A DNA stretch of 46,697 bases from positions 1 through 46,697 of IMG/VR virus record IMGVR_UViG_3300009529_001231. One strand, written 5' to 3'. Position 1 is the stretch's first letter; each line of letters begins with the position of its first letter. Origin of the DNA: a virus. The notes below the pieces were generated by a model, which had not been told where the DNA came from, made no database searches, and was given only the letters and a program-made list of their open reading frames with translations. A program made the translations under genes and the position numbers. Below are positions 1 to 46,697 of the stretch, one piece after another.

Positions 1-123
1 GCTCCCCTTCTGGCTACACGCCGACCAACCTTCCCCTTCTTGACCGCATTGACATCCCCCATGCCTCTAGCTAACGAATACAATAGACTTCTGAAACTCA
101 CGATTCCTCCTAGTTTCTATTCA
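1..123. repeat. terminal direct repeat, left copy
   Basis: The first 123 bases are identical to the last 123 of the window. An exact overlap of this size, with genes reading straight through it (the 42-aa and 47-aa genes), is what a circular or circularly permuted genome looks like after assembly. It is probably an assembly overlap rather than a biological terminal repeat. It covers the N-terminal part of the 47-aa gene and the last codons of the 42-aa gene. Confidence 0.97.
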
Positions 124-238
124 ACTCTCCCCACTTCTGCCAATAGATTTCACACGTCACATAATACTGCCAGTCCAGACCTTCCTGACCATATAGAACC
201 TGACAGCCTATCCTCCAGGCTTTAAGATGTTTTTGCAT
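110..238 (-). CDS. hypothetical 42-aa protein, Trp/Tyr-rich
   Basis: A short gene not resolved by a 60-codon cutoff. The ATG at 236-238 is preceded by AAGGAG at a 5-base spacing (minus strand AAGGAGATAGATG). The start lies 17 bases inside the end of the HD-domain gene. The product has four Trp and four Tyr in 42 residues and no recognised family. Its TAG stop overlaps the AGGAGG ribosome site of the next gene, so the two are almost certainly co-translated. Function unknown. Confidence 0.7.
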   Translation of the reverse strand: MQKHLKAWRIGCQVLYGQEGLDWQYYVTCEIYWQKWGELNRN

Positions 239-809
239 CTATCTCCTTCAAAGACGCCAATTCATCACAGAAATACATTACTTTCACCGCTGGGAAGTGA
301 TACCAAGCATTAGCCAAGCCACCCCCACGAAGAGGATATTCGCCGTTCTTCTCATCGAACTCATGGCAGCCATAGGGTCCCATATGATAGTGAATCATCT
401 TCTCTTCGAGTTCGGTCAGTTTGAAAAATTGCCTCACTATCATCAGCGACAATTCCCCATGCCCTTTCGGATGAGCCTTATTGACACTATAGTTCCCATT
501 CTCTCCGATATAGAGACCCACTTTACAGACATCATGGAGAAGGGCAGTAATGCGGACCGTCTCCCAAGGAACAGCAAGCCCTAAAGAGGCATTGTAATAA
601 TCAAGCAACTCAAGGACGTTCCAAGAATGATCCATCAATCCTCCAGAATAGTCATTATGATACTTCGTACTCGCTGGGCTCGTGAAATAGCCCTCTTCAT
701 CAAGCCAATGAATCAGTTCTTCTTGTGCTCCTTTGTCTCTCTCCATTATTGAGAGAGCATCCATTATCTCCTGCTTCCTATTCCTGTCTGGTGTTGTTTC
801 AGATTCCAT
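222..809 (-). CDS. HD-domain phosphohydrolase-like protein, 195 aa
   Basis: The ATG at 809 was chosen because AAAGGAGAAAG precedes it; an in-frame extension to 926 would run far into the terminase gene. Metal-binding residues typical of HD phosphohydrolases are visible: His61 (LMDHSWN), His92-Asp93 (ALLHDVCKVG) and further His residues near 113-118 (KAHPKGHGE) and 144-145. HD proteins of this size usually hydrolyse phosphate esters of nucleotides or cyclic nucleotides; in a phage this may be nucleotide-pool or signalling-nucleotide control. The substrate cannot be read from sequence. It follows terL in the same operon. Confidence 0.8.
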   Translation of the reverse strand: MESETTPDRNRKQEIMDALSIMERDKGAQEELIHWLDEEGYFTSPASTKYHNDYSGGLMDHSWNVLELLDYYNASLGLAVPWETVRITALLHDVCKVGLYIGENGNYSVNKAHPKGHGELSLMIVRQFFKLTELEEKMIHYHMGPYGCHEFDEKNGEYPLRGGGLANAWYHFPAVKVMYFCDELASLKEIDAKTS

Positions 810-870
810 CTTTCTCCTTTCGATATAAATCCCTATAAACCTCAAGCCACTTCTGCTGTACGCTTGCCAT
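799..870 (-). CDS. possible 23-aa micro-ORF between terL and HD gene
   Basis: The ATG at 868-870 opens a 23-codon frame rich in charged and aromatic residues that fills the 92-base gap between the terL stop and the HD gene, overlapping the HD start by 11 bases. No good ribosome site precedes it. It may be a real coupled peptide or the last piece of a decayed gene; the frame stays open for some 12 codons upstream of the ATG. Confidence 0.3.
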   Translation of the reverse strand: MASVQQKWLEVYRDLYRKEKDGI

Positions 871-901
871 CCAGTTGCTATCAAAGGCAGGGAATGGTCT
901 G

Positions 902-2458
902 TCAACCGATATTCAAACGCAAGCATTCCGCGGCAGCCATGCTCAAAGCCACAGCCAAGTCGATTTTCCTGTTCTCCGACTTCTTGACGAGTCTCAGTTT
1001 GTTGTCCTCATCTTTCGGTATCTTGGCATTGCAGTTCTGGATGTGGCTCCTGAGGTCGGGGTCGCCATCATGACGGATACGTTTATCTATAATCATGTGA
1101 TATAAATCATTGTCAGCGGTGAGCCTTTTATTGCCCTGATTGAAGTCTTCGAACCACAGCCCCAGCTCTTCCCGGTACTTCTTTACAAAGTATTCAAGTT
1201 GATAGGGGTCATAGCATACCTGGACAACATTAAAGTTCTCCTTGAGCCATCTCAGGAGATCCCCCGCTTGGTCATAGTCTATCTTGCCGCCCTCAGGGGG
1301 CGCCCACTTTCTGGCTAATCTAATAGCCACATTGTTCTGGGGGTCAGCAGGATCCCGTGAGACAACCACGAGTCCAAAACAATCACCGGTTACCGCGGCA
1401 TCCAGTCCGACGATTAAGGGCATCTTATCCCCGACAACTAGAGGAAGTGGATTCAGGCAGGCGTCCCACAATTCAATTGGAATGAATTCCGATTCGGCGC
1501 TCACCCACTCATTCAAGTGAAGTCTCCGAAACTGTGCTTCAGTCTGAGTAGCGGCTTCCGATTTATAATACGATGCACCGTGCTCCCCTTGCTGCCAGGG
1601 CATCCTTCTTGCTAATTCTCCAGAATCCCAGTAGGCGAATATTCCTGCCTCCTCATTCACCCAGCAGGGAATCAAGGAGTCGGGATTCGGGGCTTCGACA
1701 AAGCATCCATGTTCATAGTCGGTACCCAAGACATTCATCAAATCCTGAACTTGGAGCTGTCTACCATTCACCACGACATTTTCGTATAGTCCTTCTAGTA
1801 ACTCCGACTCACCCACGAACCCAGCATACGTCTCAATGAATCTGATAGAATTCGGCCTGGTCGGCGCCGGCGCCATCTCAGCCCAGAACCGCTTGGCTGC
1901 TTTGTCAGTGAAGCCCCAGAGCTCGGTCCAGACTGTCATCACTGGATTAGAACCTGCCTCTCCTTTATAATCTAGAGCAACAGCATGAACCTTTGAACCA
2001 TTGGGGATATATCTGGCCCGGGTATCTCTGAGGAGCCACTTGCCTGGTAGCTCTTGCTTGTCTCGGCGGAAATCAGGGTGAAGTTCTATGCTGGTCTTGA
2101 GGGCGGCATAGCCCTTTTCTTTTGCTTGGTCTGCATCATTCCCTACAAAGTAGACATCGCCATTGTCTTCCCAAGACTCAGCGGCCCATCTTCCTACCAA
2201 TCCACCGACAGCCGTCTTACCGCCTTTCTTTGTGGTACTGTAGATTACGGTCTTAAAACGGAACTTGCCTGCATCTCTTTGGAATGCATATCGAAGAACG
2301 GCTTTCTGATGCGGGCGAAGGTGGATTCTGTCTATTTCGGGGTTATCAACTGTGGCTTCGGCAAAGAAGTTATTCTCAGCCCAGGAAACTATGTCCCTGC
2401 GTCCCTTCTCATCAAGGATGGTATCCCTATATTCATGCAATTGGTTCAGGGTTGACAC
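902..2458 (-). CDS. terL: terminase large subunit
   Basis: The ATPase and nuclease that packages DNA into proheads through the portal. A Walker A-like loop STTKKGGKT lies near residues 74-82, a Walker B-like TVWTE near 175-179, and the RNase H-fold nuclease starts with VGLDAAVTGD, its first catalytic Asp near residue 353. At 518 aa it is of normal length. A GTG at 2456-2458 is preferred because GAGAGGA lies 6 bases upstream; the ATG at 2491 has no ribosome site and would overlap terS by 59 bases. Sits directly after terS. Confidence 0.93.
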   Translation of the reverse strand: MSTLNQLHEYRDTILDEKGRRDIVSWAENNFFAEATVDNPEIDRIHLRPHQKAVLRYAFQRDAGKFRFKTVIYSTTKKGGKTAVGGLVGRWAAESWEDNGDVYFVGNDADQAKEKGYAALKTSIELHPDFRRDKQELPGKWLLRDTRARYIPNGSKVHAVALDYKGEAGSNPVMTVWTELWGFTDKAAKRFWAEMAPAPTRPNSIRFIETYAGFVGESELLEGLYENVVVNGRQLQVQDLMNVLGTDYEHGCFVEAPNPDSLIPCWVNEEAGIFAYWDSGELARRMPWQQGEHGASYYKSEAATQTEAQFRRLHLNEWVSAESEFIPIELWDACLNPLPLVVGDKMPLIVGLDAAVTGDCFGLVVVSRDPADPQNNVAIRLARKWAPPEGGKIDYDQAGDLLRWLKENFNVVQVCYDPYQLEYFVKKYREELGLWFEDFNQGNKRLTADNDLYHMIIDKRIRHDGDPDLRSHIQNCNAKIPKDEDNKLRLVKKSENRKIDLAVALSMAAAECLRLNIG

Positions 2459-2900
2459 CAAGTATCCTCTCCACTTCGGCCAAGGCGGCATTTAATTCGG
2501 CATCACTTTTTCCAGATAAATCGGGTAGTGGTTCAAGTTGTATCTTGCCTGTGATATGTTCCTCTGTAGGCATATCTAGTCCGAGGAGTTTGGCTCGGCG
2601 CTCCATAATCCGGAGGGCTGCAATGATAGCTTTTGGGTCACCTCGCCTGATTCTTTTCATAAGGAAAAGAAATAGCATGTCAAGTCTTTCTATGTCAAGT
2701 TTCTTTAGTTCTTGGGCTGGACGCTGTGTTATTCTACGCAGGGCAGCTTCTACCCCATAGGCTGCTGCTTGACGGCTCCGATATCCCACCTTCTGAGCAA
2801 TAGCCTCAAAGGGAAGTCCTTGCTTCCTTAATTCAAGAGCCTCTCTTTGCCTCTCCCTGGCAGATATCCTCTGGGGATCACTTTTTGACCGTCTAGTCAT
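2433..2900 (-). CDS. terS: terminase small subunit
   Basis: A 155-aa protein with a basic N-terminus and a predicted HTH around residues 24-50 (LELRKQGLPFEAIAQKVGYR), then charged helices, as in small terminases that bind the packaging site. The ATG at 2900 follows AGAGGACAGGG. It overlaps the 3' end of the preceding 51-aa gene by 8 bases and runs 26 bases past the terL start. The assignment rests on position and fold pattern. Confidence 0.85.
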   Translation of the reverse strand: MTRRSKSDPQRISARERQREALELRKQGLPFEAIAQKVGYRSRQAAAYGVEAALRRITQRPAQELKKLDIERLDMLFLFLMKRIRRGDPKAIIAALRIMERRAKLLGLDMPTEEHITGKIQLEPLPDLSGKSDAELNAALAEVERILGVNPEPIA

Positions 2901-3048
2901 CCCTGTCCTCTACCGAAATCAACAACTCTCTACCATCAGCCTCAACAATAAGACCGGCCTTCTCCAAGAGTTTTTTCAATGCACAAAGCTCTTCCGGGGT
3001 TGCTTCTTCTTTTACCTTGACCTCAGCCAGCACCTTTATCTTCTCCAT
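2893..3048 (-). CDS. hypothetical 51-aa acidic protein, first gene after the terminase promoter
   Basis: The ATG at 3046-3048 follows AAGGTGA and lies about 20 bases downstream of the -10 box at 3067-3072, making it the first gene of the terminase operon. The 51-aa product alternates Lys and Glu (KVKVKEEATPEEL) and ends in an acidic tail. No family recognised. It overlaps terS by 8 bases, consistent with co-translation. Confidence 0.75.
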   Translation of the reverse strand: MEKIKVLAEVKVKEEATPEELCALKKLLEKAGLIVEADGRELLISVEDRDD

Positions 3049-3066
3049 AACGCTCACCTTATGTAT

Positions 3067-3095
3067 ATAGTAGATGAAGCGTTTGCACTTGTCAA
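3067..3095 (-). promoter_or_regulatory. sigma70-type promoter P1 for the terminase operon
   Basis: On the minus strand a perfect TTGACA (3090-3095) is followed after 17 bases by TACTAT (3067-3072). The spacer contains TGCAAACGC at spacer positions 3-11 (3079-3087), the exact reverse complement of the element at the same position in P4. It starts two bases after a stop codon and fires into the 51-aa gene, terS and terL. Confidence 0.85.
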
Positions 3096-3128
3096 GTTAT
3101 AACAAAACCTGCTGCCTCAGCCTCTCCT

Positions 3129-3332
3129 TTATCCTGAGTTTATCGTATTCCTGCTTGAAATCAATCTCCTCTTTATTGGGAAGAGTCTAATCTCAACAAT
3201 GCCTAAATACAGTGCCCAGAAGATGGGCTTCCCCTTGCACACTGCACAGCTTTTATAATCTCTAGGATAAGCCCAGCATTTTAAGCAAGGGGTTTGCCAC
3301 CACCACACAAATTGAACTCTATTTATCCTCAT
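3129..3332 (-). CDS. small Cys-pair protein, apparently frameshifted at its 3' end
   Basis: The ATG at 3332 follows GGGAGAGGAT. The product has two Cys pairs (CLKC, CAVC) that suggest a zinc knuckle, and a Trp-rich N-terminus. In the frame called here it ends after 67 aa with an unlikely Ser/Arg-rich tail. If one extra C is assumed in the CCC run at 3178-3180, the reading continues naturally as PNKEEIDFKQEYDKLR and ends at 3097-3099 with RQQVLL. See the separate finding. Function unknown. Confidence 0.6.
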   Translation of the reverse strand: MRINRVQFVWWWQTPCLKCWAYPRDYKSCAVCKGKPIFWALYLGIVEIRLFPIKRRLISSRNTINSG

Positions 3333-3347
3333 ATCCTCTCCCTTTAT

Positions 3348-3366
3348 TTGACCGCCCAAGTGGATT
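3348..3366. repeat. 19-bp direct repeat, copy 1
   Basis: TTGACCGCCCAAGTGGATT occurs here, between the 163-aa gene and the Cys-pair gene, and again at 3874-3892 inside the 3' end of the 49-aa gene. This copy appears non-coding and may be what remains of a local duplication. Confidence 0.8.
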
Positions 3367-3368
3367 TA

Positions 3369-3860
3369 TTAGCCCACCACATCCCATGCGGTTAGTTCCT
3401 TATGTGGCATATTTCTAAGATACTCTACAGCCATATCTATCAGGTGGTCAGTTGTTTTAACAGTTTTGATATTATACCTACGGCAAACAATGTCCACATT
3501 ACCTTTACGCCAGTACCCAGTAGGGCAGCAGACTATCATTGGCTTATCTTTGAATAAACCCAGTTCCAAAAGAGTAATAGGCGATTTAGTATCAGGGTCG
3601 AAGTTCATTAGGACAAGGTCAGCATCTTCTTGGGCTAGTAATTCCCACTCAACCTGTTCTCTAAACTGAGGATTATCAATGGACTGAGTCCATGAGGTAT
3701 CCCAATCATCACGCCTTGGATTTAGTATCGTACAATTTACCAATGACTTTGCAACACGTTCTTGCCAATTCTGGGCTTTTCCCATTTCAATGCTGCCAGC
3801 TAGAAATATTCTTGGTCTAGGATAACTCGTCCACTTCATTGGTGCTTTTATTTCAGTCAC
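3369..3860 (-). CDS. nucleoside 2-deoxyribosyltransferase-like protein, 163 aa
   Basis: Motifs of the nucleoside deoxyribosyltransferase superfamily are visible: RIFLAGSIE (17-25), LNPRRDDWD (46-54), QVEWEL (69-74) and SPITLLELG (93-101), whose Glu corresponds to the usual catalytic residue. Such enzymes move deoxyribose between bases or hydrolyse nucleotides; in phages they may salvage or modify nucleotide pools. The GTG start at 3858-3860 has AAGGAG 7 bases upstream and forms a GTGA overlap with the preceding 49-aa gene. Confidence 0.75.
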   Translation of the reverse strand: MTEIKAPMKWTSYPRPRIFLAGSIEMGKAQNWQERVAKSLVNCTILNPRRDDWDTSWTQSIDNPQFREQVEWELLAQEDADLVLMNFDPDTKSPITLLELGLFKDKPMIVCCPTGYWRKGNVDIVCRRYNIKTVKTTDHLIDMAVEYLRNMPHKELTAWDVVG

Positions 3861-4006
3861 ATCAAACTCCTTATTGACCGCCCAAGTGGATTATCGCACA
3901 GACCCATAATGACCAAATTGAAAGGTGATGCTTTAGACACAATCTGCAAAGGAGGACTTTGACAGAGTTTTGGTGGTCGGGCTTGGCTCCCCACTTGAGC
4001 AGTCAT
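3857..4006 (-). CDS. hypothetical 49-aa Pro/Ser-rich protein
   Basis: This short frame fills the 150-base space between the methyltransferase and the deoxyribosyltransferase-like gene. Its ATG at 4004-4006 lies 10 bases after the methyltransferase stop and its TGA overlaps the next GTG start. The ribosome site is only moderate (GAGAGTGAT). The sequence is unusual (QARPPKLCQSPPLQ) and unrecognised. A 19-base piece of its 3' end is repeated at 3348-3366. Confidence 0.6.
   Translation of the reverse strand: MTAQVGSQARPPKLCQSPPLQIVSKASPFNLVIMGLCDNPLGRSIRSLM
3874..3892. repeat. 19-bp direct repeat, copy 2
   Basis: Identical to 3348-3366. Here it encodes NPLGRS in the 49-aa protein, just upstream of the ribosome site of the 163-aa gene. 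Confidence 0.8.
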
Positions 4007-4016
4007 ATATCACTCT

Positions 4017-4763
4017 CTACTTCATTGCCCCAATGATAATAGTCACTGTATTCACTAAAGTTCCTGATAACTTGAATGATTCAGGGGGATTAGGGATTAT
4101 CCTGCTACCACTTATCAAATCCAAAAATTCTGTTGTTTTCCTATTCTGCCTGAAAGTAATGCCAGAAGCCATAATACTAACTAATCCCCCACTAGGCTTA
4201 ATACACTTCAAGGCGTGAGTTACGTGCTCTATATCTTGTTGTTTAGTAAATGGCGGATTCATAATTACACGGTCATATAATGGCTGTGGTTCTACTGAAA
4301 GAAAATCGCAACATTCAGTTTTCATAAATCCACGCTTCATTAAAGCTTCGCAATTGTCAGGCAATAACTCAAAACAATGGACATTACCATAGCCAATGAT
4401 TCTGGCTATCCTTTCAGCTATCGCACCTTGCCCTGCTGAAGGTTCTAACACCACCATATCAGATGTCAATTCAGCGTAAGAAATCATCCTATCAGCTAAA
4501 TCCAGTGGCGTGGTGAAGTAACCATAATCAGCAGATTTATTATATTCTCCAGTTAAAAGCACAGCTTCTAATTTGGCACTAGGGTTATCTGGGAATATAT
4601 GCCCCTTAGCTTTCCTATTCCACTTGCCCCCCATTGCTTCTAAAACCCCATTAACTTCAAGATATTGTTTCCTATTTAACTGCCCACAATTCAATGTAAC
4701 GATATTCCCATCAATAGAAACTCTACTTAAGATTGCTAAAACAACATCATCTATCTTTCTCAT
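4017..4763 (-). CDS. DNA adenine methyltransferase (NPPF type), 248 aa
   Basis: A class I SAM-dependent fold: motif I LEPSAGQG (106-113) and catalytic motif IV NPPF (169-172), as in N6-adenine DNA methylases. The N-terminal 80 residues carry a GGKWNRKAKGHIF segment seen in several phage methylases, probably target recognition. No cognate nuclease is nearby, so it likely protects phage DNA or marks it. The ATG at 4763 follows AAAGGAGAAGGGG. Confidence 0.85.
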   Translation of the reverse strand: MRKIDDVVLAILSRVSIDGNIVTLNCGQLNRKQYLEVNGVLEAMGGKWNRKAKGHIFPDNPSAKLEAVLLTGEYNKSADYGYFTTPLDLADRMISYAELTSDMVVLEPSAGQGAIAERIARIIGYGNVHCFELLPDNCEALMKRGFMKTECCDFLSVEPQPLYDRVIMNPPFTKQQDIEHVTHALKCIKPSGGLVSIMASGITFRQNRKTTEFLDLISGSRIIPNPPESFKLSGTLVNTVTIIIGAMK

Positions 4764-4797
4764 CCCCTTCTCCTTTCTATCTGATACTTCTGAGCGG

Positions 4798-5604
4798 TCA
4801 TGGTATCTCCTGCCTTAATGTGGCTTTATTATTAGACCAAAATACATCATCATCCCAAGTCTCAGTGTATAGGCATTCCCACAAGTTTTTCTTCAGGAAC
4901 ACCTTCACGTCAGCCTTATCACAGGCTTCAACTATCTTCCGAATGTCTTGAATTGCTGGAGGTCGATACGGTCGTGTCTGTGCGCCTAGAATGACCCAAT
5001 GATAATAGCTAATAATGCCCTGTATCGTTTCAGCCGACAGACGCCAATACTGCATCGGTTCAATCGACAGGTATTTGACCTTAGCTTGTATTTTAGCGAT
5101 GTACTTGTTCGCTTCTATTGCATCACTGGCATTACAAGCTGAGACACCAAGCCAAACATTAGAAGGAAACGGACTCCACTGAGGTAGGTTCTGCGGTTGC
5201 TTAGTAAGAAAAAGGAATGTGTGCTCAGGTCGTGCCCTTATTACCCGATAAAGGTGACCTTTGAGGCTATCAGTTGTTACCCCGCCAAACGGATAATTCA
5301 CTCGTATATTTTGAGTATAAGGGTTGAACTCTGGGCAATCCCAGAATAAGTCGCCCATAAAGGCACATAGTATTCGGCTTGGTTTCTTTAGATATAATGG
5401 TGAGAGCAAGGCTTCAGGATAGACTGTTGGGTTGAAACCATTCGGATAGTGGTCAGGGAATCTTTGCACTATGGAATAAGCCCAGCAGTTGAAGTTTCCT
5501 GCCTTGCACTTCCCGTCAATATTGTTTCCGCATCCACTAGCGAAGTTCCAAGCATAATCTCCATATTCAATTCCTGTTGGGCTTAGACGTGGTGTCTTAT
5601 TCAT
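4798..5604 (-). CDS. phage Gp37/Gp68-like DUF5131 family protein
   Basis: The 268-aa protein matches the pattern of the DUF5131 (Gp37/Gp68) family: an N-terminal WNFASGCGNN with three Cys (25, 33, 40), a middle FLFLTKQPQNLPQW and FPSNVWLGVSA, then YLSIEPM. The fold resembles radical-SAM-like TIM barrels and the three Cys could hold a metal cluster; the reaction is not known. The ATG overlaps the upstream 81-aa gene by 8 bases and uses AAGGAG. Confidence 0.85.
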   Translation of the reverse strand: MNKTPRLSPTGIEYGDYAWNFASGCGNNIDGKCKAGNFNCWAYSIVQRFPDHYPNGFNPTVYPEALLSPLYLKKPSRILCAFMGDLFWDCPEFNPYTQNIRVNYPFGGVTTDSLKGHLYRVIRARPEHTFLFLTKQPQNLPQWSPFPSNVWLGVSACNASDAIEANKYIAKIQAKVKYLSIEPMQYWRLSAETIQGIISYYHWVILGAQTRPYRPPAIQDIRKIVEACDKADVKVFLKKNLWECLYTETWDDDVFWSNNKATLRQEIP

Positions 5605-5842
5605 CCAGCAACTCCTTTACTTTGGCTTTATAAATGTCCTCTTCCGTTTCATTGGTGAAGAGCAAGCGGGGTTTTACCCACTCCACAAACTCCCTGACTT
5701 CCTTTCGGGCTGCTTTGAGTTGGGCATCTTTAAGGCTGTTTTCATATCCATCAAGTGTAGCATCACCAAACTGCTCCCGGATAAACTCCCGCAATCCTTT
5801 ATAACCAACCTCTATCTCTGGAGGTGTTTTAATCCTTTTCAT
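5597..5842 (-). CDS. hypothetical 81-aa charged helical protein
   Basis: The frame overlaps both neighbours (14 bases upstream, 8 downstream). The protein is rich in Lys, Glu and Arg with a long predicted helix (LKDAQLKAARKEVREFVEWV). No family recognised. Coupling to DUF5131 suggests shared expression only. Confidence 0.75.
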   Translation of the reverse strand: MKRIKTPPEIEVGYKGLREFIREQFGDATLDGYENSLKDAQLKAARKEVREFVEWVKPRLLFTNETEEDIYKAKVKELLDE

Positions 5843-6098
5843 CTTTCACCTTCTTCCAAACATAACCTTTTGAGTCACGTCTAGCTAAAGTATTTGTTCC
5901 AGTTGGGCAGTGCTGGCATTTCCAAGGCAACTCCTGATTATCAGCTAGTTTGACATAGCCTTTATCGAGGACTTTCTTGATTTGGGCATCGCATAGAGCT
6001 TTCCTTTCATCCCCGGCTGTTGCTGTAGATGGCAACGCATCGAAAATTTCATCCCGCTCCTCTTTGGTCAGTCTTAATGACTCTATGTCTTGGTTCAT
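5829..6098 (-). CDS. hypothetical 89-aa protein with one Cys pair
   Basis: The N-terminal half is charged and helical; the C-terminal half holds WKCQHCPTGT, a possible half zinc knuckle. It starts with an ATGA overlap on the preceding gene (stop 6095). No family recognised. Confidence 0.75.
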   Translation of the reverse strand: MNQDIESLRLTKEERDEIFDALPSTATAGDERKALCDAQIKKVLDKGYVKLADNQELPWKCQHCPTGTNTLARRDSKGYVWKKVKDEKD

Positions 6099-6469
6099 TT
6101 CTCCTCCTTTAATATCTTACAGATTGCCCAGAATAAAGCATCTTTCAGTTCCTTAGCAGTCCAAGTGACAATGACCTCTCTGTCCTTTTCAATGATTACC
6201 CAAGAGCATTGTGCCATAATGCCAGCAGCTTCTCTCTTGTAGGTGTGAGTCTTAATGACATAGCCCATGGCAGTAAGAGGTTCATACTTGAAGAGGTTGT
6301 TGAGGTCTGTAGGGGGCAAAACAAAATGCCAATGACCATTTTCCCCATAGGTTTCCTCACTTTCCCCCCAACAAATATCCTTACCCCTTATACACTCACA
6401 ATTAGGGTAGTGGTGCAATCCACACTTCTCCCAAAGCCACTCTGCCTGTTCTTTTGTTGGCTCAATCAT
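6095..6469 (-). CDS. hypothetical 124-aa protein, paralogue of the 165-aa protein at 6693
   Basis: The ATG at 6469 was chosen over one at 6511 because GGAGGAGAA precedes it and it overlaps the previous stop as ATGA. It shares with the gene at 6693-7190 the N-terminus M-x-EPTKEQ-x-x-W-x-W-x-KC, a central DLNNLFKY and a C-terminal ALxWAIxKIxKE, so the two are tandem duplicates that diverged in between. Typical of small phage early proteins; function unknown. Confidence 0.8.
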   Translation of the reverse strand: MIEPTKEQAEWLWEKCGLHHYPNCECIRGKDICWGESEETYGENGHWHFVLPPTDLNNLFKYEPLTAMGYVIKTHTYKREAAGIMAQCSWVIIEKDREVIVTWTAKELKDALFWAICKILKEEK

Positions 6470-6696
6470 TTCTCCTCCTTCAGCCATCTTTCTTTCAGAG
6501 CTTGCCACCAAGAGAAAAAGCTAAGATTATGATGTAGCTCTTGCAGAATAGTTATTTTTATCTCCTCAATGAGCCTCTCAAACTCCTTCTGGTAGAGTTG
6601 GTGGATTTTCTCCATGTCCTCATCGGTAAAACTTCCCCTATTTACACAGTCACTTATTAAATCACCAGCTTGTCTTCTTACTTCCTTACCCATCAT
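6466..6696 (-). CDS. hypothetical 76-aa helical protein
   Basis: It lies between the two paralogues, with ATGA overlaps at both ends. Mostly helical, with a Trp-rich LSFFSWWQALKERW segment near the C-terminus that could be amphipathic. Unrecognised. Confidence 0.75.
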   Translation of the reverse strand: MMGKEVRRQAGDLISDCVNRGSFTDEDMEKIHQLYQKEFERLIEEIKITILQELHHNLSFFSWWQALKERWLKEEK

Positions 6697-7190
6697 CTCT
6701 TCTCCTTAAATATCTTGAGGATTGCCCAGAGGAGAGCTAAGGCGTAGCTTTTATCTTCTCCCTCAAATTCATGTGGGAACTTGCTAATATTTGTGAAGCC
6801 TATAGTGGCATGTTTAATAGAGGAGTCAGTCCAATTTTTCTGTAGAATGATATAGTGTTCTCCAACCTCGTCCAATTGTGCATCAGCATACTTGAAGAGG
6901 TTGTTGAGGTCAATTGCAGGTACTTCTTCCCACCACTGTGCCCTGTCAGGAAATCCCTTGATTTTACCACTAGCCAGTTCTTCTTCGTATGTAGCCCTCT
7001 CATCGTAAGTAAAATCCCTATCTTCCTTGAGGTAGCACAGGCTTTTCGTTTTGTGGGGTGGACTATAGGGATTATCCTGCATCTCAATAAAATCACCACA
7101 TTCATCCCAAAAGCCTTTTCTCATTTCCACCCTTGTGTTCAGACATTTCCCCCAAAACCACTTAACCTGTTCTTTTGTTGGCTCAGTCAT
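6693..7190 (-). CDS. hypothetical 165-aa protein, paralogue of the 124-aa protein at 6095
   Basis: The ATG at 7190 has AAAGGAGAAGAA upstream and overlaps the stop of the 44-aa Cys-rich gene. The shared EPTKEQ, DLNNLFKY and WAILKIFKE blocks mark it as a duplicate of the gene two positions downstream. The middle is enriched in Asp/Glu. Function unknown. Confidence 0.8.
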   Translation of the reverse strand: MTEPTKEQVKWFWGKCLNTRVEMRKGFWDECGDFIEMQDNPYSPPHKTKSLCYLKEDRDFTYDERATYEEELASGKIKGFPDRAQWWEEVPAIDLNNLFKYADAQLDEVGEHYIILQKNWTDSSIKHATIGFTNISKFPHEFEGEDKSYALALLWAILKIFKEKR

Positions 7191-7321
7191 TTCTTCTCCT
7201 TTGACTGGCAAAACCCTCGCTTGCTTATCTTGATAGTTTGCCTCTTGCAAATCCTCAAATTTTGTAGAGAGTTGTTTATTCCACTATACTTGCAATCTGT
7301 CCTCTCACATATAGCGTTCAA
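7187..7321 (-). CDS. hypothetical 44-aa Cys-rich protein, TTG start
   Basis: TTG at 7319-7321 follows GGAGGAGAA, a near-perfect ribosome site, and the stop overlaps the next ATG (ATGA). Four Cys are spaced C-x4-C-x15-C-x11-C with basic residues between, fitting a small zinc-binding fold. Too short for standard callers. Function unknown. Confidence 0.68.
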   Translation of the reverse strand: MNAICERTDCKYSGINNSLQNLRICKRQTIKISKRGFCQSKEKK

Positions 7322-7331
7322 TTCTCCTCCT

Positions 7332-7353
7332 TTATTCCCTTGAGTAGTGGGGC
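7332..7353. repeat. 22-bp leader repeat, copy A
   Basis: TTATTCCCTTGAGTAGTGGG plus GC; copy B at 7703-7724 differs at one base. Both lie just upstream (minus orientation) of a strong ribosome site, of the 44-aa and 103-aa genes respectively. They resemble GC-rich interspersed repeats found between genes in some bacterial genomes. Confidence 0.75.
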
Positions 7354-7382
7354 AGTCCAGCTATCCTCCACCTCTTTTGTTC

Positions 7383-7694
7383 TCAGTTACCCTTAGTCAG
7401 TTGCCTAAGTATATTCAGCTTATCTGATAGTAATATCTTGTTGGATTGCTCAACCAATAACCATTTGCCTTGCTTGATAATATCTTCTAAGGTAAACTCC
7501 CATGTCATAAACATAGCATTTGGGGAGAGCCTCTTCCTTTTCTTGGCAGCAACAAGACGGCTTTTTTCGGAACTATAGAAATGCAGAGTCCACCAAACGC
7601 GATTCCTCTCTGGTACTAAGCTCTGCATTTCAGAGCCTTCTAATAAGGCAAATACTTTCTCTTGTGGTTTCAAGTCATATAAACTGGGCATCAT
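7383..7694 (-). CDS. hypothetical 103-aa protein
   Basis: The ATG at 7694 follows GGGGGAAA; a GTG at 7784 would read through the leader repeat and hairpin, which is less likely. The product is basic in the middle (VAAKKRKRLSP) with hydrophobic/aromatic segments. No family recognised. Confidence 0.65.
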   Translation of the reverse strand: MMPSLYDLKPQEKVFALLEGSEMQSLVPERNRVWWTLHFYSSEKSRLVAAKKRKRLSPNAMFMTWEFTLEDIIKQGKWLLVEQSNKILLSDKLNILRQLTKGN

Positions 7695-7702
7695 TTTCCC
7701 CC

Positions 7703-7802
7703 TTATCCCCTTGAGTAGTGGGGCTTGGCTCCACAAGCGGTTAGTCAATATACAATTGACACCTACTTGCTTCATCACTTCCACCCCACTACCCCCTCAA
7801 GG
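7703..7802 (-). other. inverted-repeat leader, candidate structured RNA
   Basis: Minus-strand CCTTGAGGGGGTAGTGGGG (7784-7802) can pair with CCCCACTACTCAAGG further on (7709-7723) leaving a bulge of four G. Within it GTCAATTGTATATTGAC (7744-7760) forms a second perfect 6-bp hairpin. It lies just before the ribosome site of the 103-aa gene. The approximately 110 bases from 7785 to 7892 hold no gene I can support. Confidence 0.5.
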
Positions 7803-7892
7803 CTAGGGCTACCCTCTCTTTGCCAGAGGCTTTCACCCCACCCTCAAGTTAGATTATTTCCTTCTCCTCATCTTAGATTTATGATAAGCGGT

Positions 7893-9452
7893 TCATAATA
7901 AAACCTGCTGCCTCATTCTCTCTACACTTAATTGGCAATACTCCTCTGATAGCTCATACAAAATTGCACGGCGGTTAAGTTTCTTTGCCACCCAGCCGAC
8001 AGTTCCCGCTCCTCCAAATGGGTCAAGAACTAACGATGGAACTTTATCAGCATTACATTCACAGGTGGGTTGCCAGCCTAGAGTTTCTGTTTGGCGAGTT
8101 AAGGCAGGAGCATCCTTTCTATTACCCTCTAGTAAAATATCCTTTGCCTTATTCGAACCGCCATGTTTTCTAGCCTGGCTGTATTCCTCTGTTTCTTGTG
8201 TGATGCGTTCATAGGGAGCACCGCACTTACTACAGCATCCCACCTCTGGAGTAGCAGCCTTAATACATATCTCTGGTAGCTTCTCCGGGAAGACTGCAAA
8301 ATGGTCAAGCTCGCCAAAACCACTAAACGGCTGAGTAGGAAACTCCCATACTGAACGGATGTTACGACCTTTTATTTCTTCGTACTCCCTGATGACCATT
8401 TCTCTTTCGTGTGGCACTCCCCAGTGTTCCTTATCTCTAGTTCGTGAGTCACCTGATGGTCTAACAGCTACTTTACCTGTATTATTCGGGTTGATAGGCT
8501 CTCTCACCGCCTCCGCATCCCAGTAGTAGTCGTGTCCTTGCCATAGGTTTATTCTACCCCAACCCATCTTATTTTTAGGTGTCCAGCCTTCGGGCTTAAC
8601 AGACACTTCCTCTTTTGTTTTCTGGTTTATCCATCTATAGTCAGGCTCTGGTTGCTTTCTTGTGCCTTCGTGGTCTCGGTGTGTCCAGTATTGAGTAGCG
8701 CCCGACTTTGTCAGCATTAAGATATACTCATGACTCTCTGTAGGTCTATCGGTTACTGACTCGGGCATCGGGTTGGGCTTTGACCAGATGATAACTGACC
8801 TCACCCACCATCCGTCTTCCTGCGCTGCGATAGCTACTCTAAAGGGAATGAGGCATAAATCCTTTGCTTTTAATACTGAGTGTCCTTTCTTGAGACTTCC
8901 TAGTAGTTTTCTATCTTCGTGGTCGGCACTACCCTTGTTGCTTGCCTGCTTAGGATAGCGTTCAGCAAAGTCTTCGTTTCCCCCGGGAGAAGTACCGAAG
9001 CCCCCACCATAATATGAGTCACCAAGATTCAGAAACACCACGCCATCCTTCCTCAATACCTTTCTTATCTCCCTCAGTATCTCAATGGTATGCTCTATAT
9101 ACATCTCAGGAGTAGGCTCTAAGCCGAATGAGCCTTTCCATGCTCCACAGAGAGAGCAGAATTGGCTGTGCGAGTCTTGACCAGCTTGTGCCCTGGATGG
9201 TCGTTGCCATTCTTCAGGAACTCCTCTGTTGCCACCGCCTTTTGTAGTAACCATTTCTACTTCTCCCCACTCATGCTCACAATGGTTATCAGAACCCCAA
9301 ACCAACTCCTGCTCCCCTGAGTAACGCCGCAAGCCCCAGTAAGGGGGCGAGCAACAGACAACTTGGATGGACTCGTCCCCCAGCTCCTCCATAGACCGGC
9401 AGTCCTTATTGAACAGCTTGGTGTGGTTGTCTTGATAATATGCCTTATCCAT
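7893..9452 (-). CDS. DNA methyltransferase (SPPY type) with inserted Cys clusters, 519 aa
   Basis: A beta-class DNA methylase: catalytic CSPPYWGLR at residues 34-42 comes first and the SAM-binding LDPFGGAGT near residue 477 last. SPPY is usual for N4-cytosine methylases, though some N6-adenine enzymes share it. The middle has a FCSLCGAW pair and a CCSKCGAPYE...CEC group that probably bind zinc. The ATG at 9452 follows GAGGTAAGG; a second ATG at 9488 overlaps the previous stop as ATGA but lacks a close ribosome site. No restriction partner is visible. Confidence 0.88.
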   Translation of the reverse strand: MDKAYYQDNHTKLFNKDCRSMEELGDESIQVVCCSPPYWGLRRYSGEQELVWGSDNHCEHEWGEVEMVTTKGGGNRGVPEEWQRPSRAQAGQDSHSQFCSLCGAWKGSFGLEPTPEMYIEHTIEILREIRKVLRKDGVVFLNLGDSYYGGGFGTSPGGNEDFAERYPKQASNKGSADHEDRKLLGSLKKGHSVLKAKDLCLIPFRVAIAAQEDGWWVRSVIIWSKPNPMPESVTDRPTESHEYILMLTKSGATQYWTHRDHEGTRKQPEPDYRWINQKTKEEVSVKPEGWTPKNKMGWGRINLWQGHDYYWDAEAVREPINPNNTGKVAVRPSGDSRTRDKEHWGVPHEREMVIREYEEIKGRNIRSVWEFPTQPFSGFGELDHFAVFPEKLPEICIKAATPEVGCCSKCGAPYERITQETEEYSQARKHGGSNKAKDILLEGNRKDAPALTRQTETLGWQPTCECNADKVPSLVLDPFGGAGTVGWVAKKLNRRAILYELSEEYCQLSVERMRQQVLL

Positions 9453-9484
9453 CCTTACCTCAATTTTCTCTCTCAAATGGCGGT

Positions 9485-9685
9485 TCATACTAATACAATA
9501 CCCCTGGAAATTTTAGCTTTACGGGAGATTTTCCCTTCACGTTCCAGAATATGTAAATGGTATTGAGCGACTGAACTTGAACTTAAACTACAACCGTTCG
9601 ATATATCTCTAACTGAGGGCGGATAACCATTAGCTTCCAAGAACCCTTTAATAAAATTCAGTACGACACAACTAGTCCTGTTCAT
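9485..9685 (-). CDS. LexA N-terminal-type winged-HTH protein without peptidase domain
   Basis: The 66-aa protein closely follows the LexA DNA-binding domain: LNFIKGFLEANGYPPSVRDI, the recognition region SLSSSSVAQYHLHILE and the wing GKISR. The C-terminal autoprotease of full LexA is absent, so it should not respond to RecA in the usual way. Probably a phage transcription regulator. It overlaps both neighbours by 4 bases (ATGA). Confidence 0.85.
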   Translation of the reverse strand: MNRTSCVVLNFIKGFLEANGYPPSVRDISNGCSLSSSSVAQYHLHILEREGKISRKAKISRGIVLV

Positions 9686-10083
9686 GCTTCCATCACCTTT
9701 ATTTTCTCTCTAAGATAAACCCACACAGCATTCCTATCTACCTTACCAGTGATGCGTTCCCTGGCTTGAAGTAAGTCAAACCTAGAACCCAATCTATTCT
9801 TAACAAACTCATCTTTTGCCTTGAAGTGTTTATCTATGGCTCGGTGGCACCCGCCACAAAGACCAGCTGCATTATCTTCATCCCACCGGACATGGTAATT
9901 CCCCCGGGGAATAAGATGGCTTGTCTGTAATTGCTTCCACGCAGGAAATACCTGGCCATCTTCCTTTTCAATATCATACTTGGGAGCCAGGCACCTTTCA
10001 CAGCCCCCCGCGGAGGCAATTGCCCGCTTCCGAATGAATTCCCTGTATACTGTATCCAGGACTTTTACACTAATCATCTCCAT
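9682..10083 (-). CDS. NinG/Rap-like HNH family protein, 133 aa
   Basis: The ATG at 10083 follows AGGTGAG. A CERC pair (28, 31), then LQTSHLIPRGNY (His56) and CGGCHRAID (76, 79), reproduce the Cys4 plus His layout of NinG recombination proteins and related HNH nucleases (C-x2-C, SH-x-I-x-RG, C-x2-C). NinG-like proteins act on recombination intermediates. It sits between replication genes and a LexA-like regulator. An HNH nuclease of other role is the alternative. Confidence 0.8.
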   Translation of the reverse strand: MEMISVKVLDTVYREFIRKRAIASAGGCERCLAPKYDIEKEDGQVFPAWKQLQTSHLIPRGNYHVRWDEDNAAGLCGGCHRAIDKHFKAKDEFVKNRLGSRFDLLQARERITGKVDRNAVWVYLREKIKVMEA

Positions 10084-10091
10084 TCGCTCAC

Positions 10092-10220
10092 CTACTTCGG
10101 CCGAGGGTGACAGCAGCCACATACCCAATTACCGGGTCCACCTAATCCTGATGGCGCTCTCCACCACCAATCGTTACTTCCACAGATATTGCATGGTTTT
10201 GTTGGTATCGGATTATCCAC
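10092..10220 (-). CDS. small zinc-ribbon protein, 42 aa
   Basis: A GTG start at 10218-10220 overlaps the stop of the DnaD-like gene by one base and has AAGGTGAAGG upstream. The product has PCNICGSNDWWWR, then WVCGCCHP, two Cys pairs 20-odd residues apart around a Trp cluster: a compact zinc ribbon. Such peptides are frequent in phage replication regions. Not detected by a 60-codon cutoff. Confidence 0.75.
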   Translation of the reverse strand: MDNPIPTKPCNICGSNDWWWRAPSGLGGPGNWVCGCCHPRPK

Positions 10221-10882
10221 TAACGAACCTTCACCTTTGATCCCTTTGACCAATTATTCAAAATGCCCCGGACGTAAGCTAAGTTCCTTTGGCCCTTTTT
10301 GTCAGCAAGTTTGATAGCATCTGCAATTTGTGATTCGGCATGTCGTTCTAGCAATTGGTCAAGTTCAACGGTGATCATGAATGTTCTATTTCCGATTAAC
10401 TGGTCATAAAGATTAAGAAGATAACTATTGCTTTCTGTAGTAATTTCTGGGTTAGTCTCTGAAGTAGTCTCTGGTAATGGTCTAACCAAATCGGGCTTAT
10501 GGTCTACCCATTCTGGCATGAGGCTGTCAACTTGGGTAGATGGGCTACTCAATTTGGGTATAGCATCGTAATCAATACGATACCACTTTGTCTTGTCTTG
10601 TGGCATCTTGTTAAAATTAGAGGTGATTATGAGACCCTTGGCTTCTAGCCGATTTATAGTTCGGATGACGGTATTCTTTGACCAGAATGGGAACTGTTCT
10701 TGCCACTGCGGGTAGCTGTTATATGTCCAGTAAAAGCCATCGCGGTAATTGTGCTCTGCCTTTTCATTGATCACGAGCCAGTAATGTATCTGTTGGAGAA
10801 CGATTGCCTCATTGAGACCGATCGTCTGAGCCAGTGTTGGATTAACAACAAGTGGACTCTCATCATAAAGCAATTTGCTCAT
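10220..10882 (-). CDS. DnaD-like phage replication initiation protein, 220 aa
   Basis: The N-terminal part has a winged-helix layout (LNEAIVLQQIHYWL, SKNTVIRTINRLEAKGLI) and the C-terminal part ends in a DnaD/DnaB_2-like segment (AIKLADKKGQRNLAYVRGIL, then NNW). This is the architecture of phage replisome-organiser proteins that bind the origin and recruit the host helicase loader. The start overlaps the previous stop (TGATG). Together with the DnaA domain IV protein it is the only replication initiator seen. Confidence 0.82.
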   Translation of the reverse strand: MSKLLYDESPLVVNPTLAQTIGLNEAIVLQQIHYWLVINEKAEHNYRDGFYWTYNSYPQWQEQFPFWSKNTVIRTINRLEAKGLIITSNFNKMPQDKTKWYRIDYDAIPKLSSPSTQVDSLMPEWVDHKPDLVRPLPETTSETNPEITTESNSYLLNLYDQLIGNRTFMITVELDQLLERHAESQIADAIKLADKKGQRNLAYVRGILNNWSKGSKVKVR

Positions 10883-11223
10883 CACTGCCCTCTCTTGATT
10901 GTCTCACCGCGGCAATATCGGATGAGGAAATAATTGACCCACTCCGGCTTGCTATCCATGTTGGTTACCAACCGGTCCTTTTCAATCTTTTCAAGAACAT
11001 CGGAACGGATTCTATAGTTGGTTTGCTTCTTCGGGCTCGCAGGTTCTTGGAACCGCTTATTCCTCTTGATCGTTTCGCCGTTGAAGTATCGACAAAACAG
11101 GTTATCCAGGAATGCCGGAATGCTCCTGAAGCCCCACTCTAATCTGTCCTTCTCCAGTTCAGGCTCCAGGTTAGCGTAGATTCGCCAATTGGTTGCTTTT
11201 CTTTTGACGCTGGTGCTTGTCAT
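10882..11223 (-). CDS. duplicated ribbon-helix-helix-like DNA-binding protein, 113 aa
   Basis: The protein consists of two repeats of about 48 residues. Each starts with a short strand (TNWRIYANLEPEL; TNYRIRSDVLEKI), continues with KDRL and two helices, and closes with RYxxGETIKR. The pattern resembles Arc/CopG ribbon-helix-helix domains, here fused as a single-chain dimer. It is the first gene behind promoter P2, whose spacer carries the shared 9-bp element, so it is a good candidate for the repressor. The ATG at 11223 follows GGGGGTAAG. Confidence 0.65.
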   Translation of the reverse strand: MTSTSVKRKATNWRIYANLEPELEKDRLEWGFRSIPAFLDNLFCRYFNGETIKRNKRFQEPASPKKQTNYRIRSDVLEKIEKDRLVTNMDSKPEWVNYFLIRYCRGETIKRGQ

Positions 11224-11252
11224 ATTCTTACCCCCTTCCCAAGCCTGCAAAT

Positions 11253-11281
11253 AGTTTAATGGATGGCAAACCCTTTGTCAA
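11253..11281 (-). promoter_or_regulatory. sigma70-type promoter P2 with shared spacer element
   Basis: Minus-strand TTGACA (11276-11281), 17-base spacer, TAAACT (11253-11258). Spacer positions 3-11 read GGGTTTGCC (11265-11273), a variant of the element in P3 and P4. It drives the duplicated DNA-binding protein, the DnaD-like gene and those beyond. Confidence 0.82.
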
Positions 11282-11323
11282 GTCCCTGACCCTATATTAC
11301 TCGTCACTTCATTGTTGCGTTGC

Positions 11324-12049
11324 CTACTTCTTCGGCAAAATCAGGTCCTTATACACTCTCGGCCAGACCTCAGCGACCTTGATGTTCTTCACATCTAACT
11401 CAGCAACCTCTAGGTACCCGAGTACCTCGGGACGAGCTATGCCGTGGTCAAGACAAATACTTAACATCTCACCAATATGCTTGGGGATGTTGTCTAGTCC
11501 TGCTTCTGCTTTTGCTACAGGGCCCTTACTCTCAGTAGCTGCTGCCTTAGGAAACTCCGCCTTACCAGGCTTTGCCTCAGGGGGCGGGGCTACTTGCCCC
11601 AGCTTCCGGAGCCAAGTGTTCAGCTTATCAATCAAGTCCTGCTCTGCCTTGTCAGCTTTGTAGAGGTCGGCAATAACGTATGCCCTGGTCTGGTCCTCAA
11701 TGCTCTTGCGCTTCTCAGGCGAGTCGTCATTGCCACCGCCGCGGTAGCTGCTTTTCTGTTGCTTAACCGGGCTGCCGTCTGCTCTATAGCACTGCACTAT
11801 CTTCCAGTGCTTGTAGACAGCATCACCGCTTTCCTTCTCGGAGTAAGCGACATCAGCCGCAAACTCGGTGTCCTTTACACCGCAGTCCTTGATGAACTCC
11901 AGTAAGTCTTCACTCCACACCTCATAAACTACACCATCCTTACCCTTGAAATTACAGACTTTTGCTCCCTTCTCCCCAACATCCCTCCAGGTACTAATCG
12001 TACCCGGAGACAACTTGATTGTCTTCCTTTCTGTGTTGGCCATATTCAT
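11324..12049 (-). CDS. putative ssDNA-binding/recombination accessory protein, 241 aa
   Basis: A globular N-terminal half (residues 8-110) rich in strands and Lys/Asp, a charged linker, then a Pro/Ala-rich stretch (PPPEAKPGKAEFPKAAAT) and a C-terminal helical domain. Layout and neighbours (coiled-coil protein upstream, replication genes downstream) fit phage single-strand annealing or OB-fold binding proteins, but no diagnostic motif is certain. The ATG at 12049 overlaps the previous stop (ATGA) behind AAGGAG. Confidence 0.5.
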   Translation of the reverse strand: MNMANTERKTIKLSPGTISTWRDVGEKGAKVCNFKGKDGVVYEVWSEDLLEFIKDCGVKDTEFAADVAYSEKESGDAVYKHWKIVQCYRADGSPVKQQKSSYRGGGNDDSPEKRKSIEDQTRAYVIADLYKADKAEQDLIDKLNTWLRKLGQVAPPPEAKPGKAEFPKAAATESKGPVAKAEAGLDNIPKHIGEMLSICLDHGIARPEVLGYLEVAELDVKNIKVAEVWPRVYKDLILPKK

Positions 12050-12861
12050 CTTCTCCTTGTTTGAATAGTGGGGTCATTGAAAAATCGAACACCAGGTATC
12101 TGTTTCTTATCGTGGTGACTCTTGGCAATTTTAGTAAGCATCGCCGTATCCGCAACCTTGTATTCATCGGGGAGAGCTGCGAAATCAACCACCTCATACT
12201 TCCACACATCCATCATGCCACTGGTCCCCAAGTCTGTTCTAGTCAACTTGGGAGCTTCCACTACCTCGACTTCATTGACTGACTCAGTCAGTTCTCCCTT
12301 GAGCTTCATCTCGGCTTCCGCAGCCTCCCTCCTCTTGCGGTTAATCTCCTCTTGTTCTCGCTGGATACGTTGCTGCTCTAATCGGTAAGCTGTAGCCTTG
12401 TCCTTGGTTGTCTTGATGGCTTGAGCTAAAGGTTCAGTGAGTAACTTGAATGCATCATTCACCACCTTCACGTATCCATTCAGGGGTGTGACATATCCCT
12501 TGCGTTTTTCCTCGACAGTCTTATTGAGATTCCCCATCATTACCAGATCATTGGTAGCCGCCTGATCATCTTCATGGGATGAGATAATCCTTTTGTCAGC
12601 ATATTCCTTGGCAGTCATCACTTCCTGAAGAAGAGCCAGTACCTTCTGGTCTTTGCCCGGGGCAATGTCTATCACCGCGGTGGTCACTTCTTCCACTGGG
12701 CCCAGAGCATGGTCTGCCAAGTGTTCTGCACCCATGGTGATGGTCGCAGGATCGGTTTCTTCTTGACAGGCTCCCTGTTCCTGCATCATCCTCTCACCGA
12801 CACATTCAGGGCATCCCTCGATGAGCTTAAACTCTCCATGCTTGCATGTTCCTGTTGTCAT
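12046..12861 (-). CDS. phage coiled-coil protein of the recombination/early operon, 271 aa
   Basis: An N-terminal Cys motif (CKHG...CPEC), a central coiled coil (EQQRIQREQEEINRKRREAA) and a C-terminal WKYEVVDFAALPDEY followed by IPGVRFF, seen in siphophage proteins encoded next to exonuclease and annealing genes. It may be a structural partner of a recombinase; no catalytic residues are recognised. Starts with ATGA overlap after the DnaA-like gene. Confidence 0.65.
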   Translation of the reverse strand: MTTGTCKHGEFKLIEGCPECVGERMMQEQGACQEETDPATITMGAEHLADHALGPVEEVTTAVIDIAPGKDQKVLALLQEVMTAKEYADKRIISSHEDDQAATNDLVMMGNLNKTVEEKRKGYVTPLNGYVKVVNDAFKLLTEPLAQAIKTTKDKATAYRLEQQRIQREQEEINRKRREAAEAEMKLKGELTESVNEVEVVEAPKLTRTDLGTSGMMDVWKYEVVDFAALPDEYKVADTAMLTKIAKSHHDKKQIPGVRFFNDPTIQTRRR

Positions 12862-13151
12862 TGAATCCTCCTTTCTATATTATCAATCATATTCTTAAGC
12901 CTGTGATTTCGAGACATCTTTACGGCTATAGCCTGGTGACCGTGGCCTACGGTCGCCGGTGCCGTACAGCCAATGACCTCTCCGATCTCCGAATAGGTCA
13001 TATCCGTCCTTTTCCAGAGAAGATACATCACCGCTTGCCGGGCATTGACCTTCCTCTTCTCTCTAGTCTTGCACCGTAGGGTGGCTATATCTAGCCCGAA
13101 TTCATCAGAGACATTGATTAAAACCGCCTGTGCTATTTCTGTTTCATTCAT
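12858..13151 (-). CDS. stand-alone DnaA domain IV-like DNA-binding protein, 97 aa
   Basis: The core KRKVNARQAVMYLLWKRTD followed by MTYSEIGEVIGC and TVGHGHQAIAVKM follows the DnaA C-terminal domain, which binds DnaA boxes through an HTH and a basic loop. The AAA+ ATPase is missing. It could mark the phage origin or compete with host DnaA. The ATG lies about 15 bases after the -10 of P3, so it is the first gene of that unit. Confidence 0.8.
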   Translation of the reverse strand: MNETEIAQAVLINVSDEFGLDIATLRCKTREKRKVNARQAVMYLLWKRTDMTYSEIGEVIGCTAPATVGHGHQAIAVKMSRNHRLKNMIDNIERRIQ

Positions 13152-13166
13152 CTTCCTAGCCTCAAT

Positions 13167-13195
13167 ATTTTATCATAATGCAAACAGTATGTCAA
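13167..13195 (-). promoter_or_regulatory. sigma70-type promoter P3 with shared spacer element
   Basis: Minus-strand TTGACA (13190-13195), 17-base spacer, TAAAAT (13167-13172). Spacer positions 3-11 read CTGTTTGCA (13179-13187). It fires into the DnaA-like gene with a very short leader. Confidence 0.85.
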
Positions 13196-13220
13196 TAGTA
13201 AAACTGGTGCTAATATAGCC

Positions 13221-13412
13221 TTATCCAGGGTTAAAATAAGGGCAATCCTTACCCTCTTCAGTACGCGGTATAAATGGACACTTGGAATTATGTTTCTTAA
13301 ATATGATATTGCCTTTCTCATCTTCGCCCACAGGTGACTGCCAAATATGCTTAGGTAGCCTTTTGCAGTTGGCACAAAGCCGCTGCCTCATCTGCACAAT
13401 CGTTTCTTTCAT
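13221..13412 (-). CDS. hypothetical 63-aa Cys-rich protein
   Basis: Four Cys in two groups (RLCANCKRLPKH and SKCPFIP...DCPYF) suggest a small zinc-binding fold. The start follows GGGGGTATAGG and lies two bases after the previous stop. A competing frame at 13148-13375 has poorer composition. Function unknown. Confidence 0.7.
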   Translation of the reverse strand: MKETIVQMRQRLCANCKRLPKHIWQSPVGEDEKGNIIFKKHNSKCPFIPRTEEGKDCPYFNPG

Positions 13413-13413
13413 C

Positions 13414-13773
13414 CTATACCCCCATCTTCAATTGTTCAGGTTGTAATATCTTCCTGGATGCCCGAAGAAAATCTCGCCTTCTAATGGCATCCTCAATGAG
13501 CCTCTTGCGAAGATTCTGAGCATAATCCTTGACTTCTTGGGGCGTCTCGGCGAGGAAGAAACCAGGTCTAATACCGGTGGTAGAAGCTATCGGATAGCCC
13601 TCGGCTATGAGGTCACGTATCATAATCCGTGTCTTTCGGTCATCACCATCTGCATCGTATCCACACTGGCGGGCAATAATACGACATGGCAATGCCTGTC
13701 CTCTTCCTTTGCCTAGAGACACGAGCAGGCGGCGCTTCAACTCCGGTCTATCCCTATCGGGTATCTTTGCCAT
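13414..13773 (-). CDS. winged-helix-like hypothetical protein, 119 aa
   Basis: The order RIIARQCGYD, RTRIMIRDLIAEGYPI-like helix and PGFFLAETPQEV hairpin is that of small phage winged-helix proteins found in replication regions; the C-terminus is a basic helix. The ATG at 13773 follows AAGGGG. It overlaps the 38-aa membrane peptide gene by 20 bases. No specific role is known. Confidence 0.7.
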   Translation of the reverse strand: MAKIPDRDRPELKRRLLVSLGKGRGQALPCRIIARQCGYDADGDDRKTRIMIRDLIAEGYPIASTTGIRPGFFLAETPQEVKDYAQNLRKRLIEDAIRRRDFLRASRKILQPEQLKMGV

Positions 13774-13870
13774 CTCGAGGCCCCTTATGGTCTAAACTGT
13801 CCCACAGGATATATAAAATGCACAAAGTCAAGAGGATAACTATCACTAAAGCCAAAAAGAACTCCAACAT
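13754..13870 (-). CDS. single-span membrane peptide, 38 aa
   Basis: ATG at 13868-13870 follows GGGGGATTTTG and overlaps the preceding stop (TGATG). Residues 2-23 form one hydrophobic span (EFFLALVIVILLTLCILYIL), followed by a short charged tail. A small inner-membrane protein; function unknown. Confidence 0.68.
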   Translation of the reverse strand: MLEFFLALVIVILLTLCILYILWDSLDHKGPRDGKDTR

Positions 13871-14085
13871 CAAAATCCCCCTATTGCAGCCCGGCAGTAG
13901 GCCAAGTGCTTATCAAGCGTCTGCTGGCTACGAATCTTCAGGGGATTTAATCGGACCTGATATTCACCATCCGAGATTCTTATGGCGCTGGTGGATTCCA
14001 TTCTTTTATCGAGTTTGATCTTCACTGTCTCACCGCCAGCTAGTTCATCGAGTTCAGTCTTGATTGTTTTCACATTGATTTCCAT
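13870..14085 (-). CDS. hypothetical 71-aa protein
   Basis: The ATG at 14085 follows GGAGGGCAAGA; an in-frame start at 14109 has no ribosome site. The protein mixes beta-like Lys/Ile segments (ETVKIKLDK) with a C-terminal helix. Unrecognised. It overlaps the end of the 79-aa gene by 32 bases. Confidence 0.7.
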   Translation of the reverse strand: MEINVKTIKTELDELAGGETVKIKLDKRMESTSAIRISDGEYQVRLNPLKIRSQQTLDKHLAYCRAAIGGF

Positions 14086-14293
14086 TCTTGCCCTCCAGAT
14101 ATCTATCAATCTCTATTCGACTAAGATGTATCCGGTCTGGGTTTATTGCCCAGCACACACCACCACCACCCATCTCGACCTTCCAATAATGCTCCCCACG
14201 TCTGATAGGAATTGGGCAGGCTGCGCAGGAGAACTCTTTGCGAGCCTTGGTTTCGGTGAAGATGAACCCGCCTTCTCTTATTCGGTTTTGCAT
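14054..14293 (-). CDS. hypothetical 79-aa protein with a Cys motif
   Basis: The ATG at 14293 has AGGAGGATCC upstream. CAACPIPIRRGEHYWKVEMG resembles small phage zinc proteins in which CxxC precedes an IxxGExYW hairpin; a third Cys follows at GVCW. Likely zinc-bound; role unknown. Confidence 0.72.
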   Translation of the reverse strand: MQNRIREGGFIFTETKARKEFSCAACPIPIRRGEHYWKVEMGGGGVCWAINPDRIHLSRIEIDRYLEGKNGNQCENNQD

Positions 14294-14448
14294 GGATCCT
14301 CCTGGGCCATCTCCATTACTTGCTTGACTACCTTGTCGATATCTAATTCATCAGGGCAGTCCCGGTATTCCTCTATGATTGCCTTGATGAGCCGTTCCTT
14401 CTCGGCATTATTCTTATGAACTGCATCATAAAATCTTTGGAGTACCAT
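14278..14448 (-). CDS. hypothetical 56-aa helical protein
   Basis: Missing from a 60-codon search. ATG at 14446-14448 sits behind AGGAGGCACCC. The product is mostly charged helix (NNAEKERLIKAIIEEYRDCP) with a second helix (DKVVKQVMEMAQED). Overlaps the start of the 79-aa gene by 16 bases and contains that gene's ribosome site. Confidence 0.72.
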   Translation of the reverse strand: MVLQRFYDAVHKNNAEKERLIKAIIEEYRDCPDELDIDKVVKQVMEMAQEDPCKTE

Positions 14449-14490
14449 GGGTGCCTCCTATATTGGCAAAGAATATTTCCTGTTTCCGGG

Positions 14491-14592
14491 TCAGTGTCTT
14501 CCTTCCACTATTTCATTGTACTTACACTTACCACCCCAGTGGAAGAAACAGTTCTGGCAGTGTATCTTATCTAGCTTTATCGGGCAATTCAT
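14491..14592 (-). CDS. small Cys-rich zinc-finger-like peptide, 33 aa
   Basis: ATG at 14590-14592 follows AAAGGAG and overlaps the previous stop as ATGA. Four Cys (C-x8-C-x2-C-x7-C, around IHCQNCFFHWGGKC) in 33 residues form a credible zinc site. Unknown role. Confidence 0.7.
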   Translation of the reverse strand: MNCPIKLDKIHCQNCFFHWGGKCKYNEIVEGRH

Positions 14593-14696
14593 TTTAACAA
14601 CTCCTTTATTGTGACGTTACCCCTGTGCTTCGCAAATAGGGCAAGATATCGAAAGACATGCTTGGCTTTGCCTGATAAGACCACTACTGTTTTCAT
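14589..14696 (-). CDS. hypothetical 35-aa basic peptide
   Basis: The ATG at 14696 overlaps the stop of the 50-aa membrane gene (ATGA) and follows AAGGGA. The frame can be extended upstream to 14777, but that part reads antisense to nothing and overlaps the membrane gene; the short form is preferred. Basic, with KHVFRYLALFAKHRGN. Unknown. Confidence 0.6.
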   Translation of the reverse strand: MKTVVVLSGKAKHVFRYLALFAKHRGNVTIKELLK

Positions 14697-14845
14697 TTCC
14701 CTTTTGTTTTCATTTCCAATCTCAAGGCATAGGAGCACCAGAAACCAGCAACACAAATCCAAGCTAAAGCCCCCCAATTCTGAGCAAATGCTGAGGATAT
14801 AATGCCAACTATGAAAGTTATAATGAGGAATTTATTGTTTAACAT
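14693..14845 (-). CDS. small membrane protein, 50 aa
   Basis: ATG at 14843-14845 follows AAGGAGGAGGAT. Two hydrophobic segments (FLIITFIVGIISSAFA; GALAWICVAGFWCSYAL) separated by QNW predict a two-span hairpin, with a basic C-terminus. It ends in an ATGA overlap with the 35-aa gene. Could affect the host envelope early; no family recognised. Confidence 0.7.
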   Translation of the reverse strand: MLNNKFLIITFIVGIISSAFAQNWGALAWICVAGFWCSYALRLEMKTKGK

Positions 14846-14864
14846 ATCCTCCTCCTTAACTCCT

Positions 14865-15005
14865 TCAATTCCTTTCTGCCCTCAGGTAATCGACCCAGTA
14901 CCACCAGGGTGGCTCATAGAAGACACAGGCACAAAATAAGCCGGTATCCCTACATCTCCGAGCTAGGTTTCTGAGTTCATCCAGTAGTTTATCGCCTTCT
15001 TTCAT
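14865..15005 (-). CDS. hypothetical 46-aa protein behind a structured leader
   Basis: The ATG at 15005 follows AAGGAGAGAA. Product with a helical first half and an aromatic CACVFYEPPWWYWVDYL segment. The frame is open upstream to a GTG at 15116, but that stretch runs through a predicted RNA structure, so the short form is preferred. Confidence 0.6.
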   Translation of the reverse strand: MKEGDKLLDELRNLARRCRDTGLFCACVFYEPPWWYWVDYLRAERN

Positions 15006-15021
15006 TTCTCTCCTTTCTCTC

Positions 15022-15142
15022 AGGTCTGGGGGGAGCAGTCTTGACATTCGGTGAGAATCATAGCCTGAGTTTGGGCTGCTCACTCTGGGTGACTCCGTTA
15101 CCAGTCTTGACTTCACGATGAACCGTTGCCCCCCCCAAACCT
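15022..15142 (-). other. candidate structured RNA in the leader of the 46-aa gene
   Basis: On the minus strand AGGTTTGGGGGG (15131-15142) can pair with CCCCCCAGACCT (15022-15033): 12 bp with a single G-U. Inside, GTGAG/CTCAC (15079-15083 with 15051-15055) encloses AGCC/GGCT, and TCAC-CCAGA-GTGA is a competing hairpin. The element ends a few bases before the ribosome site at about 15010. No known riboswitch class recognised. The approximately 170 bases from 15006 to 15177 hold no convincing gene. Confidence 0.45.
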
Positions 15143-15177
15143 CAAAGGCCGTAGCCCGGTTTCGGGTTCCTCCTTTC

Positions 15178-15420
15178 CTACTGCTTTATTGCTTTCACCG
15201 CCCAGCTATTGCAGTAGACATTCAATACATGCCTGTAGGTGCTTTCGCCCATTCTGGCATCCAGTGCATTCTTAGCTGTTTCCATCATTTCGTCCCACTC
15301 GTTGTGGACTATCTGCCGGGCTTTAGCCAGTATTGAGTCTGTTACTTCAATGCCCTTATCGCTGGCGAGGAGTGCTAGTGCCTTCATTGTTCCCTGTGCC
15401 ATAATCTCTGCTAGTTCCAT
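15178..15420 (-). CDS. hypothetical 80-aa helical protein, first early gene
   Basis: The ATG at 15420 follows AGGAGGGGCTGAG and is the first gene downstream of the strongest promoter, P4. The protein is almost wholly helical (LLASDKGIEVTDSILAKARQ). Not recognised. Its position suggests an immediate-early role. Confidence 0.72.
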   Translation of the reverse strand: MELAEIMAQGTMKALALLASDKGIEVTDSILAKARQIVHNEWDEMMETAKNALDARMGESTYRHVLNVYCNSWAVKAIKQ

Positions 15421-15446
15421 CTCAGCCCCTCCTTAATCCTACCTAT

Positions 15447-15475
15447 ATTATAGTCTAATGCAAACGCTTTGTCAA
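15447..15475 (-). promoter_or_regulatory. perfect-consensus sigma70 promoter P4 with shared spacer element
   Basis: Minus-strand TTGACA (15470-15475), a 17-base spacer and TATAAT (15447-15452): an exact consensus. Spacer positions 3-11 hold GCGTTTGCA (15459-15467). It opens the early region. The rest of 15476-15610 holds no gene; an imperfect hairpin (GGTGGGCT...AGCCACC, near 15545-15566) without a U-tract may help end late transcription. Confidence 0.9.
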
Positions 15476-15610
15476 TAGGCAAACAGAGATATTCGAGCAT
15501 ATTAGATGAGTATTTTGGGGATTAGAGAAATGAATCAGGAGGTGGCTTTGCAATAGCCCACCAGATAACACAGAATCAATATCCTGACAGGCTAAACTAT
15601 TTTTTGGTAT

Positions 15611-15958
15611 CTACCACCAGCCAAGCCTAGAACCGAGACCATAGAGAATGCCACCCATGGCTGTGATAACTGTTCCAAGGAATCCAGCTTGCTTCTTCCG
15701 TGATGGTTTTTGACGTTCATCCAAACGAGCATAATTCGTTTCGAGACCTTCTATTCTTTCATGGTTCGCCCGAATATCGTTGCGGGCCACATTAAGGGAC
15801 CGAATAAATCCACCATTTTCAGTACCTCGAATCCCGAAAACACTGGTAAATATCCTTTCCTGAGCCTTCGATATTTCATTAACTTGAAGAACGAGGGCTT
15901 TGTGCTGCCCCTCAAGTTCAAGAAGTATCTGTCTATCGCTTCGGTTATCTTCTGCCAT
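15611..15958 (-). CDS. holin-like/XhlA-type membrane protein with N-terminal coiled coil, 115 aa
   Basis: Residues 8-80 are a charged coiled coil (LELEGQHKALVLQVNEISKA); a basic patch (KPSRKKQ) precedes one C-terminal hydrophobic span (GFLGTVITAMGGILYGLGS). This XhlA-like order (coil then tail anchor), and its place as last gene of the late operon, make it the best lysis candidate. No endolysin is seen next to it. Could instead be another tail-linked membrane protein. Confidence 0.55.
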   Translation of the reverse strand: MAEDNRSDRQILLELEGQHKALVLQVNEISKAQERIFTSVFGIRGTENGGFIRSLNVARNDIRANHERIEGLETNYARLDERQKPSRKKQAGFLGTVITAMGGILYGLGSRLGWW

Positions 15959-15967
15959 CTAAAAATC

Positions 15968-16258
15968 CTATGCGGCAACGGCTGTCCCATCATCCACTCG
16001 GCGCCAGGTGGCATTGGTGCCATCGGCATAGACCTGGACACCAGTACCGACTCCCACTCCTTCTCCTGTCTTTCTGCCATCTGTTGCAAAATACATTCTG
16101 CCTGCCTCAGCAACTACACCAGCCAACGCTGGCAGTGCTGCCACCGTTGAGGCCATTACTCCACCAGCTGTCTCAGCTCGCTCTGCTGTCTCAAGAGCCC
16201 TTATCCGCCGAGTCAGCGTCTCTATTATCGGCCACACATCCTCAGGTGAGAGGGACAT
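15968..16258 (-). CDS. tail-associated hypothetical protein, 96 aa
   Basis: An N-terminal helix (WPIIETLTRRIRALETAERA) that could trimerise, then a compact beta segment RMYFATDGRKTGEG...GVQVYADG...WRRVDDGTAV, common at the ends of phage fibre or tail-tip proteins. It overlaps the Gp37-like gene by 17 bases with GGAGC upstream. Probably part of the tail tip. Confidence 0.6.
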   Translation of the reverse strand: MSLSPEDVWPIIETLTRRIRALETAERAETAGGVMASTVAALPALAGVVAEAGRMYFATDGRKTGEGVGVGTGVQVYADGTNATWRRVDDGTAVAA

Positions 16259-17390
16259 CAGAAAGCTCCAATTTTATCGTTTCCAATCCATTCTCCACAA
16301 TACCTAGAACCCCAACGATCTTTTTGTTCTGCTCAATGTCCTTGTACCGAGCTGTCACTAAGTCACCAAGGAAATAATCCCTGCCATACAGGAGTCCAGG
16401 AATCTGAAGAGCATCAAACACGAAGACCTCTTTGGCCTGAAGGGCAGCAAGAACCTCATCGCCAATCGACTGTAGCCCAGCTACCGTGTCTTCACTATTA
16501 CCCTGGTTCGTTCCCTCCACCCTGTTCCAGGTGGATTCGCCAATAGCAGCGGCATCTATCTGCTGGATGACTGTGCGGTCAGTCTGTTGCCCCTGACCAA
16601 GCACAATTGCCGCATTAACTTCTTGACGCCGATCCTTTGAATACAAAGGGTTCCCCATATTCCCCAGCGATAGGGAAAAGACAACAGGTGCGTTGCCAGC
16701 ACCATTCAAACCAGTTGCTGGATCAAGCCCTGTGGTCGTCCTATCTTCACCCCATGGCGCGGCTTTGGCTTGAAACTCAAAAGTGGCTGCTCCAGTACCC
16801 ACTATGCTAAAATCCACATCAGAATCCCTTGCCACTTCAACCAGAACATCCAACAGATTCCTGTAAGCGCGGGCACCAGTCCATACTCCACCGCCAGCGA
16901 CATCTGCCTGAATCACAAGACCTGTCATAACACCCGATGTTAGAAGCCTTGGAGGGGATGTCGCACCGGGGCCAGCATTCTCATCGACAAATTCCTTCAT
17001 AGCGGTCTCACCAACAGCCGATTTCTCCGTTTGGGCACTGCCAGCGTAATAAAGAATCGTCCTCCGGGCAAGCAGGTCATCATATCCTAACCCTATACTG
17101 GAATACAATGATCGGCCTTCATCTGTAGTACGTCTGACTTCTGTTCGGTGAAAGCCTTCAAATTCAAGATAGAGAAGAATTGCTGGTGAGGCGGCTAAGT
17201 CAGACCGCCAGACTTCAATCTGGCCATCCAGAACAAAGAGGTCCACAACAGAAAGGTCACCATCAATCTGAAGGGAATAGCTATCTACGCCATTGACTCT
17301 ACGATGGAAATCCAACCTATACCAATCGGTTAATATGGCTGTCTGCACGCCAGCCACAGACTTCAATCTTATCTGATATCGTGGAGCCAT
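16242..17390 (-). CDS. siphovirus ReqiPepy6 Gp37-like tail tip protein
   Basis: 382 aa. The start (YQIRLKSVAGVQTAILTDWY), the DSYSLQIDGD segment, the long beta-rich centre and the C-terminal YFLGDLVTARYKDIEQNK fit the Gp37-like tail family, the central hub protein after Dit in many siphoviruses. The ATG overlaps the previous stop (TAATG) behind GGAGG. Order with Dit, fibre and TMP supports the role. Confidence 0.78.
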   Translation of the reverse strand: MAPRYQIRLKSVAGVQTAILTDWYRLDFHRRVNGVDSYSLQIDGDLSVVDLFVLDGQIEVWRSDLAASPAILLYLEFEGFHRTEVRRTTDEGRSLYSSIGLGYDDLLARRTILYYAGSAQTEKSAVGETAMKEFVDENAGPGATSPPRLLTSGVMTGLVIQADVAGGGVWTGARAYRNLLDVLVEVARDSDVDFSIVGTGAATFEFQAKAAPWGEDRTTTGLDPATGLNGAGNAPVVFSLSLGNMGNPLYSKDRRQEVNAAIVLGQGQQTDRTVIQQIDAAAIGESTWNRVEGTNQGNSEDTVAGLQSIGDEVLAALQAKEVFVFDALQIPGLLYGRDYFLGDLVTARYKDIEQNKKIVGVLGIVENGLETIKLELSDVPLT

Positions 17391-17662
17391 TAGACCTCCA
17401 GTTTGCCAATCCGTGTCTCTAAGTCATTGACGCGCTCTTTTATATCATCAAGTTCCACAGGGATATCACGTACTACGAGAGCGGATTCAGGCGACTCTTT
17501 TGGAATGATATTTTTACCATCCCAACTGTCCCCAGGATTGGCAGTTGCGCTCTGCTCTTCTGAAAGCAATTTCCATCCTTTGGGCGGTTTCCAATCAGTT
17601 TCCTCCTCAATCTCAATGACATTGACTATCAATCCAGCTTTATTGACTAATGCCTTTCTCAT
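17390..17662 (-). CDS. hypothetical tail-fibre-region protein, 90 aa
   Basis: The N-terminal half (ALVNKAGLIVNVIEIEEETD, then PPKGW and GDSWDG) resembles small domains at the ends of tail-fibre or fibre-assembly proteins; the C-terminus is a short coiled coil (DDIKERVNDLETRIGKLEV). A strong AGGAGG precedes the ATG. Probably virion or fibre assembly. Confidence 0.65.
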   Translation of the reverse strand: MRKALVNKAGLIVNVIEIEEETDWKPPKGWKLLSEEQSATANPGDSWDGKNIIPKESPESALVVRDIPVELDDIKERVNDLETRIGKLEV

Positions 17663-17903
17663 TGTTACCTCCTGTTAGCCAGACCTGTTCAAGAGCATCC
17701 TTGAATTGGCCTATTGAAGCAAAAAAAGGGCCTCGCGCAATCGTTGGGTCCTCGTGCATCTCCTGGAGTTTCTCGATGTAATCATCAGGATGATCACAAA
17801 AGAAAGGTATTCGTCCTTCAATGAGAATAACAGGTTGCATTTTCCACGAACTGCCATTCACAGTCCAAGGTGTCAACTGCCATTCCAATAGCTTCGTTTC
17901 CAT
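17640..17903 (-). CDS. hypothetical 87-aa protein following the Gly-rich adhesin
   Basis: The ATG at 17903 follows GGAGTTGGT; longer frames run antisense-like through the Gly codons of the adhesin gene and are rejected. Contains WQLTPWTVNGSSWKMQPVIL and an acidic helix. Position suggests a fibre-assembly or virion role; unrecognised. Confidence 0.65.
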   Translation of the reverse strand: METKLLEWQLTPWTVNGSSWKMQPVILIEGRIPFFCDHPDDYIEKLQEMHEDPTIARGPFFASIGQFKDALEQVWLTGGNNEKGISQ

Positions 17904-17904
17904 A

Positions 17905-19428
17905 TTACCAACTCCAAACTCTGCACTCTCCACGAGCTCCAGCGCCACCAGCACCTCCGGTATTAGTTCCACCCCCACCGCCGCCGCCGCCACCACTAGG
18001 GGCGCCTCCAGCACCGCCTACTCCACCAACACCACCATCCTGACCTCCACCGCCACCACCACCTTGGCCACCCTTCTCCTCAGTTCCAGCCGCACCAGCG
18101 CCTCCTGCCCCGCCATTCCCAGCACCAGCAGCACCACCACCTCCAGCAGTATAGACACCTGTGTCACCCCCTGCGCCCCCTGTTCTTTCAGCATTGACAC
18201 CGTTAACGCCTCCGCCAGAACCACCACCAGCCGCACCATATAGAGAACTACCGCCATCGGTACCGTTAATAGGGGTTTGTGACGAGGAACCACCACCACC
18301 ACCACCATATTCTGCGTTAGATCCATCCTCTCCATTTGCGGAACTGTCTCCCCCTTCTGCACCATGACCAGCCAAGGAATCACCTGCCGATGCCGCAGCA
18401 TAGCGAGGATTACCACCAAAGCGTCCAGAACCTGCACTTCCTGTACCACCGCCACCACCACCTCTGCCTAGCGCAGCACCACCACGTTCTCCAATCCCGC
18501 CCCCGAAAGCAGTCAAGGCAGTTCCAAATAATGTATTGCCACCAATAGTGCCATCAGCTCCATCAGCTCCTACTCCTCCAGCACCACCTGCTCCACCAGC
18601 ACCGATTGTCACAACCTCAACAGCTGCTAGACTAGAAGCTGCAAAGATTTTCCATGCATAGGCACCACCGCCACCGCCACCGCCACCAATTCTACGGTTC
18701 CCAGCGGCCTGCCCTTCACCACCTGCTCCACCAGCTCCTGCTCCGATACATACAACCATAACATGGGTTACACCAGTTGGCTTAGTCCAGTTTCCTGAGG
18801 CTATAATTCGTTGGAAATCAGTCACCGCAAATGATACCCAAGCACCGCCTTGATAAACTTGGAACAGGCTTAATGTTGCATTGTATATTCTCATACCATT
18901 AATCGGAGTCATTGCATCACGCGATGCGGTTGTCATTGATGGAAGCCAAGTCTTCAAACGCTCCCGTTCATCAGTAAGAGTGACTGCATTACCAGGAAAG
19001 GCTATGCTTGCCTGAAAGAGTGGTATATCCCAAGTCGTGCCATCAACCTGAACCAATGCTGGAGGAACACCAGCCCCTTCAACACCGGCAATCCTTGTGA
19101 TTCTCACTGTCTGAGCAGCCCACGATTTTCTTGCAACAATCCGGTCAATACGAGTAGCTCCAGCTGGATTTGGCAACGCAACGGTTACATTGCCATCATT
19201 CATATAAAAAGTGCCATTAACGAGTGCCACACCAGGAGAAACTATAACCGGTGAGAATCCTGCGACTGCTGTCATAAATAATTCATTGGTCACATTAGAT
19301 AGAATCCCAGTATCCGCATCCGCTAAGGCACCCAAAAAGAGTTCCCAGACATCAGACCAATTATCATCGGTGTATGGCCCAGCATCACCAAGAACTTCGC
19401 CTGCCCAAGGTCTACTTGTTTCTGTCAT
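17905..19428 (-). CDS. glycine-rich tail adhesin/receptor-binding protein, 507 aa
   Basis: Residues 1-215 form a beta-rich virion-attachment region (INGMRIYNATLSLFQVYQGG), followed by about 290 residues with long Gly runs and repeated GGAGG blocks, ending in GARGECRVWSW. This fits polyglycine-type adhesin tips of phage fibres, where Gly-rich strands pack in sheets and loops bind the receptor. The short non-Gly loops (for example GRFGGNPRYAAASAGD) are the likely specificity sites. Gly codons make the minus strand GGN-rich, which causes many false ORFs here. Confidence 0.8.
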   Translation of the reverse strand: MTETSRPWAGEVLGDAGPYTDDNWSDVWELFLGALADADTGILSNVTNELFMTAVAGFSPVIVSPGVALVNGTFYMNDGNVTVALPNPAGATRIDRIVARKSWAAQTVRITRIAGVEGAGVPPALVQVDGTTWDIPLFQASIAFPGNAVTLTDERERLKTWLPSMTTASRDAMTPINGMRIYNATLSLFQVYQGGAWVSFAVTDFQRIIASGNWTKPTGVTHVMVVCIGAGAGGAGGEGQAAGNRRIGGGGGGGGAYAWKIFAASSLAAVEVVTIGAGGAGGAGGVGADGADGTIGGNTLFGTALTAFGGGIGERGGAALGRGGGGGGTGSAGSGRFGGNPRYAAASAGDSLAGHGAEGGDSSANGEDGSNAEYGGGGGGSSSQTPINGTDGGSSLYGAAGGGSGGGVNGVNAERTGGAGGDTGVYTAGGGGAAGAGNGGAGGAGAAGTEEKGGQGGGGGGGQDGGVGGVGGAGGAPSGGGGGGGGGTNTGGAGGAGARGECRVWSW

Positions 19429-19437
19429 TTTATCACC

Positions 19438-20376
19438 TCATATACCAAAATAGCGGGTAAATACTCTTAATTCCACAGATGTTCTCCCAGGTTGAGCATT
19501 CCATCCTGTGACAGTAATACTATTAATACCACCGGGTGCCTCCGGGTCTGGAGCAATATGCCATGTAGCCAAGTCACTATCTGTTTTGATGCTTCCAATA
19601 CGATTGACGCCACTAGCATCAACTACTGTTTTAACTCCATAATTAAGATCAATCGTAATGATATTGCCCGCGACAATATCGTAATCTAATTCAATCACTT
19701 CACCAGTCGTATCATTGGTAATCGTGAAATCGTTGAGTGGACCTGTCACTATAATAACAGGGTACGTCTCCCATGTACCAGGATATGTAATGTTCACCGT
19801 ATTATTGAGAATAGATGCCCCAAAGACAATCGGGAATGTTATAGGAAAGACTAATTCCCCTAGAGAACCTAGAGTCAACTCAGTATCTACTCTAGTCGGG
19901 TCAAATACAACCGGGTCGTATGCAGTAAATCTCAAGACCTCTTGGAATGCCCACTCATCCCAAGCATTAAGAGACCGCGCCTCGAATCTTGGCCCCTGCG
20001 TTATATAAACATTTAGATCACGAACAGTCCCATCCGATTCGATGCGTCTAAGTTGACCAGGCTCACTCGCAGTTGGAGTAGTCTGCCTATTCGGGCGGAT
20101 AGCATCGAGGAGGAAAGCCCGTCCAGACCACCAATCATCGCGATTGCAAAACATCTGGCGTATAAGCAACTGAACCGTCCGGGGTCTCAGAAAATAGTCG
20201 CGGACAGTTTCACCATGTTGGAATGGTCCTCTCTGTGTAATATAATCAATCGGAGGTGTACCCCAACCCGATTGACTGAGAAGCCATCGCCCATAACCTG
20301 AAGGAACATGGAATTCGTATTCCTCCCCATCGGGTGAGATGTAGCTCGTAAATTCCTTCGTCACTGCCATTAACAT
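19438..20376 (-). CDS. distal tail (Dit-like) protein, 312 aa
   Basis: Family-like features include the N-terminal WLLSQSGWGTPPIDYITQRG with HGETVRDYFLRPRTVQLLIR, describing the first Dit ring domain, and a C-terminal beta domain with TGPLNDFTITNDTTGE and GDLAT-type loops. It lies between TMP and fibre genes, where Dit normally is. The start at 20376 lacks a strong ribosome site; ATG at 20370 is possible. Confidence 0.82.
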   Translation of the reverse strand: MLMAVTKEFTSYISPDGEEYEFHVPSGYGRWLLSQSGWGTPPIDYITQRGPFQHGETVRDYFLRPRTVQLLIRQMFCNRDDWWSGRAFLLDAIRPNRQTTPTASEPGQLRRIESDGTVRDLNVYITQGPRFEARSLNAWDEWAFQEVLRFTAYDPVVFDPTRVDTELTLGSLGELVFPITFPIVFGASILNNTVNITYPGTWETYPVIIVTGPLNDFTITNDTTGEVIELDYDIVAGNIITIDLNYGVKTVVDASGVNRIGSIKTDSDLATWHIAPDPEAPGGINSITVTGWNAQPGRTSVELRVFTRYFGI

Positions 20377-20377
20377 A

Positions 20378-22045
20378 TTATTTCTGTGCCAACATAGTTA
20401 GCGCTTCAAGATCAAGGGCTATGCTGGCCGGCTCCTGTGGATTAGTATATGTTGCATCGACATTAAAAGTGGTGCTATTGGTTATAGGTCTAACGATAGC
20501 CCCAGGGGGAAGCGACACTAATTCTGGCCCACGCTCTCCAACGAGAGCCGTTCCTCCAGGGGAAACACCACCCTGAGCAAATCCCGGTATGGCACCTCCT
20601 TGGATTGCGGTTGCTCGAATTGCTCTAGCTTGTTTTTCCAATTGGAAAAAGGCTTCGGGAGTCAAAATCCCGCCTCTAACCAACTCAACTGCCGGCTGGA
20701 GTAATTTTCTTATCCGTAGTTCCTCCCTCAGTGCATCATTTAATATTTTCTGCGCTTCTAAAAGGGCTTGTGCTTGAGCTTCTTGAGCTTCTTGAGCCTT
20801 TCTGGCTGCGTGCGCTTGCACCGCACTTCCTCTTTCCGCTTCCTCTGCCAGAATACCAAACAAAATCCTCCCATCATTGACCTGTTCATTAAATTCTTGT
20901 TGTTGGCTTGTCACCCCTTTTAACGCATTCTGGATTTGATGGGCGACAAGCACCGCTGTCGTACCAATTAAGGCTATCCCCGCAGCTAGAATAGCCCAAC
21001 CAACAGGACCGGCAGCAGCAAGAATGGCAAATAAGGCCGCCACCTTAGCCCAGAGAGCCACGGTTGTTGCTACTATGGTCGGAATCAATTTTGCCAGTAA
21101 AAATGTGCGAAGTATTGTAAATCCCGTGATTAAACTTGGCAATGCTATCAACAAGGGGCCAAGTACAAGCATGAGACCACCAACGGCGGCTGTTGCAATA
21201 ACGATAATTCTAGATAAGGCTTTATTCCGCGACATCCAATCGCTAACCTGCTTCACAATCGCTGTAATCCTACCAATTATATTGGACAGAATTGGTAGGA
21301 GAGCCTGTCCTATTGTAACAGCCGTTTCCTGGATATTGGCTTTCAATCCCTTCATCGTATTGGCAAAGCTACCAGATGTTCGTTCAGCATCACCTATGGC
21401 ATCAGCAGACCCAGCCACTATCATATTGTACCTAGCCTGAACCTTCATAGCCTCAGTGATATCGGATTTAGTTTCTACCAATCCTCTATCCAGAATATCT
21501 TGTTCTATCGCAGCTGCCGTGATAACAATGCCATATTTCCGCACTGTCTCTGTATTACCCACAAGGGCAGATTGGAAATCCCGAAGGACATCAGCATCTA
21601 ATTTATTGTTGAAAGATGCCACATCGATCGCCAATGCCGTTAAATCCTTACTTAAACTGGCAGCCTGATCCCTTGCGAATCCCATTGGGACAAAGGTATC
21701 CTGTAGAGCCGCGGCCATTTCCATAATCTCAAATCTTGACCGATTGACAGCTCTGCTCAATGTCTCAGCCCACATCTCCACTTCAGGAGCTTGATCCCGG
21801 AACACGACTCGGAACTTGGACATCATTTCCTCAGCATCGGACGCCTGCTTTACCGCAAGACCTAGCACACCAGAGATAATGCCACCAAACACAGTCATGC
21901 CAGCCCCCAATGCCCTCAAGTTAGGAGCCACTTTCTGAATACGGTCGCCAAAGCTCTCCATTGATTGGTCAGCACCTTTCATGGTAGCCTTGAATTTACC
22001 ACCACCTTCTACTACTAATTTGACTCCTACTTCTTTTAGAGCCAT
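20378..22045 (-). CDS. tail tape measure protein, 555 aa
   Basis: N-terminal FKATMKGADQSMESFGDRIQ and a helical TMP-like body with KYGIVITAAAIEQ and SGSFANTMKGLKANIQETA, several hydrophobic segments (about 285-375) and a C-terminal PGFAQGGVSPGGTALVGERG typical of phage TMPs. The length predicts a short tail, about 80 nm at the usual 1.5 angstrom per residue. No lytic domain seen. Confidence 0.92.
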   Translation of the reverse strand: MALKEVGVKLVVEGGGKFKATMKGADQSMESFGDRIQKVAPNLRALGAGMTVFGGIISGVLGLAVKQASDAEEMMSKFRVVFRDQAPEVEMWAETLSRAVNRSRFEIMEMAAALQDTFVPMGFARDQAASLSKDLTALAIDVASFNNKLDADVLRDFQSALVGNTETVRKYGIVITAAAIEQDILDRGLVETKSDITEAMKVQARYNMIVAGSADAIGDAERTSGSFANTMKGLKANIQETAVTIGQALLPILSNIIGRITAIVKQVSDWMSRNKALSRIIVIATAAVGGLMLVLGPLLIALPSLITGFTILRTFLLAKLIPTIVATTVALWAKVAALFAILAAAGPVGWAILAAGIALIGTTAVLVAHQIQNALKGVTSQQQEFNEQVNDGRILFGILAEEAERGSAVQAHAARKAQEAQEAQAQALLEAQKILNDALREELRIRKLLQPAVELVRGGILTPEAFFQLEKQARAIRATAIQGGAIPGFAQGGVSPGGTALVGERGPELVSLPPGAIVRPITNSTTFNVDATYTNPQEPASIALDLEALTMLAQK

Positions 22046-22438
22046 CTATTTCCTCTTTCGTACCGCCTTTTTAGTTTCCCTATCTATCCTATCGTTCACA
22101 GCATCATCGGTATGCAATCTAACCAACTTGCTCAGACGGTGGTGAGCCACATGCATTGCTTTCTCTTTGTATGGTAATGCCTTCCAATCTCTCCAATTAT
22201 TGCAAGCATATTTGCTCGCCTCCATCTCCTCAAACAGAGGAACCAGGTTAGGCAGGAGCCTTCCGAATGTTATGTTCGGGTCAACTCCATGCCTAACTCC
22301 ATGTATTTCTATGGGCTCACCGTTTCTTTGTACCTCGAAAGGAGCTTGCCGCTTCGGCCACATCCTCCTCGGTAACACCCGCACTTCGAGAACAAGCGAC
22401 AAGGAGAGAGGAATAATCCTCGAATGTCCGCATCGCAC
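22046..22438 (-). CDS. tail assembly chaperone, second frame (G-T type extension)
   Basis: The frame overlaps the end of the 171-aa chaperone by up to 122 bases in the +1 frame and ends at TMP. Beyond the overlap the sequence is convincingly protein-like (LPNLVPLFEEMEASKYACNN, basic C-terminus). The only internal ATG (22363) lies directly against GAGGAGG with no spacing, so the protein is probably made by frameshift from the upstream gene. Limits given are those of the open frame. Confidence 0.7.
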   Translation of the reverse strand: MRCGHSRIIPLSLSLVLEVRVLPRRMWPKRQAPFEVQRNGEPIEIHGVRHGVDPNITFGRLLPNLVPLFEEMEASKYACNNWRDWKALPYKEKAMHVAHHRLSKLVRLHTDDAVNDRIDRETKKAVRKRK

Positions 22439-22832
22439 AGAGTTTCACCCATGCCAGATATCTGCCATCCTGGTCTTCTGACGCACTAGGGATATTGTTA
22501 ATACCGAGTTTCTCTAGTTTTGCCGTCCACCTTTCATCTTGCGCGTTGGGAAAATCCTCGGGCACCGTGTCAAGTTCCGATCCCAATAATATAATCATAT
22601 CCGTCAGCTTTTCAGTTAGTTTGAGGTCAAAGTTCTCTGTAGCTGCAACATAATCAGGATCATTGGGGTTGGGTTCCTCCCTCTCCTTGCTCTCAATGTA
22701 GACTACAGGCACACTGGGTCGCTCTAGTTCCATCATCGCCTTGACTCTGTTAAAGGCGAATGGAGACACATCGACCACCTTAAATACGACTCCCGTACTC
22801 AACTGGATTTTACCGTCTTTCACCTCATGCAT
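22317..22832 (-). CDS. tail assembly chaperone, first frame (gpG-like), 171 aa
   Basis: Sits between the tail tube and the tape measure genes, as tail chaperones do. The start has AGGAGGAAT upstream. The product is helical and acidic in the middle (EKLTDMIILLGSELDTVPED) and ends in FRGTKKR. UUU-C at 22337-22340, in the overlap with the next frame, is a plausible +1 slip site. Confidence 0.75.
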   Translation of the reverse strand: MHEVKDGKIQLSTGVVFKVVDVSPFAFNRVKAMMELERPSVPVVYIESKEREEPNPNDPDYVAATENFDLKLTEKLTDMIILLGSELDTVPEDFPNAQDERWTAKLEKLGINNIPSASEDQDGRYLAWVKLCAMRTFEDYSSLLVACSRSAGVTEEDVAEAASSFRGTKKR

Positions 22833-22857
22833 AAAAGATTCCTCCTACTTTTTTACT

Positions 22858-24366
22858 CTACGCGGCACCTTTGAGTATGATACCATCGCTTGCATCATCC
22901 GCGAGGCCACCTGCATATATGATGTTCGGGTCTGCATCGCAGATTGCAATCTCGTTAATCCTGTCCTGGACTGGGAGTGTCAGGTTACCTTCAGGCGAGA
23001 CGTACCACTCATAACCACCATTGATGGTTCTGAGAATCCGGCCAACTGGTGTGCCACTGGCATAGGCGGCAATATAACCAACCGTCGGGGTACTGAATTT
23101 GATATCCTCGATTTGGGTGATTGTCGCCTGCCCTGGGAGAACCTTTTGTGTCCAGTTAAGGCCAGCATCCAGCGTGTACCATAGCGTCCCATCAGCGCAA
23201 CCAACGAACCACTCATCTGGTCCTCGCATCCAGACCGCCGTGAGGTCGATGCCGGCATTGGGGCCGTTGGGTGGGGTTGCCCACACATCGCCTCCGTTCC
23301 GGGTGACTATTAGTTCGTTGTTGTCGCCCACGGCCACGAGGTTGTTGATGTCATAGCCATGGATGGCCCGAAGGTCTTCAGTGACAACGGTGCCAGATGT
23401 TTGAACCGTGACATTGGCGGTAGGGTCTGCCGTGAAGTAGACAAAGCCGTTATCACCAACTATCCAGGTATGCCTCGGGCTCAAAGAGATGATTGCATTC
23501 GGGGAGCCCAGGGCTTCAAATCCAATCGCCATTCTCGTCCACGTCTCAGTTCCCTCAAGGATATCGGCGGTAGGAGCATAGTGCAGGGCATCATTATCAT
23601 TCGATATAATGACAAGATTGATTCCCACACAGGCCAAGTCAGTCGGGTCTCTACCGCCTGGGAGCGTAGTAATCAGGGTATCTCCCCAGATTGTGCCACC
23701 ATCACTTGTGAAGATGACCTCGGCGGCAGCTCCAGGGGATGCTCCTATGGACGCCGTCAAAGCGAAAACCTTATCACATCCATCCGATGGAATGTTACAC
23801 AATCCGCAAGAGATTGCGTCACAGATTATGATGGCTATGACTTCTAGTTCGGCCTCCGTCTCTGCCTGCTCCTCGTAGACCATCGGGAGGATCTCGTACA
23901 GTTCCTCTCCCCGGAATGGCATCTCCTCCATAATGGGGTTCTGGTCACCCTGTTCAAGAGCACCAAAGTCGGCTACACCATAGTCACCAGGCTGTGCCGC
24001 CTCAAGCACAAGAATCTTCTCCCATCCTTCAAGGTAATCCTGAGGGTTCTTACAGCGCCCCACATGCATCTGCAAATCGACATCGCAACCCTTACTCAAG
24101 AACTCCAGAAGGTCAGATGCATCCTGCACATAGCGAGCGGTGACCGTCACTTCGGGCAATCCCAATTCACCAGGTATTTTGTCTACGACTTTGAAGGCAC
24201 CGAATTGATTGGGGTCGGGACAGGTCACGATTGTCGGTTCACCCTTTGGTCGAGTGATGGAGCCCGCCTTCCAACAACCCTGATAAATAGGTGCATTTGC
24301 CGGACCTGCTCTCCATTTGATGGACCAGACCCGGGTTTCAGCGGTATTCGGATATATAGGACTCAT
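22858..24366 (-). CDS. major tail tube protein with C-terminal Asp-box beta-propeller, 502 aa
   Basis: The first ~190 residues are in the tail tube position and carry tube-like segments (LPEVTVTARYVQDASDLLEF). The rest is a BNR/Ycf48-like propeller: Asp-boxes SDGGTIW (221-227), TRNGGDVW (355-362), TLDAGLNW (398-405) and TINGGYEW (447-454), with repeats such as WIVGDNGFVYFTAD, LVAVGDNNELIVTRN and WFVGCADGTLWYT. The propeller would project from the tube and may bind glycan or cell surface. Start by ATGA overlap with GGGAGG. Confidence 0.78.
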   Translation of the reverse strand: MSPIYPNTAETRVWSIKWRAGPANAPIYQGCWKAGSITRPKGEPTIVTCPDPNQFGAFKVVDKIPGELGLPEVTVTARYVQDASDLLEFLSKGCDVDLQMHVGRCKNPQDYLEGWEKILVLEAAQPGDYGVADFGALEQGDQNPIMEEMPFRGEELYEILPMVYEEQAETEAELEVIAIIICDAISCGLCNIPSDGCDKVFALTASIGASPGAAAEVIFTSDGGTIWGDTLITTLPGGRDPTDLACVGINLVIISNDNDALHYAPTADILEGTETWTRMAIGFEALGSPNAIISLSPRHTWIVGDNGFVYFTADPTANVTVQTSGTVVTEDLRAIHGYDINNLVAVGDNNELIVTRNGGDVWATPPNGPNAGIDLTAVWMRGPDEWFVGCADGTLWYTLDAGLNWTQKVLPGQATITQIEDIKFSTPTVGYIAAYASGTPVGRILRTINGGYEWYVSPEGNLTLPVQDRINEIAICDADPNIIYAGGLADDASDGIILKGAA

Positions 24367-24656
24367 TGTTTTGCCTCCCTATAAATATTTTTGATTTTCA
24401 GCACATCAACGCGGAATATTGCTTTGAGTGCTGCTTCTATTTCCGCTGGCCTTCGCCGCACATCAGCCAGTGAAAAGAGTTTCCTATCGAATAATTGGTT
24501 ATTCAAAAAAACCTCCAATTCGATAGGCAGTCCAAGTTCATCAAGCACCGGGGGACCGATAATCACACCACTCTCTGGCATGTCTTGGTAATCCTCCGGC
24601 AATTCAACGAGGTATTTTCTCCCCTCCTCATCTTTGTATTCTATTCTAACCAGCAT
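24363..24656 (-). CDS. hypothetical head-tail region protein, 97 aa
   Basis: Mixed beta and alpha sequence (VRIEYKDEEGRKYLVELPED, DVRRRPAEIEAALKAIFR). Position between connector and tail tube fits a head-closure or tail-terminator protein, but no motif decides this. Overlaps both neighbours by 1-4 bases. Confidence 0.65.
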   Translation of the reverse strand: MLVRIEYKDEEGRKYLVELPEDYQDMPESGVIIGPPVLDELGLPIELEVFLNNQLFDRKLFSLADVRRRPAEIEAALKAIFRVDVLKIKNIYREAKQ

Positions 24657-25927
24657 TAGTATCTTACTGGCGAAGCCAGTCTCCTATCTGGCTCTTTGAT
24701 CATGTTCCAAACCAATTGAGCTGCCCGTGATGTGCCCAACGGATTATTGAGAACATTATCCGATAACTGAAAATTCGAACCCTGTGATGTCTGGCGAGCC
24801 ATATCCTCCCGCCAGAGGTCCGATACTCCTTTAATGGGAGCACAATCGCAGATATCCCTGTCGAGAAGAGCTAACGTGTAAAAGGCAACTGCCCTCTCCC
24901 ATTGCGGGTCCATCTGAAGCATCGGTCTATCCCGAGACATATCCCTCAGACCAGCACGATAATACATTAAAAGTTGATCGGGGTTTCTGCTACATTGTAA
25001 GTTCTCGGCAGTCCACTCCTCATCGGTGTCATCATAACTCGCTGCTCGGTACATCAACCACCCTGCCTCATAATTCTTGGGCATGAGGCAACCTGTTTGG
25101 CTACCCTGCCCACAGACAGGGCAACAGGTGGTGTTTGTGCCGCTACATCCACAGTTAAACAAATTCGGGTCCCAGATAAGCGTTACCTGAGTAGCCGGGT
25201 TATTATACCTTCGATAGACATCAACTGTGGTCAGGAAATGAGTTTGAACGGCACCGTTAGCCGCCACTACCGCCTCTGGGTCAAGAGCCTCTATCAAGTT
25301 TGGAAGAACGAGTTGGTGTTTCCACATCGTTATCGTGGCTATTCCAGCAGATATCGTGACGGCGTTTAGAGGTCTCACTTCCCATTCATCGGCACCCCCT
25401 TCCCCAGGGTAAAAGACAGCCAATTCCTCAGGGTCGGTAACTGTGGTGGCAAAAGATATTGTTGCCGTCTCCCAGAATGTATCACCATCCTCGGAGCTGT
25501 AAGTGACTGCCACAGCACTACCATTTGGTTCTATTGTCTTTGCTTGTTCACCAGCCTCTACAAAGTGTCCCCATTTTGCTCTCACCGCAAGGTGATACCC
25601 TCTTGGGTCATAGCTAGAGAATCGCAACAGTTCAGGATTACCCGGCTTTGGCGTTCTGGTTCTCTCTGCTGATTCCCAAGTCGGTAATAACTTATAACCA
25701 AGATATTGGGCTATTGTCCTCTCCGCTTGCTGGATGGCATCCGCCACATCATATCTTCCTACCTGGTCAGCTTCTTGCCAGGAATACTGTTTCCAGACTT
25801 TAGAACAAGTCCTCTGTGGTGTCTCGGAGGTCGTAACTTGGCGGAAGTGCCTTGGATCAAGGCCTATTATCTCAGCCCACCTATCGATGGGAAGTAGAGT
25901 TCTTGGTAGATTCCTGTGCCTTGTCAT
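24656..25927 (-). CDS. head-tail connector/adaptor-like structural protein, 423 aa
   Basis: An adaptor-like helix (DAIQQAERTIAQYLGYKLLP) near residue 65, beta-rich middle, and a Cys cluster (CGCSGTNTTCCPVCGQG) at about 270-285 that may bind metal. Located just before tail genes. GTG-ATG-ATG at its 5' end offers three starts; the third is best spaced from AGGAGG. Identity is a positional inference. Confidence 0.6.
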   Translation of the reverse strand: MTRHRNLPRTLLPIDRWAEIIGLDPRHFRQVTTSETPQRTCSKVWKQYSWQEADQVGRYDVADAIQQAERTIAQYLGYKLLPTWESAERTRTPKPGNPELLRFSSYDPRGYHLAVRAKWGHFVEAGEQAKTIEPNGSAVAVTYSSEDGDTFWETATISFATTVTDPEELAVFYPGEGGADEWEVRPLNAVTISAGIATITMWKHQLVLPNLIEALDPEAVVAANGAVQTHFLTTVDVYRRYNNPATQVTLIWDPNLFNCGCSGTNTTCCPVCGQGSQTGCLMPKNYEAGWLMYRAASYDDTDEEWTAENLQCSRNPDQLLMYYRAGLRDMSRDRPMLQMDPQWERAVAFYTLALLDRDICDCAPIKGVSDLWREDMARQTSQGSNFQLSDNVLNNPLGTSRAAQLVWNMIKEPDRRLASPVRY

Positions 25928-25936
25928 CATCACCTC

Positions 25937-26224
25937 CTATGAAGCTACGATTTCAATGAAGTTATCAAACAGATTATTCACGCCAAGGTGAACCCACCGA
26001 TAGGCATTATTCAAGCCGATATGATTGCGTCCCCCTGACTCAGAGACCATCAATTCGTCATCCAATTCTCGCCAGGCATATTCGTCATTGCTACCCCACA
26101 AGACATATGTTGCAGCCCCAGCACTCCAGACATAGAATTCCACATTGGTTCGCCCCTCGGTATCAAGACTTACACCAAGAGGTCCACCAACACTAGAACC
26201 CATATTCTGAACTGGTAGTCCCAT
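25937..26224 (-). CDS. hypothetical virion protein, 95 aa
   Basis: Contains a compact beta pattern (TNVEFYVWSAGAATYVLWGS...WRELDDELMV...YRWVHLGV), like small beta-sandwich decoration or fibre domains. Between DUF1360 and the connector. Not recognised beyond that. Confidence 0.6.
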   Translation of the reverse strand: MGLPVQNMGSSVGGPLGVSLDTEGRTNVEFYVWSAGAATYVLWGSNDEYAWRELDDELMVSESGGRNHIGLNNAYRWVHLGVNNLFDNFIEIVAS

Positions 26225-26225
26225 A

Positions 26226-26534
26226 TCAACCTCTTACCCTTTCTATTATTATACCACCTGTTGACAAGGCGAGTATCCAGACGATTACCGGAGCCACGAT
26301 CCAGAGTCCATAAACTGCTCCTGCCATCCAGACACTCATGCACCAGATACAGGTGAATAGTTTTGCCAGCGTGTTATCCGGTATCTGAGCTACCGTCCCA
26401 TCATCATGATGCTTCACGCCGAACAATCCCCGTATCCTTTTGAATATATCAAAGGGACCATCCTCGGACACGAACATACTAGCCAACCTCCAAGTGGCTA
26501 GAACCATGATTAATAGTTCCCACAAGTCAACCAT
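26226..26534 (-). CDS. DUF1360 family membrane protein, 102 aa
   Basis: Matches the DUF1360 pattern: N-terminal helix TWRLASMF, SEDGPFDIFKRIRGLFG, then FTCIWCMSVWMAGAVYG and a second hydrophobic segment (VIVWILALSTGGIII). Predicted two to three membrane spans, with a CIWC pair. Known from many phages without an assigned role; its position between glycan genes and connector suggests an envelope function. Confidence 0.8.
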   Translation of the reverse strand: MVDLWELLIMVLATWRLASMFVSEDGPFDIFKRIRGLFGVKHHDDGTVAQIPDNTLAKLFTCIWCMSVWMAGAVYGLWIVAPVIVWILALSTGGIIIERVRG

Positions 26535-29225
26535 TTATCTCCCCATGACCGCTTCCATAACTGGCTTAGAGCTGTCATTCTCTATCGGCCCGGTGTTTGA
26601 TATTATGAAGTTCTTCCCCATTGCCAGAAACCCATCAAGATCAGTGTTGTAAATGAACTTCCTTCTGTGAGATGGCGTGTTTCCAAAGATATATTTAACA
26701 CCAGTCCCTTTGCCAACCCACTGTGATTTGCCACCGCCTCCGATGTACTCAATAAGAGTCATCTCATCCCGCGACCTTTCAATCGCCGCTTGAGGAGGCG
26801 GTGGAGCTGGATTCGCCCGTCTTCTACTACCACATCCTGAACATCCCATTATAAGCCTCTCCTTCCCGGCTGTGCCGTTATCAAATACATCAGGCCATTT
26901 GATTCGCATGACCTCTTTGCTCTCTTCCTTGCTGGCCATATCCTTCTCGCGGCGCAATCCGGTTGTTTTTCTGTATGTGAAAAGCGGTTTTGCTATCTTC
27001 ACAGCACAAATGCCCTTCATCGCATATGCTATCTGGAAGTCCCAGTCCTCCCAGGATTTCATATTGACATCAAACCCTCCAACCTTTTCCCATGCCGCCT
27101 TCGCATACATCGCACAACTGGCATGGATACAGCCCTTGCTTACCAACAAAGATGGGTCCCAATCTGGTGGGTTCCAAATCTTAGTATCACCATCTGCCTT
27201 CTCATCCCACCACTGCGAATAAACAACGCCGCCTTCTTCAGACCAGACAGACCACATGTCTTTGAGGCAGTCGGGTTCTAAGATATCATCGGCATCAAGA
27301 CAAACAAATGCAGCCGTCTGAGATTCAGATATTCCATAGTTGCGAGCTGCCGCTGGTCCTTCCTCACCTTTCGTATTGATCATCTTAACCCAGGGATGAG
27401 GAACCATCAATTCCTTTCCTGTATCGTTCACGACAATGCAGCGCCAATCGCGGAAGGTTTGCCCCTCAATGGAATCCAAGGCATCAATAACCAATTTATG
27501 GTGCCCAGGTCCAACAGGAATCACAACGCTTACCTTTGCCGGCTCACAGGATGGCACTGGCCATGCCTTACCCCTCTGCGGAGGAGGTTTGGCAGCAACA
27601 CCCCAAGGAACGAGTCTCGCATCCCGGGCCCACGGAAACCATGATGTCCAATCTGGTTCGGTTTCGCCTCGGCTCTTACTGTCAGGTCGGTATCTATAAA
27701 TATAAGTCACCGATTCAGTTACTTTCTTAGGCAAGAATCCATAAGACACTGCTCTAGTCCAGAACTCGGCATCCTCCGAAACCTTTGCCCTGTCACGATA
27801 GCCACCGGTTCTCTCAAAGACCTCCCTACGGCATAAGCATGTACTCGGTATCTGGTTCTTATGCTGGAATTGAGACAAGCAGTTAAATTCTGGAGGCCAC
27901 CTTGATATGCCGTCGTCGGTGCCGGTTACCGGGTCAGGAGTCACGCCGTCCTCTAGCACGAACTTTATCCTGCCATATGCTATATGGATTGCCCTGTCAT
28001 TATCAAGCGCATCCGACAATATCTTCAGCGTGTTGGGTGGTAGCATATTGTCGGGATCAAGATTCATCACATAGCGTCCTCGAGCATGTTGGAATCCATA
28101 ATTCAAAGCCCCCGGTAACTTCAGATTCGATTCTGTCCTTATAACCTTTATCCTGTCATCAAGGTCGGCTATCAATTTGGCTCTGGCGTACGAATCATCT
28201 CCAGAGCAATCATCAACGATTATGAGTTCCCAGTTCTTTAGCGTCTGCTTCTGAACACTCTTAACCATATCTGGAAGTAGATGTCCCAGGTTATAGCAGG
28301 GTGAGATTATGCTAACCTTCGGCGCACGCTTCAAGCCCTGCTGCCTGTCATAGACAGTCTGATATAATTTGGCATAGGACGCCATAACCTTATCCCACGT
28401 AAACCTCTCCAGAACGAGTTGCCTCCCCGTTTCCCCAACCTGCTCTCGATGCTGGAGACACCAAACTAGACCTTCCCTCAGGTGCTCATAATCGCCTACC
28501 GGAGACAGCCAGCCAGTCTTTTCATGTTCAATCACCTCAGCCTGCCCTCCCCACCTCCAACCCAATACAGGAACGCCGCAGGCCATCGCTTCCAATGTAC
28601 CTATGCCAAAGGTCTCCCGTGTCGTTGCTAGATAAACCCCGGCATGACGAATATAGTTCATTGCTTCTTCAAATGTCTTCTTGCCAGTCACATGAACGTT
28701 AGAGGCCATCCTGCCAAATGTGGAAATGAACTGAACATCAGGTGATCGGAGAGCCAATTCATTTACTGGAGTCGGGTTGGCTATAGGGTCAATTCTAGCT
28801 TTATTCCAGAGTACATATCCATGGTTTTCCGCAGGTTCCCAAATACCTGGGTCTATCCCATGATTAAGAACAGCGGGTGTTATCCATGTACCCCTCTTGA
28901 TTGCATAAGCCACCCATTCACTCGGGGCCGTGGTAGAGTCGCATCGTCTTATCGCTTCAGCGACGGCGTTATTTACGCGAGCTCCCCACCCAGGCCATTC
29001 ATACTCAGCCCAATATAGACCGTGACAGTGGACAACCCATGGCATACCGACTGGAATATCAGGTATCTCAGCGGCATGAGTAGCAACAATATCAGCAATC
29101 CCTATCCTGTCTACTATCTCAAAGCCGTAGGCAGGCAGGTATTTGACCTGAGCCTCCACAACTCTCCTGATACCGCCATCACCCTTGTCTGGTTTATCAT
29201 ATATTGGGATAATCATTAACTTCAT
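26535..29225 (-). CDS. three-domain glycosyltransferase with extra C-terminal domain, 896 aa
   Basis: Residues 1-295 are GT4-type (DGGIRRVVEAQ, HCHG, ETFGIGTLEAMACGVPV, GGQAEVI). Residues 303-520 are GT2 (VSIISPCYN, DLDPDN near 390, EDAEFW at 484). Residues 563-755 are a second GT2 (VSVVIPVGPG, LDADD near 645, SWEDWDF). After 792 comes a Cys pair (GCSGCG), Pro-rich linker and about 70 residues with EYIGGGG...WVGKGTGVKYIFG, similar to small phage proteins. Three catalytic domains could build successive linkages. Starts in ATGA overlap. Confidence 0.85.
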   Translation of the reverse strand: MKLMIIPIYDKPDKGDGGIRRVVEAQVKYLPAYGFEIVDRIGIADIVATHAAEIPDIPVGMPWVVHCHGLYWAEYEWPGWGARVNNAVAEAIRRCDSTTAPSEWVAYAIKRGTWITPAVLNHGIDPGIWEPAENHGYVLWNKARIDPIANPTPVNELALRSPDVQFISTFGRMASNVHVTGKKTFEEAMNYIRHAGVYLATTRETFGIGTLEAMACGVPVLGWRWGGQAEVIEHEKTGWLSPVGDYEHLREGLVWCLQHREQVGETGRQLVLERFTWDKVMASYAKLYQTVYDRQQGLKRAPKVSIISPCYNLGHLLPDMVKSVQKQTLKNWELIIVDDCSGDDSYARAKLIADLDDRIKVIRTESNLKLPGALNYGFQHARGRYVMNLDPDNMLPPNTLKILSDALDNDRAIHIAYGRIKFVLEDGVTPDPVTGTDDGISRWPPEFNCLSQFQHKNQIPSTCLCRREVFERTGGYRDRAKVSEDAEFWTRAVSYGFLPKKVTESVTYIYRYRPDSKSRGETEPDWTSWFPWARDARLVPWGVAAKPPPQRGKAWPVPSCEPAKVSVVIPVGPGHHKLVIDALDSIEGQTFRDWRCIVVNDTGKELMVPHPWVKMINTKGEEGPAAARNYGISESQTAAFVCLDADDILEPDCLKDMWSVWSEEGGVVYSQWWDEKADGDTKIWNPPDWDPSLLVSKGCIHASCAMYAKAAWEKVGGFDVNMKSWEDWDFQIAYAMKGICAVKIAKPLFTYRKTTGLRREKDMASKEESKEVMRIKWPDVFDNGTAGKERLIMGCSGCGSRRRANPAPPPPQAAIERSRDEMTLIEYIGGGGKSQWVGKGTGVKYIFGNTPSHRRKFIYNTDLDGFLAMGKNFIISNTGPIENDSSKPVMEAVMGR

Positions 29226-29965
29226 GCTGGCACCTTTTGGTTGTTCATTTTGTCATCGAATTCTTTAGCCGCTTGTTCCCTGGTGAGGCGTCGGTTCTCT
29301 ATCGCTTCCCTATAGGAGTAGCCATCTCCAATATGGTCACAGATATCATACCTTAACCAAGCAGGCCACACTATGTCAGGGCCACCATTGGCATTAAATG
29401 AATCTTGGTAGCCCAATTCGGTAATACCTGGCGTGTAACCTTCTCTGTAGATTCCATAAGCCTCATGAAATCTCCTGTGCCTCAAGGCTGCGTGACCAGT
29501 CCATGCCCACTGGTCTTTGCTCTTGTCAAGCAGCCACCATAGTCTATCGCCACCAACTATAACGCGACCATGGAGACCTTCCGATAGTCTCCCCAGTCTG
29601 ACCATTCCAACCTGTTCATTTTCCTGAAGAAGCCGGACACATGGAAAGAGTTCAATATCCATGTTTGGCACCCAGTCATCTTCCCAATGAAGCCACATAT
29701 CTGCTCTTTCAAGGCATCTGGCTATCCCCTCGTTCATGCTCTTGCCAACACTATGGCCACCGGTGTTGGAGGTCGATACTTCGTAATCGGGGCCTATCTC
29801 TTCCGTGAGTTTCTGGATGTGGTCCCCATTGCTGCCATCATCAGCGATATGGAAACCAAGATTCGGATATTGAATCCTCTCCTTGATGCCTCGGATAGCT
29901 TGCTTGGCAACATCCGTGCGTTCATAGGTTATTATCAGTGCTATTACTAGAGGATAATGGGTCAT
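29222..29965 (-). CDS. family 2-like glycosyltransferase, 247 aa
   Basis: GT-A features: ALIITYERTDVA at the N-terminus, HIADDGSNG (40-47 region), and the metal-site-like WEDDWVP near residue 94. It is a homologue of the protein at 33437: both share GMVR-x-G, LLDK, HxRFxEAYG and GPDIV. Acts on an activated sugar in the cytoplasm. ATGA overlaps at both ends. Confidence 0.8.
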   Translation of the reverse strand: MTHYPLVIALIITYERTDVAKQAIRGIKERIQYPNLGFHIADDGSNGDHIQKLTEEIGPDYEVSTSNTGGHSVGKSMNEGIARCLERADMWLHWEDDWVPNMDIELFPCVRLLQENEQVGMVRLGRLSEGLHGRVIVGGDRLWWLLDKSKDQWAWTGHAALRHRRFHEAYGIYREGYTPGITELGYQDSFNANGGPDIVWPAWLRYDICDHIGDGYSYREAIENRRLTREQAAKEFDDKMNNQKVPA

Positions 29966-30642
29966 ACCTTCTTAGCCCTCGGTTTCCTTTTTGGTTTTGG
30001 CGGTTGTACTAGTGGTGGACCCTCATCCCTCAAGTCCCAAACAATCCATGCTGGCTCATAATCGTCTCTTACATCATGGGTCTTGGAAAGCATGTCCCTG
30101 ATTGGAATCATCAATTCTGACCCCTCATGGTGAAGGTGGAATTGAACCATAAGATAAACGAATTTCTGGATGAGTTCATTCTGGACAAGATGAGGCAAGA
30201 GCTTGAATTCATAACCTTCACAATTGATGAGGCACAAGTCCACCTTGTCAATCTTGGCCATCTTCAGGAACTCCTCCACTTCCATGAGCCGACCACTACC
30301 ATGTGGTTCCTCGAAAGTGCTTTCATCCCCGTCTTTCCCAGCTAACCGATGGACAAAACTGCATCTATCAGTCCCCACACGAGAGAGCGGGAATTCACCC
30401 GATTCTATCCCGAGGCCAAAACTGTGAACCTGCACCTTCTTTTTAGCCGCAAACATCTCGACCAATCGTACTGCCATATCGTACTGGGGTTCAAAGATGT
30501 GGACATGACAATTATACTTATCGACATAGTATTTGGCATGGGCTCCAGCCCATCCTCCCACGATGAACACCATACTTTCCTTCGTCAAAGGAAACTCCTG
30601 AATGCTATCCGGTACTCTTAGAGATATTAATTCCTGGGTCAT
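29962..30642 (-). CDS. FkbM-family SAM-dependent methyltransferase, 226 aa
   Basis: MVFIVGGWAGAHAKYY-type motif I, HIFEPQ (acidic residue binding SAM ribose), SRVGTDRCSFVH and LCLINCEGYEFKLL (the FkbM D-x-E-G-x-E-like block, here NCEGYE) identify the family, which O-methylates sugars and other small molecules. A basic Pro/Lys tail (KPKRKPRAKK) ends it. Presumably methylates a glycan hydroxyl. Coupled by ATGA on both sides. Confidence 0.8.
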   Translation of the reverse strand: MTQELISLRVPDSIQEFPLTKESMVFIVGGWAGAHAKYYVDKYNCHVHIFEPQYDMAVRLVEMFAAKKKVQVHSFGLGIESGEFPLSRVGTDRCSFVHRLAGKDGDESTFEEPHGSGRLMEVEEFLKMAKIDKVDLCLINCEGYEFKLLPHLVQNELIQKFVYLMVQFHLHHEGSELMIPIRDMLSKTHDVRDDYEPAWIVWDLRDEGPPLVQPPKPKRKPRAKKV

Positions 30643-31673
30643 TTGTCAATCCTCCATAATGTTCTCGGAACTCCATGTTCCGGTGCCGTGACTATCTCCT
30701 TAAACGTTGCTCCAGGAACTAAGGCGAACACATCCTCCTGTGTCTTGAGCCATTCGAGACCTGTCCTATCACCCCACATCTGAGTCTCGAAGAATACACA
30801 ACCAGCCTCATTGACCATTCTATTTAATAGTCTGGTTGGCTCTTCCCTTCCCAGATGTTTGACAAGGTGAGAGAACGTATCCATAAACAGGATAACATCA
30901 TAATTAAAACTAGGCCAATTCATCACATCTGCCTGAACGAATCTAATATTTGATATGCCGTCCCAGATAGTCCTTGCGATATCAATAGAATTCTCACCAC
31001 TACGAAATCCACCGGTATCTATTCCAGTGATCTTCATCATCTCGGCAGCAGCCCAAGCACAGAAGTCACCCTGAAAACAGCCGGCATCTAAGAGTGTTTT
31101 TCCTCTCATGGGTAGACTGCACTCGAATGAACCAATTAGATTACCATGGATCGGCCCCCATCTTCGACAAAGCCTGTTAGGGTCGGATAGGCCAGGATTA
31201 GCTACCCACCTTTGAATATCTGTAAATAGCCAGTAGGCGTCAGTCAGATGACTCTTACCTGGGGGCTTCTCATCGATAAAATGTGTCTCCCACCAATCAA
31301 TAAAGTAGGGCTTTTTATTCTTGATGATGATATTGTTGCCGTTCAAATCGCTATGCCTCAGATTCATTTGTCTCAATTTAATCAGACACTTCACCAGTTC
31401 ACGATTGAAGTCCTTCCAATCATCGGCATCGAAACCCCAGACACCATCGGATTCCCCAAGGTCTTCCATAAGTATGGATTCCCTCTTTTCTCCCAATAAG
31501 GATGGGGAAAATCCAGAACCTTCCATTATCCTCAATTTCTCAGCAGCATTATGGATGGCTCGGTTGACTTCCTTGAAACGCTCATTGCCATCCTCGCGGT
31601 GTGCGCATATCAATATGCCCGCGTCTGTCCGATAGCCTCTGAGCCCTCGTAACCTGTGAATGAGCTTCATCAT
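30639..31673 (-). CDS. kinase-methyltransferase fusion, WbdD-like in function, 344 aa
   Basis: The N-terminal half is a small-kinase fold: HSDLNGNN (His107, Asp109, Asn114) is the catalytic loop and FIDWWE (Asp126) the metal-binding Asp. The second half is a class I methyltransferase with LLDAGCFQGDF (194-204), TGIDTGG and FVQADVMNW. A kinase joined to a methyltransferase recalls WbdD, which phosphorylates the end of an O-antigen and methylates the phosphate to stop growth, but there the methylase comes first. Substrate here is inferred only from the neighbouring glycan genes. Confidence 0.75.
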   Translation of the reverse strand: MMKLIHRLRGLRGYRTDAGILICAHREDGNERFKEVNRAIHNAAEKLRIMEGSGFSPSLLGEKRESILMEDLGESDGVWGFDADDWKDFNRELVKCLIKLRQMNLRHSDLNGNNIIIKNKKPYFIDWWETHFIDEKPPGKSHLTDAYWLFTDIQRWVANPGLSDPNRLCRRWGPIHGNLIGSFECSLPMRGKTLLDAGCFQGDFCAWAAAEMMKITGIDTGGFRSGENSIDIARTIWDGISNIRFVQADVMNWPSFNYDVILFMDTFSHLVKHLGREEPTRLLNRMVNEAGCVFFETQMWGDRTGLEWLKTQEDVFALVPGATFKEIVTAPEHGVPRTLWRIDK

Positions 31674-32359
31674 ACCTGCACCTTGATTCTATTTGTTTTC
31701 TCCGTCCAAGTCGGTCTCTTCCAAGCACCCGTCAAATAGGTTCGTACAGTGAATATCGGTCCCTGCATAGGACCACTCTTCGCAGTGATACTCTCTTGAT
31801 GCCGCCGAGTCCAATAGGGAGGTCGCTCCGATTCAACGTGGATTAGATGACCGGCATCGGAATGAACAAGCATAATCGATATCAGAATACTATCGCAGGC
31901 ACCGACAGATGCCTCAATCGGAAATCCACCGCAGCGTTGCCACAATGTCTTGGTTACCATGGCGCCGCCACAGGCTGCCGCTTGCTGCTCCCCATCATTA
32001 TATTCGACATCGCACCAGTAGTATCCCAAGGGATCGCGGTACTTCTCCCATGCCCTCAGGCAATCCTCCACAGCATTCGGAAAGAATTTATCATCAGAAC
32101 CAATGAACATAACCAATTCATTCTTTGCCAATGCGACCCCAAAGTTGTTGCTATGAGCACAACCTGACAACCATGGGTTCTTGTGAATGGTTATCGGCAA
32201 GTCACCATAGTTTAACTTCGTTTTCTCCAGATTAGCCATATCATCGACCAGAAGAACTTCGCTTGGTAGTACAGTCTGTTCCTTGATGCTCTCAAGAAGC
32301 TCCTGGAAGTATCTCTTATGTACGAGGTCAGGTCCGACTGGAACGACTATCGTAATCAT
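31670..32359 (-). CDS. family 2 glycosyltransferase, 229 aa
   Basis: Typical GT2 start ITIVVPVGPDLVHKRYFQEL, LLVDDMAN (nucleotide site), LVMFIGSDDKF (DxD-like near residue 92) and GGAMVTKTLWQRCGGF. Cytoplasmic transfer of a sugar to a growing glycan. Ends with ATGA overlap to the kinase-methyltransferase gene. Confidence 0.82.
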   Translation of the reverse strand: MITIVVPVGPDLVHKRYFQELLESIKEQTVLPSEVLLVDDMANLEKTKLNYGDLPITIHKNPWLSGCAHSNNFGVALAKNELVMFIGSDDKFFPNAVEDCLRAWEKYRDPLGYYWCDVEYNDGEQQAAACGGAMVTKTLWQRCGGFPIEASVGACDSILISIMLVHSDAGHLIHVESERPPYWTRRHQESITAKSGPMQGPIFTVRTYLTGAWKRPTWTEKTNRIKVQV

Positions 32360-32602
32360 TCAACCTCCTTTTTGACCTTCAATCCACCGCCTGCCCCAAT
32401 GAAAATGCCCTTCAAGATAGCCAAACAGATAGATGCACCAGAAGATTAGTACACCTGTCCAGCCTAGCCAGATAAAGATACTTACGCCAATAAAGAACCA
32501 AAGTATCTGAATGACTATTGGGGCAAGATGGTATATGTCCCTCCAAATAAAAGTCCACGGACGCCCGCCTATCTTACTCCAAAGCCATTTATAGGGATTC
32601 AA
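32360..32602 (-). CDS. small membrane protein, 80 aa
   Basis: Two hydrophobic spans (HLAPIVIQILWFFIGVSIFI and TGVLIFWCIYLFGYL) with many Trp. A TTG start follows GAGGAGG at good spacing and overlaps the acyltransferase by 14 bases. May anchor or help export the glycan machinery. Unrecognised. Confidence 0.72.
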   Translation of the reverse strand: MNPYKWLWSKIGGRPWTFIWRDIYHLAPIVIQILWFFIGVSIFIWLGWTGVLIFWCIYLFGYLEGHFHWGRRWIEGQKGG

Positions 32603-33446
32603 AAGTAAACCTCCTCGGCTCTATCGACTCAAAGAATCCGCCTCCATAGAATCCGAACCCATTACGCCTCAGGAAGTCGCGGAAGTCCTCAGCGTATTTA
32701 CTGATATTGTCAAAGGGGCGAAACTTCCTCTCCCGAGGGGAGAATAAAACCTTCTCACCCTCATATCTAAACGTGATTATGCAATCCTTAGCCACTGAGA
32801 CATCGGGGTTGAAACCCTTGTCTTCTGCAATCTCCATGTACTGATTGCATAATCGATTCAATTCCTCTAATAAATCATCATCGCTTATTGATGCCGGATA
32901 TACATTCTCCTTGATCACTTTGGCTGGTTTCCCCACGGCAACACATCCCTTTGGAAGACTTTTATTTACAAGAGAACCCATGCCCACAACTGTATAATCA
33001 CCGATTGTAACACCTGGCATAACTTGGCACCGAGATGGTAACCAGACCTCATTTCCTATAACCACGGGTTCCTGCTTCTGCTTCGGGTATCCATCCACAA
33101 CAGGTTGCCAAACACCATGAGTCCATACCTGAGTCCCATAACCGAAGGCAACATGCTCTCCTATGGTTACAGACTCGGCACAGTTGATGAATGAACCCTC
33201 GGCTATCAATGACCTCTCTCCTATTTCGACATTAGAATTGAGACCATTGCAACCACCACCACCGATTTGAACTCCCTCTCCGATATAGCAATGACGACCA
33301 ATATAGAGGGAACGGCACCTAGCTTTGAAGCCTGGTAATATCATGGCATACTGACCGATAGAGACAAAATCAGAGGCCACAATTTCAGCATCGTTGGCTA
33401 TCTTGGTATCTGGGTGAATCCGTATATTCTGGGATTCTATTCGCAA
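32589..33446 (-). CDS. left-handed beta-helix acyltransferase-like protein, 285 aa
   Basis: Hexapeptide repeats of the LbH fold run from about 8 to 180 (IHPDTKIANDAEIVASDFVS, VTIGEHVAFGYGTQVWTHG, VVIGNEVWLP, VTIGDYTVVGMGSLV), closing with PKGCVAVGKPAKVI. Acyltransferases of this fold acetylate sugar O- or N-groups. The last 100 residues are an added helical/beta domain. TTG start behind GGGGAGG. Confidence 0.82.
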   Translation of the reverse strand: MRIESQNIRIHPDTKIANDAEIVASDFVSIGQYAMILPGFKARCRSLYIGRHCYIGEGVQIGGGGCNGLNSNVEIGERSLIAEGSFINCAESVTIGEHVAFGYGTQVWTHGVWQPVVDGYPKQKQEPVVIGNEVWLPSRCQVMPGVTIGDYTVVGMGSLVNKSLPKGCVAVGKPAKVIKENVYPASISDDDLLEELNRLCNQYMEIAEDKGFNPDVSVAKDCIITFRYEGEKVLFSPRERKFRPFDNISKYAEDFRDFLRRNGFGFYGGGFFESIEPRRFTFESL

Positions 33447-34138
33447 GGTTCAACCTCCCCGAGGTCTAAAATCCTCATGTGGTGCCAAGGTTGTATCACT
33501 GCATAGACAATATCGGGACCTGGGCTATCACACATATGAACATTGTATTTCCGTTCACACTCCACAGCGCTATCGCCTTCACTGAAGTAACCATATGCTT
33601 CAAAAAACCTCTCGTGATATAGGGCCGGTCTCATCCCAAAGGCAAAGTCATGCTTATCGAGGAGCAGCCCCCAGCCCTCAGGATAGTTGACAATCTTTCC
33701 AGTCAGTCCTGGATGTGGTGGCCCAATCCTGACCATTCCAATTGACTCATCACGGAGAAGCAATGCCACCCATGGATTCAAGTCTATCTCCTGTTCTAAA
33801 AACCAATCATCCATGATGTACATCGCAAATGGGGAATCAATAAAGACATTTGCAAACCCCTGATTGAGGGATGCCCCAACACCCTTGCGATTCTGCCAAC
33901 TATTAGTCAGCCTTGGCATTGGAGGCCGTCGGCGTTGCCAAATTAATCCGAGTTCCTCTAGAAAATCGGGAAGCCTTGTGCCATCGTCAGCTATATGCAG
34001 ACCAAGGTTCCCCCTATATTTCAGGTTCTCAGCCCATGATTCAATACAATGCTTAAGAGAAGCCAATCGATCAATCCCCTTTTGACTTGTTGGATAATAG
34101 GTTGTGGCCACGATATTCACTCTTGGCAAGTCACTCAC
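33437..34138 (-). CDS. family 2-like glycosyltransferase, paralogue of the 247-aa enzyme, 233 aa
   Basis: Shares with the 29222 gene the LGLHIADDGT block, MDDWFLEQEIDL near the metal site, GMVRIG, LLLDK, HERFFEAYG and GPDIV. The GTG start overlaps the formyltransferase stop by 8 bases. The two copies probably attach different sugars or use different acceptors. Confidence 0.78.
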   Translation of the reverse strand: MSDLPRVNIVATTYYPTSQKGIDRLASLKHCIESWAENLKYRGNLGLHIADDGTRLPDFLEELGLIWQRRRPPMPRLTNSWQNRKGVGASLNQGFANVFIDSPFAMYIMDDWFLEQEIDLNPWVALLLRDESIGMVRIGPPHPGLTGKIVNYPEGWGLLLDKHDFAFGMRPALYHERFFEAYGYFSEGDSAVECERKYNVHMCDSPGPDIVYAVIQPWHHMRILDLGEVEPCE

Positions 34139-34796
34139 ATCTCGCTCCTGTCAGATATAATCGTTTACCATCACCACATTTTATGTAGGCATTAGGATAG
34201 GGGCTCTGAAGTCCTCTGATTTTGTTGTAGAGGTACCGAGCTGTGGCGTAGTTTAATTCATCTTGGCTGATTTCACTTTCATCCGGACTTCGCCGTTTGA
34301 ATTTCGTGGCTTCCCCCTCCTGAGGCCAGAACTTCAACGTCTGATTCTGAACCTCCCTGACTATCCGCAGTGTCTCGAAACTGGCTATCTCCACCACAGA
34401 ATCAAGTATTTCCCACATATTGCCTTCTAAGGAGAAGGGAACTTGAGCACATAGGTCTCCACCATCCACTTCCTTGGTCATTTTGAATATCGATACAGCA
34501 CTTTCTATTTCGCCGTTCATTATCTGATTCTGGAGTGGACTACCGCCCCGATACTGCGGTAACCTGGAAGGATGAAGCCCGAGACACAGATATTTCTGTG
34601 TTATCTCCTCCGGTACTTTCCAACTCCAACCATAGAAGAGAACCAACACAGGGTCATGCTGAGTGAATGGTTCCAAGGATACGTCTTCCTTGCTCTTTAA
34701 CACCATGAGATCAATCCCAGGCCATTTCTTAACCTTCTCCATGATGGTAAGAGCCCAACCCCGGTACCCGCAACCGATCATCCTCATTCTATCCAT
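34131..34796 (-). CDS. formyltransferase-family protein, 221 aa
   Basis: The folate-dependent formyltransferase signature LHPSRLPQYRGGSPL (74-88) with His75 and a later EVDGGDL (Asp111) are visible. Sugar N-formyltransferases and Met-tRNA formyltransferase use an Asn-His-Asp triad; here the Asn two residues before His appears to be Gly73, so activity may be altered. Location after a PIG-L deacetylase suggests formylation of a freed sugar amine. ATG follows GAGGTGG. Confidence 0.72.
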   Translation of the reverse strand: MDRMRMIGCGYRGWALTIMEKVKKWPGIDLMVLKSKEDVSLEPFTQHDPVLVLFYGWSWKVPEEITQKYLCLGLHPSRLPQYRGGSPLQNQIMNGEIESAVSIFKMTKEVDGGDLCAQVPFSLEGNMWEILDSVVEIASFETLRIVREVQNQTLKFWPQEGEATKFKRRSPDESEISQDELNYATARYLYNKIRGLQSPYPNAYIKCGDGKRLYLTGARCE

Positions 34797-35413
34797 CTGG
34801 CCACCTCAAATGCTTCGGCATATTCCATGCCTGACTGCATCCCCCTCACAGTAGCTATAGCCTTGACATGATTGGGTGTGCGGTGGCCACGCATCTGCGT
34901 CTGGTATATGTTCATAATCTTGATCTTCTTGTCGATATCCAAGGGTCGGTAGTAATTAGGACGGAAGGCATCAGGCTTGCGGAGTGTCCCAAAGGTTTCT
35001 GGCTCCTCATAGAGTAGAATACGTTTGACAAAATAGTTCCTGTCATGTGGACGCATGGCAGTCAATGCCGCATCATAGACGGCTCGGTGGTCTTGATTGT
35101 AAGATGGGCAAGGAACCAAGACAATATCTGGTTGGTATTCGTTGATACCCTTCTCGAATTCATCAATCAGTCCAGACTGCCCCAATCTGTCCAGGACATT
35201 TGTTTGGCCATGGTGGGGATTCATGAACACTGGTTTGAAGTTGATGGCCTCGGCAAGTTTCTTCTGCTCCGTAAGATTCTCGCCGTCCGGGAAGAGAGGA
35301 TGCAAAGACGTAACATAGACAATCACAAGTTCTCTATCAGTCGTATCTAGATAGCTACAGCAACCATAGACTTCATCATCCGGATGGGGAGCTATTATCA
35401 TAACCTTATCCAT
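34784..35413 (-). CDS. PIG-L/LmbE-family N-deacetylase, 209 aa
   Basis: N-terminal MIIAPHPDDEVYG (His10, Asp12-Asp13) and YNQDHRAVYDAALTA near 115-128 supply the zinc ligands of the family, which removes acetyl from N-acetylglucosamine-type sugars. Start ATG overlaps the previous TGA (TGATG). Likely acts on the nucleotide sugar or glycan before formyl or acyl transfer. Confidence 0.85.
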   Translation of the reverse strand: MDKVMIIAPHPDDEVYGCCSYLDTTDRELVIVYVTSLHPLFPDGENLTEQKKLAEAINFKPVFMNPHHGQTNVLDRLGQSGLIDEFEKGINEYQPDIVLVPCPSYNQDHRAVYDAALTAMRPHDRNYFVKRILLYEEPETFGTLRKPDAFRPNYYRPLDIDKKIKIMNIYQTQMRGHRTPNHVKAIATVRGMQSGMEYAEAFEVARWIE

Positions 35414-36222
35414 CAAAATGCCTCGCCGTTTATCATTGTGCCCACAATTCCCTTAAATCTTCCCCTCAATTCATCTATCTGAACTTCTATAGTTGGCACG
35501 ACAATGTGATATCGCTTCTCTGTCCTCAAGCGGTGGTCTTCCACTGGTTTATTGATTGGAATGATATTTAACCCCAGCTTGAAAGCCTCATTTGCTGCCA
35601 TGAGGATATCATATTTTGTTGTGTCTTTGCCAAATAGATGAACGATTCCAGTGACATCTTTGATAGCAAAATCGATTATATTTTGAGCTGCATAGGATAC
35701 AGTCAGACCATTCCACAATGAGTTCACGTAGCCATAGACTTCTCCTTCTTGAGATGTCAACCAAGAAAGCAGCCCACGCTTCCCGAATCCAATGAATGAA
35801 CATCTTGTGGTCAGGTGAGGAGGCCGGTCTATTTCACCTTGAATTTTAGATTTGCCATAGATGTCTAAAGCATTCGGCTTGTCGGATTCCACATGAGGTT
35901 TATCACCATTGAAGACACAATCGGTGGATGACTGAACCATCTTTATTCCGTGATGGTCGCACAGTGCAGCTAATTTGGCTGGCCCCTCGCCATTGACTGC
36001 ATAGAAAGTCTTTGAATTATTATCGCTTCTACCCCGGACTATACCAGCACAGTTTATCAAGATGTCAGGTTTTTCCCCGCTTAGTACGCTCTCAACGGTT
36101 CCCATATCTGTGATATCCAATTCCTCATGGGACTTGGCGACCATAGATATGCCAACCCCTCGACCCTTGTTGACTATCTCCTTCCCGAGCATACCGGTTG
36201 CGCCAGTGACTAAGATTTTCAC
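35413..36222 (-). CDS. RmlD-like dTDP/UDP-sugar reductase, 269 aa
   Basis: Rossmann motif TGATGMLG (7-14), the NCAGIVRGR loop, SSTDCVFNGD and YGKSKIQGE (catalytic Tyr-x3-Lys) place it in the RmlD/extended SDR group, which reduces 4-keto sugars. The GTG start overlaps the dehydratase stop (GTGA), matching a dehydratase-reductase pair for a 6-deoxy(amino) sugar. Confidence 0.82.
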   Translation of the reverse strand: MKILVTGATGMLGKEIVNKGRGVGISMVAKSHEELDITDMGTVESVLSGEKPDILINCAGIVRGRSDNNSKTFYAVNGEGPAKLAALCDHHGIKMVQSSTDCVFNGDKPHVESDKPNALDIYGKSKIQGEIDRPPHLTTRCSFIGFGKRGLLSWLTSQEGEVYGYVNSLWNGLTVSYAAQNIIDFAIKDVTGIVHLFGKDTTKYDILMAANEAFKLGLNIIPINKPVEDHRLRTEKRYHIVVPTIEVQIDELRGRFKGIVGTMINGEAF

Positions 36223-37184
36223 TCTGGAGCCTCCTGCATCATCTTGATAGCATCTTCTCTGCGTAGATACCTATCAGGGACTTCTGAATTGTATCGTTCA
36301 TCATAGTTTAACTGAACGTGTGTCGTTAATGGATGTAATCTCATTATGGTGATATCATCAATAAAGCCGTATTCCTCAGCATACGGAGCTTCGACAGTTC
36401 CCATTAAATCCTCGTGCATCTTCTCACCGAACCGCACCCCAACCGTCTCAAATTCCACATCACCAATATTACCATCAAACTCAATGGATGCCGCCGCCTT
36501 TGCCACATCCATCATATTCAGCGATGGCAACCGAGGAATGAGTATCGTGCCACCTTCTGTTTCCTCTAAAGCTATAAGAATAAGACCCACCCCTTGGTCT
36601 ACTGTCAGCCAAAACCTACTCATCTCAGGGTTGGTGATAAGCACTCGTTTATTCTCGCGGGCCTGCCTGCGGAAGATAGGGATGGCGCTACCGGTACTCG
36701 ATACCACATTCCCATATCGGACTAGATTAAACTGTGTCTCCCCCTTGGCATCGGCCTCTTGGAAAAACCGCTCCATCATGAGCTTGGTCATACCATACAT
36801 ATTAATCGGCTGACAGGCTTTGTCTGTTGATATCCCTACGACTCTTTCAACTCCCATCCTCATAGCAGCTCTAGCCACATTGATGGACCCGAGAGTATTG
36901 ATAGCGTGGCATTCCATAGCATTGGTCTCGCCTTGGGGAACATACTTGAAGGCCGCAGCATGGACAACGGTATCATGACCTGCCATGGCCAGTTCAACAG
37001 AATCATAGTCCCGGATATCACCTATCACATACCGATGGTCGGGAAATTCCTTTTGGCATCGAGAATGCTTGCCATGGTCCCGACTGAAAATAGTACAACG
37101 AACATCCGGCTCTCCTTTTGCCAATGTCCGAAGCAACGCTCTACCGAGGTAACCCGCCCCGCCGGTGATGAATAGATTTCTCAT
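36219..37184 (-). CDS. PseB/CapD-type nucleotide-sugar 4,6-dehydratase, 321 aa
   Basis: GGAGYLG (8-14), VHAAAFKYVPQGETN, ISTDKACQPINMYGMTK (STDKA and YxxxK) and FRSRQ-like FRRQARENK followed by MSRFWLT are family signatures of UDP-GlcNAc 4,6-dehydratases (PseB, CapD, WbjB/FnlA). It starts the pathway to a 6-deoxy amino sugar. The ATG at 37184 with GGAGAG upstream is chosen over a longer frame running through the GC hairpin. First gene of the cassette. Confidence 0.87.
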   Translation of the reverse strand: MRNLFITGGAGYLGRALLRTLAKGEPDVRCTIFSRDHGKHSRCQKEFPDHRYVIGDIRDYDSVELAMAGHDTVVHAAAFKYVPQGETNAMECHAINTLGSINVARAAMRMGVERVVGISTDKACQPINMYGMTKLMMERFFQEADAKGETQFNLVRYGNVVSSTGSAIPIFRRQARENKRVLITNPEMSRFWLTVDQGVGLILIALEETEGGTILIPRLPSLNMMDVAKAAASIEFDGNIGDVEFETVGVRFGEKMHEDLMGTVEAPYAEEYGFIDDITIMRLHPLTTHVQLNYDERYNSEVPDRYLRREDAIKMMQEAPE

Positions 37185-37203
37185 GCCAATCTCTCCTTTA
37201 ACG

Positions 37204-37245
37204 GGGGGAGGGGAGAAAGGAGGAACCCTTAAAATCCCCTCCCCC
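37204..37245 (-). other. GC-rich 10-bp hairpin between capsid gene and glycan cassette
   Basis: GGGGGAGGGG and CCCCTCCCCC form a perfect 10-bp stem around a 22-base loop, either strand. There is no U-tract after it on the minus strand, so it is not a classic terminator; it may stabilise the capsid mRNA 3' end, attenuate the cassette or mark where the cassette was inserted. Confidence 0.7.
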
Positions 37246-37284
37246 ACTGGTCTGCTTAATCTTTCAGCCTTTAATCAGCTCAGA

Positions 37285-38742
37285 CTATAGCGGCCAGCTA
37301 GATTCACTGGTGTCACCACCGTCTACGAAGTATGTGTCATCACCAGGGAACGGTGTCCTCTCATGTTGCAGCGGGTTATACCGGACATTCTGGATACGTC
37401 CAGCTAACTGCGGGGTCCGGAGGATTAGCCGTGGCCTGATGGTTCCCCTCGCCTTCAAGCAGGAAGCGGTGCGGGCATTTGACCAGAACCACATACCGTT
37501 ATCGGTTGTCCAGACACCACCACCTTGTCCGCCGGTATGGAACCAGTCCAGTGTCGGGTTCATCTGGGGATTATTGAACTGGAAGAATTCCATGAAGGTT
37601 ACCGGAGCCCCGGCAGCCCTTAGCGGAATCAGATAGATGTCAGAGGCCATCTGGCCGGCGGGGATATTGGCGTTGTCGCCATTGGTCTCCTCAACTATAC
37701 CAACATCGGTGATTACCGGGATTTCGACTCCCTCTATCGGGAGCACTCCCAACTGGCGTAGCCTGTCCCTCTCCCTCACCATCTCTGTGCCGTTAATCTG
37801 CGTCTGCTGAGTTGCAGCGGTGGTCACATTGCACCCGAAAGTGCTATAGCGACATGGCCAGAGCTGACTGAGTTCATGGAAGAGACTCGGCCTCATAGCC
37901 AGCACCCACTCCACCGGCATCATCCCTGTCGTCTCGGCCAGTCTCTTTACGAAGTGGTACATAGCCGAGATGACCCCAACGATATCAGCCGGATTGGTCG
38001 TGGTGATTAGCTGGTAGTTGAAGTCCTTCAGGTCAGAATCCAGAGATGGGCAGCTGGTCTGGGTGATCGAATCGGCATAGCCAGTGGTGATTAACAAGTC
38101 GAAGCCGTTGAACGGTACGAAGCCGGTACCTACTGCATTGGCCACGTTTCCGTTCCACACCATCTGGGCGATGGCTCGGGATACTGAAGTTCCATACTCT
38201 AGCAGGAGTTTGGTGAGTTCAAGATTGAGACTCCTGTTGGGAGGCACGCCTTCGGGAGCCATGCTATCAATTCCCAACAAGTTCATCAACTGGAGATCCA
38301 TCGGGTCGGAGCGGTTCACCCGCTGCCCTATTCTCTCCAATTGGATTTCTCGGGTTTCACGGCATATGCGACCGAAGGGCGATTCCAAGGTGCAACCCTT
38401 GAGTAACCCCGGCTGAACACAGTCAGCGCATATAGTCGAGGGTTCGCTTCCGGTATCGGCCTGTACGCCGGTGAGTGTCTCATAGTATGGGTTGTCGAAG
38501 ACAGAGGGGTTCTTGGGTAGTATGCCAAGCATCCCTGGCTCTATCCCGACAATAGTTGAGAATACCTTCGGGTCGAGTCCGGGCATAGTCAGGATTCCGC
38601 CTGTGCCATGGAAATACTGAGCATTTGGGGTTCCACTGGCATCATGCTTGAATCCTCTCTGCAAGTCCTCTTCCTTTAAGGCATCCATTATAGCCTGCCC
38701 AAGCCTTTCTTTTGTTGAAACGCCTGCATAGTTCATTTGCAT
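37285..38742 (-). CDS. major capsid protein, 485 aa
   Basis: The large protein immediately downstream of the protease/scaffold fusion. HK97-type features include an N-terminal helical arm (STKERLGQAIMDALKEEDLQ), a P-domain-like ERIGQRVNR and helix VSRAIAQMVWNGN, and a beta-rich C-terminus. Several Cys near residues 104-130. The ATG at 38742 has AAGGAG only two bases away; ATG at 38736 is equally good. Sequence is too divergent for certainty on fold. Confidence 0.85.
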   Translation of the reverse strand: MQMNYAGVSTKERLGQAIMDALKEEDLQRGFKHDASGTPNAQYFHGTGGILTMPGLDPKVFSTIVGIEPGMLGILPKNPSVFDNPYYETLTGVQADTGSEPSTICADCVQPGLLKGCTLESPFGRICRETREIQLERIGQRVNRSDPMDLQLMNLLGIDSMAPEGVPPNRSLNLELTKLLLEYGTSVSRAIAQMVWNGNVANAVGTGFVPFNGFDLLITTGYADSITQTSCPSLDSDLKDFNYQLITTTNPADIVGVISAMYHFVKRLAETTGMMPVEWVLAMRPSLFHELSQLWPCRYSTFGCNVTTAATQQTQINGTEMVRERDRLRQLGVLPIEGVEIPVITDVGIVEETNGDNANIPAGQMASDIYLIPLRAAGAPVTFMEFFQFNNPQMNPTLDWFHTGGQGGGVWTTDNGMWFWSNARTASCLKARGTIRPRLILRTPQLAGRIQNVRYNPLQHERTPFPGDDTYFVDGGDTSESSWPL

Positions 38743-38770
38743 TTCTCCTTAATTTTATTTGTTGCCACGA

Positions 38771-40600
38771 CTACTCCGCGGCTAGTGAATTAGCACCGAA
38801 GAAGCCGCTGGACATAACTGGGTCCAAAGGAGCGCTGGGTGTGGTCTTTTTCGCTTCCTCCTGTTCCTCCTCGGTGAGATCCTGAGCATCCCTAGACGCT
38901 TGGAAGGCACCGCTCTTCGAAGTAAACGCCTCCGCTATTATGTCATCGGCAGTCTTCTTCGTCTTCTGAGCCGTTTCTTTCGATGCGGTCTCGACTGCAT
39001 CCATCCGCTGCGAGATAGCCGGTATGGTCGTCTCCTTCAGTTCCTTCATGCTTTCCGTCAAGGTCTTGATGGCCTCTATCATTGCCTTGAAGCCATCGCT
39101 TTCAACAAGCCCCTTCAGGGCCTCCTGGACAACAGCTTCAGCGTCTCCACCTTCCGCGCCTAGCCCAACATCCTTGAACTCGACACCGGCACTGACCAAG
39201 TCTTTCTCCAAGTCGGCGGCCCTGCTCTCTATACCAGCAACAACCTCTTCACCATGAAGACCTACAAGGTATTTTCTCTTTTCTGGGTCGAACATCTGTT
39301 TGACCTCCTTCTTTAAGATATCTATTGCAGTCCACACGTTAGCGGCTTGGGCAAGTGGAAGGTGCGACACTTCCCAGGTGCGGTACTTACCGATAACCTC
39401 TTGCTCCTTATCGCTGTAACTGTAGACGAAACCATGGGACATGCCGATATCTTCTTCCTGGCACTTCTCAGCCAGAACTTCGGCCTCGGCATATTTATCC
39501 TCATCTATCGGGCCTCCCATAATAAGGAAACCTTTGGTATAATCAGCAAAATCGGCAACCCCAAGCCTTGTGCCTGGGGTGTGCCACGAAAGGAGTGTCG
39601 GATACTCTTTCGTGGCATCTAGCCACTCAATAAACTCCTTGTGAGCCGCCTCTTCAATTATCTGAGGTGGGTTGTCACGGTCTCTCCACTTGTTTGAAGG
39701 AATACCAAGCCATCGCATTTTACCCTCAGCATCCTTGGTAATCATAAACAAGGGGCTGTCCTTCAATGCCTTCACCTTGGCAAGGCGCCGGCGTAGATTA
39801 TCCTTCTGATCATCTGTGCCCCCTGTTTTGTTGATTGCTGCTCCAATCCTACTGACCGCCTGCCCCTTCTGGTCACCAACTAACTGGACTCGCTGACCAC
39901 GGAAACCGCCAGGTTGCATGGCAGTGATTGCCCGGGCTACCTGAGCCACTGTGAAATTGCCACTGCGCCCTTCAGCCAACCTCAGCTTCCAAGCTGATGG
40001 CTTCTCAGGATCGGGAACAACAGCATAATCAGAGGCTCGGAAGTTTGTCCCTTCCTCGGTCTTGGTCACTTGTTTATCTGCATCTTCGCTAACCTCTTCG
40101 CCCTTAGCGAAGGACTTAATCTGCCTCATCCGCTTCATGAGACCAGCCATTATTTTCTGGATGGCACTGGGCTTTGCCTCCACAGCTATCTCCTCATTCC
40201 GCATAACATTCATCATCAGCCCCTCAGTAAGAGTGGTCAATTCCTGCATAGCATCCATCTTCTCTTGTGTCTCCTGGACGGCGTCTAACTGCTCAAAACT
40301 TGTTGCTCCCGTTATGCAAGCTAGACACTTGTCCTTGGGTTGACCATGAATGCAACTATCCTCTACCACTGCTATTGATTTGTTTTCCACTTCTCCCACC
40401 TCCTTTTTTATTGTTCCATTGGCTATACGAAAAGCTATCTTCTCACAATTCTCATCGGTGCCGCCACCGCCTCCAGTTCCCGGGTCTTTACAATTCGCAT
40501 TGACATTATTCCATGTCGAGACCCACTTCTTTCGTTGGCTCTCTGGTAATTTCTGAACGTTGCTGGGTAACTTCGGGTCATTCGGTCCTTCAAAAGGCAT
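38771..40600 (-). CDS. ChaB-like/prohead protease/scaffold fusion protein, 609 aa
   Basis: Residues 8-35 (LPSNVQKLPESQRKKWVSTW) resemble ChaB. A Cys group (CIHGQPKDKCLAC) lies near 83-95. From about 188 a phage DUF6582-like region (YAVVPDPEKPSAWKLRL) and from 285 a protease-like part with GMSHGF (His near 389) and WEVSHLP (Ser near 412), the His/Ser layout of XkdF/prohead proteases. The last 150 residues are a helical scaffold (MIEAIKTLTESMKELKETT). ATG at 40600 follows GGAGG; upstream frame is the tRNA gene. Confidence 0.75.
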   Translation of the reverse strand: MPFEGPNDPKLPSNVQKLPESQRKKWVSTWNNVNANCKDPGTGGGGGTDENCEKIAFRIANGTIKKEVGEVENKSIAVVEDSCIHGQPKDKCLACITGATSFEQLDAVQETQEKMDAMQELTTLTEGLMMNVMRNEEIAVEAKPSAIQKIMAGLMKRMRQIKSFAKGEEVSEDADKQVTKTEEGTNFRASDYAVVPDPEKPSAWKLRLAEGRSGNFTVAQVARAITAMQPGGFRGQRVQLVGDQKGQAVSRIGAAINKTGGTDDQKDNLRRRLAKVKALKDSPLFMITKDAEGKMRWLGIPSNKWRDRDNPPQIIEEAAHKEFIEWLDATKEYPTLLSWHTPGTRLGVADFADYTKGFLIMGGPIDEDKYAEAEVLAEKCQEEDIGMSHGFVYSYSDKEQEVIGKYRTWEVSHLPLAQAANVWTAIDILKKEVKQMFDPEKRKYLVGLHGEEVVAGIESRAADLEKDLVSAGVEFKDVGLGAEGGDAEAVVQEALKGLVESDGFKAMIEAIKTLTESMKELKETTIPAISQRMDAVETASKETAQKTKKTADDIIAEAFTSKSGAFQASRDAQDLTEEEQEEAKKTTPSAPLDPVMSSGFFGANSLAAE

Positions 40601-40616
40601 TACACACCTCCATGAT

Positions 40617-40690
40617 TGGTTGCGGAGGCGAGAATCGAACTCGCTCCTCCAGCGCATGAGACTGGCGACTTTCCATTTGTCCTCTCCGCG
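40617..40690 (-). tRNA. tRNA-Met(CAT) with initiator-like C1-A72 mismatch, CCA encoded
   Basis: A complete 74-nt cloverleaf including 3' CCA: acceptor CGCGGAG/CTCCGCA with C1 facing A72, D-stem GAC/GTC with GG in the loop, anticodon stem CCAGT/GCTGG with loop CTCATGC (anticodon CAT, T33 present), variable AGGA, T-arm GCGAG-TTCGATT-CTCGC. The C1-A72 mismatch marks bacterial initiator tRNA, but the three G-C pairs normally in the initiator anticodon stem are absent, so elongator Met or tRNA-Ile2 with lysidine remain possible. Lies between two late genes. Confidence 0.88.
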
Positions 40691-40696
40691 CTAAAA

Positions 40697-41101
40697 TCAT
40701 CCAAATGCCCTCCCTAATGCTCTCTGCACTTTCCCAGGCAAATCGTCCGCCATCACTTTGGCAAGATCAACCACAGTTCGCCAGCCTATCTTATCAAACA
40801 CAGGACGCTGATTCTCTCCTTGAACATCCCTGTTATAGGGTGCTATTCGACTATTGGAATTCACAGCACCTTCTATTCGCCTGCCACCCGACTTCATGTT
40901 AAATGTCCATGACCTGCGAAGAGTACCGGTTCGGCGGTATCTGCTCCTGCCGGGCTTGGATGGATAATCGCTGATGAATCTCTGCCCATCAGCCACAGTA
41001 TCCCTCACAGCATTATTCATGGCGGCAAATGCCTTAGTTGTATCGGCACTGAATAATTGGGCAGGCATTATCGGTATCAATCTGATTCCCTTCTTTGCCA
41101 T
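40697..41101 (-). CDS. HK97 gp10-like/minor head protein, 134 aa
   Basis: MNNAVRDTVADGQRFISDYP with RYRRTGTLRRSWTF and RIAPYNRDVQG matches the general pattern of gp10-type neck or minor head proteins (RTGxLRxSW and APYxxxVxxG). The ATG at 41101 overlaps the portal stop (TAATG). It ends 6 bases before the tRNA. Confidence 0.7.
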   Translation of the reverse strand: MAKKGIRLIPIMPAQLFSADTTKAFAAMNNAVRDTVADGQRFISDYPSKPGRSRYRRTGTLRRSWTFNMKSGGRRIEGAVNSNSRIAPYNRDVQGENQRPVFDKIGWRTVVDLAKVMADDLPGKVQRALGRAFG

Positions 41102-43212
41102 TACGTAAATCTCCGTTCGCCTGCCAATATCCTCTCTGCTTCCTCGCTGGATATCGGGACCCGAGCGCATCTACAGTTAATAAAATCGCTGGGCCTCGGA
41201 CCGTCCTCAAGCTGAAACACCTGGCCAGCTAATTCTTGATGTTCTGGCCTTACTCTATCATCGTTGGCTGTCTGCCATATCTCGAATTCGATGCCAGCAG
41301 AGGCATGGGCTGCCTTATTGCCTAAGTCGAATACTCGGGTGGTTTCGGTGGCTGCTATTCGGCGAGCTCTCGGTTCGCCGAATAATGGTTCAATGGACTT
41401 AACCAGGTCCGGTAGCCCCTGCTTGCCAAGTCCACTCTCTTGCCAAGTTAAGATGGCCTGCCTCAATCCCTCCCGCGTTGTTGCTTCTAATTCGGCCAGC
41501 CATATAGTCGTATAATTTCTCGTGAACTCAAAGACACTGAGATTCATGGCATCCATATTCACCGCAAGCCCAATGCTCTGATTGAATAATCCGGCTCCAA
41601 GATATATCTCCCTTGCGTTGGGCGCCATAGCTGCCGTCATAACCAATCGGAATTCACGAAGGAACTTATCGCTAGTCACCAAGGTCTGAGGATCGGCTTT
41701 CTCGCCCACGTTCAAAGCTTTTCTAGGGAGTACCGCTTTCTTGAGGTCACGGAATAACTTCCTCAGGCCTCTACTGATATCATCAAACATGTCCTCCTCC
41801 CAGACCAACCGCTCATCCTCTGCAAAATTAGATAGATTGTCTTCCTGCTTCTCGGCTTTGTCGCCTTCGGGTTTGTTAATGTCAGGAGATTGACCACCTG
41901 GTTGCTGAATGCGTCTTTGGTCTGAATCCGCCACTACCTCATCAGTGGCATCTTCCCTGCCTTGGCTTTCAAGCTCATATATCTCTTGACTAATCAAGCC
42001 CTCATCCAGCATGATATTGCGCACCGCTTGGTCAGATAGAACCCCCGAATTGACGTACTTTTCTCCTGCCTCAGAATAGGTCTTGAATAGTTCTGCCGAT
42101 TCCTTCTCCGCCGCAGGGTCCTTTTCATTATATTCAAATGTCACATTCTTCGGGATAATGCCATGGAAATTGAAGATATGTTCAATTGTCTTCATAAAGA
42201 GTTCTGGCCCTTTACCCTTCGACTTTTCGTGAAGAATAAGGGACTGCTGGCTTCCGCCAATACCCCGTGCAGGTAGGGGCGCAAGGTCCTGATAGTCAAC
42301 GCCCATCGCCATGGCGAGTAATGATATGTACCATCTCATCTGCACATCGAAATCCCACTGTTCTGGCCGAGGAGCAAGGTCAAGGGTTTCTACGCTAATC
42401 GGTTTGGTGGGGTCAATAGCTGTAAAGATAACGGGTTTACTATATCTCAGATGCCCCTGCTGGATTTGTTCATCTTTGTGGAGCTGAAGGGTGTTCTCTA
42501 CTTCGGCTCTTTGAACACCGGAAATCATATGCATTGACTTCGGGTCTATTCCACTTGAGCGCTCCCGATCTCTGATCCCGATATCCCTCATGAACTGCGC
42601 TTGCCTCAACACTCTGCTGACGGCACAGAATCCCACTCCATTGGCCGTGACTATCGGACTTGGGAAGTCAGATGTGAATACAATTTGATATGGTGTTAAT
42701 TTATGTTGGCCACCTAGACGGTCAGTGTAAATCACCGGCCAATCGATAACACCGGTGCGCCTACACCTTCCTGCATCAAGATGATTAATTCCGATAACTG
42801 GGCTATCAGGAGAATCTGCTTGGCGAATGACCTCAAAGAACGCACCATTATCTTGCGTGAGAAAGTCAAGACGCCACTTCTGGATGAAGTCCAACCAACC
42901 CTTTCCGAGGTCCGCATTGTGGAGCATGTTCTGGGTAGCCTTGACTGTGTTGGGAGCATCCCCCTTTATTGTCCAAGAAAAAGCGGCATCACGGATGGTT
43001 ATCGTGTAGAGTGCAGAAGCAAGACCTGGCTCCTGCATCCAGAAGTTACGGAGTTGCTTATCACGAGTTTGGAAGTTGGAATATGCACCACCCCATAGTG
43101 CAAGGTCATCAGCTATGGAAGCTAACCATACAACGAAGTCACCAAATGGTGCTTGCTCTTGGCCTGGTAGATTCTCAACCGTCCTATGGATAGCCGCCTG
43201 TGGAGTTAGCAT
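41101..43212 (-). CDS. portal protein fused to MuF-type head morphogenesis domain, 703 aa
   Basis: Residues 1-430 are a portal (GLASALYTITIRDAAFSWTI, GINHLDAGRCRRTG, YISLLAMAMGVDYQDL). Residues 430-500 are an acidic linker. The rest is a Mu gpF-like minor capsid domain with RRIAATETTRV, ANDDRVRPEHQELAGQVF and FINCRCARVP, its hallmark C-terminus. These are normally two proteins; fusion places MuF domains at the portal vertex. No toxin domain is attached. Confidence 0.88.
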   Translation of the reverse strand: MLTPQAAIHRTVENLPGQEQAPFGDFVVWLASIADDLALWGGAYSNFQTRDKQLRNFWMQEPGLASALYTITIRDAAFSWTIKGDAPNTVKATQNMLHNADLGKGWLDFIQKWRLDFLTQDNGAFFEVIRQADSPDSPVIGINHLDAGRCRRTGVIDWPVIYTDRLGGQHKLTPYQIVFTSDFPSPIVTANGVGFCAVSRVLRQAQFMRDIGIRDRERSSGIDPKSMHMISGVQRAEVENTLQLHKDEQIQQGHLRYSKPVIFTAIDPTKPISVETLDLAPRPEQWDFDVQMRWYISLLAMAMGVDYQDLAPLPARGIGGSQQSLILHEKSKGKGPELFMKTIEHIFNFHGIIPKNVTFEYNEKDPAAEKESAELFKTYSEAGEKYVNSGVLSDQAVRNIMLDEGLISQEIYELESQGREDATDEVVADSDQRRIQQPGGQSPDINKPEGDKAEKQEDNLSNFAEDERLVWEEDMFDDISRGLRKLFRDLKKAVLPRKALNVGEKADPQTLVTSDKFLREFRLVMTAAMAPNAREIYLGAGLFNQSIGLAVNMDAMNLSVFEFTRNYTTIWLAELEATTREGLRQAILTWQESGLGKQGLPDLVKSIEPLFGEPRARRIAATETTRVFDLGNKAAHASAGIEFEIWQTANDDRVRPEHQELAGQVFQLEDGPRPSDFINCRCARVPISSEEAERILAGERRFT

Positions 43213-43224
43213 AATATTGCCATA

Positions 43225-43452
43225 TTAAGACAAGACTCCTTTATCGATAAGTCTCTTAACTAATCGCTGGAGGAAAGCCTTCGCTTCGTTCAGATTGGAG
43301 ATGTTATCAATGAGTTCTTCCGCCCTTTCCATAGCTTTTACCTCATCTGCCTCGGCCAGTTGCTCATCTGATACTTCAATCGTTTCGATATGATCAAGAA
43401 CGGGAATATCTGTTCCTGCTTTGAAAACTTCAATGACTTCAGTTCCTGGCAT
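43225..43452 (-). CDS. hypothetical 75-aa acidic helical protein
   Basis: Strong AGGAGG precedes the start. The C-terminal half is a helical, coiled-coil-like stretch (NLNEAKAFLQRLVKRLID). Located between virion genes and the portal. Unrecognised. Confidence 0.7.
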   Translation of the reverse strand: MPGTEVIEVFKAGTDIPVLDHIETIEVSDEQLAEADEVKAMERAEELIDNISNLNEAKAFLQRLVKRLIDKGVLS

Positions 43453-43465
43453 TATTTGACCTCCT

Positions 43466-44131
43466 CTAGTCCATACTTAACGGACGCAATCTAACCGCGG
43501 GCTGAACTGTATTTCCAGTTAAGAGTGTTCCCCCTCCAGTAAAGGGGTCTGGCAATGCCCCGAAAGCTTGAGCTACCCTCCACCCTCTATTTACTGAAGG
43601 AGTGGCATCAAGAGTTATTCCTGTGGGAGAAGCAGATACTGAAGTATACTTCCAAGCAGCAGGACCAGCATCGGAAACAGCTACCAACCAATAGAGACCC
43701 TTTGGAACAGCTTGGTTGATCGTTATCTCTTTCAGGCCAGTAGTCGCCGATGAAACTACTCCCGCATCTAACAACAGGGCACCAGGATAAAGATTCACAC
43801 CATCCTCGTATATACCGAGCCTCACACTTGAACCCCCTACTGCCGTGCTAATGCGGATAGCAATCCTGTCAAAGGTCATATCTCTAGGGAGAAAGAATTG
43901 GTGAGCATAGAGAGTATCTACCACTATAGTAAATGCTGCATTAGAGGCAGTCGGATCATATGGCATAAAGGTGTATTGCCCCGTGCGAAGTTTCTGCAAA
44001 AAGTCACACATATGAGCATCGATATCTTCCACATGGTCAAAAGCCCAATCAGAGGATATAGCTTTTTCAATATCGCCATCTACTGGCGTTGAAACTACTT
44101 CCCTGGGATTAAATATCGGTCCACTAACCAT
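43466..44131 (-). CDS. putative virion surface protein, beta-rich C-terminal domain, 221 aa
   Basis: Residues 70-221 carry a jelly-roll-like pattern (FFLPRDMTFDRIAIRIST, VRLGIYEDGVNLYPGALLLD, GLYWLVAVSDAG) often found in phage surface and fibre proteins. Overlaps the upstream gene stop (TAATG) with AGGAG. Presumably head fibre or decoration. Confidence 0.65.
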   Translation of the reverse strand: MVSGPIFNPREVVSTPVDGDIEKAISSDWAFDHVEDIDAHMCDFLQKLRTGQYTFMPYDPTASNAAFTIVVDTLYAHQFFLPRDMTFDRIAIRISTAVGGSSVRLGIYEDGVNLYPGALLLDAGVVSSATTGLKEITINQAVPKGLYWLVAVSDAGPAAWKYTSVSASPTGITLDATPSVNRGWRVAQAFGALPDPFTGGGTLLTGNTVQPAVRLRPLSMD

Positions 44132-44604
44132 TAGATCATCTCCTGTATGGTGAGGACTTTATTCCCGACACCGCCATGAACTGCGTTGATAGGTCCAGTA
44201 GTGAATAATGGCCCCCACCTACTTAATACCAGAGTCCCCCCCCCGGCATTGAGTCTGATTCCCCTGTTAGGTACTGCTGGTCTAATCAATGCCAGATATA
44301 TATTTGTATCGGAATCATTGACAAAAACGGCTGCTCTACGATTTGCATTTTGTGCCAATACTGCCGCACTGGCAACCGCGACATTTGCAAATGTGGGGTC
44401 TTGCCCATCCATGTCGAAAGTGTCAGAGGCCGGGGATACTACAGCATTACCATCCTCATCGAAGAGACTAACTTGGAGACTACCGAATACATCAGCCAAT
44501 AATGTGATTAGTTTTTCTTCTGATACCACCCCGTCTTCGACAAGCCGAGCAAATAGCCAGACTATATTGGATTCACCTCTTGCTTTAACTATATCTGGTG
44601 GCAT
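44131..44604 (-). CDS. putative virion protein, first gene of the late operon, 157 aa
   Basis: The ATG at 44604 has GGGAGG upstream; longer in-frame starts lie inside the leader hairpin. Helical first third (VVSEEKLITLLADVFG), then beta segments (RRAAVFVNDSDTNIYLAL, GIRLNAGGGTLVLSRWG) typical of small virion proteins with a C-terminal GNKVLTIQEM. Function unknown. Confidence 0.65.
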   Translation of the reverse strand: MPPDIVKARGESNIVWLFARLVEDGVVSEEKLITLLADVFGSLQVSLFDEDGNAVVSPASDTFDMDGQDPTFANVAVASAAVLAQNANRRAAVFVNDSDTNIYLALIRPAVPNRGIRLNAGGGTLVLSRWGPLFTTGPINAVHGGVGNKVLTIQEMI

Positions 44605-44620
44605 GATAGACCTCCCTACA

Positions 44621-44655
44621 TAAAAATAGCGCCTGAGATAAAGCTCTCGGGCGCT
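44621..44655 (-). terminator. rho-independent-type hairpin within the late operon leader
   Basis: Minus-strand AGCGCC-c-GAGA-loop-TCTC-a-GGCGCT followed by ATTTTT: a 10-bp stem with one mismatch and a short U-tract, lying between promoter P5 and the first late gene. Can end transcription from upstream genes and attenuate P5. Confidence 0.7.
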
Positions 44656-44688
44656 GGGCCGCTCTTGGAGAATCAAGGCGCTAGGCCG
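44650..44688 (-). repeat. 12-bp direct repeats that can compete for the terminator arm
   Basis: Plus-strand GGCGCTGGGCCG (44650-44661) and GGCGCTAGGCCG (44677-44688) differ at one base. On the transcript either AGCGCC can pair with the same downstream GGCGCT, so two alternative hairpins are possible. Confidence 0.65.
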
Positions 44689-44696
44689 AATTGACT

Positions 44697-44727
44697 ATTA
44701 TAAACACACTTTCTTATGGTTTGTCAA
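44697..44727 (-). promoter_or_regulatory. sigma70-type promoter P5 for the late operon
   Basis: Minus-strand TTGACA (44722-44727) with TATAAT (44697-44702) at a 19-base spacing, or TTTATA (44699-44704) at 17. It lies in the 3' end of the zinc-ribbon gene. The 9-bp element of P1-P4 is absent, implying separate control. Confidence 0.7.
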
Positions 44728-44905
44728 CCCCACCTCCGTTAAGAGCCTGAATCATATCAAATACTATACCGCATCTAGGGTTCGGGCACTTCCTCGGCAT
44801 AGAGCCGGCTCCGTAAACAAGAAGGCCAATCCTCTTTATGTTGATATGGTCTCCTTCCCATTCACCGACAACCTTTCCACACTTGGGACACCGAATTTGC
44901 TTCAT
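44714..44905 (-). CDS. zinc-ribbon protein, 63 aa
   Basis: CPKCGKVVGEWEG and KCPNPRCG form a two-pair zinc ribbon with a basic hydrophobic middle (IKRIGLLVYGAG). The stop lies within promoter P5. Resembles small phage ribbons, perhaps nucleic-acid binding. Confidence 0.75.
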   Translation of the reverse strand: MKQIRCPKCGKVVGEWEGDHINIKRIGLLVYGAGSMPRKCPNPRCGIVFDMIQALNGGGVDKP

Positions 44906-44914
44906 GGTTCTATA

Positions 44915-45013
44915 TCAATAAGTGACTAGACCGATTATAGTAAAAAGAATTGTTCCTACTACCCAAGCCCAAAACATCACACATGCGCCCCGAAGGGCTC
45001 TAAGTTTCTTCAT
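44915..45013 (-). CDS. single-span membrane micropeptide, 32 aa
   Basis: ATG at 45011-45013 follows CAGGAGGCAAA and overlaps the kinase stop (ATGA). After a basic start (KKLRALRG) comes a hydrophobic span CVMFWAWVVGTILFTIIGLV. A typical short transmembrane peptide; might work in lysis or membrane control. Confidence 0.72.
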   Translation of the reverse strand: MKKLRALRGACVMFWAWVVGTILFTIIGLVTY

Positions 45014-45978
45014 TTTGCCTCCTGATAGATAATCCTGCTCCCCTGTTCCTCGCACTTAATCGACAGTTCCTGATACTTGGACATTTGCTTCCGGATAGCT
45101 TCTCGCTTGTCCTCATCACAGTAAACAAGCAGGAAGCCACCACCACCAGCACCACATATCTTGTAACCAGCGGCGCCAGCATTGACGGCATCGGCAATTA
45201 TGTCCGTTATCTCGGGAGTGGTGATATTGCTGGACAGGGTCTTCTTCATTTCCCAGTTGTCTTTGATGAGACTCCCGAATTGGTTATATTTCTCATTGTC
45301 GAGATAGGTCTTGCCCATCAAGGTCAGCTTCAACATCTTCTGAAGGACTTCATTATTGTCGGGAATCTTCTCCTTCTGCTCATCAAGGATTTCACTGGCT
45401 TGGCGTGTTATCCCGGTATAGAATAATAAGGACCGGGCTGCGATTTGCTTGCGAATCCGCCTCTTGAAATGAAAGGCATCTATCCGGTCCTTCTGGAAAG
45501 TGAACGCCCTCATCCCACCATAAGCAGCGATGTACTGATCTTGCTTCCCGATTCCTTTACCCATGATGTCTATCTCGATATTGCAGGCTTCATGGGCCAG
45601 CTTCTCGGCATCCACTTCAATTCCCTGATATCCATAGAACGCATGGAGAAGGCCGACTGTCAAGGTGCTGGAGGACCCGAGCCCAGTTCCTTCTGCGGGG
45701 ATATCTCCCAGGGTGGTTACCTCGATGCCCTTTTCTAATCCGGTAATCATCATGGCAATCTTGATTATCTCGTGTTGGATCTCTTCAGGATTATCAACTG
45801 TTTCCGTCTTAGTATAGTGAAGTACAATCTTATCATCGAACCGGGGCTTCACAATAGCATAGATGTACTTGTCGATGGCCATGCTTATGACCGCCCCATT
45901 GTGCTTATTGTAGAAGTCGGGGAAGTCGGTACCGCCACCGAGGAATGATATGCGCAGTGGTGTCCGCGAGATTATCAC
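45010..45978 (-). CDS. GHMP-family sugar kinase (heptose/fucose kinase-like), 322 aa
   Basis: GGGTDFPDFY near residue 14, PAEGTGLGSSSTLTVGLLHA (about 94-113, the ATP-binding GLGSS) and AAGYKICGAGGGGFLLVY (motif 3) are the three GHMP signatures; closest in pattern to D-glycero-D-manno-heptose 7-phosphate kinases. It would phosphorylate a sugar for nucleotide-sugar synthesis. GTG start in GTGA overlap with the MT-A70 gene. No partner phosphatase or nucleotidyltransferase is visible. Confidence 0.83.
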   Translation of the reverse strand: MIISRTPLRISFLGGGTDFPDFYNKHNGAVISMAIDKYIYAIVKPRFDDKIVLHYTKTETVDNPEEIQHEIIKIAMMITGLEKGIEVTTLGDIPAEGTGLGSSSTLTVGLLHAFYGYQGIEVDAEKLAHEACNIEIDIMGKGIGKQDQYIAAYGGMRAFTFQKDRIDAFHFKRRIRKQIAARSLLFYTGITRQASEILDEQKEKIPDNNEVLQKMLKLTLMGKTYLDNEKYNQFGSLIKDNWEMKKTLSSNITTPEITDIIADAVNAGAAGYKICGAGGGGFLLVYCDEDKREAIRKQMSKYQELSIKCEEQGSRIIYQEAK

Positions 45979-46535
45979 AGTTCTATATCACTCTCGATTT
46001 CGTTACCCCAAACGTCCCAACCCTCAGTTTTTTGGCGGGCAAAGAGTTCAATACGAGGAACATCACCACATAGTTCTACTATTCTTTGCCTAGCTTCATC
46101 TGGCTTCCTAGAGTGTCCGTTTATAGGACTAATCAAAACGCTTGACACTTTATTGCTCACTTTGAATGGCTTACCTCTAACGCCAAGCAAGCAAACCTCA
46201 CAATTTGATTTAGTATAGTATCCGATTCCGAAAAATGGTTTGCCATTTTCCTTGTTTGTCTTTATCCAACTAAAGCCTAGTGTCTTATATTCAAAACCCC
46301 AATCCCTAATTACTCGTAATGCTTCTGCGATATTAGGGAATGTTGCCCACATAAATAGCATGCAATCTTCTGCTAGATATGAGCGTAGAGATATACCCAA
46401 ATTACTGATGGCCTGTGTATCCATTACAGGATAGGTAATACCCCCGTACCTAGCAGGTCGGTCAGATTCAGGACGTTGCCTCTTATCGTTATATTTCCAA
46501 GGTGGGTCAGCATAAATTATCTGATACTTCTTCAT
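45975..46535 (-). CDS. MT-A70-family DNA N6-adenine methyltransferase, 186 aa
   Basis: The family motif DPPW (10-13) with YADPPWKYND, followed by LFMWATFPNIAEALRVIRDWGFEY-type helix and SRKPDEARQRIVELCGD, indicates MT-A70-like adenine methylation, in phages of DNA. Third DNA methyltransferase in the genome, each of a different class, none with a nuclease nearby. ATGA and GTGA overlaps at the two ends. Confidence 0.88.
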   Translation of the reverse strand: MKKYQIIYADPPWKYNDKRQRPESDRPARYGGITYPVMDTQAISNLGISLRSYLAEDCMLFMWATFPNIAEALRVIRDWGFEYKTLGFSWIKTNKENGKPFFGIGYYTKSNCEVCLLGVRGKPFKVSNKVSSVLISPINGHSRKPDEARQRIVELCGDVPRIELFARQKTEGWDVWGNEIESDIEL

Positions 46536-46675
46536 TTGAATAGCTTCCCCAATCCCCGGCCAGTCAGTTTCCCTGCTCCCCTTCTGGCTACACGCCGACC
46601 AACCTTCCCCTTCTTGACCGCATTGACATCCCCCATGCCTCTAGCTAACGAATACAATAGACTTCTGAAACTCAC
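46532..46675 (-). CDS. hypothetical 47-aa strongly basic protein
   Basis: A GTG start at 46673-46675 sits behind a perfect AGGAGG with 4 spacer bases. The stop overlaps the ATG of the MT-A70 methyltransferase (ATGA), which is strong evidence for real translation. The protein is almost all Lys, Arg and Gly after residue 20, with no acidic residue except one Asp near position 16, and could bind nucleic acid or membranes. Its 5' end is repeated at bases 1-101 because of the terminal overlap. Family unknown. Confidence 0.72.
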   Translation of the reverse strand: MSFRSLLYSLARGMGDVNAVKKGKVGRRVARRGAGKLTGRGLGKLFK

Positions 46676-46697
46676 GATTCCTCCTAGTTTCTATTCA
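46575..46697. repeat. terminal direct repeat, right copy
   Basis: Exact second copy of bases 1-123. Joining the two copies gives a 46574-bp circle in which the small gene at 46532-46675 is intact and follows the 42-aa gene at 110-238. Confidence 0.97.

Follow-up and report, generated by a model that had tools for sequence, protein, structure and literature searches.

The 46,697 nt stretch of DNA analysed here (the window; IMG/VR record IMGVR_UViG_3300009529_001231, positions 1 to 46,697) contains, between the genes of the major capsid protein and of a putative head-tail connector, a cassette that probably serves virion glycosylation in an uncultured lineage of tailed phages and combines a fixed assembler with exchangeable genes for the sugar and its decoration. 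The product in this phage is probably a 6-deoxy aminosugar in which acetyl is swapped for formyl and which bears a phosphate/methyl cap, and it would be attached to the virion. The fixed sugar-joining enzyme beside ever-changing sugar-making genes in about a hundred relatives suggests that these viruses build and vary a sugar coat of their own.

Organization of the Locus

Families were assigned by Pfam and NCBIfam profile searches, and folds and structures by PDB matches. The cassette is real: its enzymes were confirmed by the profile searches and its genes lie on the minus strand. The features are given below from the capsid gene to the connector gene, with a gene outside the slot placed last.

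37285..38742, minus strand: major capsid protein, bounding the slot upstream (best PDB matches HK97-type capsids, E 2.5e-10)
36219..37187, minus strand: PseB-like UDP-GlcNAc 4,6-dehydratase (inverting type), Polysacc_synt_2 (PF02719, 1.5e-73)
35413..36222, minus strand: RmlD-like 4-keto reductase (PF04321, 3e-31)
34784..35416, minus strand: PIG-L family N-deacetylase (PF02585, 2e-10; PHPDDE and DH metal-ligand motifs intact)
34131..34796, minus strand: sugar N-formyltransferase-like protein (PF00551, 1.6e-9)
33437..34138, minus strand: GT2-like glycosyltransferase, paralogue 1 (profile of 29 relatives)
32589..33446, minus strand: left-handed beta-helix (hexapeptide) acyltransferase, O- or N-acetyltransferase type (PF00132, 2.8e-19)
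32360..32602, minus strand: 80-aa hydrophobic small membrane ORF (ORF and hydropathy)
31670..32359, minus strand: GT2 glycosyltransferase (PF00535, 1.6e-10)
30639..31673, minus strand: kinase-methyltransferase fusion, putative WbdD-like cap enzyme (kinase residues and SAM motif)
29962..30642, minus strand: FkbM family methyltransferase (NCBIfam TIGR01444, 1e-11, above cut-off)
29222..29965, minus strand: GT2-like glycosyltransferase, paralogue 2 (profile of 29 relatives; present in the sister phage, 76%)
26535..29225, minus strand: triple glycosyltransferase, GT4 + GT2 + GT2 + small C-terminal domain (two GT2 stretches 1e-46, GT4 1e-16)
26226..26534, minus strand: DUF1360 small membrane protein (PF07098, 33 bits, cut-off 21)
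25937-26224: 95-aa ORF
24656..25933, minus strand: putative head-tail connector, bounding the slot downstream (from position; conserved in 28 relatives)
45010..45978, minus strand: GHMP sugar kinase, HddA-like, outside the slot (NCBIfam HddA 4.6e-43, below cut-off)

All the cassette genes named in an earlier sequence-only reading were present, most of them with Pfam or NCBIfam matches, and its capsid call agreed with the HK97-type fold found in PDB (E 2.5e-10); the 95-aa ORF, the 80-aa ORF and the GHMP kinase had been absent from it. The connector gave no family match in profile searches, nor did the 80-aa ORF in family searches. The cassette begins 97 nt behind the HK97-fold capsid gene and runs from the dehydratase to DUF1360 through the near-continuous overlaps described earlier, with junctions of -14 to 0 nt (in order -4, -4, -13, -8, -10, -14, 0, -4, -4, -4, -4, and 0 nt); the gap from DUF1360 to the next gene is +1 nt. 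The listed ORF of the dehydratase begins at GTG 37247, but ATG 37187 agrees with the start in the sister. The claim that no internal promoter is visible was compatible with a site scan, in which neither promoter-like sites (37 versus 27.7 expected from shuffling, sd 5.6) nor terminator-like sites (14 versus 14.4) were clearly above expectation, so that the scan is uninformative and gives no proof. Gene content, close gene coupling, and the fixed capsid-connector position (21/21 distinct relatives) give good support to the proposal that the phage makes a decorated sugar of its own along with the particle; the timing is presumed.

Sugar-Making and Trimming Enzymes

The dehydratase matched the NCBIfam PseB profile at 2e-75 with a score of 254, below the cut-off of 408; it carries the active-site motif STDKA...YGMTK, and its best PDB relative was 2gn4, a UDP-GlcNAc C6 dehydratase (2.6e-59). 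This enzyme would dehydrate host UDP-GlcNAc, and the RmlD-like enzyme would reduce the product to a 2-acetamido-2,6-dideoxy sugar. The PIG-L enzyme, with a PDB match to diacetylchitobiose deacetylase (1.9e-5), would then strip the acetyl, the formyltransferase (PDB match 1zgh, 4e-24) would add formyl to the freed C2 amine, and the hexapeptide enzyme, WcaF/WbbJ-like in NCBIfam, would acylate further. In the Asn-His-Asp triad of the formyltransferase, His and Asp are present and Asn is replaced by Gly (GLHPS); the lack of the canonical Asn speaks against the virion reading. The Asn is likewise missing from 1zgh, and the same substitution was found in the formyltransferase of locus L028.

PIG-L and formyltransferase occur together in three divergent loci, always with PseB and RmlD (loci L028 and L067 show the pairing), as would be expected if N-acetyl were swapped for N-formyl where no free amine arises. 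A literature search found no report of the two within one glycosyltransferase gene cluster. The GHMP kinase probably belongs to the same system; it was found inside the slot in relatives, and it is 77% identical to the copy of the sister.

Glycosyltransferases and Putative Capping Enzymes

The two GT2-like paralogues are 32% identical to each other, and a profile built from 29 of their relatives matched GT2 chondroitin synthase at 4e-13; their earlier assignment as paralogous GT2 enzymes is supported to this extent, although neither gave a Pfam match when searched singly. The GT2 gene at 31670..32359 is present in 7/21 loci with a complete interval.

The kinase-methyltransferase call stood on the conserved residues, with invariant HxDL...N...D kinase residues plus a SAM motif, while each half was weak alone in profile searches. 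The best PDB profile match of the methyltransferase half was WbdD (4.8e-9), and the kinase half gave weak matches only. The single chain of WbdD runs from methyltransferase through kinase to coiled coil, a layout that the fusion does not fit, since its domain order is reversed and its chain ends with the methyltransferase. We infer a likeness to WbdD only in the way the fusion may work. The weakly matched kinase half and the reversed order count against the virion reading. Together with the FkbM enzyme, the fusion would provide the chain with its cap and methyl groups.

The triple glycosyltransferase was modelled by AlphaFold with a pLDDT of 87, and its tandem GT2 part resembles chondroitin and heparosan polymerases; TarP was among the fold matches in the comparison of this part. 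Acting in the cytoplasm, it and the small GT2-like enzymes would transfer the sugars to a protein that the phage makes late, capsid or tail-tube subunits being the likeliest acceptors. No match to its C-terminal domain was found among the ORFs of relatives, nor to the domain itself in PHROGs, and its use as a docking module on other phage proteins was discarded. The complete enzyme had no match in bacterial genomes, and in 50,697 phage records partial matches only, with 80% coverage reached by no record.

Fixed Core and Gene Turnover in Relatives

A search with the capsid protein alone found relatives, and presence in the slot was counted in the 24 that reach the connector gene, 21 of them distinct. 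In this genome comparison, which had been proposed with the sequence-only reading, the triple glycosyltransferase was constant between capsid and connector (24/24, 21 distinct) and the genes ahead of it variable. Its conservation equals that of the capsid (mean identity 0.40 versus 0.41), and the two vary together (r=0.85, Mantel p=0.002). DUF1360 was found in 19/21 complete loci, its usual place being directly after the triple glycosyltransferase. These two would form the fixed assembler, and swapping of the genes in front would give different coats in relatives.

The genes between capsid and triple glycosyltransferase turn over, with intervals of 3.7-17.3 kb containing a reductase or an aminotransferase and methyl-, sulfo-, acyl-, and formyltransferases. 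Those that vary are sugar genes, namely methyltransferases, DegT aminotransferases, sulfotransferases, and a rhamnosyl O-methyltransferase. Reductase and DegT aminotransferase occurred together in 0/41 loci (Fisher p 0.008, uncorrected for phylogeny); in a larger set, L064 has a reductase plus a truncated aminotransferase, so strict mutual exclusion was rejected and only a tendency kept.

The closest sister, with a capsid 84% identical, misses nine of the ORFs and retains PseB, one glycosyltransferase, the triple glycosyltransferase, DUF1360, and, at the junction, the 3' end of the kinase-methyltransferase gene. This scar shows that genes were lost there, not merely gained in the window, and rules out the whole cassette as a fresh insertion. 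The FkbM gene may be a newer arrival, because the remnant directly abuts the next glycosyltransferase gene.

The cassette DNA had no match in 50,697 phage records, and neither capsid nor connector was found in them by tblastn. The capsid search of bacterial and archaeal genomes returned six contigs, binned to a proteobacterium, Altiarchaeales, Desulfuromonadales, Saccharibacteria, Anaerolineae, and Gemmatimonadetes. Because the bins are unrelated and two of them share one virus, they do not identify a host.

Probable Target of the Glycan

Earlier, virion and host surface had both been left open as options. The virion is favoured here because the core glycosyltransferase has descended together with the capsid and because in about 100 related cassettes no gene was found for membrane export, a flippase, a polymerase, or a ligase. 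Among their 771 ORFs nothing resembled a flippase, polymerase, ligase, ABC transporter, or GtrC-like protein, and a single ORF, not transporter-like, had at least 4 predicted membrane segments; as a control, 7 segments were found in P22 GtrC, while the simple predictor undercounts GtrA. It is this absence, together with the fixed slot and the co-evolution of the core enzyme with the capsid, that makes it rather unlikely, though we retain it, that late-made enzymes alter an envelope polysaccharide (O-antigen, capsule, wall polymer) for superinfection block or progeny release. P22 gtrABC, by contrast, has its own promoter and polytopic proteins. Soluble GT2 enzymes can nevertheless work on lipid-linked or wall precursors, and soluble phage glycosyltransferases such as TarP can modify host wall polymers in the cytoplasm, which counts against the virion reading. 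So does the presence of DUF1360 and the 80-aa ORF, both of them membrane proteins without an obvious function in cytoplasmic synthesis, the former being also compatible with a surface target. Variable glycosyltransferases of pelagimyophages have been interpreted as host-surface modifiers (PMC7029224).

A free or lipid-linked small molecule or exopolysaccharide, unattached to the particle, would accord with the polymerase-like tandem GT2 part and with a WbdD-like cap enzyme, a type known to control how long the chains of an exported polymer grow (PMC3482155); neither a lipid-carrier transferase nor an exporter was seen in the cassettes and the linkage to head genes is tight, and we regard such a product as very unlikely. 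Least likely of all is that the glycan is assembled on modified bases in the phage's own DNA. Glycosyltransferases encoded by viruses are able to hypermodify DNA with a variety of glycans (Pyle 2024, as cited in PMC12619734) and DNA methylase genes are present in the window, but the cassette lies in the head operon, away from replication genes, and the thymidylate-synthase/hydroxymethylase family (PF00303) is absent from the window, whose record may be incomplete, and from 21/22 relatives. A search for Tet/JBP (PF12851) gave no match, with the control silent as well.

Taking virion glycosylation as the preferred reading, we tentatively extend it to the whole lineage, which might possess an obligatory virion glycan, its assembler in the core head module and its sugar (aminated or reduced, acetylated, formylated, sulfated, phosphorylated, or methylated) swapped like an O-serotype, giving phage coat serotypes. 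So far, phage virion glycosylation has been described in a handful of cultured mycobacteriophages whose gene sets for it are small; here it would be a rapidly changing core trait of an uncultured lineage that is widespread, with whole rare-sugar pathways. If true, tailed phages with serotype-like coats exist in the environment and are a source of new sugar-modifying enzymes, and the question is raised of what selection lies behind coat diversity in bacterial viruses.

Comparison with Known Systems

Bacterial O-antigen and capsule loci share with the cassette a conserved frame around swappable sugar, transferase, and decoration genes, as well as FnlA/PseB-type and RmlD-type enzymes and a WbdD-like kinase-methyltransferase; unlike in them, no Wzx, Wzy, WaaL, or ABC exporter was found here, and the frame is formed by capsid and connector. 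P22-type gtrABC likewise places phage-encoded glycosyltransferase genes near virion genes, but its serotype conversion uses a GtrA flippase, a polytopic GtrC, and its own promoter, none of which was seen in the cassette. The fibril-glycan clusters of Megavirinae are similar in their viral nucleotide-sugar enzymes, multidomain glycosyltransferases, sulfate-modifying enzymes, and clade specificity; they decorate the capsid, with rare 6-deoxy aminosugars (PMC10117803). They differ in belonging to eukaryotic giant viruses and in lying outside a head operon, and no formyl was found in the text of that paper (PMC10117803).

The nearest systems are those of the mycobacteriophages Corndog, Che8, and Myrna, with glycans reported on capsid and tail-tube subunits (Freeman et al. 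2023); here the glycan is predicted from the genes. The Corndog virion operon has an O-methyltransferase and three glycosyltransferases between portal and protease (Cluster O genomics, PMC4351075), and its proteins were later shown to be glycosylated (Freeman 2023, as cited in PMC12363180), while the Che8 glycosylation genes lie outside the virion structural operon. Phage-encoded glycosyltransferases and their location in the virion structural operon (24/24 relatives) were both found here, with methyltransferase genes beside them as in Corndog. Unlike Corndog, for which four genes and no sugar-making genes are named, this locus has a dehydratase-reductase-deacetylase-formyltransferase pathway, a triple glycosyltransferase, a capsid-to-connector slot, and lineage-wide turnover. 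Phage virion glycosylation has its precedent in cultured mycobacteriophages such as Corndog, and what is new is a complete nucleotide-sugar pathway as a hypervariable head-operon slot of a whole uncultured lineage.

Cassette Content and Layout

By family profile searches we found all of the cassette genes named in the sequence-only reading, in the families stated there. The exception in detail was the pair of short paralogues described as GT2, which gave no Pfam match when searched singly and were GT2-like by a profile built from 29 relatives. The 46,697-base window, a virus record from IMG/VR, has no end repeats. The tight coupling of the genes was confirmed: successive gaps from the PseB-like dehydratase to the small membrane protein DUF1360 were −14 to 0 nt, those of the next two genes past DUF1360 were +1 and +3 nt, and the gap between the capsid gene and the cassette was 97 nt. 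The proposed lack of an internal promoter is compatible with the window scan, in which promoter-like and terminator-like sites were both near the shuffled expectation. The capsid label was confirmed by an AlphaFold model (pLDDT 75) that in the PDB matched HK97-fold capsids best, and the portal/Mu-F protein, tape measure, and tail proteins on both sides of the cassette have PHROGs support. Taking into account this capsid fold, these flanks, and the gene families and gaps, the sugar cassette sits inside the head operon, as had been proposed.

Other genes of the window were also observed. A tRNA-Met (CAT) inside the head operon, at 40617-40690, overlaps the beginning of the putative protease/scaffold ORF, which therefore probably starts later, at MPFEGPND; the tRNA is present in the sister virus (L002:7989-8062) and absent from seven other relatives tested. 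The putative major tail protein (22858-24366), called by its position ahead of the chaperone pair and tape measure, has YCF48/BNR-type beta-propeller repeats, which many relatives share; it would be unusual for a tail tube to be decorated with propellers. Overlapping small ORFs ahead of the tape measure (22046-22438 and 22317-22832) resemble a frameshifted tail-assembly chaperone pair. Four further genes possibly form a separate DNA-modification set:
3369-3860, nucleoside 2-deoxyribosyltransferase-like protein
4798-5604, DUF5131 protein
7893-9488, N6/N4 DNA methylase
45975-46535, MT-A70 methylase

Conserved Core and Changing Genes

About 100 related loci, all of them metagenomic contigs, were collected from IMG/VR with the capsid protein and the triple enzyme (a GT4 + GT2 + GT2 glycosyltransferase) as queries. 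The six bins holding related contigs disagree on the host, and the arrangement was found in no cultured phage of the collection searched. The sequence-only reading had called for a comparison of related genomes, and for the main count we used the loci retrieved by the capsid protein alone, so that selection for the triple enzyme was avoided. The triple enzyme lay between capsid and connector in all 24 of these loci that reach the connector gene (21 once near-identical viruses were collapsed, which was done for this count only). Capsid-set loci without it were short or had a long cassette exceeding the fetched flank; in one of the related loci, L007, a whole-record search placed it ~10 kb downstream of the capsid.

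A first set of 21 loci with complete interval had mostly been retrieved by the triple enzyme itself, so that the 21/21 for this enzyme is to some extent a product of the selection; the real test is the capsid-only count. Protease and capsid were also present in all 21. DUF1360 was present in 19 of this set, PseB in 12, the DegT aminotransferase in 7, RmlD and the kinase-methyltransferase in 5 each, and PIG-L, formyltransferase, hexapeptide enzyme, and FkbM in 1 each. The interval ranged from 3.7 to 17.3 kb across relatives. Among 110 unassigned ORFs from the intervals of this set, the Pfam matches were mostly methyltransferases (Methyltransf_24, 12; Methyltransf_23, 10), DegT aminotransferases (10), and sulfotransferases (3).

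The mean pairwise identity of the triple enzyme was 0.40, versus 0.41 for the capsid, and its distances followed those of the capsid (r = 0.85) and the connector (r = 0.84), correlations from which phylogeny was not removed. Judged by these comparisons, the triple enzyme behaves as a core head-module gene, unlike a freely exchanged one.

The closest relative, the sister virus IMGVR_UViG_3300038314_001501 (L002/L003), has a capsid 84% identical and keeps in the slot PseB (72%), one GT2-like gene (76%), the triple enzyme (78%), and DUF1360 (78%). Of the nine ORFs that the window has from RmlD through FkbM, all that is left is a 57 bp remnant flanked by PseB and the GT gene. It matches the window kinase-methyltransferase gene at its 3′ end with 81% identity (E 6e-9), and in its reading frame the resemblance continues upstream. 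This remnant indicates that the sister lineage once had the gene there and later deleted it, the core being retained.

Predicted Sugar Pathway and Decoration Enzymes

The solved structure nearest to the dehydratase is the UDP-GlcNAc C6 dehydratase 2gn4 (2.6e-59), and the STDKA...Y...K motif is present. An intein-like insert occupies the same site of PseB in two different viruses, starting at the Cys right after the active-site STDKA and ending HN-C (the 690 aa PseB ORF of L023, also in L027, L079, and L131; and L121:12240-14330).

The PIG-L enzyme resembles diacetylchitobiose deacetylase, with metal-ligand motifs intact, and occurs together with the formyltransferase in three divergent loci (the window, L028, and L067), each with PseB and RmlD. 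No free amine would arise by the reductase route, and the acetyl at C2 would therefore have to be removed before formyl is added. The formyltransferase retains its His and Asp but, like 1zgh, the solved structure closest to it, has no Asn at the usual place, so activity is likely, though uncertain. Reductase and aminotransferase are nearly exclusive across relatives, and where the latter replaces the former the product would be a 4-amino sugar.

In the kinase-methyltransferase family the kinase core residues are conserved, and the best match of the methyltransferase half among solved structures is WbdD (4.8e-9), an enzyme that adds first a phosphate and then a methyl group to the terminus of the O9a antigen chain in E. 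coli (PMC3482155). By analogy, the same kind of cap may be made here, although the domain order of WbdD is the opposite.

A GHMP kinase of HddA type lies upstream of the portal (45010-45978) and has a counterpart in the sister that is 77% identical. Eight relatives have a similar kinase inside the slot; in the two checked, L121 and L128, a cytidylyltransferase-like protein is also there, with an epimerase in L128, which suggests that heptose-type sugars are part of the same repertoire. Small PF20274 proteins (cyclic-phosphate-processing receiver domain) are found near the in-slot kinase (L121:17701-18168, L128:15371-15805, L117:6926-7495).

The model of the triple enzyme (pLDDT 87) shows GT4, two GT2 domains, and a small C-terminal beta domain. 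Considering that the tandem GT2 part resembles bifunctional chondroitin and heparosan polymerases, the product may be a fixed trisaccharide or a repeating chain. The C-terminal ~100 residues (26535-26840), with the Cys motif MGCSGCG, a proline linker, and the beta domain, could be a docking module; some relatives (L028, L029, L030, L038) have an extra helix-hairpin-helix-like tail.

Proposed Target of the Glycan and Comparison with Known Systems

A sugar for the host surface would predict a flippase, polymerase, ligase, transporter, or GtrC. At least four membrane segments were predicted in 1 of 771 cassette ORFs, whose long charged tail gives no hint of a transporter, by a crude predictor that gave seven for the control, P22 GtrC, and undercounts GtrA. 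Glycosylation of DNA would call for a base-hydroxymethylating enzyme, and PF00303 was found in 1 of 23 records (window and relatives). By elimination, we infer that the acceptor is the particle itself, which is produced in the cytoplasm over the same period.

Virion glycosylation as such is already known, and giant viruses have capsid glycan clusters with rare sugars (PMC10117803). In the open literature searched, we found no description of a lineage of tailed phages in which an entire nucleotide-sugar pathway occupies a hypervariable head-operon slot before a fixed triple glycosyltransferase. The precedent is phage Corndog, which has methyl- and glycosyltransferase genes within its virion operon (PMC4351075) and for which glycans on capsid and tail tube were later proven (Freeman 2023, cited in both PMC12363180 and PMC12619734).
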